Positions 1 to 64,000 of a stretch of DNA of 64,000 bases are shown in pieces (positions within the stretch are counted from its first letter, which is position 1; each line of letters begins with the position of its first letter). Under the pieces are notes generated by a model. That model had not been told where the DNA came from and ran no database searches. It saw only the letters and a list, made by a program, of their open reading frames with translations. The stretch is from Nepenthes gracilis (Eukaryota > Streptophyta > Magnoliopsida > Caryophyllales > Nepenthaceae), in assembly GCA_033239525.1 (NCBI GenBank), contig BSYO01000033.1, forward strand, positions 13,922,901 through 13,986,900, given 5' to 3'. Both the position numbers and the translations under genes were made by a program.

Positions 1-435
1 GATTTCTAAGGTTACCTAAACAGGCAGGTCAACCAACTCCATTTCAGACACAGCAGGTGTTCTGTGTTGCCCTTAATGAGACGGTCAACAAGTCCTTCCA
101 AATAGACCGGTCAACATCATATTGACCGTCTTCACAGTTGTCTTGAGAATCCTCAGCAGAAACGGTCAACTTGAACCTTCAGACTGTCAACTATATTGTC
201 CGTCCGTTGACCGGTCGTTGACCGTCCGTTGACTAACCGTTGACCATCAATGATGTTGATCGGAACTTCTTCACAGGAGAGATTTCCAACATATTTCCCT
301 AGAGACTATAGATAATTTCTTGATTACCATTACAATATCCTAAAATATGATAGAGAATATTACCCATTAAATAATTCTTAGTCTAATTTCTTAATTATTT
401 TTTAAAATTCTTGTAAAAACTCTATACTTTTTTTT
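1..435. other. TTGAC-rich non-coding fragment
   Basis: No gene is visible. The first ~260 bases hold a dense series of TTGAC or GTCAA cores on both strands (near 28, 84, 109, 121, 164, 208, 219, 230 and 239), the same motif that fills the Tat LTRs further on. This is probably a piece of another Tat-type LTR or leader, but it has no recognisable terminus. After ~280 it becomes AT-rich with no further structure. Confidence 0.5.
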
Positions 436-481
436 TTAGTTTTTCTTAATTATTTCAACTCCGAAAGAAAATAGTCGTAGT

Positions 482-754
482 TCATAACATATTGCAAAAT
501 TTTGAAACATCTTCCATAAACTGATTTTTTTTCCATAAGAATTGGAGTCATAACAAATTTCAAAGCTTAAACATATATATATATATATATATATATATAC
601 AAAATTTTGAAACATCATCCATAAACTGATTTTTCTTCCATAAGAATTGAAGTCATAACAAATTTCAAAGCTTAAACATATATATATATATATACAAAAT
701 TTTGAAACATCATCCATAAACTGATTTTTCTTCCATAAGAATTGGAGTCATAAC
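482..754. repeat. AT-rich tandem array, left part
   Basis: About two and a half copies of a ~105-bp unit. Each has a conserved block (AAATTTCAAAGCTTAAAC, then an AT dinucleotide run, then ACAAAATTTTGAAACATC and a block ending in GGAGTCATAAC). The same unit resumes at 23,012, so the array was split by the 22-kb insertion. The AT run varies in length between units. Short peptides readable through it are repeat artefacts. Confidence 0.9.
750..754. other. Target-site duplication, left copy (ATAAC)
   Basis: ATAAC lies directly before the TG that opens LTR L1. The same five bases lie at 23,012-23,016, directly after the end of LTR L4. In uninterrupted array units the sequence reads straight through one ATAAC, so the two copies are a 5-bp duplication of the kind left by LTR-retrotransposon integration. 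Confidence 0.85.
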
Positions 755-1039
755 TGTTACGTCTCGGGTCCGTGGTTGCCGTACTGATTAGAGAGCCTTC
801 AGATTCCCTAGCATGCGATGGCGTCAGGAGAAGGGTCCGGTCTCCGTCTCTTTGAACCTAGACCTGCACAACACAAACAACAAACAAGAGGTCAGAGGCC
901 GACGGGGGGTTGTCCCCCGTCGACACTCCGACGCTCAAGTCAGATATCTTCCGCAATAAACGGAGGAATGCATGCATAAGATGCGAGAATGAGGGGAGTG
1001 TGAGAGGGATGTGATTAGAGGCTTAGCTCCATGAATGCG

Positions 1040-1400
1040 CCCGGCAGAGGGGCGGCTTACCTGTATGCCCGCGGAGGGTGACTTGGAGTGCGCCCGGCAG
1101 AGGGGTGGCTTATAGTTGTGCCCGCGAAGGGCTGCTTCGAGATGTGCCCGTAGAGGGGCGGCTTAAAGGTGCGCCCGTGGAGGGCGGCTTATAGGTGCGC
1201 CCGCAGAGGGGCGGCTTAGAGGTGCGCCCGCGAAGGGTGGCTTATAGGTGCGCCCGCAGAGGGGCGGCTTATAGGTGCCCCCGTAGAGGGGAGGCTTATA
1301 GGTGCCCCTGCAGAGGGGCGGCTTATAGGTGCGACCACGGAGGGCGGCTTGGAGTGCGCCCGGCAAAGGGGCGGCTTATAATTGCGCCCACGGAGGGCGA
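1040..1400. repeat. GC-rich minisatellite, ~27-bp unit
   Basis: About a dozen diverged copies of a unit built on GTGCGCCCGCAGAGGGGCGG plus CTTATA. It lies inside LTR L1. Arginine-rich or proline-rich peptides read through it on either strand but are products of the repeat. A faint relative (GCGGCTT in a similar context) appears in LTR K near 26,540. Confidence 0.85.
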
Positions 1401-1499
1401 CTTTAAGAAGAAGAACTAAATGAAACTAGTAAGTAAACATTCTTGTTACCTGAGCGGAGGACCAACTCTTGGACCACGAGCTCTTGGCTATGGGATAGA

Positions 1500-1940
1500 G
1501 GGATCGTGACTCCAAGACAGAGGGTTGAAGGCCTCATGGTTGGCGGAGGGCTGAGGGCCTCCGAATGGTGGAGGGTTTATGGCCTCCGGACGAGAGGAGG
1601 GCTGAGGGCCTCCAGGTGGCGAAGGGCCAAAGGCCTCTGTGCCTCCAGGATGGAGGACTGAGGGCCTCCGTGCCGGCCAAGGGCCGAGGGCCTCCGAATT
1701 GTAGGAGGGTCGTGGGCCTCCGTGCCTCCTAGAAGAAGGAGAGCTCTATGCCTCCTGGATGGAGGATTAAGGGCCTCTAGACAGTAGGAGGGCCGAGGGC
1801 CTCGTGGTGGCAGAGGGCTGAGGGCCTCCGGACTATAGGAGGGCCCAGGACCTCTTGGCAACAGAGGGTTGAGGGCCTCAAACGGGCGGAGAGCCAAGGG
1901 GCCTCCTGGATGAGAGGAGAGTCGGAGATCTCCTAACTGC
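1500..1940. repeat. Irregular GAGGGCCTCC minisatellite
   Basis: Repeated GAGGGCCTCC/G cores at ~20-40 bp spacing, still within LTR L1. GGGCCTCC and GGAGG are partly self-complementary, so the stretch could form many small hairpins in RNA. No gene is seen. Confidence 0.75.
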
Positions 1941-2171
1941 CAGCTTGCTCTCATTGGAGATCGGTTAGCAACGACTATGCCATTCTCCGAGCTTTATGGA
2001 GCTTTTTCGAGCTTCTCCAACTTGTCCTTCAATGCTTGAGGATGCTTGTTTTTATAGTGGAGTTTGCAGATGTATTGTTTCTCAAAAAGCAATGTGGGAC
2101 TTTTAATTTGAAGTTGGATTGTGGGCTTGCTGCGGACCTGGCCAATTGGCCCAGGGTTAGTGGACCCATCA

Positions 2172-2650
2172 CTAGCCCCCCATGCTGGTGGCCAGAAGTC
2201 TGGGCTCCAGCATGTCCATGATGGGATGCCTTTCCTTGCTTTGAGGATCTCGTGGGAATAAAAACGTGAAAGAACGTGAAGGAGAGTTTGGCCGAATTGC
2301 GGACGAAAAACGTCCAGTTTGGTTAATTCTCGAGTACTGGTCAATTGAGTACCGACCGACCGTCCAGTAAATTCGGTGTGCGAATTGTTGACCGCCCCGG
2401 TCAATTCCGGGAGTGTCTTGTGTGGGCACTTGCCGGTTTGCCTGACAGAGTACGGCACGTGTCTCCCCTTTGGTTGGGCGGAGATCCTGGTCATATTGTC
2501 CTCTTGACCTGGATTCACTGACCGAAAAGTTTGGCCTTGGAGAATGGAAGGAACCAGATTGATGGTTGACCAACTTGGTTGACCACATCACTTGACCCGG
2601 AGAGCGAAATAGAGCCGTAAATATGGTTGTCAGATTTCATTGACCAATGC
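2172..2650 (+). promoter_or_regulatory. Polypurine tract (minus) and orphan aORF-type promoter region
   Basis: 2,172-2,181 is the polypurine tract of a minus-sense element (GGGGGGCTAG on the minus strand). The following DNA matches the region upstream of the aORFs elsewhere: a conserved stretch after the tract, TTGAC motifs near 2,340-2,400, a G-box (GGCACGTGTC at about 2,455) and the CTTTGGTTGGG stretch that follows it. The matching aORF itself is missing, replaced by the 66-bp repeat and a plus-strand gag. Confidence 0.6.
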
Positions 2651-3190
2651 GCTCAAATCCGAAGAGCAGTGCGGAGTCAAAAAAGCTGGCTGACCGGATC
2701 TGGTAACCAAAGTGCTTTGTTGATCGGAAAAGTTGACCGGCAAAGTACTCAAATCCGGAGAGCAGTTCTGAGCCGGAAATCTTTGTTGACCGGAAAAGTT
2801 GACCGGTGAAGTGCTCAAATCTAGAGAGCAGTTCTAAGCCGAAAATCTTTGTTGGCCGGAAAAGTTGACCGGTGAAGTGCTCAAATCCGGATAGCAGTTC
2901 TGAGCCGAAAATCTTTGTTGACCGAAAAAGTTGACCGGGGAAGTGCTCAAATACGGAGAGCAGTTCTGAGCCGAAAATCTTTGTTGACCGAAAAAGTTGA
3001 CCGGTGAAGTGCTCAAATTCGGAGAGCAGTTCTGAGCCGAAAATCTTTGTTGACCGGAAAAGTTGACCGGGGAAGTGCTCAAATCCGGAGAGCAGTTCTG
3101 AGCCGAAAATCTTTGTTGACCGGAAAAGTTGACCTATGAAGTGCTCAAATCCGGAGAGCAGTTCTGAGCCGGAAATCTTTATTAACCGGA
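2651..3190. repeat. 66-bp tandem repeat with paired TTGACCGG motifs
   Basis: About eight units begin near 2,651, 2,747, 2,812, 2,878, 2,944, 3,010, 3,076 and 3,142. Most units contain TTGACCGG(A)AAAAG followed by TTGACCGG, so two W-box cores in direct orientation 13 bp apart. The array ends ~40 bp before the gag start and occupies the place where a 5' leader would be. No LTR end or primer site is visible between it and gag. Confidence 0.9.
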
Positions 3191-3232
3191 AAACAATTCG
3201 GTGTTCTCTCTCTGTCACCTTCTGCTTCAACA

Positions 3233-4697
3233 ATGGTGAACACGAGAGCACAGGCTAGCGACCCCGCTAGAGATGCTGCTAACCCCGACCAGGACCATGC
3301 TGCTGATGTCCGGGTCAACGGGGCCACAGGCGAAGTTCCACCGCCTTACATTCAACAACTGGTGGAGCAGATGCAGGCCAACAATCGCCTGCTCCAACTG
3401 CTTTGTGCGCAGAAAGAACAACAACAACAAGCGGCTCCACCAACAGTCATTCCCACTCCTGCCACCAAAAAAGGTGGCGAGAGGAAGAAGAAGCCGACAA
3501 AGAGGCCCGAAAAAGTTGGAAACAATCTGGCTCCAGCGTCCTCCCACGTTCCTGGCCAGAACAGGCCAATGGAACGCTCCGGGAGTACGTGTCCAACAGA
3601 GAGCCCAGAAAGGAGAAATCCTCGATACTCTCAGGCGGAAGACCGGCACACAATCGGGAGAGAAGCCGGGATCGCCAGATCCACGGGAGGCGGCCGGACG
3701 GGCCGCCGAGCCTCTTTGGGACAAGACGGAGTTGAGGAATTTCCTCAACTCCAAGCGATCAGCAAACGCCACTCACGCCGATCCGCGAGTGGACCAAATC
3801 TGGAACCACGTGTTCCAGAATGACGAGCGCGCCGTCCACTGCCGTCCAAGTTTCAAATGCCGTCCCTTGACTTATACAATGGGGACAGTGAATCCGGTTG
3901 ACCACCTGGATCACTTCCGCACCCATCTAAGTCTACAAGGGCTAGAAGACTCTACGATGTGCCGCTACTTCCCGCTCACACTGAAGGGAGACGCTAGAAT
4001 CTGGTTTCATCATCTCCCTATAGGCACTATCAGCAGTTTCTGTGAACTCACGGATCTCTTCTTGGCTCAGTACGCTTCGAGCCGACGGGAAGAGAAGCAG
4101 CTGTGGCATCTCTCTCACATAAAGCAGAAACCGGGAGAGAACCCACAGCGCTTCCAGGATCGATTCGTGGCTGAGGCCAGAAGGATTCCCAGGATTACTG
4201 AGGAGATGAAGTTGGACAGCTTCATCTCAGCACTAACTTACGGAGATTTCTTTAAACACCTGGCACACAAGAACCCTTAGACTTTCCGTGAGGCAGAATC
4301 CATTACCAGGGCCTACGCTGCTGTAGAAGAGGCCAACGAGGCAAAACGTCCAGAATGGAAGGATCAGCCTCGGCCAATCCCTGGAGAAGGAAAAAGAAAG
4401 TTCGCGGGCGGAGAACACCCCTGCCAGAAACAGCGCCGGACTGGGCCCTCAGAACGCAGAGACTTTGGGCCCACCACTTTCACACCCTTGACAGACACAC
4501 GTTCCAATGTTCTAATGCAGATCCGTGGAGAAAAGTTTTTGAAGTGGCCAAAGACACTGAAAAAAGACGCTGGAAATCAGTCTAAGTACTGTGACTTCCA
4601 CCTCTCTGTTGGCCACTCAACCGAAGACTGTAAAACGCTGCAGAGGGAAATCGAAGACCTGATTCGCAGAGGACACCGAAAAGGCCAAGCAAATTAA
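3233..4697 (+). pseudogene. gag: Tat gag (element A), broken
   Basis: Gag is the capsid/nucleocapsid polyprotein of an LTR retrotransposon. It opens MVNTRAQAS, the same start as gag of element C (minus strand, 63,688). Then come a Q-rich and basic linker and the retrotransposon capsid domain around GDARIWFHHLP and FLAQYASSRREE (about 3,990-4,090). A degenerate knuckle-like motif (CDFHLSVGHSTEDC, about 4,590-4,630) is near the end. The reading frame changes around 3,690-3,720, and an in-frame TAG lies at 4,278-4,280. After the knuckle the frame runs into sequence that belongs just before integrase, so PR, RT and RNase H are absent. It cannot make a full Gag. Start chosen from identity with copy C. 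Confidence 0.85.
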
Positions 4698-5604
4698 AAG
4701 GACAGCTGGCTAGTACACAGTAGTTGATGGGCGACTGTATCGCCACGGATTCTCAACTCCGTATCTCCGCTGTCTATCTCCCGAGGAGGCTGACTACGCA
4801 CTGGGCGAAGTTCACCTCGGGATCTGTGGATCACACGTAGGCGGGGAAAACCTGGCCTTCAAAATTATGCGGCAGGGCTACTATTGGCCCTCGATGAAAA
4901 AGGACGCACTTGAGTTTGTAAAGAAGTGTGAGAGTTGCCAGCTTCATGACAACCTTCATCACCAGCCGTCCGCTGACGACCAAGTCCCTTTAGGCTCCGT
5001 GGCCCTTCGCGCAATGGGGGCTTGACATTCTCGGCCCATTTCCCATTGCCACGGGGCAAAGGAAGTTTATCATAGCGGGCATCGACTACTTCACTAAGTG
5101 GGTCGAGGCTGCCCCGCTTGCAAAGATCACAGAACACAATGCTCTGGAGTTCATTCGCCAAAGCATTGTCTGCAGATTTGGCGTCCCAGAGGTCGTGGTG
5201 GCTGACAACGGGACCTAATTTTTGGGAAAACGCTTCACCAAGTATTGCACCAGCCTTGGAATCAAGCTGGTCCACACTTGATGGCATACCCTGTGCCACG
5301 GGCGGTGGAGGTCACAAACCGTACACTACTCCACGGGTTAAAGACTAAGTTGGAGGACGCTGGGGTTGCCCGGTACTATAATAAAAAGGTGAAAGCCCGG
5401 CAATTCGACGTTGGGGACCTGGTCCTACGAGGCATCGAGGCCATAGGCAAGCTGGTCGACCGAAACAAACTCTCTCCCAACTAGGAGGGACCTTTTCTTG
5501 TCTCCGCCGTCCTGCGCAACGGAGCATGCAAACTCCGGGAACCAGACGGAAAGTTGGTCCCACGAACGTGGAACACAACCCACCTGAAGCGTTACTTCAA
5601 ATAA
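4698..5604 (+). pseudogene. Tat integrase remnant (element A)
   Basis: Integrase inserts the cDNA copy. Visible parts in order: a pre-integrase stretch (VDGRLYR, then YLRCLSPEEADYAL), the H-H-C-C zinc region (HLGICGSHVGG then KKCESCQLH, about 4,815-4,950), broken catalytic-core fragments, VEVTNRTLLHGLKTKLEDAG (about 5,307-5,366), and the C-terminal KVKARQFDVGDLVLRG. It ends at HLKRYFK near 5,604. Several frameshifts and stops occur. A deletion joins LKTKLEDAG directly to VARYYNKKV, removing about 80 residues present in copy C. Clearly non-functional. Confidence 0.85.
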
Positions 5605-5797
5605 GAGGCCCAAGTACGTACTAACCTGTCTATGTGCATTCATTTGCATGATTGTGTAATTGAGTAAAATAAGAGGTTTACTTAGCATATAGGATCCTAG
5701 GTCTTGCATATATAAACTGCGTTTACCTTACGGTGTATCTATCCACCGGACCTCGCCCCTAAAGTGGGAGGGTCTTCACCCTCTCGTTAAACCCTAG
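5605..5797. other. 3' non-coding region after pol (element A)
   Basis: No gene. The region is the mirror of about 15,500-15,672 in the B half, including the matching stretch that contains a CTAGGATCCTATATGC-type sequence. It leads into the 36-bp minisatellite. Confidence 0.6.
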
Positions 5798-6040
5798 TCA
5801 TCTAGGTGGCTCAAAAAGTGGTCTGAAACCCTGGTCATCCAGGTGGGCCATGAGCGGTCTTAAACCCTGGTCATCTAGGTGGGCCATGAGCGGTCTGAAA
5901 CCCTGGTCATCCAGGTGGCCCATGAGCGGTCTAAAACCTTGGTCATCCAAGTGGCCCATGAGCGGTCTGAAACCTCGGTCATCTGAGCGGCCCAATAGCG
6001 GTCGTACTAAACCTTGGTCATCCAAGTTGCCCGTAGCGGT
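5798..6040. repeat. 36-bp minisatellite of the Tat 3' region (copy A)
   Basis: About seven units built on CCCTGGTCATCCAGGTGGGC plus CATGAGCGGTCTGAAA. The inverted copy is at 15,240-15,500 and a diverged one at 55,670-55,880. All three lie between the end of integrase and the end of the aORF, so the array is a fixed part of this Tat family. The 36-bp unit equals 12 codons and gives a repeating HLDDQGFRPLMG-type peptide on one strand, but no conserved start or context supports translation. Confidence 0.9.
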
Positions 6041-6561
6041 CTAAAAACCTTAGGGGGCAAGAATGGCACACGCGACGACCTCTTTTCGGGGAGCAACAAC
6101 GTCAGTCAACGACGGTCGAAGGGAGAAATATTTCTTCTCCAACATTGGCAGCCCAAGTCTTCACTGAACGGCACCACTGTGGTTATTATTACAAACCTTT
6201 GCTCGACTTAAGGATCTCACTCCTTAGGCAACCAGCCAACCAGGTTGGCTACCCCACGCGCTAACCTTCTCGACGAAAGGATTGGGTGATTAAGCAATAT
6301 CGAGAAGCGCTCCTTCTCCAACGCTGACTGCCCGAGTTTCCACTTGGACAGCACCGCAGGATTGGTTAATGCAACCACCTGCCAAGCCTGGGGGCTCAGC
6401 TCCTTAGGCGACCAAGTAATGGCCGCCCAATGCAACAATATAAACATACACAAAGAAATAAGAAAACAATGGACATCGAACTGGAAAGGACCTCTATTTT
6501 ATTGCCCACAAAGTGTATTACAATTCACATAAGGTTTAAAAAAAAAAAGAAGTACAAAAGG
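6041..6561 (-). terminator. aORF A downstream region with polyadenylation signal
   Basis: This is the convergent space between integrase A and aORF A. On the minus strand an AATAAA lies at about 6,495-6,500, roughly 65 bp past the aORF stop, in the same context as the AATAAA after copies B and C. The rest matches 14,850-15,240 in inverted orientation. No other gene is seen. Confidence 0.6.
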
Positions 6562-8367
6562 CTACAAGGCTGGCGGACCACCCTGGTTATCTCGGGGCTT
6601 TCCCTGCAGGTCTTCCTTACGCTGCGCTGCGCGGTTTCTTTGGTTAATAAACTCTACTGGGAAGTCAGGAACGACCAACCGCGTGACGTGGCGTCCAATG
6701 TTGAGCCCATCCAACAGCTGGGCGTGTAGTGCGCCCCCGACCTCATGGAGGCTCATCCGAGTAGCCAGCTCACTCTCTACGGCGGCGGCACGATCTACGA
6801 GGCATTTGTTGCTCGCTTTCATTCGGTCATCCTCCTCCTTTAAGTGAGCAACCTCCGCCTTTAGCTCAGGAACCTCCGCCTTCAGCTTGGCGTTCTCTGT
6901 CTCCACGCCCGCCATGACAGCCTCAAGAGCAGCTGTCTGCTCACGGAGCTCTCCTCCTGTAAGGCGGCCAGCTTGGCATCTAGCAAGGCTATCTCAGCCT
7001 CCCAGTCTGCAATGATGCGTTCGCGCTGTTCCATTTCCCGGGAGATAGCTGAGGCCAATCTTCTTAGCTGCACAGGACCAAAGCAAAATGTGAGCTTGTA
7101 AACATAAGGAAGAAAGAAGTACGAGGGAGCCAATGTAGAATACATACCTCATAAGTCTTCCTGTAGGGCCTCGTAGGCCTGGCCCAGCTGGTGGTGGAAT
7201 CGGAGATGATGAGCCGGGAGCACCCCCCTGCGCTGAACACGCCGCTGCCTCATCCAAAATATGATCCAAAAGATCATCATCATCAGCGGCAGCGGCGGGC
7301 TCCTCTCTTGCAGCCTCGGGGGCATCCGCTAGTTTCCTACCCCTGGCAGCCCTTGGAGCAGCAGCTGGTGAATTGGCTCTCGACGACGGCTCTACAATAT
7401 AAACGTGTGAACCCTCGGGCACGTCGCGAGCTGGCTCCTCTGCAGATCCCATCCAGGCGGCGTCTAGAATCAACTTCCCCGCAGGCTGGGCCAGAATAAC
7501 CCCTCCGGCATCCACCGGCTTATCCTCAATGGACCTCTCCGCTCCAGAAGTGCTGCCGGGTCTGCCGCAGATCCCGGCAGCCACGAGATCAATCTGTGAA
7601 GAGGAAGATGAGGGTGTAGAAGTCACCCTCTCAGTAGCCTCCTCCGAGGACCTTGGTCGAATGATCAATTTCTTTGAGACCTCAGGACTCACCATTTTAA
7701 TCGGATGGTGCGGCTTCTGAACCGGTGACGGCGGTCCCCATTTTGCCTTCTTGGTCTCCGCACGGGAAACCAAGAAGTCTCTCTTGAATTCATCGGGATT
7801 GTCCCGTATGGCCTTGCTCAGCCATGCATGGGCAAAGGTCTCCGTCGCGGACGGTGTACCAAGGTACACCTCTGGAACCTTGCCCCAGTTCCGCGCAACG
7901 GGCCACTTCTCTCCCACCTTTATAAAGAAGAACCGGTTTTTTCAGTTCTTTAGGGAGTCGTGAATGGCCTTGTTTATTTTTATCCCCATACGGGGGCTGA
8001 GTGAAATCCACTCTGCCCCCTGGGCCACTTTGAATATAACCTTAAGGCCAGACATCCTAAACTTCTGGCCGAGCTTCCGGGCGAAAATGCATAAAGTATA
8101 AATATACCTCACCGCATTGGTATGAAGCTGGGCGATGGGTACTTGTAGGGCTGTCATGATCGACTCAAACTCCTCCGGCAATGGCAGGCGGAGGCTGCTC
8201 CTCAAATGAGCCTCATAAAAAGTAATATAGCCCTCCAGTGGACAAAAGGCTTTGTCGTCCTTGCCTGGGACCTTCCAGGCCATCTTTTTAGGGATGTTGA
8301 ACTCGACGCACAAAACCTTAATGTCATTCTCTCACAAATCGGATGGAAAATCCGCCACGGAAGCCAT
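6562..8367 (-). pseudogene. Tat antisense accessory gene (aORF), copy A
   Basis: This resembles the plant 'putative gypsy type transposon' family (PF04195), whose function is unknown. Exon 1 (8,367-7,148) opens MASVADFPSDL and carries the conserved N-terminal block (VEFNIPKKMAWKVPG, YITFYEAHLRS, VPIAQLHTNAVRYIYTLCIF), then FLVSRAETKKAKWGPP and an acidic, Ala/Pro-rich linker. A short intron follows (about 7,147-7,068; GT at the 5' end, GTGCAG at the 3' end). Exon 2 (7,067-6,562) is a coiled coil rich in K/E/A heptads ending near FINQRNRAAQRK. It runs opposite to gag-pol. Damage is light: a TGA at codon 12, a stop at SLKN, and a one-base deletion before the donor. Least damaged of the three copies. 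Confidence 0.75.
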
Positions 8368-8938
8368 GATCAGAAGAGCTTTAGGATTTTTGAAGGCACT
8401 TAGCTAAGAAACGAGAACAGAGAAGACGACGGTTTAAAGGCGTAATTGATTTCAAAATACGGAAGGAAAACTTAAGCGCCAAGCATGCAAAGGACACCGT
8501 CCGTCCTGCCATGCGTCACCTCCTCATTCGACCCTGCAAAAGGACGGATCTCTGGCGCATTTATGACTCGGATCTCCTCCCAACCAAAGGAAGACACGTG
8601 TCGTTTTCTGCCTTGCAGTTCGGCCAAAAGTTGACAAAAATCATTCCCAGAATTGGCCAAAGACAATCAACAATTCTGGTACTCCGGAATTGACCAGGAC
8701 GGTCAACAATTCTGGTACTCCGGAATTGACCAGGATGGTCAACAATTCTGGTACTCCAGAATTGACCAGAGCGGTCAACAATTTTGGTACTCTGGAATTG
8801 GCCAGAAACGGTCAACAATTCCGGTCAAGCCCTCCTTCACGCTTTTATAAATTTCCACATGATTCTCAAAACAAGAAAAAACGTCACATCATGAACATAC
8901 TGGAGGCCAGAAATCTGACCACCAGCATGGGGGGCTAG
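8368..8938 (-). promoter_or_regulatory. aORF A upstream region and polypurine tract
   Basis: Read on the minus strand toward aORF A: a polypurine tract of the plus-sense element (GGGGGGCTAG, plus strand, 8,929-8,938), a TATA-like TATAAAAG at about 8,843-8,852, the 36-bp TTGACC array, and a palindromic G-box (GACACGTGTC, 8,593-8,602). The same order is found before copy B. That these control aORF transcription is inferred from position and conservation. Confidence 0.55.
8665..8825. repeat. 36-bp inverted W-box repeat (copy A)
   Basis: About four units. Each unit is an imperfect hairpin: GGTCAACAATTCTGG, TACT, then CCGGAATTGACC. So each carries a TTGACC core at both ends, facing opposite ways. 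The mirrored copy is at about 12,395-12,530. Confidence 0.85.
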
Positions 8939-10193
8939 TGATGGGTACACCAATAATGAGCTGGCCCAAGGAAAGGTTAACGGAAGCCCAAGAAGGTCGG
9001 TCAACATCAACGTTGACCATCTTGGCGGCCATCTTACTCACAAACGGTCAACTCAACGTTGACCAGTTTGGTTGGGCCTTTAGAGGCTTTGCAACAGTGA
9101 TGGGCCTATACTGTTATGGCACACAGCCCTTTAGTTGATCGCCAGCCACTCTCCCTTCGTTCTCTACGAAGGTGGCCAACACACTGACGGTCAACTCAGA
9201 CGTTGACCGTCTGCTCCCTATATATTGGGCCCAAATAAGGCTCTTCTACAGTAATAGACCTGACTCACTCAGGCCCATAGCCCATCTGGAGGCTGACAAC
9301 GGATACCTTTCATAATGGCCGCCAACACGCACGCAGACGGTCAACCCAAGCGTTGACTATCCGCGCTTTGCACGTTGGGCCCCAAGAAGCCTTTCAACAG
9401 TAACGGGCCTGACCCGTTTAGGCCCACCATTCATAAAAAGGCCAACCACGATCCTCCAAGGATATTCCACGATCTCAAAAGGAATATCAGCAAGATTGGT
9501 GCCCTTCAAATAAGGAAGGCGCCAGATCTTCCCAACTCTTTACCAGCCAAGGAACCCCAACGGTAACATGCTGGGAAGGAAAGAAACCAACTTGGAAAGT
9601 GGATGGCCGCCTCAAAAGGAAACAATCCTCCACAATTGGGCAACAAGCATCGGCCTCCAAAAGGAAGGCCAGCAGCAGATCACAGGAACGATCACTCCTT
9701 CCAAAGGAGGAGGATCGCCATCTTTGCCATAAAAGAGGCCCTGGATTCACCATCCAGGGCATGCTTTCATTGGTGTTCTCATTTAGGCTTTCACTCACAC
9801 AGAAAACCCTAAGTGCTCTGAGAAACAAGCTCTGGCTCTCTACAGCCAAAACTCCCAAACACAGTCAAATCCCAAGGCAACGAACGGGTCTTCACACTCG
9901 TTCTCTGCCTTCCCACCATCCAGATACGAGAAAGGCCTTGCGCCTCTCTGACATCTGGAACAAAGCACTCTCTTCCCCTCTCCCATTGCTCACTCTATTT
10001 TCAGTTCCTTCCATTGAAGGCTGTTTTAGTGACTTGAGCATCGGAGTGTTTTCGGTGGGATTACCTCCCGCCGTTAACGCTGACCTCTTGTTCATTTTAG
10101 TGGTGTGTAGGATTCGTACTCGGTGAACGAAGCCGGTTCACATCATCCAGAAGAATCCGAATCTGTTCGAAGTCGGATCCAGTTATGAATTGG
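8939..10193 (+). repeat. Tat LTR L2 (plus sense)
   Basis: Starts TGATGGGTACACC directly after the polypurine tract. The U5 motif is at 10,030-10,048 (one base changed). Aligned with L3, the LTR should end at about 10,192-10,193, where the usual terminal CA is mutated. The next bases (TTGGTGGCGTACTG, from about 10,194) look like a degenerate primer-binding site, so this LTR also has a 5'-LTR-type junction. TTGAC motifs recur near 9,000-9,060, 9,190 and 9,350. Confidence 0.75.
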
Positions 10194-10962
10194 TTGGTGG
10201 CGTACTGTTACCGCTTCGGTAGCCTATTGGCCAATGGTTTGGGTCCTATTGTCCGAATCTTGCCTCTCGGGTGACCCCGGACCCGGTCTGGCGCTTAGGT
10301 GGATGATATTTTTCGCGGTGCAATGGGTGGTGGGTCAAAAACATCGAGCCCCCATTGCATGTTTTTCCATAAGTTTTACAGGGTCTACTGCCGTGCAACA
10401 GGTTGCAGCGGGATCGGCCTACTGACCGGAGCAATGCTACGAGGTGGGGGTTGAGCCAGTGGAGATCTGGCGGCGAGTAGGCCAGAGAAGATCTAGCGGC
10501 GAGAGCTTCGGCAGGCCAGAGAAGATCTAGCGGTGAGGAGCTTCGACAGGCCAGAGAAGATCTGGCGGCAATGAGCTCCGGCAGGCCAGAGAATATCTTA
10601 TGGCGAGAGCTCCGGCAGGCCAGAGAATATCTGGCGGCGAGTAGCTCCGACAGGTCAGAGAGATCTGGCAGCGAGAGGCTCTGGCGGGCCAGAGAAGATC
10701 TTGTGGCGAGAGTCGATCGGCGAAGCCCCCAGTGTCACATCTTCTAATGGGTGCAGACGATCAAGAAGAGAGTGCTCTTCTAAGCGTTGGGCACAAGCAC
10801 ATTTGACGTCAATCACCGGTTAGCATGGCTACCCGATGAGGGGTCGTCGCCATGGAAGGCGATATCTTTAGTCGTTGTGCTGACTGGAGCACAAGTATTG
10901 ACCGTGTTTGTTTTGCGTAAGAGATTGAGTGTTGAGGGGAGACGCTAGACTTTTTGTCGCGT
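10194..10962. other. Spacer between head-to-head Tat LTRs, with ~34-bp repeat
   Basis: No protein gene. From about 10,450 to 10,710 there are about seven units of a ~34-bp repeat (GGCCAGAGAAGATCTAGCGG plus CGAGAGCTTCGGCA). The outer parts appear to be leader sequence of two elements facing one another, since a primer-site-like sequence lies at each edge. Confidence 0.6.
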
Positions 10963-10981
10963 TTCCCACAGACGGCACCAA
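10963..10981 (-). promoter_or_regulatory. Primer-binding-site motif next to LTR L3
   Basis: On the minus strand the sequence reads TTGGTGCCGTCTGTGGGAA directly after the LTR end. The same motif, with one difference, flanks element C's LTR at 63,766-63,784. Its position fits a minus-strand primer-binding site. I cannot assign the tRNA with confidence. Confidence 0.7.
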
Positions 10982-12281
10982 TGATGTGTACCTAGATCCG
11001 ACTTCGAACAGATTCGGATTCTTCTGGATGATGCGAATCGGCTCGGTTCACCGAGTACGAATCCTGCACACCACTAAAACGAACAAGAGGTCAGCGCTAA
11101 CGGCGGGAGGTAATCCCACCGAAAACACTCCGACGCTCAAGTCAGTAAAACAGCCTTCAATGGAAGGAACTGAAAATAGAGAGAGAAATGGGAGAGGGGA
11201 AGAGAGTGCTTTGTTCCAGATGTCAGAGAGGCGCAAGGCCTTTATCGTATCTGGATGGTGGTAAGGCAGAGAACGGGTGTAAAGACTCGTTTGTTGCCTT
11301 AGAGTTTGATTGTGTTTGAGAGTTTTGGCTGCCAGGAACCAGAGTCTGTTTCTCAGAGCGCTTAGGGTTTTTTAATCTCAATGAAAGCGTGTCCTGGATG
11401 GTGAATCCAGGGCCTCTTTTATGGAAAAGATGGTGATCCTCCTCCTTTGGAAGTAGTGATCGTTCCTGTGATCTGCTGCTAGCCTTCCTTTCGGAAGCTG
11501 ATGCTTGTTGCCCAATTGTGGAGGATTGTTTCCTTCTGAGGCGGCCAACTGCTTTCCAAGCTGGGTACCTTCCTTCTGTGCATGCTACCGTTGGAAATCC
11601 TGGGTTGGCAAAGATTAGGGGAAATCTGGCACCTTCCTTATGTGGGAGGCGCCAATATTACCAGTATATTTTTGGTGCCAGCTGGGATCGTGGAGTATCC
11701 TTGGAGAGTTGTTGTTGACCTTTTGATGATTCGTGGACCTAAATGGGTTAGGCCCGTTATTGTTGAAAAGGCTTCTTGGGGCCCAATGTGCAAAGTGTGG
11801 ACGGTCAACGCTCGGGTTGACCGTCTGCTTGCGTGCTGGCCGCCCTTATGGAAGGCATCCGTCGTCAGCCTCCAGGTGGGCTATGGGCCTGAGCGAGTCA
11901 GGCCCATTACTGTAGAAGAGCCTTATTTGGGCCCAACGTATAGGGAGCAGACGGTCAACGTCTGAGTTGACCATCAGTGCGTTGGCCGCCTTCATGGAGA
12001 ACAAAGGGAGAGCGGCTGGCGATCAACTGATGGGCTGTGGGTCATAACAGAATAGGCCCATCACCGTCGCAAAGCCTCTAGAGGCCTAACCAAACTGGTC
12101 AACGTTGAGTTGACCGTTTGTGAGTAAGTTGGCCGCCAAGATGGTCAACGTTGAAGTTGACCGTCTTGGGCTTTTCAGCTCCTGGGCCCGTCTTCTTACT
12201 GGGCCCTCAAAAATATTGACCGACCTTCCTAGGCTTCCGTTAACCTTTCTTTGGGCCAGCCCATTATTGGTGTACCCATCA
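10982..12281 (-). repeat. Tat LTR L3 (minus sense)
   Basis: Runs from TGATGTGTACC at 10,982 to CCCATCA at 12,281 (1,300 bp). The polypurine tract complement CTAGCCCCCC follows at once, and the primer-site motif precedes it. The U5 motif lies at 11,126-11,145. It is the inverted match of L2 and shares its internal TTGAC motifs (about 11,800-11,825, 11,950-11,970 and 12,100-12,160). It has both a 3' internal region (right) and a primer site (left), as an LTR shared by two tandem elements would. Confidence 0.85.
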
Positions 12282-12895
12282 CTAGCCCCCCATGCTGGTC
12301 GTCAGGTTTCTGGCCTCCAGTATATTCATGATGGGACGTTTTTTCTTGCTTTGAGAATCCTATGGAAGTTTATAAAAGCGTGAAGGAGGGCTTGACCGGA
12401 ATTGTTGACCGTTTCTGGGTCAATTCGGAGTACTAGAATTGTTGACCGTCTTTGGTCAATTCCGAAGTACCAAAATTGTTGACCGCCCTGGTCAATTTTT
12501 GAGTACTGCACTGTTGACCGCCCTTCGCCACTCGGGAATGATTTTTGCCTTTTGGGGCGGATCGCAAGGCGTAAAAATGACACGTGTCTTCCTTTGGTTG
12601 GGAGGAGATCCGGGTCATAAATGCGCCAGAGATCCGTCCTTTTACAGGGTCAAGTGGAGAGGCGACACGTGGTAATCCTGATGGTGTCATTAATGAGGGG
12701 TTTCGTGCTAGAGACCCGTCCTTTTGCTGGGTCCAATGAGGAGGTGACGCATGGCAGGACGGACGACGTCCTTTCCATGCTTGGCGCTTAAGTTTTCCTT
12801 CCGTTTTTTTGAAATCAATTACGCTCCCAACCTTCGTCTTCCTCATTCCGTTTCTCAACTAAGTCCTTCGAAGAAACCCTAAAGCTCTTCTGATC
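12282..12895 (+). promoter_or_regulatory. aORF B upstream region
   Basis: In order: TATAAAAG at 12,371-12,378; a TTGACC/GGTCAA hairpin array at about 12,395-12,530; a palindromic G-box GACACGTGTC at 12,579-12,588; a second CACGTG at 12,666-12,671; then a pyrimidine-rich leader and AAACCCTAAAG just before the ATG. Two G-boxes are also found before copy C, although the rest there has diverged. Promoter function is inferred. Confidence 0.55.
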
Positions 12896-14690
12896 ATGGC
12901 TTCCGTGGCGGCTTTTCCATCCGATTTGAGAGAGAATGACATCAAAGCTCTGTACGTCGAGTTCAATATCCCTAAAGAGATGGCCTGGAAGGTCCCAGGT
13001 AAGGACGACAAAGCCTTTTCTCCACCGGAGGGCTACATTACGGTTTACGAGGTTCATCTGAGGAGCGGCCTCCGCCTGCCTTTGCCGGAGGAGTTGGCGT
13101 CGATCATGACAGCTCTGTAAGTCCCCATTGCTCAGCTTCACGCCAATGCGGTGAGGTACATTTGTACTTTATGTATTTTTGCCTGAAAGCTTGACCAAAA
13201 GTTTAGGATGTCTGGCCTTAAGGTTATTTTTAAGGTGACCCAGGGGGCGGAGTGGATTTCACTCAGCCCCCGTGTGGAAATAAAAATAAATAAGGCCATC
13301 CACGACTCCCTGAAGAACTGGAAAAATCGGTTCTTCTTTGTAAATGTGGGGGAGAAATGGCCCCTTGCGAGGAACTAAGGTAAGGTTCCTGAGGTGCATC
13401 TGGGGCCGTCTGCGGCAAAGAGCTCCGCCTATGCCTGGCTGACCAAGGCAATACGGCAAAACCCCAATGAATTTAGGAGGGATTTTTTGGTTTCTCATGA
13501 GGAGACCAAGAAGGCTAAATGGGGACCGCCATCCCCGGTTCAGAAGCCGCACCCTCCGATTAAAATGATGAAACCTGAGGTCTCAAAGAAGTTGATAATC
13601 CGCCCAAGGTCCTTGGAGGAAGCTGCTGAGAGGGCCACTGCTACGCCCTCATCGTCTTCATCGTAAATTGACCTTGTGGCTGCCGGGATCTGCGGCGGAT
13701 CCGGCAGCACTTCTGGAGCGGAGAAATCCTTTGAGGACTGGTCGGCGGAGACCGGAGGAGTTATCCTGGCCCAGCCTGCGGTGGTTCCAGGTGCAGCCTG
13801 GATGGAGTCTGCCGCGGAGCCAACTCGCGACGTGCCCGAGGGTTCACGCACTTATATCGTGGAGCCGTCGATGAGAGCTGATTCACCAGTTGCTGCCCCG
13901 AGGGTAGCCAGGAGGAAGAAACCTGCCGCAGCTGCTCCAGAGGCTGCAAGAGAGGAGCCCGCCGCTGCCGTTGAGGATGATGAGCTCTTGGAGAGCATTC
14001 TGGATGAGGCAGCGGTGTGTTCGACGCGAGAGGAGGCTCCTGGTCCTCTGCCACCTGAGCCTGGTCTGGAGGCCAGGCCTAAGGGACCCACGAGGAAATT
14101 TTTGGAGGTATGATTCTTGACGATTGATTCCTCCTACCTTGTCCCTTCAAGGTTTCTAACTTGTCTTCTGTTCATTGTTTGTGCAGCCGTTGAAGGTTGC
14201 CTCCGCAATTTTTAAGGCAATGACGCAGCGTGATGAGGCACCGGCTGATAAGGAGGCAGAAATAGCCTGGCTGGATGCTAGGCTGGCCGCCTCAGGAGGG
14301 GAGTTACGTGAGCAGGCAGCTGCTCTCGAGGCTGTTATGGCGAGCGCGGTGGCAGAGAATGCCGGACTGAAGGCAAAGAACGCCGAGTTGAAGGCGGATG
14401 TTTCTCGCTTGAAGGAAGAGGATGATCGACTGAAAGTGAGTAACAAACGCCTCGCAGATCGAGCCGCCGCCGTAGAGAAAAAGTTGGCCTCTCGGATGAC
14501 TCCTCATGAGGTAGGGGGCGCACTGCACGCCCGGCTGTTGGAGGGGCTCAATATTGGATGTCGCGTTGCGCGGTTGATCGCTCCGGACTTTCCAGTGGAG
14601 TTTATCAATCAAAGAAACCGCGCAGCGCAACGCAAACAAGATCTGGAGGGAGAGCCCCGAGACAGCCAGGGTGGTCCGCCATCCCTGTAG
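12896..14690 (+). pseudogene. Tat antisense accessory gene (aORF), copy B
   Basis: Same gene as copy A, here on the plus strand and convergent with the integrase remnant. Exon 1 (12,896-14,107) opens MASVAAFPSDLREND and has the PF04195-like block (LYVEFNIPKEMAWKVPG, YITVYEVHLRSG), then FLVSHEETKKAKWGPP, a Ser run and an Ala/Glu/Pro linker. Intron 14,108-14,186 (79 nt, GT...CAG, phase 0). Exon 2 (14,187-14,690) starts PLKVASAIFKAM, is a long coiled coil, and ends GGPPSL. Exon 1 keeps one frame throughout but has four stops (13,118; about 13,184; 13,376; 13,664). Copy A has Q, R, W and Q at those places, so transitions explain all of them. Function unknown. Confidence 0.75.
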
Positions 14691-15239
14691 CCCTCTGTAT
14701 TTCTTTTGTTTTTTGAACCGTATGTAAATTGTAACATACTTTGTGAGTAATAAAATGGAAGCTCTTTTTCAGTCCGGTGTCCATTGCCCCCTTTTTTTTT
14801 GCTTTGTGTTTGTTTATATTGTTGCATTGGGCGGCCAACCTGGTTGGCCGGCGGCCGTTGCTTGGTCGCCTAAGGAGCTGAGCCCCCAGGCTTGGCAGGT
14901 GGTTGCATTAACCAACCCTGCGGTGCTGTCCAAGTGGAGACTCGGGCAGTCAGCGTTAGAGAAGGAACGCTTCTCGTTATTTCTTGATCATACTATCCTT
15001 TCGTCGAGAAGGTTAGTGCGTGAGATAGCCAACCTGGTTGGCTGGCTGCCTAAGGAGTAAGATCCTTAAGCTGGGCAGGCGGTTGTAAGAACCATCTTGG
15101 TGACGCCGTGCAAGTGACAACTTGGGCTGCCAGTGTTGGAGAAGAAGTGTTTCTCCTTTCGACCGTCGTTGACTGACGTTGCTGCTCCCCGAAAGGAGGT
15201 CGTCGCGTGTGCCATTCTTGCCCCCTAAGGTTTTCAGAC
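14691..15239 (+). terminator. aORF B downstream region with polyadenylation signal
   Basis: AATAAA lies at about 14,748, some 60 bp after the aORF stop, in a context shared with copies A and C (TTTGTGAGTAATAAAATGG). The remainder is non-coding and mirrors 6,041-6,500. Confidence 0.6.
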
Positions 15240-15500
15240 CGCTATGGGCCACTTGGATGACCAAGGTTTAGTACGGCCGCTATTGTGCTGCTCGGATGAC
15301 CGAGGTTTCAGACCACTCATGGGCCACTTGGATGACCAAGGTTTTAGACCGCTCATGGGCCACCTGGATGACCAGGGTTTCAGACCGCTCATGGGCCACC
15401 TAGATGACTAGGGTTTAAGACCGCTTATGGGCCACCTGGATGACCAGGGTTTCAAACCACTTTTTGGGCCACCTAGATGACTAGGGTTTAACGAGAGGGT
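15240..15500. repeat. 36-bp minisatellite of the Tat 3' region (copy B)
   Basis: About seven units, the inverted counterpart of 5,798-6,040 (GGGCCACCTGGATGACCAGG plus GTTTCAGACCGCTCAT). It lies between the aORF B end and the integrase remnant. Confidence 0.9.
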
Positions 15501-15672
15501 GAAGACCTTCCCGACTTAGGAGCAGTCTAGGTCGGGTGAATACCTGCAAGGCAAACGCAGTTTATATATGCAAGACCTAGGATCCTATATGCTAAGTAAA
15601 CCTCTTATTTTACTCAATTACACAATCATGCGAATGAATGCACATAGATGGGTTAGTACGTACCTGGGCCTC
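15501..15672. other. 3' non-coding region after pol (B half)
   Basis: Non-coding. It is the inverted match of 5,605-5,797 and includes the CCTAGGATCCTATATGC stretch. No gene. Confidence 0.5.
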
Positions 15673-16343
15673 TTATTGGAAGTAACGCTTCAGGTGGGTT
15701 GCGTTCCACGTTCGTGGGACCAACTTTCCGTCCTGGTTCCGGAGTTTGTATGCTCCGTTGTGCAGGACGGCAGAGACAAGAAAAGGTCCCTCCCAGTTGG
15801 GATAGAGCTTGTTTCGGCCGGCCAGCTTGCCTGTGGCCTCGATGCCTCGTAGGACCAGGTCCCCAACGTCGAATTGCCGGGCTTTCACCTTTTTATTGTA
15901 GTACCGGGCAACTCGGTGTTGGTATGCTGCTGTCCGTATTCTGGCGGCGTCGCGGGCCTCTCTAGCAAGTGAACTTCGCCCAGCGCATAGTTAGCCTCCT
16001 CGGGAGATAGACAGCGAAGATACGGAGTTGAGTATCCACGGCGATATAGTCGCCCATCAACTATTGTGTACCAGCCAGCTGTCTTTTTAATTTGCTTGGC
16101 CTTTTCGGTGTCCTCTGGGAGTGATCCGTCGGCCAAGTATCTAAGGTAAGGCGTCATCCAGTTTTCCGTCTCGGAAATCTGCACTGCCTCTTGTTTCTCT
16201 ATGCTCGGAGCATTCAGGGGTCTCCCGCATGTCCTCGAATATTGCTCTGGGTTCTCGGCAGCAGCTGCTCTAGCCCGCCGGTCTGCCTTCCAATTTTCGG
16301 CTCGAGGAACGTGAACCAGTCTGGAATTGACCAGGGTCCGCAT
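15673..16343 (-). pseudogene. Tat aRNH end plus integrase remnant (B half)
   Basis: Read on the minus strand: the end of the second, Tat-type RNase H (VNSRLVHVPRAENWKADRRA), a connector (EKQEAVQISETENWMTPYL), pre-integrase (DTEKAKQIKKTAGWYTIVDG, YLRCLSPEEANYAL), then GEVHL joined directly to LERPATPP/AREARDAA, then the integrase C-terminus (KVKARQFDVGDLVLRG to HLKRYF). The H-H-C-C finger and the whole catalytic core between GEVHL and AREARDAA are deleted. The right end at about 16,343 is cut by chromovirus D. Confidence 0.85.
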
Positions 16344-16427
16344 GATTCATTTATTATTTTATTTTAAAGCCAAGGATTATGGGCTGACGGCGGCTTATGA
16401 AGTAAAATAAGGCCGGGCCGTCACAGT

Positions 16428-16438
16428 TGGTATCAGAG
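16428..16438 (+). promoter_or_regulatory. Primer-binding site (tRNA-iMet type) of element D
   Basis: TGGTATCAGAG, two bases after a TCACA LTR end. This matches the complement of plant initiator tRNA-Met 3' ends used by many plant Ty3/gypsy elements. It also fixes the right end of the 5' LTR remnant at 16,425. Confidence 0.9.
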
Positions 16439-16618
16439 AATAGTACTGAGATGCTTTAGGTCAATTTGAATCAATACGGAAACTTAGGATAGGAGTAGTT
16501 ACAGAAAGGGGTAGGGTTGGTTTTACTCATACTCTGGACGGAGTAAATTGTGGAAGTCACCCATGCCTAGTTGACTAACGAAACTGTTATTTCAGAAATC
16601 AAGGTCATCACTGAAGTC

Positions 16619-17630
16619 ATGTCTAATAGAGGAAGACCTCAACGGACTAACAACACTCCGGATAAGGAAGCGAGATACCTGAACCTACTAGACCGGATGG
16701 CTGAAGTCATTGAGGCTTTGGCTCCACTAACTCCACCCACTCCAGTGGACCCCCCAATTCCGGTTCATCATGAAAGGTCGGTCTATGACCGTTTCATCAA
16801 CGAGCGCGTTCCTGAATTCTTAGGGGAACCCGACTGTTGAAGGCTGATACTTGGATCCAACGATTTAAGAAGGTGTTTGCGGTAATTAAGTGTCCTGCTG
16901 AAGACATGGTTCTCTATGCCACCCATAAGCTGACGGATGAGGCCCACCACTGGTGGGAAATACAGAAGAGGGTTTTCAATGTACCAGATCGGAATATTAG
17001 TTGGGAAATGTTTGAAGCAGTGTTTCTGGAGAAGTATTCCCCTGCTCATCTTTGTGGACAAAGGAGGATGAATTCATTCGCCTAAGGCAGGGTACTTGCT
17101 CTGTGGCGGAATAAGATGCAAAGTTCACAGAATTATCTCGCTATGCCCCTTTTGTAGTTGAAGACCCAGAGAGGAAGGCTAGGAGGTTCTTTCAAGGACT
17201 AAGGGATGATATTAGGAGGCATCTCTCAACTCTGACGTTGGCCACTTACGGAGAGGTGCTCGCGAAGGCTGTTATCTGTGAGAAGGAGCTGGAGAAAGGA
17301 GCAGTGTTCAAACAAAGGACGTTTAGTCAGACTTCAAGGGCCAGTGCTAGTGGAGGCCCTTCTAAGAAAGCAAGACATTCGAGTTCCAGTGGGGAGCAGA
17401 ACCGATCAGTACAGATTTCCTAAACTCTGGCTAGTAATGCTTGTGATCATTGCGGGAGATCGCATGAAGGGAAGCCTTGCTATAAGAAGTTGGGGGTTTG
17501 TTATAACTGTGGCCAGGCTGGACACATGATCAAAGATTGTCCACTTGCCAAACAAGCCCCAAGATCCAAGTCCCCTATTTCAGTTAAGGTGTTTGCTGTT
17601 TCTACAAAGGAGGCCGAAACATCTACGTAG
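16619..17630 (+). pseudogene. gag: gag of chromovirus D, broken
   Basis: Starts MSNRGRPQRTNNTPDKEA. The capsid part holds FLGEPDC, TWIQRFKKVF, HHWWEIQKRVF and FFQGLRDDIRRHL. Next come a basic Ser-rich linker and two zinc-knuckle stretches: CDHCGRSHEGKPC and the complete CCHC motif CYNCGQAGHMIKDC (about 17,500-17,542). A stop follows FLGEPDC at 16,838, with further frame breaks near 17,080 and 17,110 and a stop at about 17,420. It packages the RNA in intact relatives; here it is not translatable as one protein. Confidence 0.85.
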
Positions 17631-20600
17631 GTCGTAGAAGGTACACTTTCTATCTGTGGCACTTCTAGTTATGTACTATTTGACTCTGGATCTACTCACT
17701 CTTTCGTGTCCCATGAAGTTATTGACTCTGGATCTACTCTGGATCTTACGACCCTTCCTCAAGTTATTGACTGCCCATTGATGGTCGCCTCACCCATGGG
17801 GTCATCCGTAATCTTAAATGTAGTATATCCAGAATGCCCAATAGAATTTAATGAATACATGATGCCTGTTAACCTAGTTTTGCTGAAAGTGAAAGACTTC
17901 GATGCAAATTTGGGAATGGATTGGTTAGCCAGGTATCATGCCAAGATTGATTGTTTCCGAAAAAGGGTGGAATTCGCCATTCCTGGAAACAAGTCATTCT
18001 ACATTCAAGGAGTCCGGCATAAAGAAGCATCTTGCTTCATTTCGGCTCTTCATACCAGACACTTGATGGGTGAAGGGTGTCAAGCTTATCTAGCCTTCGC
18101 CAATGTGACCACTGAAAGTCAAGAATCTCTGGCTAAAGAGATTCCTGTGGTAGGGAATTCGAAGACATATTCCCTGATGAATTGCCTGGACTACCACCCC
18201 AACGAGAGTTGGAATTTGGAGTAGAATTGATATCAGGATCAGCACCGATATCCAAAGTACCGTATCGGATGGCACCGGCCGAACTCAAAGAATTGAAACA
18301 GCAATTGCAGGAATTGTTAGATAAAGGTTTCATTCGGCCAAGCGTGTCACCATGGGGAGCACCGGTTCTCTTTGTCAGAAAGAAGGACGGGACCATGAGA
18401 TTATGCGTGGATTATCGCGAACTGAACAAAATTACCGCCAAGAATAAATATCCTCTGACAAGGATTGATGATCTCCTTGACCAATTACATGGAACTTGCG
18501 TATTTTCAAAAATCGACATTAGATCAGGGTATCATCAACCTCGGATCAGAAAAGAGGATATAGCAAAGACGGCGTTCCGGACTAAATATGGGCATTATGA
18601 ATTTATAGTGATGCCTTTTGGGTTGACTAATGCCCCGGCCGTCTTTATAGACTTGATGAATCGAATTTTTCAACCATACCTGGACAAGTTTGTGATCGTC
18701 TTTATTGACGACATTCTTGTGTATTCGAAAAGCCATGAGGAGCATGAGGTGTATTTATGGACTACGCTCCAGATTCTTAGGGAGCATCAGCTGTTCGCCA
18801 AATTGAAAAAGTGCGAATTTTGGTTAAAGGAAGTGGGATTCCTTGGCCACGTTATCTCTAAAGAAGGGATTTTCGTCGACCCTAAGAAAGTGGAAGCAGT
18901 GGTAAATTGGAACCGGCCAACCTCTATGACCGAAGTGCGAAGTTTCTTAGGCTTAGTTAGATACTATAGGCAGTTCGTGGAAAACTTCTCCCAAATCGCT
19001 TCGCCACTCACGTAGTTAACCAAGAAGGATGCCAGATTTGAGTGGACCAAGGATTGTGAAGAGAGTTTCTAGACACTTAAAGACCGGTTAACTTCTGCTC
19101 TGGTCCTAACCATCCCAAATGAATCAGGAGGACTGATTGTTTATTGCGATACTTCAAAGATTGGGTTAGGCTGTGTTTTAATGCAACACGGAATGGTAAT
19201 TGCCTATGGGTCACGGCAGTTGAAAGATCATGAAAGAAATTATCCAACTCACGATCTGAAACTAGCCGTAGTAGTGTTTGCATTGAAAATCTGGGGGCAT
19301 TACCTGTATGGGGAGAGATTCTTGGTCTACTACGATCATAAGAGTCTAAAGTATTTATTCTCCTAGAAGGAACTGAACATGAGGCAGAGAAGGTGAATTG
19401 AATTTCTGAAAGACTATGATTGTGAAATTCGGTACGAACCAGGAAAGGCCAACGTAGTTGCCGATGCACTAAGTAGACAACCTGGTGTTCTGGCCAGAAC
19501 GTAAGTCAAGCAAATGAAAATGCTGGACTATCTCATGTACTATGATGTCCAACGTTATGTGCAAGGAAAGCGGATGATCTTGGCATACCTTCAAGTTCAA
19601 CCAGAGGTGATAAATGAGGAAAGGGATGTCAGGCGGATGATTCTTTCCTTGTAAAGATCATGAGTGAACTGGACAAAACATCCCGAAGCAATTTTCACGT
19701 TATGTCGAATGGAGCATTAAGATTTAGAAATCGGTTATGTGTGCCGGACAACAAAGAATTAAAGGAGAAAATTCTTAAGGAGGCCCATCGATCCCGTTAT
19801 ACGATTCACCCATGAGCCAATAAGATGTATCAGGGTCTGAAGAAAATATTTTGGTGGAGGAATATGAAGAGGGATATTGCAGCTTATGTGGAAAAGTGTC
19901 TTGTGTGCCAACAAGTAAAGGCCGAAAGAAAGCAGCTGTCTGGATTATTGCAGCCAATGACATTTCCAGGTTGAAAATGGGAAGACATTGCCATGGATTT
20001 TGTAACCGGTCTGCCAAGGATGCCAAGGAAACATGATGCCATTTGGGTGATTGTCAATCGGCTAACCAAGTCAGCCCATTTTCTGGCGATCCAGACGACT
20101 TACTCCCGTGATAAATTGGCCCAACTGTATGTGAACGAGGTTGTTAGACTTCATGGTGTACCTGTTTCTATCGTGTCGGATAGAGACCCTCGCTTTGTTT
20201 CAAAGTTCTGGAAAAGTCTACACAAAGGGTTAGGGACAGAATTAAAATTCAGTACCGCTTTTCATCCCCAAACTGACGGCCAATCAGAACGAACTATCCA
20301 GATACTTGAGGATATGTTAAGAGCCTCGGTTTTAGAGATGAAATGGGCTTGGGATAATTCATTAACTCTAGCAGAGTTTGCTTATAATAACAGTTACCAG
20401 GCCAACATTGGCATGGCTCCTTTTGAAGCCTTGTATGGGAAAAAATGTAGGTCACCGATCCACTGGGAGGAACACGAAAATAAAAGGATTTTGGGTCCTG
20501 ACATTATTAAAGAGACGGTAGAAAAGATAAAGTTAGTACACGAAAATCTCAGAGTAGCCCGGAGTAGACAAAAGAACTATGCAGACCGGAGGAGATCTGC

Positions 20601-21041
20601 ATTAGAATTTGAAAAAGGCGATTTTGTATTCCTAAAGGTATCGCCATCCAAAGGAAAATACAGATTCGGGGTAAAAGGGAAGCTGAAGCCACGATTTATT
20701 GGTCCTTTTGAAATTCTAAAAAGGATCGGAGAAGTGCTTACAGACTTGCACTACCTCTAAACTTGGCAGAAGTACACGACGTGTTCCATGTATCAATGCT
20801 TCGGAAGTATGTCTATGACCCTACGCATGTAATCGAGTATGAACCTTTGACAATCAACAAGGACTTGTCCTATGTAGAGGAACCGGTGAAAATCTTGGAT
20901 CGAAGGGAACAGAGGCTACGCACCAAATCAATCGCTCTAATAAAGGTGCTCTGGAAGAATCACACACCCAAAGAGGCAACTTGGAAACGAGAGGAAGAGA
21001 TTCGGAACAAATACCCCTATTTATTTTCTCGAGGTCAGTAA
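17631..21041 (+). pseudogene. pol: pol of chromovirus D (PR-RT-RNase H-IN-chromodomain), broken
   Basis: Domains in order: aspartic protease (LFDSGSTHSFVS, about 17,677-17,712; the DSGST coding segment is repeated at 17,722); RT (18,182-19,015) with [22 protein letters not shown] and catalytic [10 protein letters not shown]; RNase H (about 19,140-19,500: [29 protein letters not shown]); the integrase zinc region (about 19,760-19,920); the DDE core with MDFVTGLP, VSDRDPRFVS and DGQSERTIQ; and the C-terminal LIKVLWKNHTPKEATWKREE, typical of the Tekay/Del chromodomain end. Frame breaks lie near 18,155, 19,650, 19,980 and 20,745, with stops near 19,014 and 19,363. Catalytic residues are mostly kept, so decay is moderate. 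Confidence 0.92.
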
Positions 21042-22268
21042 TCTTATTTAAAATTTCGAGGACGAAATTTCTATAAGTGGGGGAGATTGTAACGACCCAA
21101 ACTTTAAAAGCATAGAAAACCCCCGTTATCGAGTCCGATCAACGCCAGTTGACCGAAAAATGCAATAGGAAAGTAATTGGCCTTAAGATGAAAACAACTT
21201 CGACCCTTATTTAATGAAAACCCACTCCGAATTTCTACGATAATCTAGTCTAGATTCCCTTGAAAAGGGAGTCTGGAATATCCCTTGAAAAGAAGTCCGA
21301 ATTTCCTTGATGAAAAATCAAGTCCGGCCAGGTAAGGCCGAAATAGCCTTGAGGGTCGGAGTGTATTTGTGAAGCCGAAGTTGTTGATCCGGTCAATGCC
21401 AGTAGTTGACCGGAACGCGTAAATAAGGAAACCGAGTACGTTGAAATAGCAATTAATAAGGGAATCCTTATAATAAGGAAACAGAGCAAAGAGAAATAAC
21501 CAGTAAGGAAATTTTGAAATAAGGAAATTGAGTATAAGGAAATAATAAATAATAAGGAAACTTTAAAATTGAAAACCCTACGAATTTCCCCCGAAGGCTG
21601 CCAAACCCTAGGGCTTATAAATAAGACTTTAGAGAGCGAGAAAAGAAATGGGGCACTCGATAGGGCTTGACCAAAAGTTCAAGGCGAAACAAAGAAATTC
21701 AGGCAAGATACTCACCCTGTTTTAAAGTTCATGTTTATGCACGTTTTCTACCTAAGTATATGATACGTTCTGATGAAATTATGTATGTATAATGTCTATT
21801 CTGTTTTTGATGATTCATCGTTCTGAAGCACATGTTTAAAAGAAACTCTGATATTCATGATGATGGGTCTTATTCTACAAATATGTTATGAAATATGTTC
21901 TGTTTATGAGTGTGACAATTATCATGAATTTCGATAAATGCATGTTTACGAAAAAGAACTTAGGCCTTAAAATGGAACAATAACTCCTACTATTGACCTC
22001 TGGTTTCTGTCAAAAAGATCTCTGGTTTTAAGAAAAAGGACTCCGGCATTTTTAGGAAATAAGTACTCCATCCTCTTTTTGAAAAGTACTCCTACGTTGA
22101 AGAAGATGAACTCCGACCTTTACGTCTTTAAAGAAGCACTCCATCCTTTTAAGAAAGAATACTCCGTCCTTTAAAGGAAAAGTCACTCCAGTTTTAGCAT
22201 TCCGGAATTTAATGAAAAGACGCTCCGGTTTTTGAACTCTGGATTTTAAAGAAAAGTCACTCCGGATT
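21042..22268 (+). repeat. Polypurine tract and truncated 3' LTR of element D
   Basis: TAAGTGGGGGAGAT (about 21,074-21,087) precedes TGTAACGACCC at 21,088, a standard chromovirus LTR start. The LTR carries some TTGACC motifs, an AT-rich middle and from about 21,980 an ACTCCG minisatellite like that at 45,006-46,330. It stops at about 22,268, before any U5 end. Confidence 0.85.
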
Positions 22269-23011
22269 TTAAGGTTAATAACAGCTCTCCAAGGATACTC
22301 CACGATCCCAACTGGCACCAAAAATATACTGGTAATATTGGCGCCTCCCACATAAGGAAGGCGCCAGATTTCTCCAAATCTTTGCCAATCCAGGATTTCC
22401 AACGGTAGCATGCACAGAAGGAAGGTACCCAGCTTGGAAAGCGGTTGGCCCCCTCAGAAGGAAACAATCCTCCACAATTGGGCAACAAGCATTGGCCGCC
22501 AAAAGGAATGCCAGTAGCAGATCACAGGAACGATCACTCCTTCCAAAGGAGGAGGATCACCATCTTTGCCATAAAAGAGGCCCTAGATTCACCATCCAGG
22601 ACACGCTTTCATTGAGATTAAAAAACCCTAAGCACTCTGAGAAACAGACTCTGGTTCCTGGCAGCCAAAACTCTCAAACACAATCAAACTCTAAGGCAAT
22701 GGACGAGTCTTTACACTCGTTCTCTGCCTTCCCACCATCCAGATACGATAAAGGCCTTGCGCCTCTCTGACATCTGAAACAAAGCACTCTCTTCCCCTCT
22801 CTCATTGCTCTCTCTACTTTCAGTTCCTTCCATTGAAGGCTGTTTTACTGACTTGAGCGTCGGAGTGTTTTCGGTGGGATTACCTCCCGCCGTTAACGCT
22901 GACCTCTTGTTCGTTTTAGTGGTGTGCAGGATTCGTACTCGGTAAACGGAGCCGGTTCGCATCATCCAGAAAAATCCGAATCTGTTTGAAGTCAGATTCA
23001 AGTACGCATTA
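22269..23011 (+). repeat. Tat LTR L4 (plus sense, 5'-truncated)
   Basis: Homologous to L2 and to the inverse of L3 from AAGGTTAATAACAGC onward. It includes the U5 motif at 22,848-22,867 and ends ...GTACGCATTA at 23,011 (terminal CA changed to TA). The U3 part is missing. It is followed by the ATAAC duplication. Confidence 0.85.
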
Positions 23012-23122
23012 ATAACAAATTTCAAAGCTTAAACATATATATATATACAAAATTTTGAAACATCATCCATAAACTGATTTTTCTTTCATAAGAATTGGAG
23101 TCATAAACAATTTCAAAGCTTA

Positions 23123-23156
<34 letters not shown>

Positions 23157-23325
23157 AAATTTTGAAACATCATTCATAAACTGATTTTTCTTCCATAAGA
23201 ATTGGAGTCATAACAAATTTCAAAGCTTAAACATATATATATATATATATATACAAAATTTTGAAACATCTTCCATAAACTGATTTTTCTTTATAAGAAT
23301 TGGAGTCATAACAAATTTCAAAGCT

Positions 23326-23359
<34 letters not shown>

Positions 23360-23360
23360 T
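23012..23360. repeat. AT-rich tandem array, right part
   Basis: Continuation of the ~105-bp array broken at 754, with more than three units and several AT dinucleotide runs. It ends ~85 bp before the PPR start codon, so it forms the near upstream region of that gene. Confidence 0.9.
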
Positions 23361-23445
23361 TTATTAAATGTCCGTTGGTTAAGTATGAAGGCTAAAAAAC
23401 TTGCTGTTTGCGTTGTACTCTTATATTCTTCTGGACCTAACAAAC

Positions 23446-25170
23446 ATGTGGAGTGTCCGACTATCTTCTATCCACGACATCCAGCCCAAAGCCGTTACGC
23501 TTCTCCGTTCCCCTTCCTTCATCGTCGGCCTCTCCACCGCCGGTGCCTCAACCAAGTTAGCCACCGACTTGGACGAAAATCCTTTTACAGCGCACCCATC
23601 CCACATCCATCTCTCCTTCGTCCACTCCAAAGACCAACTCCCCAAATCTTACACCATCACTCCCCCAATCAAACCATGGCCGAAAACACTCTCCCGGAAA
23701 CGCCTTGTCTCAATGGTCAGTCGCCAACAGAACCTCGATCTCGCCCACCAAATCTTCGACTTCGCCGGTAAATTTCACCCCAAATTCTCCCACAACTTCG
23801 AAACCTATGCCGCCATCATTACCCGCCTCGCGCGGGCACGTCAATTTCATCACGTCGAATCACTGCTATTCCAATTGCGAAATTCCCAAATCAAATGCGT
23901 CGAAACCATATTCGTTATTCTAATTCGGAACTACGGCCTCGCTTCTCGCCCAAAGGATGCCGTCCGCACATTCTTGCAAATGGGCGATTTCAGCGTGAAT
24001 CGGTCGGTTAAATCCCTTAACTGTTTATTGAATGCTTTGGTTCAAAATAAGAAGTATGATTGGGTCCATTTGGTTTTCAAGAATAGTCGGAAGAATTTCG
24101 GTATCATACCGAATATTTTTACTGGTAATATCTTAGTGAAAGCCCTCTGCGGAAACGGTGATATGAATGGTGCACTGAGGGTGCTCGACGAAATGCCTGG
24201 CATGGGAATGGTGCCTAATGTGGTGACTTATACTACGATTTTAGGTGGTTATGTTGGGAAAGGAGATATGGCCCGTGCGAAGATGGTATTCGGGGAGATA
24301 TTGGACAGAGGGTGGGTGCCTGATGCTACTACGTATACGATTTTGATGGATGGGCATTGTAAGAAAGGGAAGCTGATTGATGCAGTTAAGGTTATGGATG
24401 AGATGGAGGAAAATGGGGTTGAGCCGAATGAAGTTACCTATGGGATTATGATTGAGGCTTATTGTAAAGCGAAGAAATCAGGTGAGGCGTTGAATTTGCT
24501 CGGTGATATGCTCGAGAAGAAGTACATACCTAGTTCTGTATTGTGTTGTAAGGTGGTTGATATTTTGTGCGAGGAAGGGAAGGTTGAGGATGCTTGTCAG
24601 CTGTGGAAGAAGCTGTTGAAGAAGAATGTTACTCCAGATAATATCATCTCGAGCGCTCTTATTTATTGGCTCTGTAAGAAGGGGAAGATTTCGGAAGCTA
24701 AGAAGTTGTTTGATGAGTTTGAAAGGAGTTCGGTTCCCAATGTGTTGACCTATAATACACTTATAGCCGGGCTGTGTGAGAGTGGACAGCTGTGCGAGGC
24801 AGGGAGGTTGTGGGATGACATGGTAGAAAATGGGTGCACTCCTAATGCGTTTACCTATAACATGTTTATTAAAGGGTTTTGTAAGGTAGGTAGCCCCAAA
24901 GAAGGCATTAGAGTTCTCGAGGAAATGCTAGAAAAGGGATTCATGCCAATTGAATCAACTTACTCAATTTTGATTGATGGGCTTTCTGGTTCAGGATCAC
25001 TGACAGAAATCATGGAGTTGCTGTTTATGGTTACTAATAATGGAAGAAGAGTTGATGCAGATTTTTGGAGAGTCCTTCTCAACAAGGCTGTTGGCAATGT
25101 AGACACCGGTGCAGTCCTCAATAATATTGTTAGGGGATTCCACCTGACGAGTTATCATGCAGAATCCTGA
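23446..25170 (+). CDS. P-class pentatricopeptide repeat (PPR) protein
   Basis: PPR proteins bind organellar RNA and act in its processing, editing or translation. This is an intact single-exon gene of ~574 residues. I chose the ATG opening MWSVRLSSIHDIQPKAV; an in-frame ATG 45 bp upstream (23,401) gives a hydrophobic N-terminus and is a less likely alternative. The N-terminal ~80 residues are Ser/Arg/Lys-rich with few acidic residues, fitting a mitochondrial or plastid presequence. About twelve 35-residue repeats follow (e.g. VVTYTTILGGYVGKGDMARA, ATTYTILMDGHCKKGKLIDA), with no E or DYW tail, so P class. From memory it resembles Arabidopsis At5g16420; this was not verified. No stops or frameshifts. 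It is the only apparently functional host gene here. Confidence 0.93.
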   Translation: MWSVRLSSIHDIQPKAVTLLRSPSFIVGLSTAGASTKLATDLDENPFTAHPSHIHLSFVHSKDQLPKSYTITPPIKPWPKTLSRKRLVSMVSRQQNLDLAHQIFDFAGKFHPKFSHNFETYAAIITRLARARQFHHVESLLFQLRNSQIKCVETIFVILIRNYGLASRPKDAVRTFLQMGDFSVNRSVKSLNCLLNALVQNKKYDWVHLVFKNSRKNFGIIPNIFTGNILVKALCGNGDMNGALRVLDEMPGMGMVPNVVTYTTILGGYVGKGDMARAKMVFGEILDRGWVPDATTYTILMDGHCKKGKLIDAVKVMDEMEENGVEPNEVTYGIMIEAYCKAKKSGEALNLLGDMLEKKYIPSSVLCCKVVDILCEEGKVEDACQLWKKLLKKNVTPDNIISSALIYWLCKKGKISEAKKLFDEFERSSVPNVLTYNTLIAGLCESGQLCEAGRLWDDMVENGCTPNAFTYNMFIKGFCKVGSPKEGIRVLEEMLEKGFMPIESTYSILIDGLSGSGSLTEIMELLFMVTNNGRRVDADFWRVLLNKAVGNVDTGAVLNNIVRGFHLTSYHAES

Positions 25171-25900
25171 AACAAACAATTCTTGGTTCCTATTTATCAG
25201 GATGAATAGAACGTATGGCACAGTGTGCCAGGCCCTTATAAATCAATGTGACAGGCCAGCTAAAACCATCGTGTGGAATGAAGGTTATCTCCTTGATGTT
25301 GAGAAGTTGTAGTAATTTACCATTTGAGCTGTAAATGAAGAGAGGGATTTGGTAGCACATTCAATAGAACTTTTGTTTATGCTTTGCCAAATGCCTTGCC
25401 ATTGACTGCCAGTACCTTGAATGTTTGTTTAAGGTTGGATGTTTGTGTAGTGATCTAATGCACCAAGCTTCCTGTATTGCATGCTCTAAGGAAGGTTACA
25501 TGACTTTACCTCTGCAATGCTAAGAGGTTGTGTCTTTTTACATGATTTTACAATAGAGCTACCTTACCTTTATGTCAAGGCTCACCCTCACGTTGCTCTT
25601 CTCTGCATCTTTTAATGAAGCTAAAAATGATGAAATTGGATAATGGTTATGCGTAAGAATTAAATCATATAAAAAAATAAAGTTTGAAATGTTGTACTCA
25701 GACCTAATGATAGTCCTAGTGGAACTAGATGAGTATCTAGAAACAAACATGATGAGAATGGAAATACATTAAAAATGAAGTTGGCTTAGTTGCCTTACGT
25801 GTTGTTTAAGAAGAAATCGGGTATGATGACTTGATTCTACTAGAATGCCCATAATGATTTTAAAACTTTTTTAGGGAATTTGAAAGTGTATTCTTGGATG
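25171..25900. other. PPR 3' UTR and intergenic DNA
   Basis: No gene is seen. The first few hundred bases presumably include the 3' UTR of the PPR gene. The rest is AT-rich with no repeat or coding signature I recognise. Confidence 0.5.
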
Positions 25901-25904
25901 ACAT

Positions 25905-26235
25905 TGTTATTGAATCATGTTTCGAAAGTATAGATTTTTCAAATCATGCTTTAAATTGACTAAAGCTTTACAAGAATTAAAACAAGCACATAAAATATGG
26001 AATAAAAGTTTAGGTTAATGTTTGTTAGATAATGACTTTAGCATGTTAAATGTTGATACTATTTTATTTATTAAGCATAATGGTGATGATTGGTCAATTG
26101 TACAAATTTTTGTTGGCGATATCATTCTTAGAAGTATCAACGCTGAGATGCCTAACAAAGTTGCAAAATGTATGCTAAATGAATTTGAGTATGATGGATG
26201 TACTTTGTTTATTTTTTGGATTATAAATAAAGTAA
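25905..26235 (+). pseudogene. Ty1/copia reverse transcriptase relic
   Basis: The translation, crossing frames and stops, keeps the order of a copia RT: HVFKLTKALQELKQAHKIWN (family form KLxKALYGLKQAPRAW), then LLDNDFSMLNVDTILFIKH, then IVQIFVGDIILRS where the catalytic YVDD has become FVGD, then AKCMLNEFE. No other copia part is seen. It is dead and isolated, between the PPR gene and LTR K. Confidence 0.75.
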
Positions 26236-27111
26236 AAGTGTTATATTTTTATGACGTATCATGGACCTGGGTTATTGTACTAATTATGAAGTTACTTGGT
26301 CTTTTTCGAAGGGTTGAATTGAAGTAGGTTTGGTTTCTGTTCTTAATAGTATGGATTCTGCACACAACAAATAAATAAAAGGTCAAAGGAATGATGGGAC
26401 TCACTCTTCGATATACCATCCGACACTCAAGTTAGAAATTCTCCTCAAATAGATAGAAAGATACAAGGATACGAGAGATGTGTGTGATGATGCACGGGTG
26501 TGTGGGTTGAGTATGGTTTGGAGGATGCACGTGCTGTGGAGCGGCTTTAAAATAGTGGTGCGCTTGACTAGGAGTGATTTTGAGGAGTTGCACTCATGAA
26601 TTGAGCAGCTTGAGAGGGGAAGGGAGAAAAGGAGAGAGAGCCGTGAGTCTTCTCAAATGCTTTTTGGGCAGAGAGTTATTATTCTATAAGCTTAAAAGTG
26701 TGCACGCCCCTTACCCATGGGAGAAATGGGGTATTTATAGTGTTTAAGTCAGCTTAGCCCTACTCGGATACCAAGGCTGGCTGACAACTGTCCAAGCAGA
26801 TTCGATGAGCTACCCTAGAGATTGCGGGTGCCAATTATGGGAATTGTGGCTAATTTGGTAGGCTCCTTCCTTTTTCGCGACGATGCTAGGGGCAATGTTT
26901 GCAATAGTTGTCATTAGAATAAATCCACTGAATCGATATTGCCGTATTGGGAGAAATTTTATAATCACGAGCAATATTTAGGGGATATCTACTGAGCTAT
27001 TCAAAGCAATTATGGTTAGTTTTTCACACATGCGTGGCACTGCAGGGCGGCCTTCATCACCAGTTTTCAGCTAGTCAGTCTCAGGTCGACACCCCTAGTT
27101 GACTGCTCCAC

Positions 27112-27116
27112 TGCTT
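27112..27116. other. Candidate target-site duplication of element J (left)
   Basis: TGCTT directly before the TG of the J 5' LTR. The same five bases occur at 36,704-36,708, directly after the 3' LTR if that ends ...CATAG. Confidence 0.65.
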
Positions 27117-30100
27117 TGTAATGTTTGAGATTTTTCAATCAAATAAATCATAATTAATCGAGATCAAATGATATAGAGAAATTTAAATTAAAGAGTTCAA
27201 TATCACGAAACTACTAAACTATTGAAATTAAAATATGTAGACTTGGAGACTTCCACTAAACTAAGAATTTTAGTAAGAATTAAGATTTATTATACTAATT
27301 ATATTATAAACTCGGAAGCTAGAGATTCATCGTAGAATACAACGGTAACACGAAAAATTATTCAATGGATTCAATCAGCAACCGATTCAATTAGGGTTAA
27401 TAAAAAGACAATTCGACCACTGAAATTCTAATCGGTTATCAACCGAATTGATTTTTGGATAACAAAAAGGTAGCTCGAATGTAAATTTTTACTTGATAGC
27501 AATCAAATTAATTTCGGTTGACAAAATAAATAGCTCGGCTACCAAATTTTCACCTAATTAATAATTGAATTTAGCTCAATTGATTAAATATAATACAAAT
27601 TAAATTAACTAAGTAAAATTTAATATATATTCCACTACACAAACCCATACACACTTAGCTGAATTTCTAAGAATTCAGCAAGAGAGGACCTCGGCTACTG
27701 TAGCAGTACAATTTAGCTGCCACTTGGCAGCTCCACTCCCAAGTTTTCTATAGGAAATATATACAGCCACATGATAAACATACACGGCAACACTTAGGCA
27801 ATTTAGGAGGTAAGAAGCACGGCACTTGGAGGCTAAAGATTAGCAAAATCAGCATGGAAGGCTCACGGCATCAGCAGCTACACCGGCAACAGTAGAGCAG
27901 CCCAATTTCCAACCAAATTTCCAATATTTCAATAAGGAATTCAACACCTACACGGCACAAGAATTAAATACACACATGGCAATATTATATTTTAATAAAA
28001 AATTCAAAGGAATTTAGTAGAAACATACACATATACACCCGGCAGTGACAAAAATCAACAAGGTGCTGATTTCAGCACATCTCATCAAAAGGACTAAGTA
28101 AAGTCGAATAAATTCAACCTAATTTAATAGCCACTTGGTAGTTTCCAAGGCCACTAAATAGCATAGTGATTCAGCAAAATTTAGGGGGGATCAATCAACC
28201 TAATAGTAGGGACATTGGTTGGTATTAGGAGGAGGCTTCATGTGTGCTAGCAATAACTCAAATTTTAGAAAATAATTCAATTATTTGGCCTCCAAATTAT
28301 ATAAGAGGCTACGTGAGAGAAGAGATGGAGAAAAAAAGGGAAAAAACCAAAAAACAAAAAAGGAGAAAACAGAAAGAAAAGAAGGAAAACTAAGTGAAAG
28401 CAGAAGGCAGAACCAGGTGGTACGGGAAGCTGAACAAAAAGCAAGAGAAGCAACACTTATAATTTGGCAAGTGTATTTTAATTCTTTCCTTCAATTGTTA
28501 CTGATTTTTGGTGAATTCTCACTAAGTATTGTTACTCCAATACTTAGGTTACTCATTGTTTTAATCATATCATCATTTTTGCAAAAGAAAAGAAATGATG
28601 GAAAAAGTGGAACATCAACTTGAATAAGATCAATAGCTGGACACCTTGCTATAATTTAGCTGAACCGGCCACCATCTGACTTCTAAACCGGCTCCAATTT
28701 AGTAACCAACTAGCTAAGTCCCTTATTGATATTGTGTAAATTTGGCCCATGAAAATAGGTTGAATGTACCACTGAACTAGATCTCCAACTAAGCAATAGA
28801 ACCCACCCCTGCATCTTGTTGATGTTGATGCTGAAATTGGGAGTTTGGGAAAAATAGACTGAATCGGCTCCCAAATTGGCTGAACCAGTAGCCAAATCGA
28901 CCAAACCCTCAAGTGACAAGACCAGAGTGTCAACATGTGAAATGGTAGCTGAAAATACCTTGAATCGGGCTCCTAAATAGCAACAGAATCGACATAATAA
29001 CATCCATACTGATGCTAAATTTTCAGCCCCTGAACCTGGAATGAATCAGGCCCCAAACCAATTGAATCGACGTCCATATTAGCTTAAGTGTTTTAAGATG
29101 ATGTTCAAGTGTCAACCCCTAAATTTGGACCCAAATCGATCACAGAACCGGACCCCTAAATGGCAATATATCCGGCTGATAGCATCCATGATGATGCTAA
29201 AGTTGCAGCATTTAAACCGGGCCTTAAATTGGTTGAATCGGAAGCCATATTAGCCTAAGTATATTGCGGTAATATTAAAGTATTAACCCATAAAATTGGA
29301 CCCAAATTAGCTACTGAATCAGGTCTCAAATCAGTAACAAATCAGCCCTAGCATTATACTAATATTAAACCCGGTAGCTTAGGAAAAATAGGTTGAACCG
29401 GCTGAATTGGCAGCCAAGCCGGCAAAATCATCATTTAATAAGACTAAACTGTTCACCTGTAAATTGGTTGTCAAAAATACCACGAATTGACCACAGAATT
29501 GGGCCCTAAACAGTAACTGAACCAGCTGGACAGTATCCCTACTAATGTTGAAATTACAGCTACAGAACCAATCTTGTACTGGGCCTTAAACCAGCTGAAT
29601 TGGCAGCCATATTAACGTAAGTACCTAGAGATAATATTGAAGTATCAATCTATAAAATTTGCATCAAATCGGCCTCCGAACTGGGCTTTAAACGAGCGAT
29701 TGAACCAGCTTGGTGTATGCTGAAATTTTCAGGTCATGGAAATCCTTGAACCTTTGAGCTGGTTCAAACCAATATCTGAACAGGCTGTTAAATCGACCAT
29801 GAACCAATAACTGAATCATTAAGAAATTGTACTAGAAAAACTAATCGAATTAGCCCGAACCAACAACCAAACTGGCGACTGAACCAACCGGATATACCCC
29901 ATTTTAAATCTACATTTTTAACGTGTGTAAAAATTTAATGTTAAAGTTACTAAACCGGTCAATGTATCAATTTCTATTACGATTTATATTTTGTTGCTAA
30001 TTATCGCATGTTATGATCGTATATCTCGATATTATGGGAAGTTTATATGAAAATTTTGCAAGTTCCCAAGAATGATAAGTATTTTCTTTCGGAGTGGAGA

Positions 30101-31225
30101 AAATTAAGGAAAAAAGTATTAAGAATAAAGTAAAAGCTTCCATAAAAAGTTATCAAGTTTTGAAGAAGTAAGAAACTAGACTAAAAATTATTATAAGCAG
30201 ATAATATTCCTTGGCATGCAATAGATATTACAGTAGAAACTCAAGGGATTACTCTAGCCGTAGATTTCAGTGGATAATATTTCTTGATATATCTTAAGAT
30301 ATTACAGTGAAATATCAAAAAATTATCCTAAGAGCTGCAAGATGGCTTCAAGCCCCGTCTACTGGCTATAAAGGTAGTGTCACCCACCTCGGGATGTAAA
30401 AGGAGGTAAACCAGCCGTGAGATGGCTTTAAGTCCTGTCTACTGGGTATAAAAGTAATACTACCCACCTCGAGGTGTAAAGGAAAATTAAGCCCCTAGAT
30501 TGTAAGGACATGCACAATTCACCCACCTCAGGGTGTAAAGGGAGGTAAAGTCTTAGATTGTGTAGAATAATATAATCCTTTTTTCGATTGTCCGCTCCCT
30601 TAGTTGGTAATACATATTAGCCCTAGTCTCTAAAGACAGATAATATAAAGACAAATGATAATTAAGAACCAGTAAAAAAAAAGATTTAAGAAGACAAAAG
30701 TTCATACATGTTCTTATTCCTCTCATTTATATATTTATTATAAATATAAATGTGTATGCCTTTACTTATATGTACCTTATTGAGTATTTATCTCATTCTC
30801 TTACTGTTTTCCTAACTCAAATGCCAAGCATGAGTTGATATCTAGTGATCAAGATTGAAGTTAGAAGGTGATTAGGTTCAAATGCTGATGGATTGTGATA
30901 TAATGTAGTGGATTAATTTGATATCAGAAAGTTATGTACTACATCTTGTGATGAATAAAAAATATAATGTTGGTATTGATCATTTAGTTATACTTTTATA
31001 AATTATTATAATCTTATTTATGTTTCTGCATAATTTTTTTTATGGTAATGATTTTAATACCTAAAAGCATATCTAAAGAATCCGGTGTCGTATTATATTA
31101 ATACAGGGTTAGAGCACTTAATATGGTGTTATATGGATCTTGTATATAATGATCATATATATATTGTGGACTTATATGTAATATGATATATCAATAAGTG
31201 TAAATGAGGAAGTGGAACATCATAA
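27117..31225 (+). repeat. 5' LTR of element J
   Basis: Starts TGTAATGTTTGAG. Recognisable parts: a TATA-like ATTATATAAGAGG at about 28,295; a region dense in AACCGG/AACCAG words (about 28,650-29,930); a tandem block with GGTGTAAAGGGAGGTAAA-type units (about 30,340-30,560). It ends ...CATCATAA before the primer site. The 3' LTR lacks about 300 bp corresponding to 27,920-28,215. The Lys-rich peptide readable at 28,285-28,623 is not supported as a gene. Confidence 0.85.
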
Positions 31226-32875
31226 CTAGTATCAAAGAAAAGAGATACTTTAGGATTGATCGATCTTATGTGAAAACTTAGATTAAGTTAAATGAAGAAG
31301 CCCACTATTCTAGGCAAGGCAAAATGCAGGGGCAATACAAAATGTAGTGGCAGGTATAATTTTTAAATTCTGGCATTTCGGTATGTGTATTATTTGGGGA
31401 TTTAGAGTTTATACCTCCCTTGGTAGCTTATTTGGAGGATTAGACCTTATATTAATTGTAGCGATATTTGCGGGAATCTTTGGTTAGGAATATTATGCAC
31501 CCTAGGTATCGGTTTCGATCAATAGATATGATCAAGGATTTTTGTGACATACAGAATGCTGAGGTGATATTAAGGGGGTAATTTGGTTAAGGTGATATTA
31601 AGGAGTAATTTGTTTGATGAATTGATATAGTTTGATTTGTAAAAATAATCCAATTTATAATTTAAGTTACAAACTTCAATTACAACAAAGACAAGTCAAT
31701 CGAGAGGTGATAAGAATGAGTGCTGAATTATTTGGTGTACATGATCGCATCGAAAAGTTGTTGAGGCTATAAAGAATTCTCTAGTTATATGAGAATTTGA
31801 TGATGTTTCTTAAAAGAAAGGATTAACCTAGATTATCTCCTAAATCAGTAACTTAAAATTGTTATTAAGGTTATGTCAGAATTAGTATTAATTTCAGAAA
31901 TCACATATTAAATTAAGGAGATATCAGCCAAGTATCTTGCCATGAAGTGTTTTAGTACTTTGGGATGCACAACAAAATTCTCTATAGATTGTTGGAATTA
32001 AAGTTACTTTGAGGAAAGATAGAAATTTTAATCTAAGGCACTCTAGCCAGTGTATATAGATTTGAAATCTATATCTTCATTTGTGTTTCCTACTAAAGGT
32101 CATAGATTTCACCTTAAAAATATCAATATCCTTGGAAGTTTTTTATAAATATTATCTCATAAATAAATGATTAATCAGAGTAGTGCAGTAAAAGTATATG
32201 AGTTATAATACTAAGATATAAGATTAGGTTTGGGAATTGGTATAAGAAATCCAAATTGAAACTTAAATTAAGGATATTGATGTTAAAGGATGAAATATAA
32301 TTGGAATAATTATATTATTACTCACAGAATTCCTTTGCAAATATAGATGGCAGTTAAATAATAGGATGAATCCTTTCGAAGTTTTTATTCGGGCAGAAAA
32401 ATAAGCCTTTTGTTAATAAATGAAAGATCAAATGGAAGATGATGCATGTAACCATATTCCTTCAACAATGTTCTTGAGGAAAAGAATCTTGAGTTTGGAG
32501 GACAAAGGATGAACCGAGACTAAAGAACATTGGAATATTTGAGGTTTTTAATAAGTCAGAGAAATAAATTATTGATTGAATTTGCTTCGGATTGATAAAC
32601 CACTACGATATATATATATATTCAGGTTAAATTGTCATTAATCGATGAGAAACTGCTTTATATATTGAGATTCAATTTAGAATTTCGATAACATCATTTT
32701 AGAAAGTTAGACGACTCCTTCGGCTATAATATTCTTGAAAAAATCTTTCAGTTAAGGAATTATTATGGAAACAATAAGAATAAATTTGAAAAAAATCTTA
32801 CTATCTCTTAAGGATGAAAATCAGAATGACAATATATAAATTTCGAGGACAAAATTTTTTTAAGGAATGAAAGAT
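31226..32875 (+). pseudogene. Internal region of element J with pol relics
   Basis: Primer-site-like CTAGTATCAAAG at 31,226. About 31,300-31,700 matches the protease-region relic of element F2 (43,140-43,440) at DNA level. About 32,330-32,420 reads NRMNPFEVFIRAEK, a remnant of the integrase GMAPFEALYGRRC block. About 32,690-32,860 resembles the chromodomain end and runs into TTTCGAGGACAAAATTT and a purine tract before the 3' LTR. Gag and RT are missing. No intact frame. Confidence 0.6.
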
Positions 32876-35800
32876 TGTAAGGTCCGACATTTTTCGATCA
32901 AACAAATCATAATTAATCAAGGTTAAATGACACAAAAAAATTTAGATTAAAGAGTTCGACAACCCGAAACTACTAAACTATTGAAATTAAAATATATGGA
33001 TTTGAAAACTCCACCGAACTAAGAATTTTTGTAAGAATCAAGATTCATTATGTTAATTATATTATAAACCCAAAAACCAGATATTTACCGCAGGACACAG
33101 CTGTAATATGAAAAATTATCCAATTGATCCGATCAGCAACTGATTCAATTAGGGTTAATAAAAGGATAACTCGGTCACCAAAATTTCAACTGGTTATCAA
33201 TCGAATTGATTTTGGGATAACAAAAAGGTAGCTCAGATGCAAATTTTTAATTGATAGCAACCAAATTAATTTCGGTTGACAAAATAGATAGCCCGGCTAT
33301 CAAATTTTTACTCGATTAATAACCGAATTTAACTTGATCAATTAAATATATTATAAATCAAATTAATTAAGTAAAATTCAATATATATTCCAACACACAA
33401 GCCCACACACACTTAGCTGAATTTCTAAGAAATCAGCAAGAGAGGACCTCAGCTACTGTAGCAGCACAATTCAGCTGCCACTGGGCAGCTCTACTCCCAA
33501 ACTTTCCATAGGAAATATATGCAGACTCATGATAAACACACACGGCGACACTTAGGCAATTTAGGAGGTAGGAAACATGGCACTTGGAGGCTAAAGATCA
33601 GCAAAATCAGCATGGAAGGCTCATGGCATCAGCAGCTACATGGGCAGCAGTAGAGCAGTCTAATTTCCAACCAAATTTCCAATAACAATAAGGCTGGTTG
33701 GTTTAGGAGGAGGCCTCAGGTGTGCTGGTAGCAGCTCAAAATTTTAGAAAATAATTTAATTATTTGGCCTCCAAATTATATAAAAGGCTACATGAGAGAA
33801 GAAAATGAGAAGAGAAGGGAACGAACCAAAAGAAAAAGGAGAAAAAACAGAAAGAAAAGAAGAAAAATTGAGTGAAAGCAGAAGGCAGAACCATGAGGTA
33901 GAGGAAGTTGAACAAAATGCAAGGAAAGCAACACTTAATTTTTGGCAAGTGTATTTTAATTCCGTCCTTCTATTGTTGCTGATTTTTGGTGAATTCTCAT
34001 TAAGTATTGTTGCTCAAATACTTTGATTACTCATTGTTTTAATCATATCATCATTTTTGTAAAAGAAAAGAAATGATGGAAAAAGCTGGAACATCAACTT
34101 GAACAAAATCAGAACCAAGACACCTTGCTGTAATTTAGCTAAACTGGCCACCATCTGACCTCCAAACCGGCTTCAATTTAGTAACCAACTAACTAAGTCC
34201 CTTATTGATGTTGTGTAAATTCAGCTCTTAAAAATAGGTTGAATAGACCCCTGAACCAGATCCCCAAATAAGTAGTAGAATCCACCCCTATTTATTTAAA
34301 AAAAAAAAAAGACTAAATCGGCTCCCAAATTAGTTGAACTAGCAGCCAAACCCTCAAGTGCTAAGACTAGAGTGTCAACATGTGAAATGGTAGCCAAAAA
34401 TGCCCTGAACCGGTCCCTAATTGGGCTTCTAAACAGCAATAAAATCGACAAAATAGCACCCATACTGATGCCAAATTTCCCGCCTCAGATCGGTCATAAA
34501 CTTGACCCCAAACCAATTTAACTGGCATCCATATTAGCCTAAGTGTCTTAAGATGATGTTGAAGTGTCAACCCCTAAATTTGGAACCAAACCGATCACTG
34601 AACCGGACCCCTAAATGGCAACATATATGGCTAATAGCATCTATACCAATGCTAATGTTGCAGTCTCTAAACCGGGCTTTAAATTAGTTGAACCAGTAGC
34701 CATATTAGCCTAAGTGTATTGTGGTAATGTTAAAGTATCAACTTGTAAAATTGGACTTGAATTGACCGCTGAATTGGGCCTCAAATCAATGGCAAATCAG
34801 CCCCAGCGTTACACTAATGTTGAACCTGACAGCTTAGGAAAAATAGGTTGAACCAGCCTTGAACTAGTAGAATTGGTAGCCGAGCCAGCCAAAGCATCAC
34901 ATAATAAGACTAAACTGTTCATCTGTAAATTGGTTGCCAAAAATACATTGAATTGACCATTGAACTAGGCCCTAAACAATAACCGAACTAGCTGGACAGC
35001 ATCCATGTTGATGCTGAAATTGTAGCTATAGAACCAGCCTTAAACCGGTCCCTAAACCGGCCGAACCAGCAGCCATATTAGAAGTACCTAGAGATAATAT
35101 CAAAGTATCAACATGTAAAATTTGCCTCAAATTGGCTTCTGAACCGAGCCTTAAACTAGTGATTAAATCGACCCGACATATGCTGAAATTTTCAGCTAAT
35201 GGAAATCCTTGAACCTTTGAACTGGTTCATTAAACCGGCTCGTAAATGATGAAATTTAGTGGTAAAAATTAGTATGAACCAATCTTTGAACCAACCGTTA
35301 AATCGACCATAAACCAGTAACCGAATTATTATGTAATTGTACTAGAAAAACTAATCAAACTAGCCCCAAACCAACTACCGAACTGGCGGTCGAACTGACC
35401 AAATATACCCCATGTTAAATCTGTATTTTTAACATATGTAAAAGTTTAATGTTAAAGCTATTTTCTATTACGATTTATGTTTTGTTACTAATTATCGCAT
35501 ATTATTATCGTATATCTTGATATTATGGAAAGTTTATATGAAAATTTTACAAGTTCTCAAGAATGATAAATATTTTCTCTTGTAGTAGAGAAAATTAAGG
35601 AAAGAAGTATCAAGAATAAGGTAAAATTTTCCATAAGAAGCTATCAAGTTTTGAAGAAGTAAGAAACTGGACTAAGAAATTATTACAACGGTTAATATTC
35701 CCTTCCATGCCATAAATATTATAGTAGAAACTCAAGAAATTACCTTGGTAGTGGATTTCAACCGGTAATATTCTTTGGCATGTCTTAGGATATTACAGTG

Positions 35801-36703
35801 AAAAATCAAATAATTGCCCTAAGAGTTGCAAAATGGCTTCAAACCCTGTCTACTGGTTATAAAGGTAGTGTCACCCACCTTTGGATGTAAAAGGAGGTAA
35901 ATCAACTATGAGACGGCTTTAGGTCCCGTCTATCGGGTATAAAAGTAGTACCACGTACCTTGGGGGTGTAAAGGGAGGTTAAGGCCTTAGATTATAGGAA
36001 CATATACAATTCACCCACCTTAGAGTGTAAAGGGAGGTAAAGCCTTGGAATGTGTAGAATAACACAATCATTTCTTCAATTGATCGCTCCATTAGTTGGT
36101 AAGGCCTACTAACCATAATCCCTAAAGACAGATAATATAAAGACAAATAATAAGTAAGAACCAGCAAAAAAAGGTTCAAGAAGATAAAAGTTCATACATG
36201 TTCCTATTCCTCTCATTTATATATTTATTTTAATTTATATGTGTCCTACTAAGTATTTAACTCACTCTCTTACTATTTTTTTAAACCCTCAGATGGCAAG
36301 TACAAGTTGGTGTCTAGTGATCAGGATAAAAGTCAGAAGGTGATTAGGTTCGAATAGTGATGGATTGTAACGTAATGTAGTGGATAAATTTGATATCAGA
36401 AAGTTACGTACTCCATCTTGTGATAAATAAAAAATACGATGTTGGTATTGATCATTTAGTTATTCTTTCGTAAATTATTATGGTCATTATTTATACTTTC
36501 ATAAAATTTTTTATGGTAATGATTTTAGTATCTAGTAACATCTCTAAAGAATCTAATGTCGTATTCTATTCATATAGGGTTAAAGTTACTTGATATGACA
36601 TCATATGGATTCTGTGTATAATAATCATATATATATATATAATATGGACTTATATGTAATATGACGTATCAATAAGTGTAAACGAGGACGTGAGACGTCA
36701 TAG
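32876..36703 (+). repeat. 3' LTR of element J
   Basis: Starts TGTAAGGTCCGAC and aligns along its length with 27,117-31,225 apart from the ~300-bp absence near 33,685. It ends ...GACGTCATAG, then TGCTT. Many substitutions separate the two LTRs, so the insertion is old. Confidence 0.85.
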
Positions 36704-36814
36704 TGCTTAGTCCCGAGCCTTTATGGGGTCGTACTGTGGGTCGCTACCCTCTTGGCCCTTCCTCCATTCGTGGGTTTGATTCCTAGGCCGGCCCATTTTT
36801 TACTGCTCCCATCA

Positions 36815-37198
36815 CTAACCCCTATACCAGGAGATTTGAATTTTTAACTCTCGACATGTTCCTTGATGGGACTCTGTTTGTTGCTCTTCTCTTTTTCCCT
36901 TCTTCAAGTAGATTATGGATTCGCTAGTCAATCAGTTTTAACTTGATTCTTTGGACTCGGTGAACCTCTGTGAATTACACTGTCATGGGAAATCTTCGGC
37001 ATTTAATGGATTGTCATCCCTTCCCTTGCTATAAATGGAGGGGCTAACTTCACCTTGCATCACGATTCATCTTCACCAATCAAGTGGCGTATGGGTTCGA
37101 TGCTAGCATGGAGCCTGCGCTACCATTAGCCGAGATCAGAGGAAGTTCGCCTCTGCTGTTTGCAGGCATGGCCCTAAGTCGTGCAAGGAGTTTGTTTT
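36815..37198 (+). other. Tat 3' internal region of element K, first part
   Basis: Polypurine complement (CTAACCCC), then sequence placed where the aORF upstream region lies in other Tat copies. Short open stretches exist from about 37,114 (MEPALPLAEIRGSS), but I find no PF04195-type motif, so no gene is called. Confidence 0.5.
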
Positions 37199-39275
37199 TG
37201 TAACGGATAGCATTTTCTAACCGGAATCTGGCAGAGTTTTGACAGTAAAATGGCCGTCAAGCTGATACAACCTATATAAATTCCTATACAATATACATAT
37301 ACACATTCACATATCATATCACAGGATCCAAAAGTCACAAAACTACATGTGGCACAGACATATCATATCTGGTTACAATGTCGGCACAAACAAGATGCCG
37401 CTAGATATCCAGACAAACCATACAATCCTATAGAAGTATATACATCTATCAAATGTAGCGGAAACTAAGCTACATGTATATCAAGATCATCTACATACAT
37501 CGATATTTATATAAAACCATCAAAAATATACAAATGAGCTCCATAAAGTAAAACTAAATCCTCAAAAGTCCCCTCCGAGTTTTCATGCCTAGCGGACTCC
37601 TAATCCTCACTCTGCCTCATCAGATATAAGTATGTGCTCATCTGAAAGAAGGAAAAATAGTAATGAGTGAGTCAAATACTCAACTAGACACAACATAATA
37701 ATGATAATAATTAACATATGCAAAATAAAGCAAATGGGGGGAATAGGAGCATAGTATGAATACATAAGTATAAAACATGTGCAAATATTTTTTTGGAACA
37801 CATTTTTCTTTTTCATTTTATTTTTTATCCTTTTAAATTCTAAAATATGTAGAAAATTTATTATTTTTACGGACTAGGGCCAGTAGACTTTATCAGCTAA
37901 CGGTGCGGTCGAATGAGAAAATGAATGTGTTTGCTTCTATACATTATAAAGCACAAACCCACGTAATTCAACACCTCGTGGTGAGCAATATATCTTTTTC
38001 CGATATATGGGGCCATAAAATATATGCCACTATGTCCCCCGTGGCCCAGAGGCAGTCCTCGTATTTTCATAGTAATATTTTAAGATATATCAGGGAATAC
38101 TACCATCTGAAATATAAATTCTCAATCTAATTTTATCTTTACTTATTCTTTAGAAATTCCATGCTCATTTATAACACCTAGTTCTCAATACGGGAGAACG
38201 CTTCATCAAACATATCATGTCAAGGAATTTTCCCTTTTATCCTTTGCATCATTTGCATAATTCTTATGATTTTAGGTTCCGCATGACTTGAATTACATGT
38301 ATAGTGAATATAAAGTATGGAAAAAATTAGAAATCCTTTTCACCATGAGGCAAACATAACTTTAGAGCTTCCGGATAATAATTTTCCTCCATAAATGCAT
38401 ATAACGTAATTTTTGGAACATATACAAAATAACATATATAATGTTCATGTGAAATAATTCCCAATCCATGTCCGATAATGTTTTCATTTTACATAAAATT
38501 AACATATATAAAATATATGTTGATAAATATCAAATAATTAAGGTACCCACGTCTATAAAGTTAGGGTTTCAAGTTTCTAATGTCATAACATGTAAAATTT
38601 CCAATTAAATCGATAAATTGCAAAGGGAAGCGGGTTAGGGTTTCGGGAGACAAAACACTGCACAAATCTTATATATCGGATATGAAATCAAAATATTTAT
38701 ATGCTCAATATATGGGTAACATAAAAATACATGCATGGGTGGATATCGGGACGAACATACTTAAAGGGATTGAGATGAATAGGGCAAAAAGAGAGAAAAG
38801 GGCATAAGTCTACTTGCCTCGACCTAATCTATAACTTTTCTAACTAACTAAAGGCCGAATTTGAACTGGAAAGCCTTGAGTTCTTTCTCTCTCTTCTCCT
38901 TCGAGCTCTCTCTCTCCTCTCTCTCTGGACCATTGGAAAATAACACGTAAAATTCCAAATGCACTTTTATATTCGAATTGGCGCTCAAGCACTGGTTGAG
39001 TGCTTGTCGAACACCAGCACACCCGCCGGTCGCACTTGAGCACTCATCGAGTGCTCGTCAAACAGGCGGTTCTACCTACTCGCATCCCGGGCGTGCTCGA
39101 GTGCACCTCAGGCTCGATGATTCTACCCAGCACGCCTTGCGCACACCTCGAGCGCTGGGCTCCTGACTTCTCTTTTTCTTTCGAAGCTAATTTTTCGAGC
39201 ACACTTAAACTTAATCTTAATTATATTAACTTAATTATCCCTTAATTACTAGGTTCTGAAATCCGAAACCTCACA
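37199..39275 (-). repeat. Solo LTR E with perfect target-site duplication
   Basis: On the minus strand the LTR starts TGTGAGGTTTCGG at 39,275 and ends CTATCCGTTACA at 37,199 (2,077 bp). GTTTT lies on both sides (37,194-37,198 and 39,276-39,280). There is no internal region, primer site or polypurine tract, so it is a solo LTR formed by LTR-LTR recombination. It has the GC-rich CTCGAG/GAGTGCTCG block (about 38,985-39,150) shared with LTRs F, H and I. Short peptides inside are not genes. Confidence 0.9.
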
Positions 39276-39280
39276 GTTTT

Positions 39281-39538
39281 GGTTACTTCTTTTCACGTGG
39301 GAAACCGCTTTTTTTATCCTTTTTTATGTCCATCCTAGAGCGAAGCCTGTCTCCTAGCTATGGTGGGGCAAGCCTTTCCATTTGCTATAGTTCACCCCCT
39401 AGGTGATGGCCTATTTTTGGGATGGTCGGTCTTCTGCTCTGACTGCTCGAGAGCAGTGGTGCACAGAAGCCTCACCTTGCTGACCATTAAGGGTGCATCA
39501 CTGCTCAGTCGAGCCTCCTTTTTAGGGGTAAACACTTG
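39281..39538 (+). other. Tat 3' internal region of element K, second part
   Basis: Continues 37,198 after removal of solo LTR E and one duplication copy. A CACGTG lies at about 39,295. A 65-codon open stretch from 39,360 has no recognised motif. It ends where LTR F begins. Confidence 0.45.
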
Positions 39539-41490
39539 TGTAAGGTTCGAGTTTTAATAAGTTATGTTAATCGTGATTAATTTAGTAAATATAATTAAAA
39601 TTGAGATTAAATAGTATAAAAAGATTAAAAAATTATAAATCAGATGAGTTGTGCATCCGGCCCTAGGCCGACATTGCTGGGCTTGCCCCACGCCTCCCGG
39701 GCACCTAAGGCATCTAGAGCATAGCCGAGCATGCCTAAAACGCACTCTAGCAGGCGTCAAAAATGGCATGGTCACGCCTGCCCCGCACTCGAGTGTGGGT
39801 CTATTATGAGTTGGCCAAGGACCAACTTCTACCACATTTTAAAGTGACGGAAGAGATGAAGGAGAGAGAGAGTAGAGAGAGAAATGTCAAAGGAGAGAGA
39901 AGAAGAGATAGCAAAGGGGAAAAGCTTCTGTGTAACTCGATTCGAATGGTTTAGAGTAAAAATTTTGGTATATTAGGCGGAGGCAAATACATCTTAAGTT
40001 TTCTCTTTCTTTTATTGTTAATTTTTGCTGATTCCTTCAAGCATTATCATTTTAACACTCGTTTTAATACTCTTTCTAAAGTTAATATGGCATGAAAATC
40101 ATTTCTCCATGATTTTATTGAAGAAATTTCATATTCATATATGGTATTGCTGCAGTAATATACTTGTGGATTTTTATATGTTGTTGTACTATGTTTATTG
40201 AATTTTTTTTACTAAATATATTATTGCCCCATGCCTTGCTAATTTTAATAATATGCTATTGTATTGTGTTTTGCTGATTTTAAATGCTAATTTTCAAAGT
40301 TAAAGCCTGTTGATGTATTATACCTAGCTAATTTTTAAATCTGAAAATCTATTACTGAATAACTAAATTTTCATACTATATGTTGCAAATCTAAAATTTT
40401 AGATATTGATTTTGCTGAATTTTTATTCTTTTAAGCTTAAAAATTGTTATGATTCTAATTCCTAAGGAAAAGAAAAATCAGTCTTCGGAAGATACTTGAG
40501 AACTCTACAATATGCAATAAATTATGATTAATTTCATCTAGAATTGAGAAAATTAAGAACCAAGAAAAATTATTGAGTTTTCACAATGATTTTAAAAAGA
40601 ATTAAGAAATTGGTTTAAAGATTTTTTAGTGGGTAACATTTTTTAACATACCTTAAGATACTTCTGTGGTAATCGGTGATTGCTCCTAACCCGTGGGGGT
40701 TATAAAAGTAGATTATAGCCCTGTCTACTGAATTATAGGTATGTACTGCCTATATCTTGGTATTGAATAGGACCATACAACCTTAGATTGTGTGAAAACA
40801 TACACAATTATTTTCTCAATTGTCCACTTTATTAGTTGGTATGGCCTACTAGCCATAATCCCTAAAGATAAGTTTTCAGTGTATTTAATGACTAAGATAA
40901 TAAAGAACAAGATTAAAAAGGCTAAATGCACCACAAAAATTTTTTATGTTCATGTTTTATACTTGTGTATTGTGATTTCTATTCATTTTGTGATATGTTT
41001 TTAGTATAATGTACACATTTATTGCTATATGTTGTACCTTATTAAATATTTGGCTCACTTTTTTACTATTTTACTAACCTTTAGATGAGTCCGACGAGCT
41101 GATACCAGATAAATAAGAATAAAGGTGAGAGTTTCTTTTATTTAGGAAGATGGGTTTTGACACTTAGAATGTGTGTTTTGGATTTTGGTATACTAAAATC
41201 ATATAAAACTTTAGAAGTATGAAATGATGTATTCTATTTTGGTGATATTAGTTTAGTATTACTTCCACAGACTATTCTGGATATTATATATATTTCTGCA
41301 GGATATTATGAAGTTATTTTGTTAGATTGTTTTGCAGGTATCTTTTCTTAACAAGATTCAACGTTGTACTCCTATAGTATATGTTGGAGCCACTAATAAC
41401 ATGGCGACTATATGGATCCTGTGTATGTGTATCACATTAATTAACTTTGACAATGGTTAATGATAAAAAAGAGGGCGTGGATCATCATAG
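39539..41490 (+). repeat. Chromovirus LTR F (plus sense)
   Basis: Starts TGTAAGGTTCGAG. It contains a CTCGAG-type GC block (about 39,650-39,800), TATAAAAG at about 40,700 and a U5 stretch with TTTACTAACC...GATGAG. It ends ...CATCATAG directly before GTAGTATCAGAG (41,491-41,502), an iMet-like primer site with one change. A short leader follows to about 41,590. Confidence 0.8.
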
Positions 41491-41590
41491 GTAGTATCAG
41501 AGAAGTGTTTAAGGAGATGTGGTAGGGACTTGATTGATTTATCTTGATGCGGAAGCTTAGGCTTGGTTTAGAGTGATTTAAGTTAGGATT

Positions 41591-42242
41591 AGTTAGTTAT
41601 AGTTTGAGTTTTAAGTTATTGTATCTATAAATGTGCATATTATTACTATATGTGATGCCTTACTAAGTATTTGACTCTCTTTCTTATTATTTTTACTAAC
41701 CTTCACATGATTTGTATGAGCTTATGCATGACAAGCAAGAATGAAGTTTAAAGGATTTAGTTATGCCTCTAGAGCTATTATTTTTGTATACCTTGTTCTT
41801 AGAATAGTATGTATTGTATTTAATTATTATTTTGTAGCTGACTTTAGATATAGACTGAAAAAAAATGATGTCAAGTTTCTGACCAGTTTTAAAGAATGTT
41901 GTGGAACAATGTATTTTCTGTAAGTGATATAATTCAAATGGTTAAAATTTTATAGATGTTATTTGCTTCCGCAAATGTGTGTATGATTGGTTTAGTAGGT
42001 ATATTTCCTTAACATGAAGCTGACATCATATTATTGGACTGATGTCAAAGCCACTGATGGCGTGGCAATTTATTTGGATCATGTATATATTGATTGTTAT
42101 TTATGTATAGGTAAACTGGAGTAATTACAAAGAAGACTCATGTCCCATTGGTTATGATATATTTAACCAATAATATTAATAATTAAAGTATAATAATTTA
42201 TTATTAAGATTAATGACGGATTATAAGACATGGTCTGTCACA
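41591..42242 (+). repeat. Chromovirus LTR F2, 3' part
   Basis: Similar to the U5 half of LTR F (TTACTAACCTTCACATGA...). It ends ...CTGTCACA at 42,242, followed by TGGTATCAGAG at 42,245-42,255, a perfect iMet-type primer site. Its U3 half is missing; it appears attached directly to the short leader of F. Confidence 0.75.
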
Positions 42243-42513
42243 AGTGGTATCAGAGAATGGATAAAGAAGATGCCTTAGAGTTTAGGCTAGTTGATTTTGT
42301 TTGAGGTTGAATTTGATTGAGTTGGGTTTGAGGTCTAGATTCCAATAACTTTGGGTTGATATTTAAGATTGATGGATTTTGGTTTGAGGTCTAAGCTAAT
42401 TGATTTTGGTTTGAACTCTAGGTTTGATTGACTTTGGGTTGAGATCTTAAGTCAATTACTTAATTAAGATATGATGATCTAATTTGATTAATGTTTTGTG
42501 ATTGGATTAAGAG

Positions 42514-43140
42514 ATGGCTGAACTTGGAAGACAGGATGGACCTAGTCCCGGCGAGGATCTGGAAAAGGAAAGATTTTTTTTAAAAAAAGCTAGCCGATCA
42601 TGGTCGTTAGAGTTCTTGCCAAAGTTCAAGGTCGGAAAGGTTCCACAAAAAGTCAAAGTCGACAAAGAGAAGGAAAAAATGTGTAGAAATCCAGGATGTA
42701 TCAGACCCACAATCATTAAACCCCATATCTTAGTATTGTGAAAAATTTTATGGGGGAAGACCATGTTACAAAAAGTTGGAAACTTATTTCAATTGTGAAA
42801 AGATTAGTCATATAATTAAGGATTGTCCTTATTATCGAAAATGGATGGCGAAGGAGTCTAGCATTTCTGATCGAGGTCAAAGTTTGACGTTAGAAGCACC
42901 TTTAAAGAAGGCAATACTTGAGGAGAAAGGGAAGAGAAAAGTGAGACCACAAGCTCTACTGAATCTAGTAGTAGCAACTATTACATGTCAATATTGTGGG
43001 AAATCTCATAAAGATAAATCGTGTTACAAGGTTGTGGGAGCTTGTTTTAATTTTGGATAGATTGGTGACTTGATTAAAGATTTTTTGAAACCAAAGAGGC
43101 TATTGGCGGCAAAGCCAAGTGTTTCGGGTAAAACCTTTAC
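42514..43140 (+). pseudogene. gag: gag of chromovirus F2, deleted and broken
   Basis: Opens MAELGRQDGPSPGEDLEKER. Most of the capsid domain is gone. Later frames hold knuckle remnants, YFNCEKISHIIKDC and CQYCGKSHKDKSCYKVVGAC, the latter aligned with CDHCGRSHEGKPC of element D. Several frameshifts and a stop after the last knuckle. Non-functional. Confidence 0.7.
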
Positions 43141-45005
43141 TATCAAAGTATAAGATGCAGAGGCAATGCTAAATGTAGTTGAAGGTAAAATTTTTAAATT
43201 TTGGTATTCTAGCATATGTATTATTTGAGGATTTGGAGTCAATGCCTTCTTTTGTATTTTTTTAAGTTTATTTGCTAATTCAAAGATTAGACCTTATATT
43301 AATTGTATCAATACCTATGTGATTCTTTGGTCATGAATATTATGCACCCTAGGTTCTCGGTTTAGATCGATAAATATGATTAATGATTTTATATGAGGTG
43401 CTGGACTTTGAGGTGATATTAGGGGTGATTTGGTTAACGAATCGTTATGCTAGTATAGGTTGCTCGATAAGAATACCCTTAATTGTAATTCAGGTTGTGG
43501 ATTTTGAGTATGAGAAAAAGTCGATCAAGATGCAATGAAATTAATATCATTTTGCCTGCAAATTATTTGATGTGTGCCAATTTATTTGGCATATGTGACA
43601 ACATCTGCAAGTCACTTTGTGGTTATAAATGATTTTCTAACTATATGAAAATTTGAGGATGTTTCTTAAGGGAGAGGATTAAATTCGATTATTTTTGGAT
43701 TGGTAAATTAAAGTTACTGTTGAGTTGTGTCAAAATTGGTATTGAGATTGAGGATCCAACATTGAAACAACGAGGTATCGGTTGAGTATTTTGTCATGGA
43801 GTGTTTCAGCATTTTGGGGTGTGCAAGATGAATCAATGAAATTATCTATGGATTGTGAAATTCTAATTTGTTTGGGAAACAAATTGTTCATTAAGAGAGT
43901 ATTGGGAATTGATAAGCGGTTTGTTTAATCAATTGTAAGGGCTTAATATTTTGTATGATCGATCTGTATCTGAAATATTTTTAATTAAGGATAAATCAAA
44001 AATGTGGTTCAGAAAGCCTTAAGGATTAATGTACGGCTCTTATGAGTTTCGATGGTGACTTTTTTTGGTTAGCAATTTCATTGACATCTTTTGTTGATCT
44101 TTCAGATCTTTCGGTCGTAATTGGGTCAATTCTGTGATGGCTTCATTGATAATAATCTAACTTATTCAAATCATGAAGAGCAAGAGATTCATTTGAGAAT
44201 TTTTGTTGCAGATCTTGAAAGAAAAGTGGATATTTGAATAAATGTGAGTTTTGCTTAGAGAAAGTATCATTTGGGGTTATATTGTTTTAAAGGTGATATC
44301 TCTAGTGGTCAGAAGAAAATTAAAACGGTAATAATTGGAGAGAGACCGATGAATGTTGTGGAGAAGTATAGTTTCATGGGATTTGTTAAATCTGATAAGC
44401 AATTTATTGAAATATTTGGAAATTTTGATCTAACGCAAAAATGAATAATATCCATTTGGGATAAAGATTATGAAAAGAGTTTTCAGGAGTTGTAGAGGAG
44501 GTTGATGACAAAGTCTATTTTGGTCAATGGGGGATATTATTTATATGATAAGAAGAAGTGGATTGAAGTATCTGTTTCATCAAAAGAGTTGAATTGCAAC
44601 AACATTGGTAGACAGATCTGAATAATCAGTCACAATTCTAATTGTTTGGAATTGTTAGAGATTTAGGAAAACTCTTTGTTTTGGGGATAGAATTTTGTTC
44701 TGACTATTGAGGAATTTTAAGGACAAAATTTTGTTTGAGACCCCTAGATAGATATATATGATTCCTTCTGCTGGTGAAATATAAGAAGGAAATTTGTGGC
44801 TTATATGACTTAGGTGTGTATTAATGGGAGAAAGATGAGTATGAGAAGTTTCTAAGATTTTTGCTTTCTTTGCTGATTCCTAAGAGTAAATATATATTTA
44901 TATGGTGATGGATTTTGTTTTGAGGTTATCAAGGAAGACTATTTGGGTGATGGTGGATTGACTGCCAAGGTCGGCCCATTTCTCGCCAATTCGAATGTTA
45001 TACTC
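43141..45005 (+). pseudogene. pol: pol of chromovirus F2, heavily decayed
   Basis: About 43,150-43,440 is a protease-region relic shared with element J. About 44,090-44,560 is RT: FIDN/DILLYSNHEEQEIHLR, KCEFCLEKVSFLGY, RPMNVVEKYSFMGFVKS. About 44,690-45,005 is the integrase start: LKDKILFETPRS (zinc region), LIPKSKYIF, MDFVLRLSRKTIWVMVD and a mutated SAHFSPIRM. RNase H and the rest of integrase are missing. At about 45,006 it runs into the ACTCCG minisatellite. Confidence 0.7.
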
Positions 45006-46330
45006 CGGCCTTGATTAGGAAATGGACTCCGTCCCTTGAGAGAAAATGAGCTCCGGCTTTATAAAGAACTGTGGCCTTTATTTAAAACGAACTCAATCCT
45101 GATAGTAAAATGAGCTCCGTCCCTCAATGTAAAATGAACTTTGGTTTTAAATGTACTCTGGCTTTCAGTAAAAAGGCACTCCGTCCCAAAAGCACTCCGG
45201 CCCGAATGTAAATTGAACTCCGGCCTTGTATTAGGAAGATGGACTCCGCCCCTTGAGAAAAAAATGAACTTCGGATTGTAATGAGCTCCGAGTTTTTCAG
45301 AAAAAGCACTCCGTTCTTTAAGAAAAGAACTCCAGCTTTAAAGGTAAAATGAACTCCGGTTTCGTACGAAAAGAGCTCCGTCTTTAATAAAGAAGTAACT
45401 CCGTCTTTTAAGAAAAGAACTCCGTCCCAATCGAACTCCGATTTTGTACATGAAAAAGAGCTTCGTCCTTAATGAAAATGAACTTGGCTTTGGGCTCCGG
45501 CTTGAAAAAGAGTTCCGTCTTTAAAGAAAAATGAACTTTGGCTTTTAACATGAAAAAGAGCTCCGTCCTTTAAGAAAAGTACTCCGTCCAAAAAAGCTCC
45601 GTCCCTTAAGAAAAGTACTCCGTCTAAAAAGCACTCCGTCCCCTTGAGAAAAGCACTCCGTCCCTTTGAAAGTAAGCACTCCGTCCTTGTGAAAGTAAGC
45701 ACTCCGCCCCGATTGTGAAAAGCAGTCCGTCCAGTAGTAAAAAGTACTTCGTTCTTTGAGAAAACAAGCTCCATCCTTTGAAAAAGAACTCCATCCGTTA
45801 AGAAAAGTACTCCATCCAAAAGAGCTCCATCCCTTAAGAAAAGTATTTCGCCTAAAAAGCACTCCGTCCCCTTGAGAAAAGCACTCCGTCCCTTTGAAAG
45901 TAAGCACTCCGCCCCGATTGTGAAAAGCAGTCCGTCCAATAGTGAAAAGTACTCCGTCCTTTGAGAAAACGAGCTCCGTCCTTTGAGAAAACAAGCTCCG
46001 TCCTTTTAAAAGTACTCCATCCCAAAAGAGCCCCGTCCCTTAAGAAAAGTACTCCGTCTAAAAAGTACTCCGTCCCCTTGAGAAAAGCCCTCCGTCCCTT
46101 TGAAAGTAAGCACTCCGTCCTTGTGAAAGTAAAGCACTCCGCGCCCGATTGTGAAAAGCAGTCCGTCCGGTAGTGAAAAGCACTCTGTCCTTTTTGAGAA
46201 AAATGCACTCCGGCTTAAATTCCGATTTCGAAATGAAAATGTACTACGGCTTGAATTGAAAATGAATTCCGATTCCGAACTGAAAATGCGCTCCGGTTTG
46301 AACTAAAAATGAAATCCGACCCCCTTAACA
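45006..46330. repeat. ACTCCG(T/G)CC minisatellite of a chromovirus LTR (G)
   Basis: Long irregular array of ACTCCGTCC, CTCCGGC and similar cores separated by AAAAG-rich spacers, 15-40 bp apart, with larger duplicated blocks (45,590-45,760 resembles 45,840-45,960 and 46,030-46,190). A shorter version lies in the element D 3' LTR (21,980-22,268). Open stretches on the minus strand with FSKD/FLKG repeats come from the array and are not genes. Confidence 0.85.
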
Positions 46331-46476
46331 AGATAGGAGCTCCGGCCCTTCCCTGAATAAAATTTAAACCGGCCCAAGTATAAATTATTTTCGAAGCTAT
46401 GTACCGAACTTAAAATTAGCTAATGATATATTATGCAAGTCTGATTTCAATAAGAGGTTTTTGATGAAAGATAAAT

Positions 46477-46731
46477 GATAGCGGTCCTCGGGGCTTGGTA
46501 CAAGGAGGTAATGATAGCCGTCCTCGGGGCTTGGTACAAGGAGGGAATGATAGCCGTCCTCGGGACTTGGTATACGGAGGTGATGATAGCCATCCTCGGG
46601 GCTTGGTACAAGGAGGGAATGATAGCCGTCCTCGAGGCTTGGTACACGGAGGTAATGATAGCCGTCCTCGGGGCTTGGTACACGGAGGTAATGATAGCCG
46701 TCCTCGGGGCTTGGTACAAGGAGGGGAAATA
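46477..46731. repeat. 36-bp tandem repeat, seven copies, in LTR G
   Basis: Seven close copies of a 36-bp unit beginning GATAGCCGTCCTCGGGGCTT and ending GGTACAAGGAGGTAAT. Being 12 codons, it leaves open frames on both strands, which explains apparent peptides such as AVLGAWYKEVMI. No gene. Confidence 0.95.
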
Positions 46732-47473
46732 ATATAAAGTACCGTTTACCGTTTTACCGATATGTTATATTACAGTAAAATGATGATAATGTATGGTACA
46801 ATGAAAAGATGACAATGAATCGTATACAGTGAAAAGATGATAGAATGAACAATATAGAGTATTGTTTCGGTTTTACCATGCATCAGTAAAGTTTCTAGTT
46901 ATCGTTTTACGGTCTATAGTGTAATGATTTATGAAGCATGAGAATTGATATCGTTTGATTAAACATTCTAGTTCTGCATGGTTATATGATCGTTTTGGTA
47001 TAACCGTTTTACAGTTCATATGCATATACCTTGTTGGGCCTTGATTCACTGTTTTATATTTTTTCCCCTCCAGATGAGACAGTAGAACTGTTACCTGATG
47101 AAAAGGAGTAGACTAAGAGAAGCTTTTAAAGGTTTTTGAGGACTTAGAGCATTGTGGAGCCACTTTTTGAAGAGCTTGTGGATGCAAACACCTAGCTAGA
47201 AATGTGATTTTTGTATACCGATTTCCTTGTCTATTAATATTGTAGAACATGTAGATTTTTGTATGAAAAGCTTACGATATATATGTCGGTAAAAGAAAAA
47301 GCTATGCTTCTGCAGGTTCTTAGTAACTTCCGCTATACTTATTATGGTTAAATGTATATGGGTCCTAGATGGCATTTGTGATCCTGTGTTACACCCAATT
47401 GGTTTAGTTGGGATTTCAATTGTGTTTCTGTTTGACGGAAGCTTTTGAGGAAAAAAAAATCCGTTCCGTCACA
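46732..47473 (+). repeat. U5-side end of chromovirus LTR G
   Basis: AT-rich LTR sequence with a TTTCCCCTCCAGATGAG stretch (about 47,063-47,080) also found in LTR I. It ends CCGTTCCGTCACA at 47,473, like the 5' LTR end of D (GGGCCGTCACA). No primer site follows. With 45,006-46,731 it forms one LTR whose left end is lost. Confidence 0.65.
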
Positions 47474-49382
47474 TTAATTCCTTAGGAAATTCTGCACTAA
47501 ACTTCATATATTCTGAGTTTTCACTCTTTTGGAGAATAGTTTATAGGTTCCTAAACATAATTGTAGAATATCACTCTATAATTCTTTTCCATAGATCTTA
47601 AACATTTTTATCATGGCCATTTCCTAATCATGAAAATTTCATCAATAATACAGATATGATAAAACATCCAAATAGTAAAAAGCATTCTATATAAAATTAA
47701 ATATGCAGTATATTTTGAGCACATATAAATAATATGGAATAAATTTAAAAATCATAAATTTAAAGCACAACTATGTGAAAATATAATTTTAGGCCTCTAA
47801 ATATGAAGATAAAATTTTCATAACATACATATTTGAGATACAAACAAATAAACGATGATTTTTAATAAATCTTACTATAAAAACATGGTAAAACAACAAA
47901 TGTGCTCATTCTTTATGTACTTGCTTCAAAATGTCAACTAGGATGAGTATTAGAATAATAATACTCAAAATAAATGGGAATAAACAACAACAAAAAAAGA
48001 AGCTTAGAATGTACTTGTTTTAGCCCGATCTACTAGTTTCCTTATTCGGATTGTCCAAATTCAGGCATTTGGAGCCTCTCCTTCACTTCCTCTCTCTTCT
48101 CTACCCTTCCCATCACCCCTCTCTCTCTCTGCTCTCTGCAAATATCGCGCAGAAATGGCAAAAAAGGAAGCAGGTGAGGATTTTAACCACTCCGGTGCTC
48201 AAGTGCTACTCGAGCACGAGTATATTAGAAATCATACTCGAGCGTGTCTCAGGCGCTGATCGGGCACGACGGTTCAGGAAAATGTGTTTCAAGTGTGGGT
48301 CGGGCGCTACTCGAGCGTGGGGATTCTGGCAAATGGGCTCCCTGCTCCTCGGCTCTGCCTCGGGCACTCCACTGGCCAACACCATTGCTCGAGTCAATTT
48401 TCAGACCTTTTGACCCATTTCTTACATCGATCATCCTTAATATCAATTATATTAATTTAGTAAATCATAATTTTACAAATTTTAAAAACTCAAACCTTTA
48501 GGCCTCTATAACAAATATTGAAAACTTTTCCTTTGTGGTGAAAAAGTATAAATTTCCACTATGGCAAAATACAAACATAAAACTTTTTACTTGGTAAAAA
48601 AGTACAAATATCTAATCAAATACAAAATAAAGTTCGACCCAAAGTACATACATGAAATACCACATGCAATGCCGATATATAAGTTTTTATAACTTTCATT
48701 TACAAATATTTCAAATATAAGTCAATATTCTAAAATAGTTACCCATTTCTTTAAAATCCTTAAACTTTTCAAATATTCAGCAAAAACCTCAAACTATCCG
48801 GTAAAACTATGTTCATGTATAAGAAATTAAAATTTGATAAGTAAAACAACATACATGTACAATAAAACCACCAAATATAAGCAGAACTAAAATAAAAATA
48901 AAAATAAACTAAGGGTAAAGTTTATAAATACTTACTTTAATTTCTAATTTGATAGATCTAACCAAAAGATACTTTAAAATCTCTCTTCATTTCTCTTCCT
49001 TTCATTTTCTTTCTCTCTCCTTCTTGTTCCTTTCCCGCACAAATGCCAAAAAAAGTGTGCAAGTCTTTATATATATAAACCGACACATGAGCATGCCCAA
49101 GTGCATGTTTGGCACCACACTAAACCATAGTCACACATAAGTGCCACCTCACGCACAACTCGAGTTCAAGCAATCTGCCAATATTTTACTTGAGCACCCA
49201 AGAGGCACTCCTTGAGCATGCCCAATCTGCTAAAAGTCTGCATGAGTGTGAGTTAGGCATGCCTCAGGTGTAAGCCCACTTCTATCTCCAAATTTTTTTA
49301 AAATTTACACTTATAATATTTTTAATATATCCAAAATAAACTAATAATATCAAATAAAATTAAGTGAGAATCAAATGTTACA
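47474..49382 (-). repeat. Chromovirus LTR H (minus sense)
   Basis: On the minus strand it starts TGTAACATTTGATTC at 49,382, next to a purine tract (GGGGAGAGT, 49,383-49,391). It has the CTCGAG block (about 48,205-48,390). Its left end is uncertain because it abuts the end of LTR G; if it extends to 47,474 it is 1.9 kb, similar to E, F and I. Pyrimidine-rich stretches at about 48,080-48,140 and 48,980-49,040 belong to the LTR. Confidence 0.65.
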
Positions 49383-51200
49383 ACTCTCCCCTTTTTATAA
49401 AAATTTTTCCTTAGAAATTAATGTACTTTAAGACTCAAATAGGTAGGGGTATTTTTTCTTAACTTCATCTTCATGTTTTCATATCGCTTCCTCAATTGTG
49501 TGGTTCATCCAAAGTACTTTAATCAAAAGAATTGTCTTGGTATGCAACACTTGATCTTTTCTTTCTAAAATTTGAACTTGAACCACTATATATGTCAAAT
49601 TTTTATTATTTTATAACGGTTTATACTCGATAACATGCAAAAGATCAAACACATATTTTCTTAATATAGAAATATGGAAAATATCATGTCAATCCGCTAA
49701 ATTCGAAGGCAAAGTCAATTTATGTGCCACTTCTCCAACCTGTTGTAAAGTTTTAAATGGCCGAATGAATCTCAATTTTAATTTTTCTTTCAACTTGAAT
49801 CTTGTGATTGCCTTTCTATAGACATCTTCAGAAATACATACATGATCACCCACTTCAAACCTCAAATCGGATCTCTATCTACCAACTTAACTCTTTTGAT
49901 GGTTTTGGACAATAATCAAACAATTTTGAATAATTAAAATCTTATCAAACATATCTTGAATAATATTGGGATCCAAAAGTTAATAATCACCAATCTCTTC
50001 TCAATTAATAGGATACATACATCTCTGTTTGTATAATACCTCAAAAGGGGGCCATCCCACTACTCAATTAAAAATTGCTGCATGCAAATTTAGCTAATAG
50101 TATATAATTATCACAATTTTCTTTCATCTTCAAAAAAATACCCTCAACATATCTCCTAATATATAAATAGTTCTTTTTGATTGACCATCTATCTAAGAGT
50201 AAAATGTTGTACTGAATTTCAATTTAATATTTAACTCCTTATACAAACTTTTCTAAAATTTAGACACAAATTTCGGATCACAATCAGAAACTATTGAAAC
50301 TAAAATACCATACAATCTTACAATCTCATTAATATATAAATGTGCCAAGTGATTTCTAAAAACACCATCCTCACATGCAAAAAAGTGACCAGATTTCATT
50401 AACCTAGTTACGATCACTTATAAATTCCTTATTATCCAAGGCAAACTTTAAATAAAGTGCATTGTAATATGTTCTCATTTCTAACTAGGAATTGACAAAA
50501 GGTGCATAAATATTGGAGGTTTTCTATACTTGACATTAACCTATTAGCACAAAATACATTTCAACACATATTTCATGATCTCCCATCCCATATTTTGCCA
50601 TCAGAAAAGTTTTCTCATGTTTTGATACATCTTATTCACTTTAGAATAAATGATATACTTTGTCCCATAAACTTCATTCAAAATTTCTTTTTTTAACTCT
50701 TTAATATTCAGCACACAAATGCTATTTTGAAATCAAAAAACTCCGTCCGCTTGAATATTGAAGTTTTCCCTTGACTCACTGTCCAAATTTTTGACAATCT
50801 TGATTAAATATGGATTATTTATATGAGTCTCCTTAATCTTCTTCATAATCACTAGTTGCACTTGAACATGTGATAAAATCATTCGCAACTCTTGAGAATG
50901 TAAATGAATATTATAACATTTCATTCTTAATTAACATCTCTCATTCCTTGATCATTAGATGAGCCGTCATACTTGAAAATTTTCATCTCAAAGCATAGAT
51001 AACCATACCCGCCTTTCCTGGTTAATATTGATTTCATAATCATCATATTTCAACAAATTCATCTATCTATATTATCGTATATTCAATTCATTCTATGAAA
51101 ATAAATATTTTAAATTCTTATGATCGGAGTATATCATAAACTTCTTCATATATTGATAATGTCTCTAAATTTTTAGGGCAAAAATCATAGTCACCATGTG
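49383..51200 (-). pseudogene. pol: pol 3' half of chromovirus H, decayed
   Basis: Read on the minus strand from right to left: RNase H at about 51,190-51,010 (MIFALKI, YSDHKNLKYLFS); then degraded DNA; integrase core at about 50,460-50,000 (SIVSDCDPKFVSKFWKSLYK, FSTTFYS and DGQSKRTI, where the catalytic E is K); and the C-terminal part at about 49,900-49,400 (KLKLRFIRPFKTLQQVGEVA, ADLHDIFHISILRKYVF, LIKVLWMNHTIEEAI). It ends at the purine tract of LTR H. Many stops and frame changes. RT and gag are absent; truncated at about 51,200. Confidence 0.75.
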
Positions 51201-51470
51201 TTGCCTCAAACCCTAGTCGTCCGACCCAACCCGAACGGGCCATATAGAAATTCAAATCTTAAAGAACCTCATAAATGTATCATTAAATAATATATTCAAA
51301 ACAATAAATGTCTTCAAAATAAATATCTATGAATGCAATCCCAATCACATGTCCAAAATAAAACTACAATGGATAAGCTCGCTCTAAAACTTTTCATCAT
51401 AAACTTCTATCTCCAAGAGGAGAGAAGGTTCAAGAAAAATAAGGATGCAGGAGAGAGAGTGTGTGTAAAA

Positions 51471-51521
<51 letters not shown>

Positions 51522-51584
51522 ATTTATTTTTATTTATATTTGTTATTATTAGTTATTACAGTTATTATCATTTAATATTATTTA
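51201..51584. other. Non-coding DNA with an ATT microsatellite
   Basis: 51,201-51,470 shows no gene. 51,471-51,520 is a perfect-looking run of ATT trinucleotides, followed by AT-rich DNA up to the start of Tat element C. Confidence 0.8.
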
Positions 51585-52613
51585 TGATGCATCCTGGAAC
51601 CAAATTTCAAACGGGTTCGAGTTACGTTGATCGTTGAATCTGACTCCGTCCACCGAGTATGGATCCCGCACACTACTAAAACAAACGAGTGGTCAGGTGC
51701 CGGTGGGGTGTTGTCCCACCAAAAACACTCCAACGCTTAAGTCAGTAAAATTGTCTTCCAAAAATCGATAAGGTAAAGGAAAGAGAAGAATGAGAAGAAA
51801 AAACCAGAAAGTGTTTGTAGTGACAATTTGGCTCTCGTTGAGAGAGGTTAGTATTGCTCATGAGGAGCGTTGATTCCTGTCCCAGGGTTCCTGGGAATTG
51901 CAGCGATAGGATAGAGGGAGGAAGCGTGGGTGCCCTGTAAGCTTGAGAGCCTGAGAGGGCGTTGTGTGAGCCCTAAGGGATTCCTTAGGGAAAAGGAACG
52001 TAAGCTTGTGAGTGATTGAAGTTTGCATGAAAGCGTTAGTTTTTTAAAAGAAGGTGTGCCTTGGAGTGTGGACTCCATGACCTTCTTATTGTTGAGAAGC
52101 TGGGCCTCCTTCCTTAGGCAAGAGTACTTGATTCCAATGCTCTACTGGACCAGCTTCCTTTCTTGGCGCTGGCATTAATGGTGGTAATGGCTTACTGAGA
52201 GGATTGCCTTCCTTCTATATTTTGTAACGGCTAGGGTGTACAGGGGATAGGGGATAGAATTTGGCACTTTCCTCATGGGGTGCGCACTGAATCTACTGGT
52301 AACCGTTGACATGGAGGTTTCCTTTTGGAAGGGTGCAAAATTAGGGAAGAAAGCCATTGCTGGTCGCGGACGAGAGTATAGGTCAAACTAGGCCTAGCCC
52401 ACATAAGGCTTGTTCGTGGGCACGCCCACTGTAGGGCTACTAGTCAATAGAAATATTGACTGTCATTTGTGCCAATTGCTTGTCCTTATGCTGGTTTCAT
52501 TAGCCTTTCATCCGGTCAACGGTTCACGTCAACCGTTCAAGCTTATGTGTGGGCCTTTGTGGATTTGGGCCGTTCCTCCTTCTTGGGCCAGCCCACTATT
52601 GGCGTACCCATCA
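51585..52613 (-). repeat. Tat LTR of element C, left copy
   Basis: TGATGCATCC...GGCGTACCCATCA, 1,029 bp. The U5 motif lies at 51,726-51,745. Directly followed by CTAACCCCCC, the complement of the polypurine tract, so U3 is at 52,613. The first ~240 bases align with 63,785-64,000. Confidence 0.9.
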
Positions 52614-53273
52614 CTAACCCCCCATATTAGTGGTCTAAATTCTGACCTCCAGCATATCCATGGTGGGTCATGTGACTTGGCGTCCATCAAGATCCATTGA
52701 CTGAAACCGTTTACCGTTTAAGATAACCTGGTGTACTCTAGCAAAAGGAGTTGACCGGATGCATTGACCGTTTAGGCTAAAATCTGGAAACCTGCTGAAG
52801 GAAATATTGACCAAATTTGTCATCCATCCTGACCAAAATTCTGAGAACTATTGAAGAAAATGTTAATCGGATTCGTTGACCGTCAAGGCCAAGATCTGGA
52901 GAACCTGTTGAAGGAATTGTTGACTGGATCAGTTGACCATCAAAGCCAAGATCTGGAGAACCTATGGGAGTGGAGTAACACACCATCATTAGCTGTTCTG
53001 TCAGATGAAAAGGGGCCACGTGTCTGCACACGGTGAGTTGAATATCCCGATAATTATTGCACCAGGGGATCTAATTCGTCAGTGCCCGCTCAGGAGGCGC
53101 CACGTGGCAGCAATGATGGCACCTGTTTATGAGACGGTTACTTTGGATGGCATTCACACTGCCTTTAAGTTGTCCGTCCGTTTCCATTTTGAATTTCTCA
53201 CGCTCTTCTTTATCTTCCCCGAGTGAGAATTTTTTTTAAGTGTTGCACCATCTTCTTCCTTACTTCCATATTC
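52614..53273 (+). promoter_or_regulatory. aORF C upstream region
   Basis: Polypurine complement at 52,614-52,622, then a TTGACCG-rich stretch (about 52,690-52,945), then two G-boxes: GCCACGTGTC at 53,015-53,024 and GCCACGTGGC at 53,099-53,108. The same two-G-box order occurs before copy B although the surrounding sequence has diverged strongly. Promoter role inferred. Confidence 0.5.
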
Positions 53274-55159
53274 ATGGCCTCCGTTATATAGATAGCTTCG
53301 ATCCTTACAGAGACTGACCTGAAGGAGTTGTACGTGGAGTACAACATTCCTAAAGCATTCGTTCCCTGGGTTCCTAGCAAGGAGGGCAGGGCGTGCTCAC
53401 CGCCTGAAGGTTATGTCACCATTTATGAGGCCCATTTGAGGAGTGGGCTGTGCCTTTCCATTCCTAACGAGTTACTGCAGATTGTGACCTCCCTCAAAGT
53501 CCCTATCGCACAACTCCACGCTAATGTTGTGCGGTACCTGTACACGTTCTGCATTTTCTTCGTCAGCATTCAAAGAAGTTGATGGTGGAGATGGTGAGGG
53601 TCCTGTTCAAGTTCAACCAGGGAGTAGAGTAGATCTCCCTAGCCCCACGTGGTGTCCTCCAGATTAGCATCACCATTTATGACTCCTTGAAGAACTAAAA
53701 GAACAGGTTCTTCTTTGTTTACGTGGACGGATCCTAGCCGTTGGCCAATGAATGGGGCAAGGTGCCTGAGGTTTACATCGAGACTCCCCCTGAGGCAGAG
53801 ACGGAGTCCTTAGAGTGGCTCTTCAAGTTGGTGGAGAAACACCATTTAGTTTTTGGAGAGACTACTTGGTCTCTCATGATGATGCCAAAAAGGCCAAGTG
53901 GAGGCCTCCATTACAAGAGCAAAAGGCGATGAAGGCCTCCAAGAGGAGGAGGATCGGGGCTCTGACAATCAGGGAGCCAACCGGTGATGGTTCTCCCATT
54001 AGTCCAACAATGACGGTGGCAACAGTAAGGCCTTCTTTGTTCTCCTCCACCGATCCCAAGAGTGTGCTAATTGGCTAGCTTGCCGGAGTGGGGGATAGCT
54101 CCGGCGTATGTGGCGAAGGTTTCGCCATTGAGCTTTTTAGGGAGAGACTGTACCATGCTGCCAGCTACATTGTTCTTGCCCTCCCGTAGTCGAAGCACTT
54201 GATGCGGTTGGAGCTTTCCTTGGAGCCTATTATTGAGCATGCCGCTGATCCATCGGAGGAAATTCCTACTGGGGAACCCAGGGATGCGCTTGTTGAGCCT
54301 CCTGTTTGTCTAGCCGTCGCGCCATCTGACAAACCTACTCCTGAGGAAATTCAGGAGGTGCCAAGAGCGCCAACCGCCAGAGAGCCTCAACCGGCGGTTG
54401 AGGTTAGAGTAGAGATCGTTGAGGAGCCTGCACAGGCCGTGGAAAGGCTGGACCTACTGTTCCAGAGATTTCGGGGATGGACGACCTTATGGCGGAGCTG
54501 CTGGAGGAGTCTGCGACGGAAGCCACTGTTAGGTCTGCTCAAGAGGGTTCCATTCCTAGCCCTCCACCGTCTGAGCCAAGATCTCGTGCCAGGCTAGTGT
54601 TTCCAGCACGTAGGATTTGGCAGGTGAATTTTTTGTGACCTGCCTTTCCTCTTAGTTTAACTACTGCTAACACTTATAATTTTTGCAAAAAGAAAAAGTC
54701 TTCGACGCTATTATTAAGGCGATTGGTCAGCGAGACCTGACGATCCCTGATAGGGATAGGCTAATTGCTTGGCTCGATGATGAGCTAAAGACAATGAGGG
54801 CGGAGCACCAAGAGGATGCAGTTACTCTAGGATTCGTGCTGGCCAACCTAGAGGCGGAGATCAACCAGTTTAGAGAGAAGAATGCTAGCTATAAAGATGC
54901 CATGGTGCCGGGTCTAGTTGAGGATAACGACAGACTTAAGGAGGAAAATGCCCATCTAAAAGAAGAGCCTAACCGGACTACACTGCACCTTGACGAGCTT
55001 GTGGGACAGATGGCCACTCTAGAGAATCAATTGGCCACTCGTATCCGTCCCCATGAGGTTGAGAACATGCTGTTGACGCGGTTATGGGAGGGGATCAACA
55101 TTAGTTGGCGTATAACCCGGCTAATTGATCCCAACTTTCCAGTCGAATGCCACATCTAG
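53274..55159 (+). pseudogene. Tat antisense accessory gene (aORF), copy C
   Basis: Opens MASVI followed by a stop, then TDLKELYVEYNIPKAFVPWV, YVTIYEAHLRSGLCL and VPIAQLHANVVRYLYTFCIF, matching copies A and B; PF04195-like. After several frameshifts and stops come the KKAKWRPPL block and a Glu/Pro-rich linker. Exon 1 ends RRIWQ at 54,623. The intron begins GTGAAT at 54,624 and ends at about 54,688; the acceptor reads GCAA instead of GCAG, so splicing there is probably lost. Exon 2 (KVFDAIIKAIGQRDL onward) is the coiled coil, ending at 55,159. More diverged than A and B. Confidence 0.7.
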
Positions 55160-56071
55160 AGAACCATTCCACTCAACGTCGTAAGTGCCTCGTGGGGAGA
55201 CCCGGGTCAGTAGCAGATCGCTAGCGCCTTCTTCTAGGAGCTCCGCTCTTCCTTAGTTTTTGTAGTCCTGGATTTTGCAACTGATATATTGGCGAGTGAT
55301 ATAATCAATAAAATGGTTGTTTCGTTGACATTACGTGTCTTTTGCCTTTATTGTAATTTCCACTTCTCTGTTGCTGTATTTTTCGGCCAACTCTGTGCGC
55401 ACAGGTTGGCCGTCCGCCTTGCTTAAGATACTGTAGACGTTTTTCGAAGGACTTGAGCCTTTGAGTGGACATTAGGGTTTACTTGGATGTCATGCCAAGT
55501 CTGATCCACGCTTATACGAGAGTAAAGGCTTGGTGGCGCTGCCCTAGTATGTACTCAAGCAGCCAACATTTGGGGCAGTCTGCCCTGCTTCTATCGACTG
55601 TCTGTCGTTGACTAGTCACGCTATCTCTTTTTGTAGGAGGTCATTGCACGTGCTGTTTAAGCCCACTAAGATTTTGACCGTGAATAGCCACTTGGATGAC
55701 CAAGATTTAATTCGACAATCAGTAGGCCACCAAGATGACTGGGGTTCAAGTACAACCACCTATGAGCCACCCGAATGACCGAGGTTTAAATACGACCACT
55801 CATGGGCTACCTGGATAATCAGGGTTTAAATACGACCGCTCATGGCTGTCTAGATGACCAGAGTTTAATAGCAAGCGGGTGAAATCCCACCTGACTTATG
55901 GGCAATTTAGGTCGTTTTAATCCTGCAGTCAAACATATAGACACATGCATACATACATAACATAAAAGGAAGATAGCAATATGATACAATGTATATGACA
56001 AAGGATACTTATTTTATTAAAAAGTACATTCTCTTACAAGCACACATATAGACAACATACCTGGGCCATTA
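55160..56071. repeat. 3' region of Tat element C with diverged 36-bp minisatellite
   Basis: AATAAA after aORF C at about 55,308 (plus strand). 55,670-55,880 holds about six diverged units of the CCACTTGGATGACCAAGATT type, homologous to the arrays at 5,798 and 15,240. The remainder up to the integrase end is non-coding. Confidence 0.75.
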
Positions 56072-57390
56072 CTAGAAGTTGCGCTTAAGGTGGGTTGTGT
56101 TCCACGTCCGTGGATCCAACTTTCCATCCTGGGTCCGGAGCTTGTATGCTCCATTCTGCAGGATTACAGAGACTAAAAAAGGTCCTTCCCAATTAAGGGA
56201 AAGTTTATTCTGGTTGGCGACCTTGTTGGTGGCTTCAACGCTCTGCAAGACCAAGTCCCCAACGTTGAACTATCACACTTTTACTTTCTTGTTATAGTAA
56301 TGCGCGATCCGTTGTTGGTAGGCTACAGTTCACATTCTAGCTGCATCGCGGGCTTCTTGCAACAAGTCCAGGTGCTCCCTGATTTTCTGGGAGTTGCTCT
56401 GTGAGTTGAAGTACTCGACCCGAAGACCTGGAAGCCCGATCTCGACCGGAATTACTACTTCAATTCTGTAACAGAGATTGAAGGGTGTCTCGCAAGTTGG
56501 CTCCTTCAAAGTCGTCCGATAAGACCAAAGGACGGAGGGCAGCTCGTCCACCCAGGAGCCCCCAGCGTCCTCCAACTTGGTCTTAAGGACGTGGAGTAGC
56601 GTGCGGTTCGTCACTTTCACCTGTCCGTTTGCTTGCGGGTATACCACCAAAGTATGAACCAATAAACGCCCAGACTGGTGCAATACTTTGTGAAATACTT
56701 CCCTGAGAATTGGGTTCTATTGTCGGTGACGATAACATCGAGAACACCAAATCTGCTTACTATGTTCTGGCAGACAAATTCGAGAGCGTTATGCTCTGTG
56801 ATTTCAGCCTGTGAGATGGCTTCAACCCATTTAGTGAAGTAGTCAATTCCTGCAATAATAAATTTCTTTTGCCCTGGAGTTATAGGAAATGGGCAGAGAA
56901 TATTAAGCCCCCATTGCGCGAATGGCCATGGAGCCTGGAGGGATTTCAGCTTGGCAAGCGGCTAGCGGTGAAGATTGCCATGAAGCTAGCAATTTTCACA
57001 CCTCTTGACGAACTCGAGCGCATCCTTTTTCATCGTTGGCCAGTAATAACCCTGGCGTATGATTTTGAATGTCAAGTTTTTGCCACCAATATGCGATCCA
57101 CATATCCCGAGATGAACTTCTCCTAGGGCATAATCAGCCTCCTCCGGAGTGAGGCACCGAAGGTACGAAGTTGAGTAACCATTGCGATATAGCCGTCCAT
57201 CAACCATTGTGTACCAGCCAGCCGTCTTCTTGACCCGCTTGGATTCATCTGTGTCTTCTGGAAGCGCTCTATCCATCAGGTATTTTTGGTATGGAGTTAT
57301 CCAATTATCTACTTCGAAGATTTACATTGCTTCCTGCTTCTCTGTGCTGCAAGTGCTAAGAAATTCTCGTATATCCCTCGAGTACTGCTC
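56072..57390 (-). pseudogene. Tat integrase of element C, inactive
   Basis: On the minus strand: pre-integrase (KKTAGWYTMVDGRLYR), the zinc region with HLGICGSHIGG and KRCENC (H-H-C-C), a core broken by frame changes, YPQANGQVKVTNRTLLH, SWVDELPSVLWSYRTTLKEP, and the C-terminus ending HLKRNF at 56,072. In copy A the motif is VEVTNRTLL; here the glutamate of the DDE triad (family knowledge) is lysine, so the enzyme would be dead even without the frameshifts. It is the most complete Tat integrase in the window. Confidence 0.88.
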
Positions 57391-57437
57391 TGGATTTCTG
57401 GCCGCCGCTGCCCTAGCAAGTTGGTCGACCTTCCAGT
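57391..57437 (-). pseudogene. aRNH C-terminal fragment of element C
   Basis: Encodes NWKVDQLARAAAARNPEQ on the minus strand, the direct continuation of the aRNH segment at 59,658 onward once solo LTR I and one copy of its duplication are removed. The last five bases (CCAGT, 57,433-57,437) are the left duplication copy. Confidence 0.8.
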
Positions 57438-59657
57438 TGTGAAATCCCAATCCTGAAACATGATAATTATGGATTAATTATGTGAATGGCAATCATGTTT
57501 AAACATAAAAATATGGAAAAATTTGGTATTGATGAAAAATGAGGCGAAATGGCCAAGGAAGCGCAGGGCGCTCTAGTGGAGCAACCGCTCGCTGTGCACC
57601 CGAGGAGGAGGTGGGAGCTGCCCTCGGCTACGAGCAAGGCACTCGAGCGCACTTTTGCGCAAGCCACCGCTCGACCGGCGCTCGAGCGGCGGCCACATAG
57701 ACCCCACGTGACTTCTCTTTCCTTTGTGATTTAAACTTGGGGCTTTTCTTGGCCAGACCGATGCAGAATGAAGGAAGAGGAGAAGATAGGAAGGAGAGGG
57801 AAGAGAAAGGAAAGGGAAAAATCTATCGTCTAATCCCGATCCGAGTTACGGTAACTGTAAATCAAGCTCTGGCAAATACCTCGGACGTTATTTTCTATTT
57901 TTGCTTCTTTTCTGTATCTCTAAAAGTATATTTATACTTTAAATACATGGTTCTACATATTTACTGTAAATAATGCCTGTTTCTCCCAATTAATTAGTCA
58001 GATTTTAAGTTTACTTGTATATACTACCAATTATACCTCTAATTTCATGAAAATCCATATATTCGGTATCCGTTTATCGTCCGACAGTTTTGGCTAAACC
58101 CTAGATACGAAGATGAATGATTTTAATGATTTTTATCTATAATTTTTGTTATATAAAAGTTAATCTGTACTGAAATAAAGCTCCTGATATAGTTTGTATC
58201 TAAAATTTTATACGAATTTATTACTGATAAATTATTGTGGATTTTTAAAGCAAAACTAAAGAATTATAAACTATTAATGTATATATTCTGAAACAAACCT
58301 AAAGGATTTTAAATTGTTTATGTATATTTTGAAGCGAAACTGAAGGATTACAAACTGTTACTGTATATTCTGAAATTGACTAAAGAGTTATTGTGAAACT
58401 CTGATTGATTTTTGAAATTAAAAAGGATTTTCAGTTATGAAATAAGAAGGAAAAACATTTCTGATACTATTAATTAAGACTCATGACTGATATACAGTCA
58501 GGTTTGGTTCTTCAATATACCTTATAACGTTATGATGGTAATTAAAGATAACTCTGTCCATATAGTTATATATGGTCTACCTTTCCTCATGGTGTTAACC
58601 TAGATGGTAGTTACTATTACCGACCTGCATTACTGTACTAAATCCCACGAGAAAGGATATCCCATGAGACGGGAGTACTATTACTAGCGTTGATTGTGTA
58701 TGTAATACAATCTATCCTCAATTATTCGCCCCCTTTGCTAGTAGGGTCAACTGGTTGGGTCCTTCACTGATAGGAAATAAATTTTCTATAATTTATAAGA
58801 TTGAGACCAATTTTTGCTTTTTGAAACCTATTTTATCGATTTATTATTAACGAAGTATAATTACACTGATTTTGATTTCCAAAACTTGAGTGTTTCTGTT
58901 TCCTAATAGTTCTATAACATTCTGCATCATATTCTGTTATAATTTTTGTAAATCACTGCTTTAGAGTATTTATACTTTAATATGCATTTGAATCCGTTTT
59001 ACTGCATTCTAATTCGCATGAAAGTTTTACTGCATACATGCATATACCTTGTTCGATTTCAGGTTACTATTTTACTTTTTTTTCCTCCAGATGAAACTAT
59101 AGAGCTTGTACCTAACTAGAAATAGTGATTTAGAGCTCGATTTGAAGACTTCTGGAGATCTGAAATATTTTGAAGTTATTTTGGAGAAACGGTTGGATGT
59201 AATGACCAGATTTTTGATATATAGTTTTGTATATGAATCTTCTACATATTGATTCTTGTATATAGAATGTATGTGATCCATGTGATGAAACAAAAATTGT
59301 GCTTCCATAGGTTTATAGTTCTACTTTCGTTATATACTTTCTAATTTCTATACAGGTCCTAGTTAGCATCTCACTTCTAAACTGTTAGTATAATGGATAG
59401 AAAACGTGAATTGTAAGCTATAAAGAGTTATACGGTGTCTGTGATCCTGTGTTTATGATGAGAATGTTTGTGGATAGGATTTATAATGTTATACTGTATA
59501 TCCACAGGTTATAAGCAAGTCCTATGTTTCAGTTTGGCCCAGTTTTAGGGGAGGCTCTATCCATTTTTTTCTAAAACTTTAAGTTGTGTTTAAGCTTAGG
59601 TTTCTATTTTCTGTATTGATGGAAAGTTTTGAGGATAAAAAAAATTATTCCGTCGCA
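57438..59657 (+). repeat. Solo LTR I inside element C
   Basis: TGTGAAATCCC...TTCCGTCGCA, 2,220 bp. Flanked by CCAGT (57,433-57,437) and CCACT (59,658-59,662), a 5-bp duplication with one later change. Its start resembles that of solo LTR E (TGTGAGGTTTC). It carries the GC-rich CTCGAG block (about 57,545-57,710) and a TTTCCTCCAGATGA stretch (about 59,080). No internal coding region remains. Confidence 0.88.
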
Positions 59658-60000
59658 CCACTTCTCAATTCTGGGGACATGAATAAGGGCTACCTTATCA
59701 AATCTCCTACTGATCTCCTTCACCTTGGCCAAGTACTTAGCTATGTGTGGGTTGCATACCTCGAAACTCCCATTAACCTGATTGACGACCAGTTCTGAAT
59801 CACTGAAGACGGTCAACTGCCTAACTAAGTACTCTTTAGCTAGTCTCAATCTAGCCTACAGGGTTTCGTATTCTGCAATATTGTTGGTTGCTGGGAAGTC
59901 AAGCCTAAGCAAGTACTTCACTTCAAACCCGTCCTGGATTTTTAGGACTACCCTAACTCCGCTGCCTAAATCCATAGATGATCCGCCACATTAAGGACCT
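59658..60000 (-). pseudogene. Tat second RNase H (aRNH) of element C
   Basis: Tat elements carry a second, plant-type RNase H between the usual one and integrase. Visible motifs: GSGVRVVLKIQDGFEVKYLL, LDFPATNNIAEYE (acidic E), LAKEYLVRQLTVFSDSELVV (acidic D), and IHVPRIEKW at the cut. One stop occurs after AEYETL. The C-terminal part continues at 57,437 past solo LTR I. Its presence is the strongest single mark that C belongs to the Tat lineage. Confidence 0.85.
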
Positions 60001-60640
60001 ATTCTGGCTCTTCTGAACTCTGTCCTACGTCCTTAGCGGGCTGTTCTTCGAGAATTGGTGTTGTAGTCTTGACAATAAAGTCGGATAAAGCCTGCCCTTT
60101 GATGGCGGGCCCAGGCCAAAATTTGATGTCGATCTCTCCTAATTCGATAGCCCACTTTACCAACCATCCAGAAACGTCAGGTTTCTGGAGAATGTTTTTC
60201 AGAGGCTGATCGATGAGGATAATCACACGATGAGCCTAGAAGTAAGGTCTCAGCTTCTAGGCGGAGTAAACAAGCACCAAGGCTAACTTTTCTACGCGCG
60301 GGTAGCGTGTCTCTGGGCTAGTCAATGTCTTGCTCACATAGTAAACCAATCACTGGGTGTCAGAATCCTGGCGCACGAGGACGGAGCTAAGGGTACCTCT
60401 GATACCACAAGTAAAGGTATAGCTCCTCTCCGTCCTTGGGTGACATCAGCAATGGTGGGCTGGCGAGATATCGCTTTAGTTTGTCAAAGGCTGTCTGGCA
60501 CTCCATTGGAACCCGTTCGCCCTTGTTCCACTTAATGCCTTAAAGAAAGGCTGGTACTTATCTCCAAACTTTGCTAAGAAATGAGATAGGGCCGCCAGTC
60601 ATCCAATTAGCTGCTGGACATCCTTGACACTCCGTGGTGA
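60001..60640 (-). pseudogene. RNase H and connector of element C, broken
   Basis: A decayed stretch after RT. Readable on the minus strand: LINQPLKNILQKPDVSGWLV-type sequence (60,226-60,170), WAIELGEIDIKFWPGPAIKG, QALSDFIVKT. Upstream parts are broken by stops and frame shifts. This is the ordinary RNase H of the pol polyprotein. Confidence 0.75.
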
Positions 60641-61566
60641 GTCATGTCTGCAAGTGCCTTAATCTTCTCCAGGTTTGCCTCAATCCCTCATTGGGAGACT
60701 CCAAAGATGCATTTAGTGGGATTCAGCTTCATTTGGTGTGCGCGAAGCACCTCGAAAGATTCGGCTAGATCGCGAATGTGGACATTGGTGACTCTACTCT
60801 TGACGAGCATATCATCGACGTATACCTCCATATTGCGGCCGATCTGTCTTTCGAACATCTTGTTCACAAGCCATTGGTAAGTAGCGCCTACGTTCTTTAG
60901 ACCAAAAGGCATGACCTTGTAACAATAGGTACATTAATCTATCATGAACGAGGTGTGCTCCTCGTCCTCTGGGCTCATCTAGATATCGTTATAGCTTGAG
61001 TATACATCCATGAAACTCAACAGCTCATGTCTGGATGTCGAATCCACTAATAGGTCGATCTGAGGTAAAGAAAGCTGTCTTTAGGGAAAGCTTTGTTAAT
61101 GTCAAAAAAGTCAACGCACATTCGTCATTTTTCATTAATTTTCTTTACAGGGACGACGTTCGAAAGCAAATCCGAGTACTGAACCTCCCTGATGAAGCCA
61201 TCATCCAGCAACTTTTTTACTTCTTCCCAAATGGCGATTAATTTTTCCACGGAGTGGTTCCTCCGCTTCTACCTAATAGGCTTACGACCGGGATCGAGGT
61301 CCAACTTGTGGACCATTACTCCAACTAGAATCCTAGGTATCTCAATGGGAGTCCATGCGAAGACATCGGCGTCATGCAGTAAGAACATGATCAACTCGTC
61401 ACGCAGTGTCCCGGTGAGTGAGCCGCCGATCTGTACACACTTTTTTGGATCTTCCGAATTTAGTGGGATTAGATCGATTACCTCTCCAAACTGCGCTTGC
61501 AATAAAGTTGCTTTGTCTTGATAGTCGAGTTCTCCTACCGATCTGGCGCTGCAACTCGGGGGTGAC
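60641..61566 (-). pseudogene. Reverse transcriptase of element C, broken
   Basis: On the minus strand, in order: the end of the protease-RT linker (LIMFLLHDADVFAWTPIEIP, about 61,400-61,340), a region with DGFIREVQYSD, DINKAFPKDSFPLPQID and LSFMDVYSSYN, MPFGLKNVGATYQ and catalytic EVYVDDMLVKS (about 60,830-60,790), then LRAHQMKLNPTKCIFG. Several stops and frame changes. YVDDM is the usual Tat-type RT motif. Confidence 0.85.
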
Positions 61567-62148
61567 CTAAGACATATAACACGTCCGCTCAGTGACTTGG
61601 TCACCCAGAACTTTGCCTACACCACAAGCTATTGGGAATTTCATTTCGAGATGCAATATCGAGGTGATGGCTCCGAACACTGCTAGGCATAGGTGGCCTA
61701 GTATAGCGTTGTAAACAAAGGGCAGGTCAACTACTAAGAAGGTGAGTATTTGACTCGCCGTTCTTGGGTATGTACCCAGGGTCACTTCTAGCTGGATCAT
61801 CCCTTGAACATGCACTGGTTCATTGTCAAGGCCGTATAACGGGCCTTCGGTAGGCTTTAACTTGCTCTTTTTTAAACTAAGTTTAAAAAATGCATCAACG
61901 TAAAGCAAATCACGTGAACTTCCATTATCAATGAATATTCGTTTCAGCTGGTAGTCAACGTTACCAGCTGAAACGAAGACAGATACAACTAGGGGGTCTG
62001 CATGGGGAGAAACTATATGCTCAAAATTATCATTACTAAAACTAATGATATTATTCTCAGTGCGCTGCTTCTTCACGGCATGCTGCTCCCTATGGTCCAC
62101 CAAAGTCTTGACAGGCAGAGTCGTAATCATGTTTACTGCTCCTATCAC
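61567..62148 (-). pseudogene. Aspartic protease region of element C
   Basis: A 193-residue open stretch. It contains RIFIDNGSSRDLLYVDAF, the place of the catalytic aspartate (families usually show DGGSS or DTGSS; here DNGSS), then GLDNEPVHVQGMIQLEVTLG and VDLPFVYNAILGHLCLAVFG, typical of plant Ty3/gypsy proteases. It is open but isolated from gag and RT by stops, so counted as part of the pseudogene. Confidence 0.85.
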
Positions 62149-62172
62149 GACCGGATTACGTGGAGGAGATGG

Positions 62173-63688
62173 TTATGTGCCTTTACCGCCTACTGTGCCA
62201 AAGCTTTGGCCAAGGTTCTTAACGAAACTAGTAAGGTGGCCTCTGTGGATCAGTTCTTCTATCTCCTGCTGGAGTGTCTTGCAGTATTCAGTAGAGTGTC
62301 CGAAAAATCGATAAAAATCACAATACTTGGCTGGATTCCCTCCTTCAGCCTTTTTAAGTGGCTTTGACCACTTAAGGAACTTCTCATCCTGCATCTACAT
62401 GCGGATGTTTGAACGCGTGTCGATCAAGGGTGTTAGGCTGATCGGCCTGCAGTCCTTAAACTCTAGCGGTCCAATCCTGGTGGTGTTTCCACGGGAGTGA
62501 TCATCGCGGCTGTACTTCCTCTTTCCTTCAGTCGGGAAAGAGTGAGACAGTTTGGTCCACTCATGACGCTTAGCCTCATTGGCCTCCTCTACTGTTGCGT
62601 AGGCTCTAGTGATAGATTCCGTCTCCTAAAAGGTTTACAGATTCTTATGTGCCATGTTCCTAAAGAAATCTACATGTATCAGCACAGAGATGATCTCCTA
62701 TGTGAGTTTGGGGATCCACCTAGCTTCTGCCACGAAGCGATCCAAAAGCATCCGCGTATTCTCCCCGTGCTTCTACTTGATATGCTATAGGTGCCAAGGC
62801 TGCTTCTCCTCTCATCAACTTTAGACATACTGCAACAAGAAGATGTCAGTCAGCTCTCGAAAGTCTCAGATTGAATCTGAGGGGAGGTGATGGAACAAAA
62901 TACGTGCGTCCCCCTTTAAAGTAAGTGGGAAGCAGTGACACATGACTGCATCCTCCAACCCTTGTAGTCCCAGATGGGTGCGGAAGTAGGCAAGGTAGTC
63001 GACGAGTCAAGAGTTGGCATCTTAAACTTTACGGGCATGAGACGGCTCAAGATCTCCACTGTGAAAGGAGATCTATCGAGATTAGTCGTGTGCTCATCAT
63101 CTTTGAAGACGCAGTTCCATATCTTCTCCAGCCTCAAATCTGCTTGCGCTGCGTTGGTAAATCTTTTGGAGTTGATATATTCTCAACTCCGTTCTTTCCC
63201 TGGCGTGGCTAGTAGTTGATCGGCTACTGCCACTAGTGGACCTGATGGCTCGGGAAGCTCGCTCCTGAGCCTGGGGCCTAGATTCCACCCGAGAATATCA
63301 GGGGTTCCTTCATTCCAGACTTTCTTCTGGAGTCATATTACCTGAGCGTTCCTCAGGCCTTAGTCAACTTTGGGCCTTCAAGGATTCAAGTGTCTGAATG
63401 TTGGCCGGCCTCCTGGATCTTCTAGCCGGTTTCTTCTTCCTCATGCCTCCCCTCCTAGAGGCCGGTGCCGAGGTCGCTGTAGGTGGAGCCCCTACTGTGC
63501 GTGCTCCTGGTAGGAGCATAGCATCTGGAGCATCCTATTGGTATTCTGCATATGCTCCACCAGGTTTTAAAAAAAAGGTGGAGGTACCCCGTTGCCGCCC
63601 CATTGACCATGACACCAACGGCATGGTCCTGGTCGGGTGAGGTCACATCTCTGGCAGGCTCACTAGTTTGTGCCCTCGTGTTCACCAT
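62173..63688 (-). pseudogene. gag: Tat gag of element C, broken
   Basis: Opens MVNTRAQTSEPARDVTSPDQ at 63,688, matching gag A. The capsid domain is spread over frames (WNCVFKDDEHT, FKMPTLDS, LTLKGDARILFHHLP). The knuckle-like motif KYCDFYRFFGHSTEYCKTLQ lies at about 62,330-62,270, followed by EIEELIHRGHLTSFVKNLGQ, the sequence that in element A is replaced by integrase-side DNA. Multiple frameshifts and stops. Confidence 0.85.
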
Positions 63689-63765
63689 TGTGATTGATGA
63701 TGTTGGCTGAGAAAAGTAAAACTGGGAAAGTTTCTAAGAAATGTGGTTGGCTTTTTTGTAAGCAA

Positions 63766-63784
63766 TTCCCACAGACGGCGTCAA
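63766..63784 (-). promoter_or_regulatory. Primer-binding-site motif of element C
   Basis: TTGACGCCGTCTGTGGGAA on the minus strand, directly after the LTR end at 63,785 and ~80 bp before the gag start. It corresponds to 10,963-10,981. Confidence 0.75.
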
Positions 63785-64000
63785 TGATACGTTGTGGAAC
63801 CAAACTTTGAATGGATTCAAGTTACGTTGATTGTTGTATCCAACTTACTAAAACAAATGAGTGGTTAAGTGCCGACAGGATGTTATCCCACCGAAAACAC
63901 TCAGATGTTCAAGTCAGTAAAACTGCCTTCCAAGAATCGAGAATGTAAGGAAAAGAGAAGAATAAGGAGAAAATAGAGTATTTGTGGTGACGATTTGGCT
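63785..64000 (-). repeat. Tat LTR of element C, right copy (partial)
   Basis: TGATACGTTGTGG onward. Aligns with 51,585-51,840 with many substitutions and a ~28-bp gap. The U5 motif is at 63,898-63,917, diverged. Continues beyond the window. Confidence 0.85.

Follow-up and report, generated by a model that had tools for sequence, protein, structure and literature searches.

The 64-kb window, by which we mean the whole stretch of Nepenthes gracilis DNA analysed here, contains three copies (A, B and C) of an accessory gene that lies antisense to gag-pol and downstream of the integrase (Table 1). In element A, both gag (PF03732, E 6.7e-11) and integrase-like frames recognized by eye are found on the plus strand and the accessory gene on the minus strand, while in elements B and C the integrase-like frames, likewise identified by eye, are on the minus strand and the accessory genes on the plus strand. 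The RNase H end and integrase start of element B were recognized by motif and similarity, and this segment gave no Pfam match at E <= 0.01. Judged by strand and by place after the integrase, the genes are open reading frames antisense to gag-pol, situated between pol and the 3' LTR, as the first-pass annotation of this DNA had described them. That annotation had further claimed a single intron of 65-80 nt at the same place in all copies and an in-phase joining of the two exons of copy B (phase 0), and both agree with the features listed here.

Table 1. Accessory-gene copies and associated features, numbered from the first letter of the window.
Feature	Position	Strand	Basis or remark
Copy A, whole gene	6,562-8,367	-	sequence reading
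Copy A, exon 1	7148..8367	-	2 nonsense codons, frame break near donor
Copy A, intron	7068..7147	-	80 nt, GT-AG
Copy A, exon 2	6562..7067	-	one frameshift
Upstream of copy A, tandem array of 36-nt units with TTGACC/GGTCAA pairs	8667..8825	-	
gag of element A, gag-pol strand	3240..4277	+	PF03732
Copy B, whole gene	12,896-14,690	+	sequence reading
Copy B, exon 1: TRP28-like N block, then proline/alanine-rich linker	12896..14107	+	404 codons, one frame, 4 nonsense codons
Copy B, intron	14108..14186	+	79 nt, GT...CTAAC...AG, phase 0; found at this place in 49 other loci
Copy B, exon 2: zipper-like coiled coil, then a helical C-terminal part that is conserved	14187..14690	+	stop included
AATAAA 3' of copy B	14749..14754	+	
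Region upstream of B, with a TATA box at -525 followed by TTGACC/GGTCAA pairs	12371..12519	+	36-37-nt tandem units
Further GGTCAA...TTGACC pairs, between the B gene and its 3' LTR side	11803..12162	+	starts 13-14 nt apart
Element B, gag-pol strand: end of RNase H and start of integrase	15888..16346	-	motif and similarity
Copy C, whole gene	53,274-55,159	+	sequence reading
Copy C, exon 1	53274..54623	+	nonsense codons and frameshifts
Copy C, intron position	54624..54688	+	65 nt, GT donor, AA acceptor
Copy C, exon 2	54689..55159	+	open
TTGACY cluster upstream of copy C	52697..52938	+	

The three window copies are all damaged, and none of them shows the complete transcription unit initially claimed. 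The in-frame stops of copy B exon 1 lie at 13118, 13184, 13376 and 13664, copy A carries frame breaks in addition to its nonsense codons, and exon 1 of copy C is broken by stops and frameshifts whose number varies with the alignment, next to an intron that ends in AA. Two stops that an aligned count assigned to exon 2 of copy C proved to be a gap artefact, as the frame itself is open. Two of the checks proposed along with these claims were carried out, a search for intact copies elsewhere in the genome and a comparison of dN/dS among copies, and both turned out in favour of a gene: among 49 further aligned copies, four are free of stops and frameshifts, relative to B, in both exons, and GT-AG ends are present in all 49.

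Codon-level comparisons point to selection on the protein. Between B and A, differences accumulate at third codon positions in both exon 1 (47/51/112 at positions 1/2/3) and exon 2 (31/27/56), while the intron (12/9/13) has no codon periodicity and the flanks give 20/23/26 and 11/6/10. In the antisense frame, dN/dS of this pair is 0.13 for the N-terminal block (12896-13375; bootstrap 0.06-0.25), 0.34 for the linker (13376-14107; 0.25-0.52) and 0.26 for exon 2 (0.17-0.41). The other frames of the exons yield 0.74-2.13, with the exception of one phase on the gag-pol strand (0.27-0.53), and the flanks range from 0.32 to 1.36. We read the low values of this gag-pol-strand phase as a mirror of the wobble position, which weakens the contrast between frames and leaves it strong, yet not absolute.

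The same trend was found genome-wide in 1164-1176 pairs of 49 copies (C and two others, L017 and L039, were left out). With rising dS, dN/dS of the N-terminal block falls from 0.47 through 0.28, 0.20, 0.17 and 0.15 to 0.13, that of the linker from 0.59 to 0.34 and that of exon 2 from 0.68 to 0.21. The youngest bins are small (3, 6 and 13 pairs), and these figures exclude the pairs beyond the last bin (dS 1.2), which number 374 of 1164 for the N block and 5 of 1176 for the linker. Shifted-frame controls stay between 1.35 and 0.94 and between 1.08 and 0.8. Since dN/dS falls with age and the shifted frame remains near 1, purifying selection acted on the protein, in both exons, before the copies decayed, which is the pattern that a selected gene undergoing neutral decay after insertion would be predicted to leave.

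Such a history leaves room for the view that the gene is a relic, once under selection and now dispensable, so that current multiplication of the elements would be served by copies supplied in trans, or by none at all. Apart from the broken state of all window copies, a stop at the Trp codon 13319 speaks for this view: it is common to 19 of 52 copies, some of them grouped in small clades. A single inherited event was ruled out as its origin, as at least 11 changes are needed on the tree (from which L017 and L039 were omitted), and with the stop recurring in this way some copies may therefore have multiplied while carrying it. Against a relic stand the four copies that are open in both exons, and the younger pairs (dS 0.1-0.2), for which dN/dS is still below 1 (0.28, 0.44 and 0.36). 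We regard the relic explanation as unlikely.

The two exons of this gene are separated by a stretch with GT-AG ends at a conserved, frame-keeping position, as expected of a spliceosomal intron. We examined its ends in several sets of loci: in 50 B-like exon-2 loci (B included; taken as the top 30 and the following 20 from 150 scored matches in 10,166 candidates, and hence the least decayed ones), donor GT and acceptor AG are present in 50/50 each. A C-like set, comprising C and 20 of 150 matches that were read around the junction (taken from the listed matches, not at random), has GT in 20/21 and, at the acceptor, AG in 15/21, AA in 5/21 and AT in 1/21. Seventeen loci matched by the gene model P0009, again out of the matches listed and not random, have GT in 17/17 and AG in 15/17. 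With copy A included, this amounts to a GT donor in 88 and an AG acceptor in 81 of 89 copies, counts that are not independent trials because the copies are kin. The length of the stretch is 72-82 nt over 52 aligned copies save C, and a CTRAY branch-like site is found in 41 of 51 copies and in 20 of the 21 C-like ones. In 51 copies the base of B is kept at a mean of 0.81 in the interior of the intron versus 1.0 at the four splice-site bases, and B and A are 83% identical in exon 1 and 77% in exon 2, compared with 55% in the intron; the phase in copy A is broken by an indel near the donor. By codon and splice-site tests on genome-wide copies, exons and intron are more than chance would be expected to produce, and the accessory gene is probably spliced at this GT-AG junction.

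Alternatively, the two blocks might be separate genes, or two cistrons of one antisense RNA, in which case the "intron" would be a short spacer that is never removed. An ORF-finder survey indeed lists TRP28 and Smc-like coiled-coil matches as separate domains of antisense ORFs (PMC11963269), and in six of our copies the stretch measures 78 nt, keeps the frame and is free of stops, so that the whole could be read through. Conserved donor, acceptor and branch-like sites would hardly be expected of such a spacer, however, nor would four N. gracilis gene models (P0002, P0004, P0006 and P0009) that join the exons at the junction, P0002 three residues further on, and the missing codon periodicity of the stretch also speaks against this view. 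In 39 of 51 copies a reading frame left unspliced ends at a stop within the intron, in 38 of these at the second intron codon, so that most copies would need splicing to connect block and coil, unlike the 12 of 51 whose introns have no in-frame stop. We consider two separate genes or cistrons quite unlikely and continue with a single gene that is probably spliced.

The gene models are predictions, and unreliable ones, because the start of exon 2 is missing from P0005, which is not joined there, and because a coding block is dropped in both P0005 and P0006. This block corresponds to about 13117-13206 in B, where B has GTAAGT, and a second intron in exon 1 was rejected as a gene-model artefact, the TAA at this place occurring only in B and L016 out of 52 copies. 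Intron-less copies, which would prove past splicing, were sought with a 20-nt exon-exon pattern at up to 3 mismatches (303 matches versus 53 for a control pattern), and none was confirmed among the roughly 100 matches listed. No exact site is among these. Apart from five, they are unspliced acceptors in front of exon 2, and those five resemble neither exon except in short words that match by chance.

The N-terminal block had been described as PF04195-like, and this likeness is weak. No match to PF04195 (Transposase_28) was obtained at E <= 1 for any of 10 pieces of A, B and C, and a relative, P0011, reaches only E 0.035 and 14.8 bits, below the cut-off of 26.2. We call the block TRP28-like and not TRP28 because the gathering score is not reached by the window copies. 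Five other places of the N. gracilis genome (L001-L005) do pass the cut-off; an intron-like stretch lies at a like place in L001 and L005, none could be placed in L002, and exon 2 is too decayed in all three to judge the junction. A structural model of the block (P0007) is weak overall (pLDDT 52.9), is helical with moderate confidence at residues 13-116, and found no PDB match at E <= 0.001.

Exon 2 is modelled as one helix over residues 19-103, followed by two helices, with block mean pLDDT values of 90-98 over residues 41-100. In the best heptad register, 11 of 12 d positions are hydrophobic, while this is true of only 5 of 12 a positions, three others being Asn and the rest E, D or G; Asn at a positions occurs in dimeric leucine zippers. 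The coiled coil that was proposed for exon 2 is supported by the predicted long helix and the d positions, whereas the a positions fit less well. Matches to bZIP_1 remain below the cut-off (19.4 bits for P0005 versus 27.6, and 15.6 for a piece of A) and cover profile positions 23-62 and 26-62 of 64, mainly the zipper. In three protein searches we retrieved 21 N. gracilis proteins and four weak others, two of these from Brassica cretica (E 0.0045-0.7), and one scan of viral contigs gave none.

Both ends of the gene are accompanied by candidate regulatory signals. Within 900 nt upstream of the start codon, 11 of 11 copies contain 10-16 sites of the motif TTGACY, the W-box core, compared with shuffle means of 0.9-1.7, a largest shuffle count of 7 and 0.78 sites per kb in gene bodies; these copies are what remained after 12 of 20 long-flank loci were dropped, whose start region was not found or lay too near the end. 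The sites are ordered, with starts of TTGACC and a following GGTCAA 11 nt apart in 17 cases and the reverse order at 25 nt in 13 cases and at 14 nt in 10. In A and B the pairs sit in tandem units of 36-37 nt, and the number of sites therefore overstates the number of independent events. The arrays are not a trait of all TRP28 families, as L001-L005 have 0-2 sites. Six of the 11 copies have a TATA box upstream. On the other side, the AATAAA said to follow the stop by about 60-150 bp begins 58 nt (A), 58 nt (B) and 147 nt (C) after it, and the signal occurs within 200 nt of the stop in 29 of 50 exon-2 loci (at 40-80 nt in 27 of these), compared with a background of 0.157 in the window. Of the separate functional gene that the first-pass annotation suggested, a separate, selected and probably spliced gene is supported by the intact copies and by dN/dS, but none of the window copies shows a complete transcription unit.

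Antisense TRP28 accessory genes of Retand/Tat elements have already been described (PMC11963269, PMC7264820). Such ORFs are characteristic of Retand elements, where they occur in 97% of clusters, and DNA binding has been predicted for them, their function being unknown (Vicient 2025, PMC11963269). The genes described here resemble them in their antisense orientation, their position between pol and the 3' LTR and their TRP28-like N-terminal block, and also in coiled-coil ("Smc") matches, reported for some of them, in tandem repeats nearby and in a proposed regulatory role (PMC11963269). They differ in that the window copies fall below the PF04195 cut-off, and in that the survey relied on an ORF finder, while block and coil here look like two exons of one gene (PMC11963269). 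According to a review, gene23 of maize Grande is likewise an antisense gene in a long 3' internal region, and its own promoter and nuclear protein have been reported (PMC7264820). For the accessory gene of N. gracilis, the separate promoter claimed in the first-pass annotation is putative and is suggested by this maize example; its sequence signs are the TATA boxes and the TTGACY arrays.

Two further systems offer partial parallels, namely Ogre, which belongs to the wider Tat group, and HBZ of HTLV, which has a leucine zipper and a spliced mRNA. In Ogre, as here, a plant Ty3/gypsy element contains a spliceosomal intron, but it is the polyprotein strand that carries it, between gag-prot and RT, and only some of the transcripts have it removed (PMC6317226), whereas ours belongs to an antisense accessory gene. 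The likeness to HBZ, an antisense retroelement gene with a nuclear protein (PMC11963269), is one of layout only.

That the antisense RNA and not a protein matters, by pairing with the genomic RNA and feeding small-RNA silencing or copy control, is very unlikely, even though the literature proposes such roles for plant elements (PMC7264820) and describes them in yeast Ty1 (PMC12786077), and even though sense genomic RNA would span the region that holds the gene, because selection acts on amino acids in the antisense frame, most strongly in the N-terminal block, and a pure RNA role predicts no bias of codon positions.

Taken as a whole, it is rather probable that this is an accessory gene belonging to a Ty3/gypsy family of Retand/Tat type in Nepenthes gracilis, and that the gene is antisense, has an internal promoter, is spliced once and encodes a nuclear dimeric regulator. 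Its antisense transcript would start from a promoter between the start codon and the 3' LTR, be spliced once in phase 0 and be polyadenylated before the end of the integrase. The product would comprise about 570 residues, opening with a helical TRP28-like N-terminal block and ending in a zipper-like coil and its conserved helical tail, with a linker between them that is probably disordered. Most likely this protein regulates the element from within the nucleus and as a dimer, the location being suggested by analogy to Grande GENE23 and the dimer by the heptad register, and the inverted TTGACC arrays could be the sites of action of the protein itself or of host WRKY factors. As the retrotransposon cycle suggests, the intron would survive replication because the genomic RNA is complementary to the antisense transcript and carries its splice signals in reverse, so that reverse transcription would copy the intron in each round.

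More speculatively, and with little confidence, we can picture the gene as a switch encoded by the element. A zipper dimer made only from the spliced antisense RNA would bind inverted TTGACC pairs at two places, its own promoter and the leader that precedes gag, and would thereby decide how much antisense (regulator) and how much sense (genomic) transcription takes place. RNA left unspliced, which in most copies meets a stop just past exon 1, would give rise to a competitor without zipper. The antisense placement would then preserve not only the intron but also this two-isoform control through reverse transcription.

The accessory gene is known in kind, while two features look new, namely the conserved intron between block and coil, seen in 89 copies, and the TTGACC arrays with their paired sites. 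The word "intron" is absent from the main text of PMC11963269 and has 0 counts in PMC7264820, and the parts of these two articles considered here make no mention of a conserved intron, of a zipper-like register in exon 2 or of inverted TTGACC arrays. We found no prior report of an intron in Retand-type antisense genes in the open-access literature, where an earlier report may nevertheless exist. A review of 2020 asks for study of antisense and spliced transcripts (PMC7264820). If block and coil are two exons of one protein, surveys based on ORF finders may have split the gene and filed its second half as unrelated "Smc"-like ORFs. The gene would also represent a clear case of a retroelement that keeps an intron by orienting it the wrong way for its own replication, and with the right cDNA the role of the protein would become testable.

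Element A, host to one of the three window copies of the two-exon gene antisense to gag-pol, is, judging from its sequence, internally deleted, because gag and the integrase-like frames leave no space between them for protease, RT and RNase H, and because a counterpart of its 3' LTR region, sought in window positions 1-2149, gave no match. Ahead of its gag lies a segment (2149-2273) that is 78% alike to window positions 12259-12387, part of the sequence upstream of the antisense gene. It is followed by 66-nt tandem repeats that carry TTGACC sites at 13-nt spacing, which recurs upstream of the antisense gene. The pre-gag stretch may represent either a recombinant or a shared control region.

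Among the other features, a further gypsy element sits downstream of the integrase-like frame of element B and is seemingly nested. The long open frame looks by eye like a pentatricopeptide-repeat host gene, and the duplicated blocks match in pieces at 80-87% identity.

Features of the window (positions in nt)
Feature	Position	Strand	Details
Stretch resembling antisense-gene upstream region, with 66-nt tandem repeats	2149-3259		upstream of element A gag
Element A, gag to integrase-like frames	3240-5484		
Further gypsy element	17631-20760	+	RVT_1, E 2.8e-35; SH3_Tf2-1, E 1.4e-11
Long open frame	23389-25170		593 aa; judged by eye
Direct duplication	27116-31224 and 32875-36702		~5.5 kb apart

The tryptophan codon at 13319 of copy B is a stop in 19 of the 52 aligned copies of the antisense gene, versus six copies at the runner-up site for shared stops, and at least 11 changes are required on the tree of copies. 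This excess may reflect either a hotspot or partial inheritance.

The intron measures 78 nt in seven copies (L019, L033, L041, L042, L045, L053 and L054), and the reading frame is therefore kept across it. Since it also contains no in-frame stop in six of these, the exception being L042, unspliced RNA of the six could likewise be translated straight through, in an exitron-like manner.
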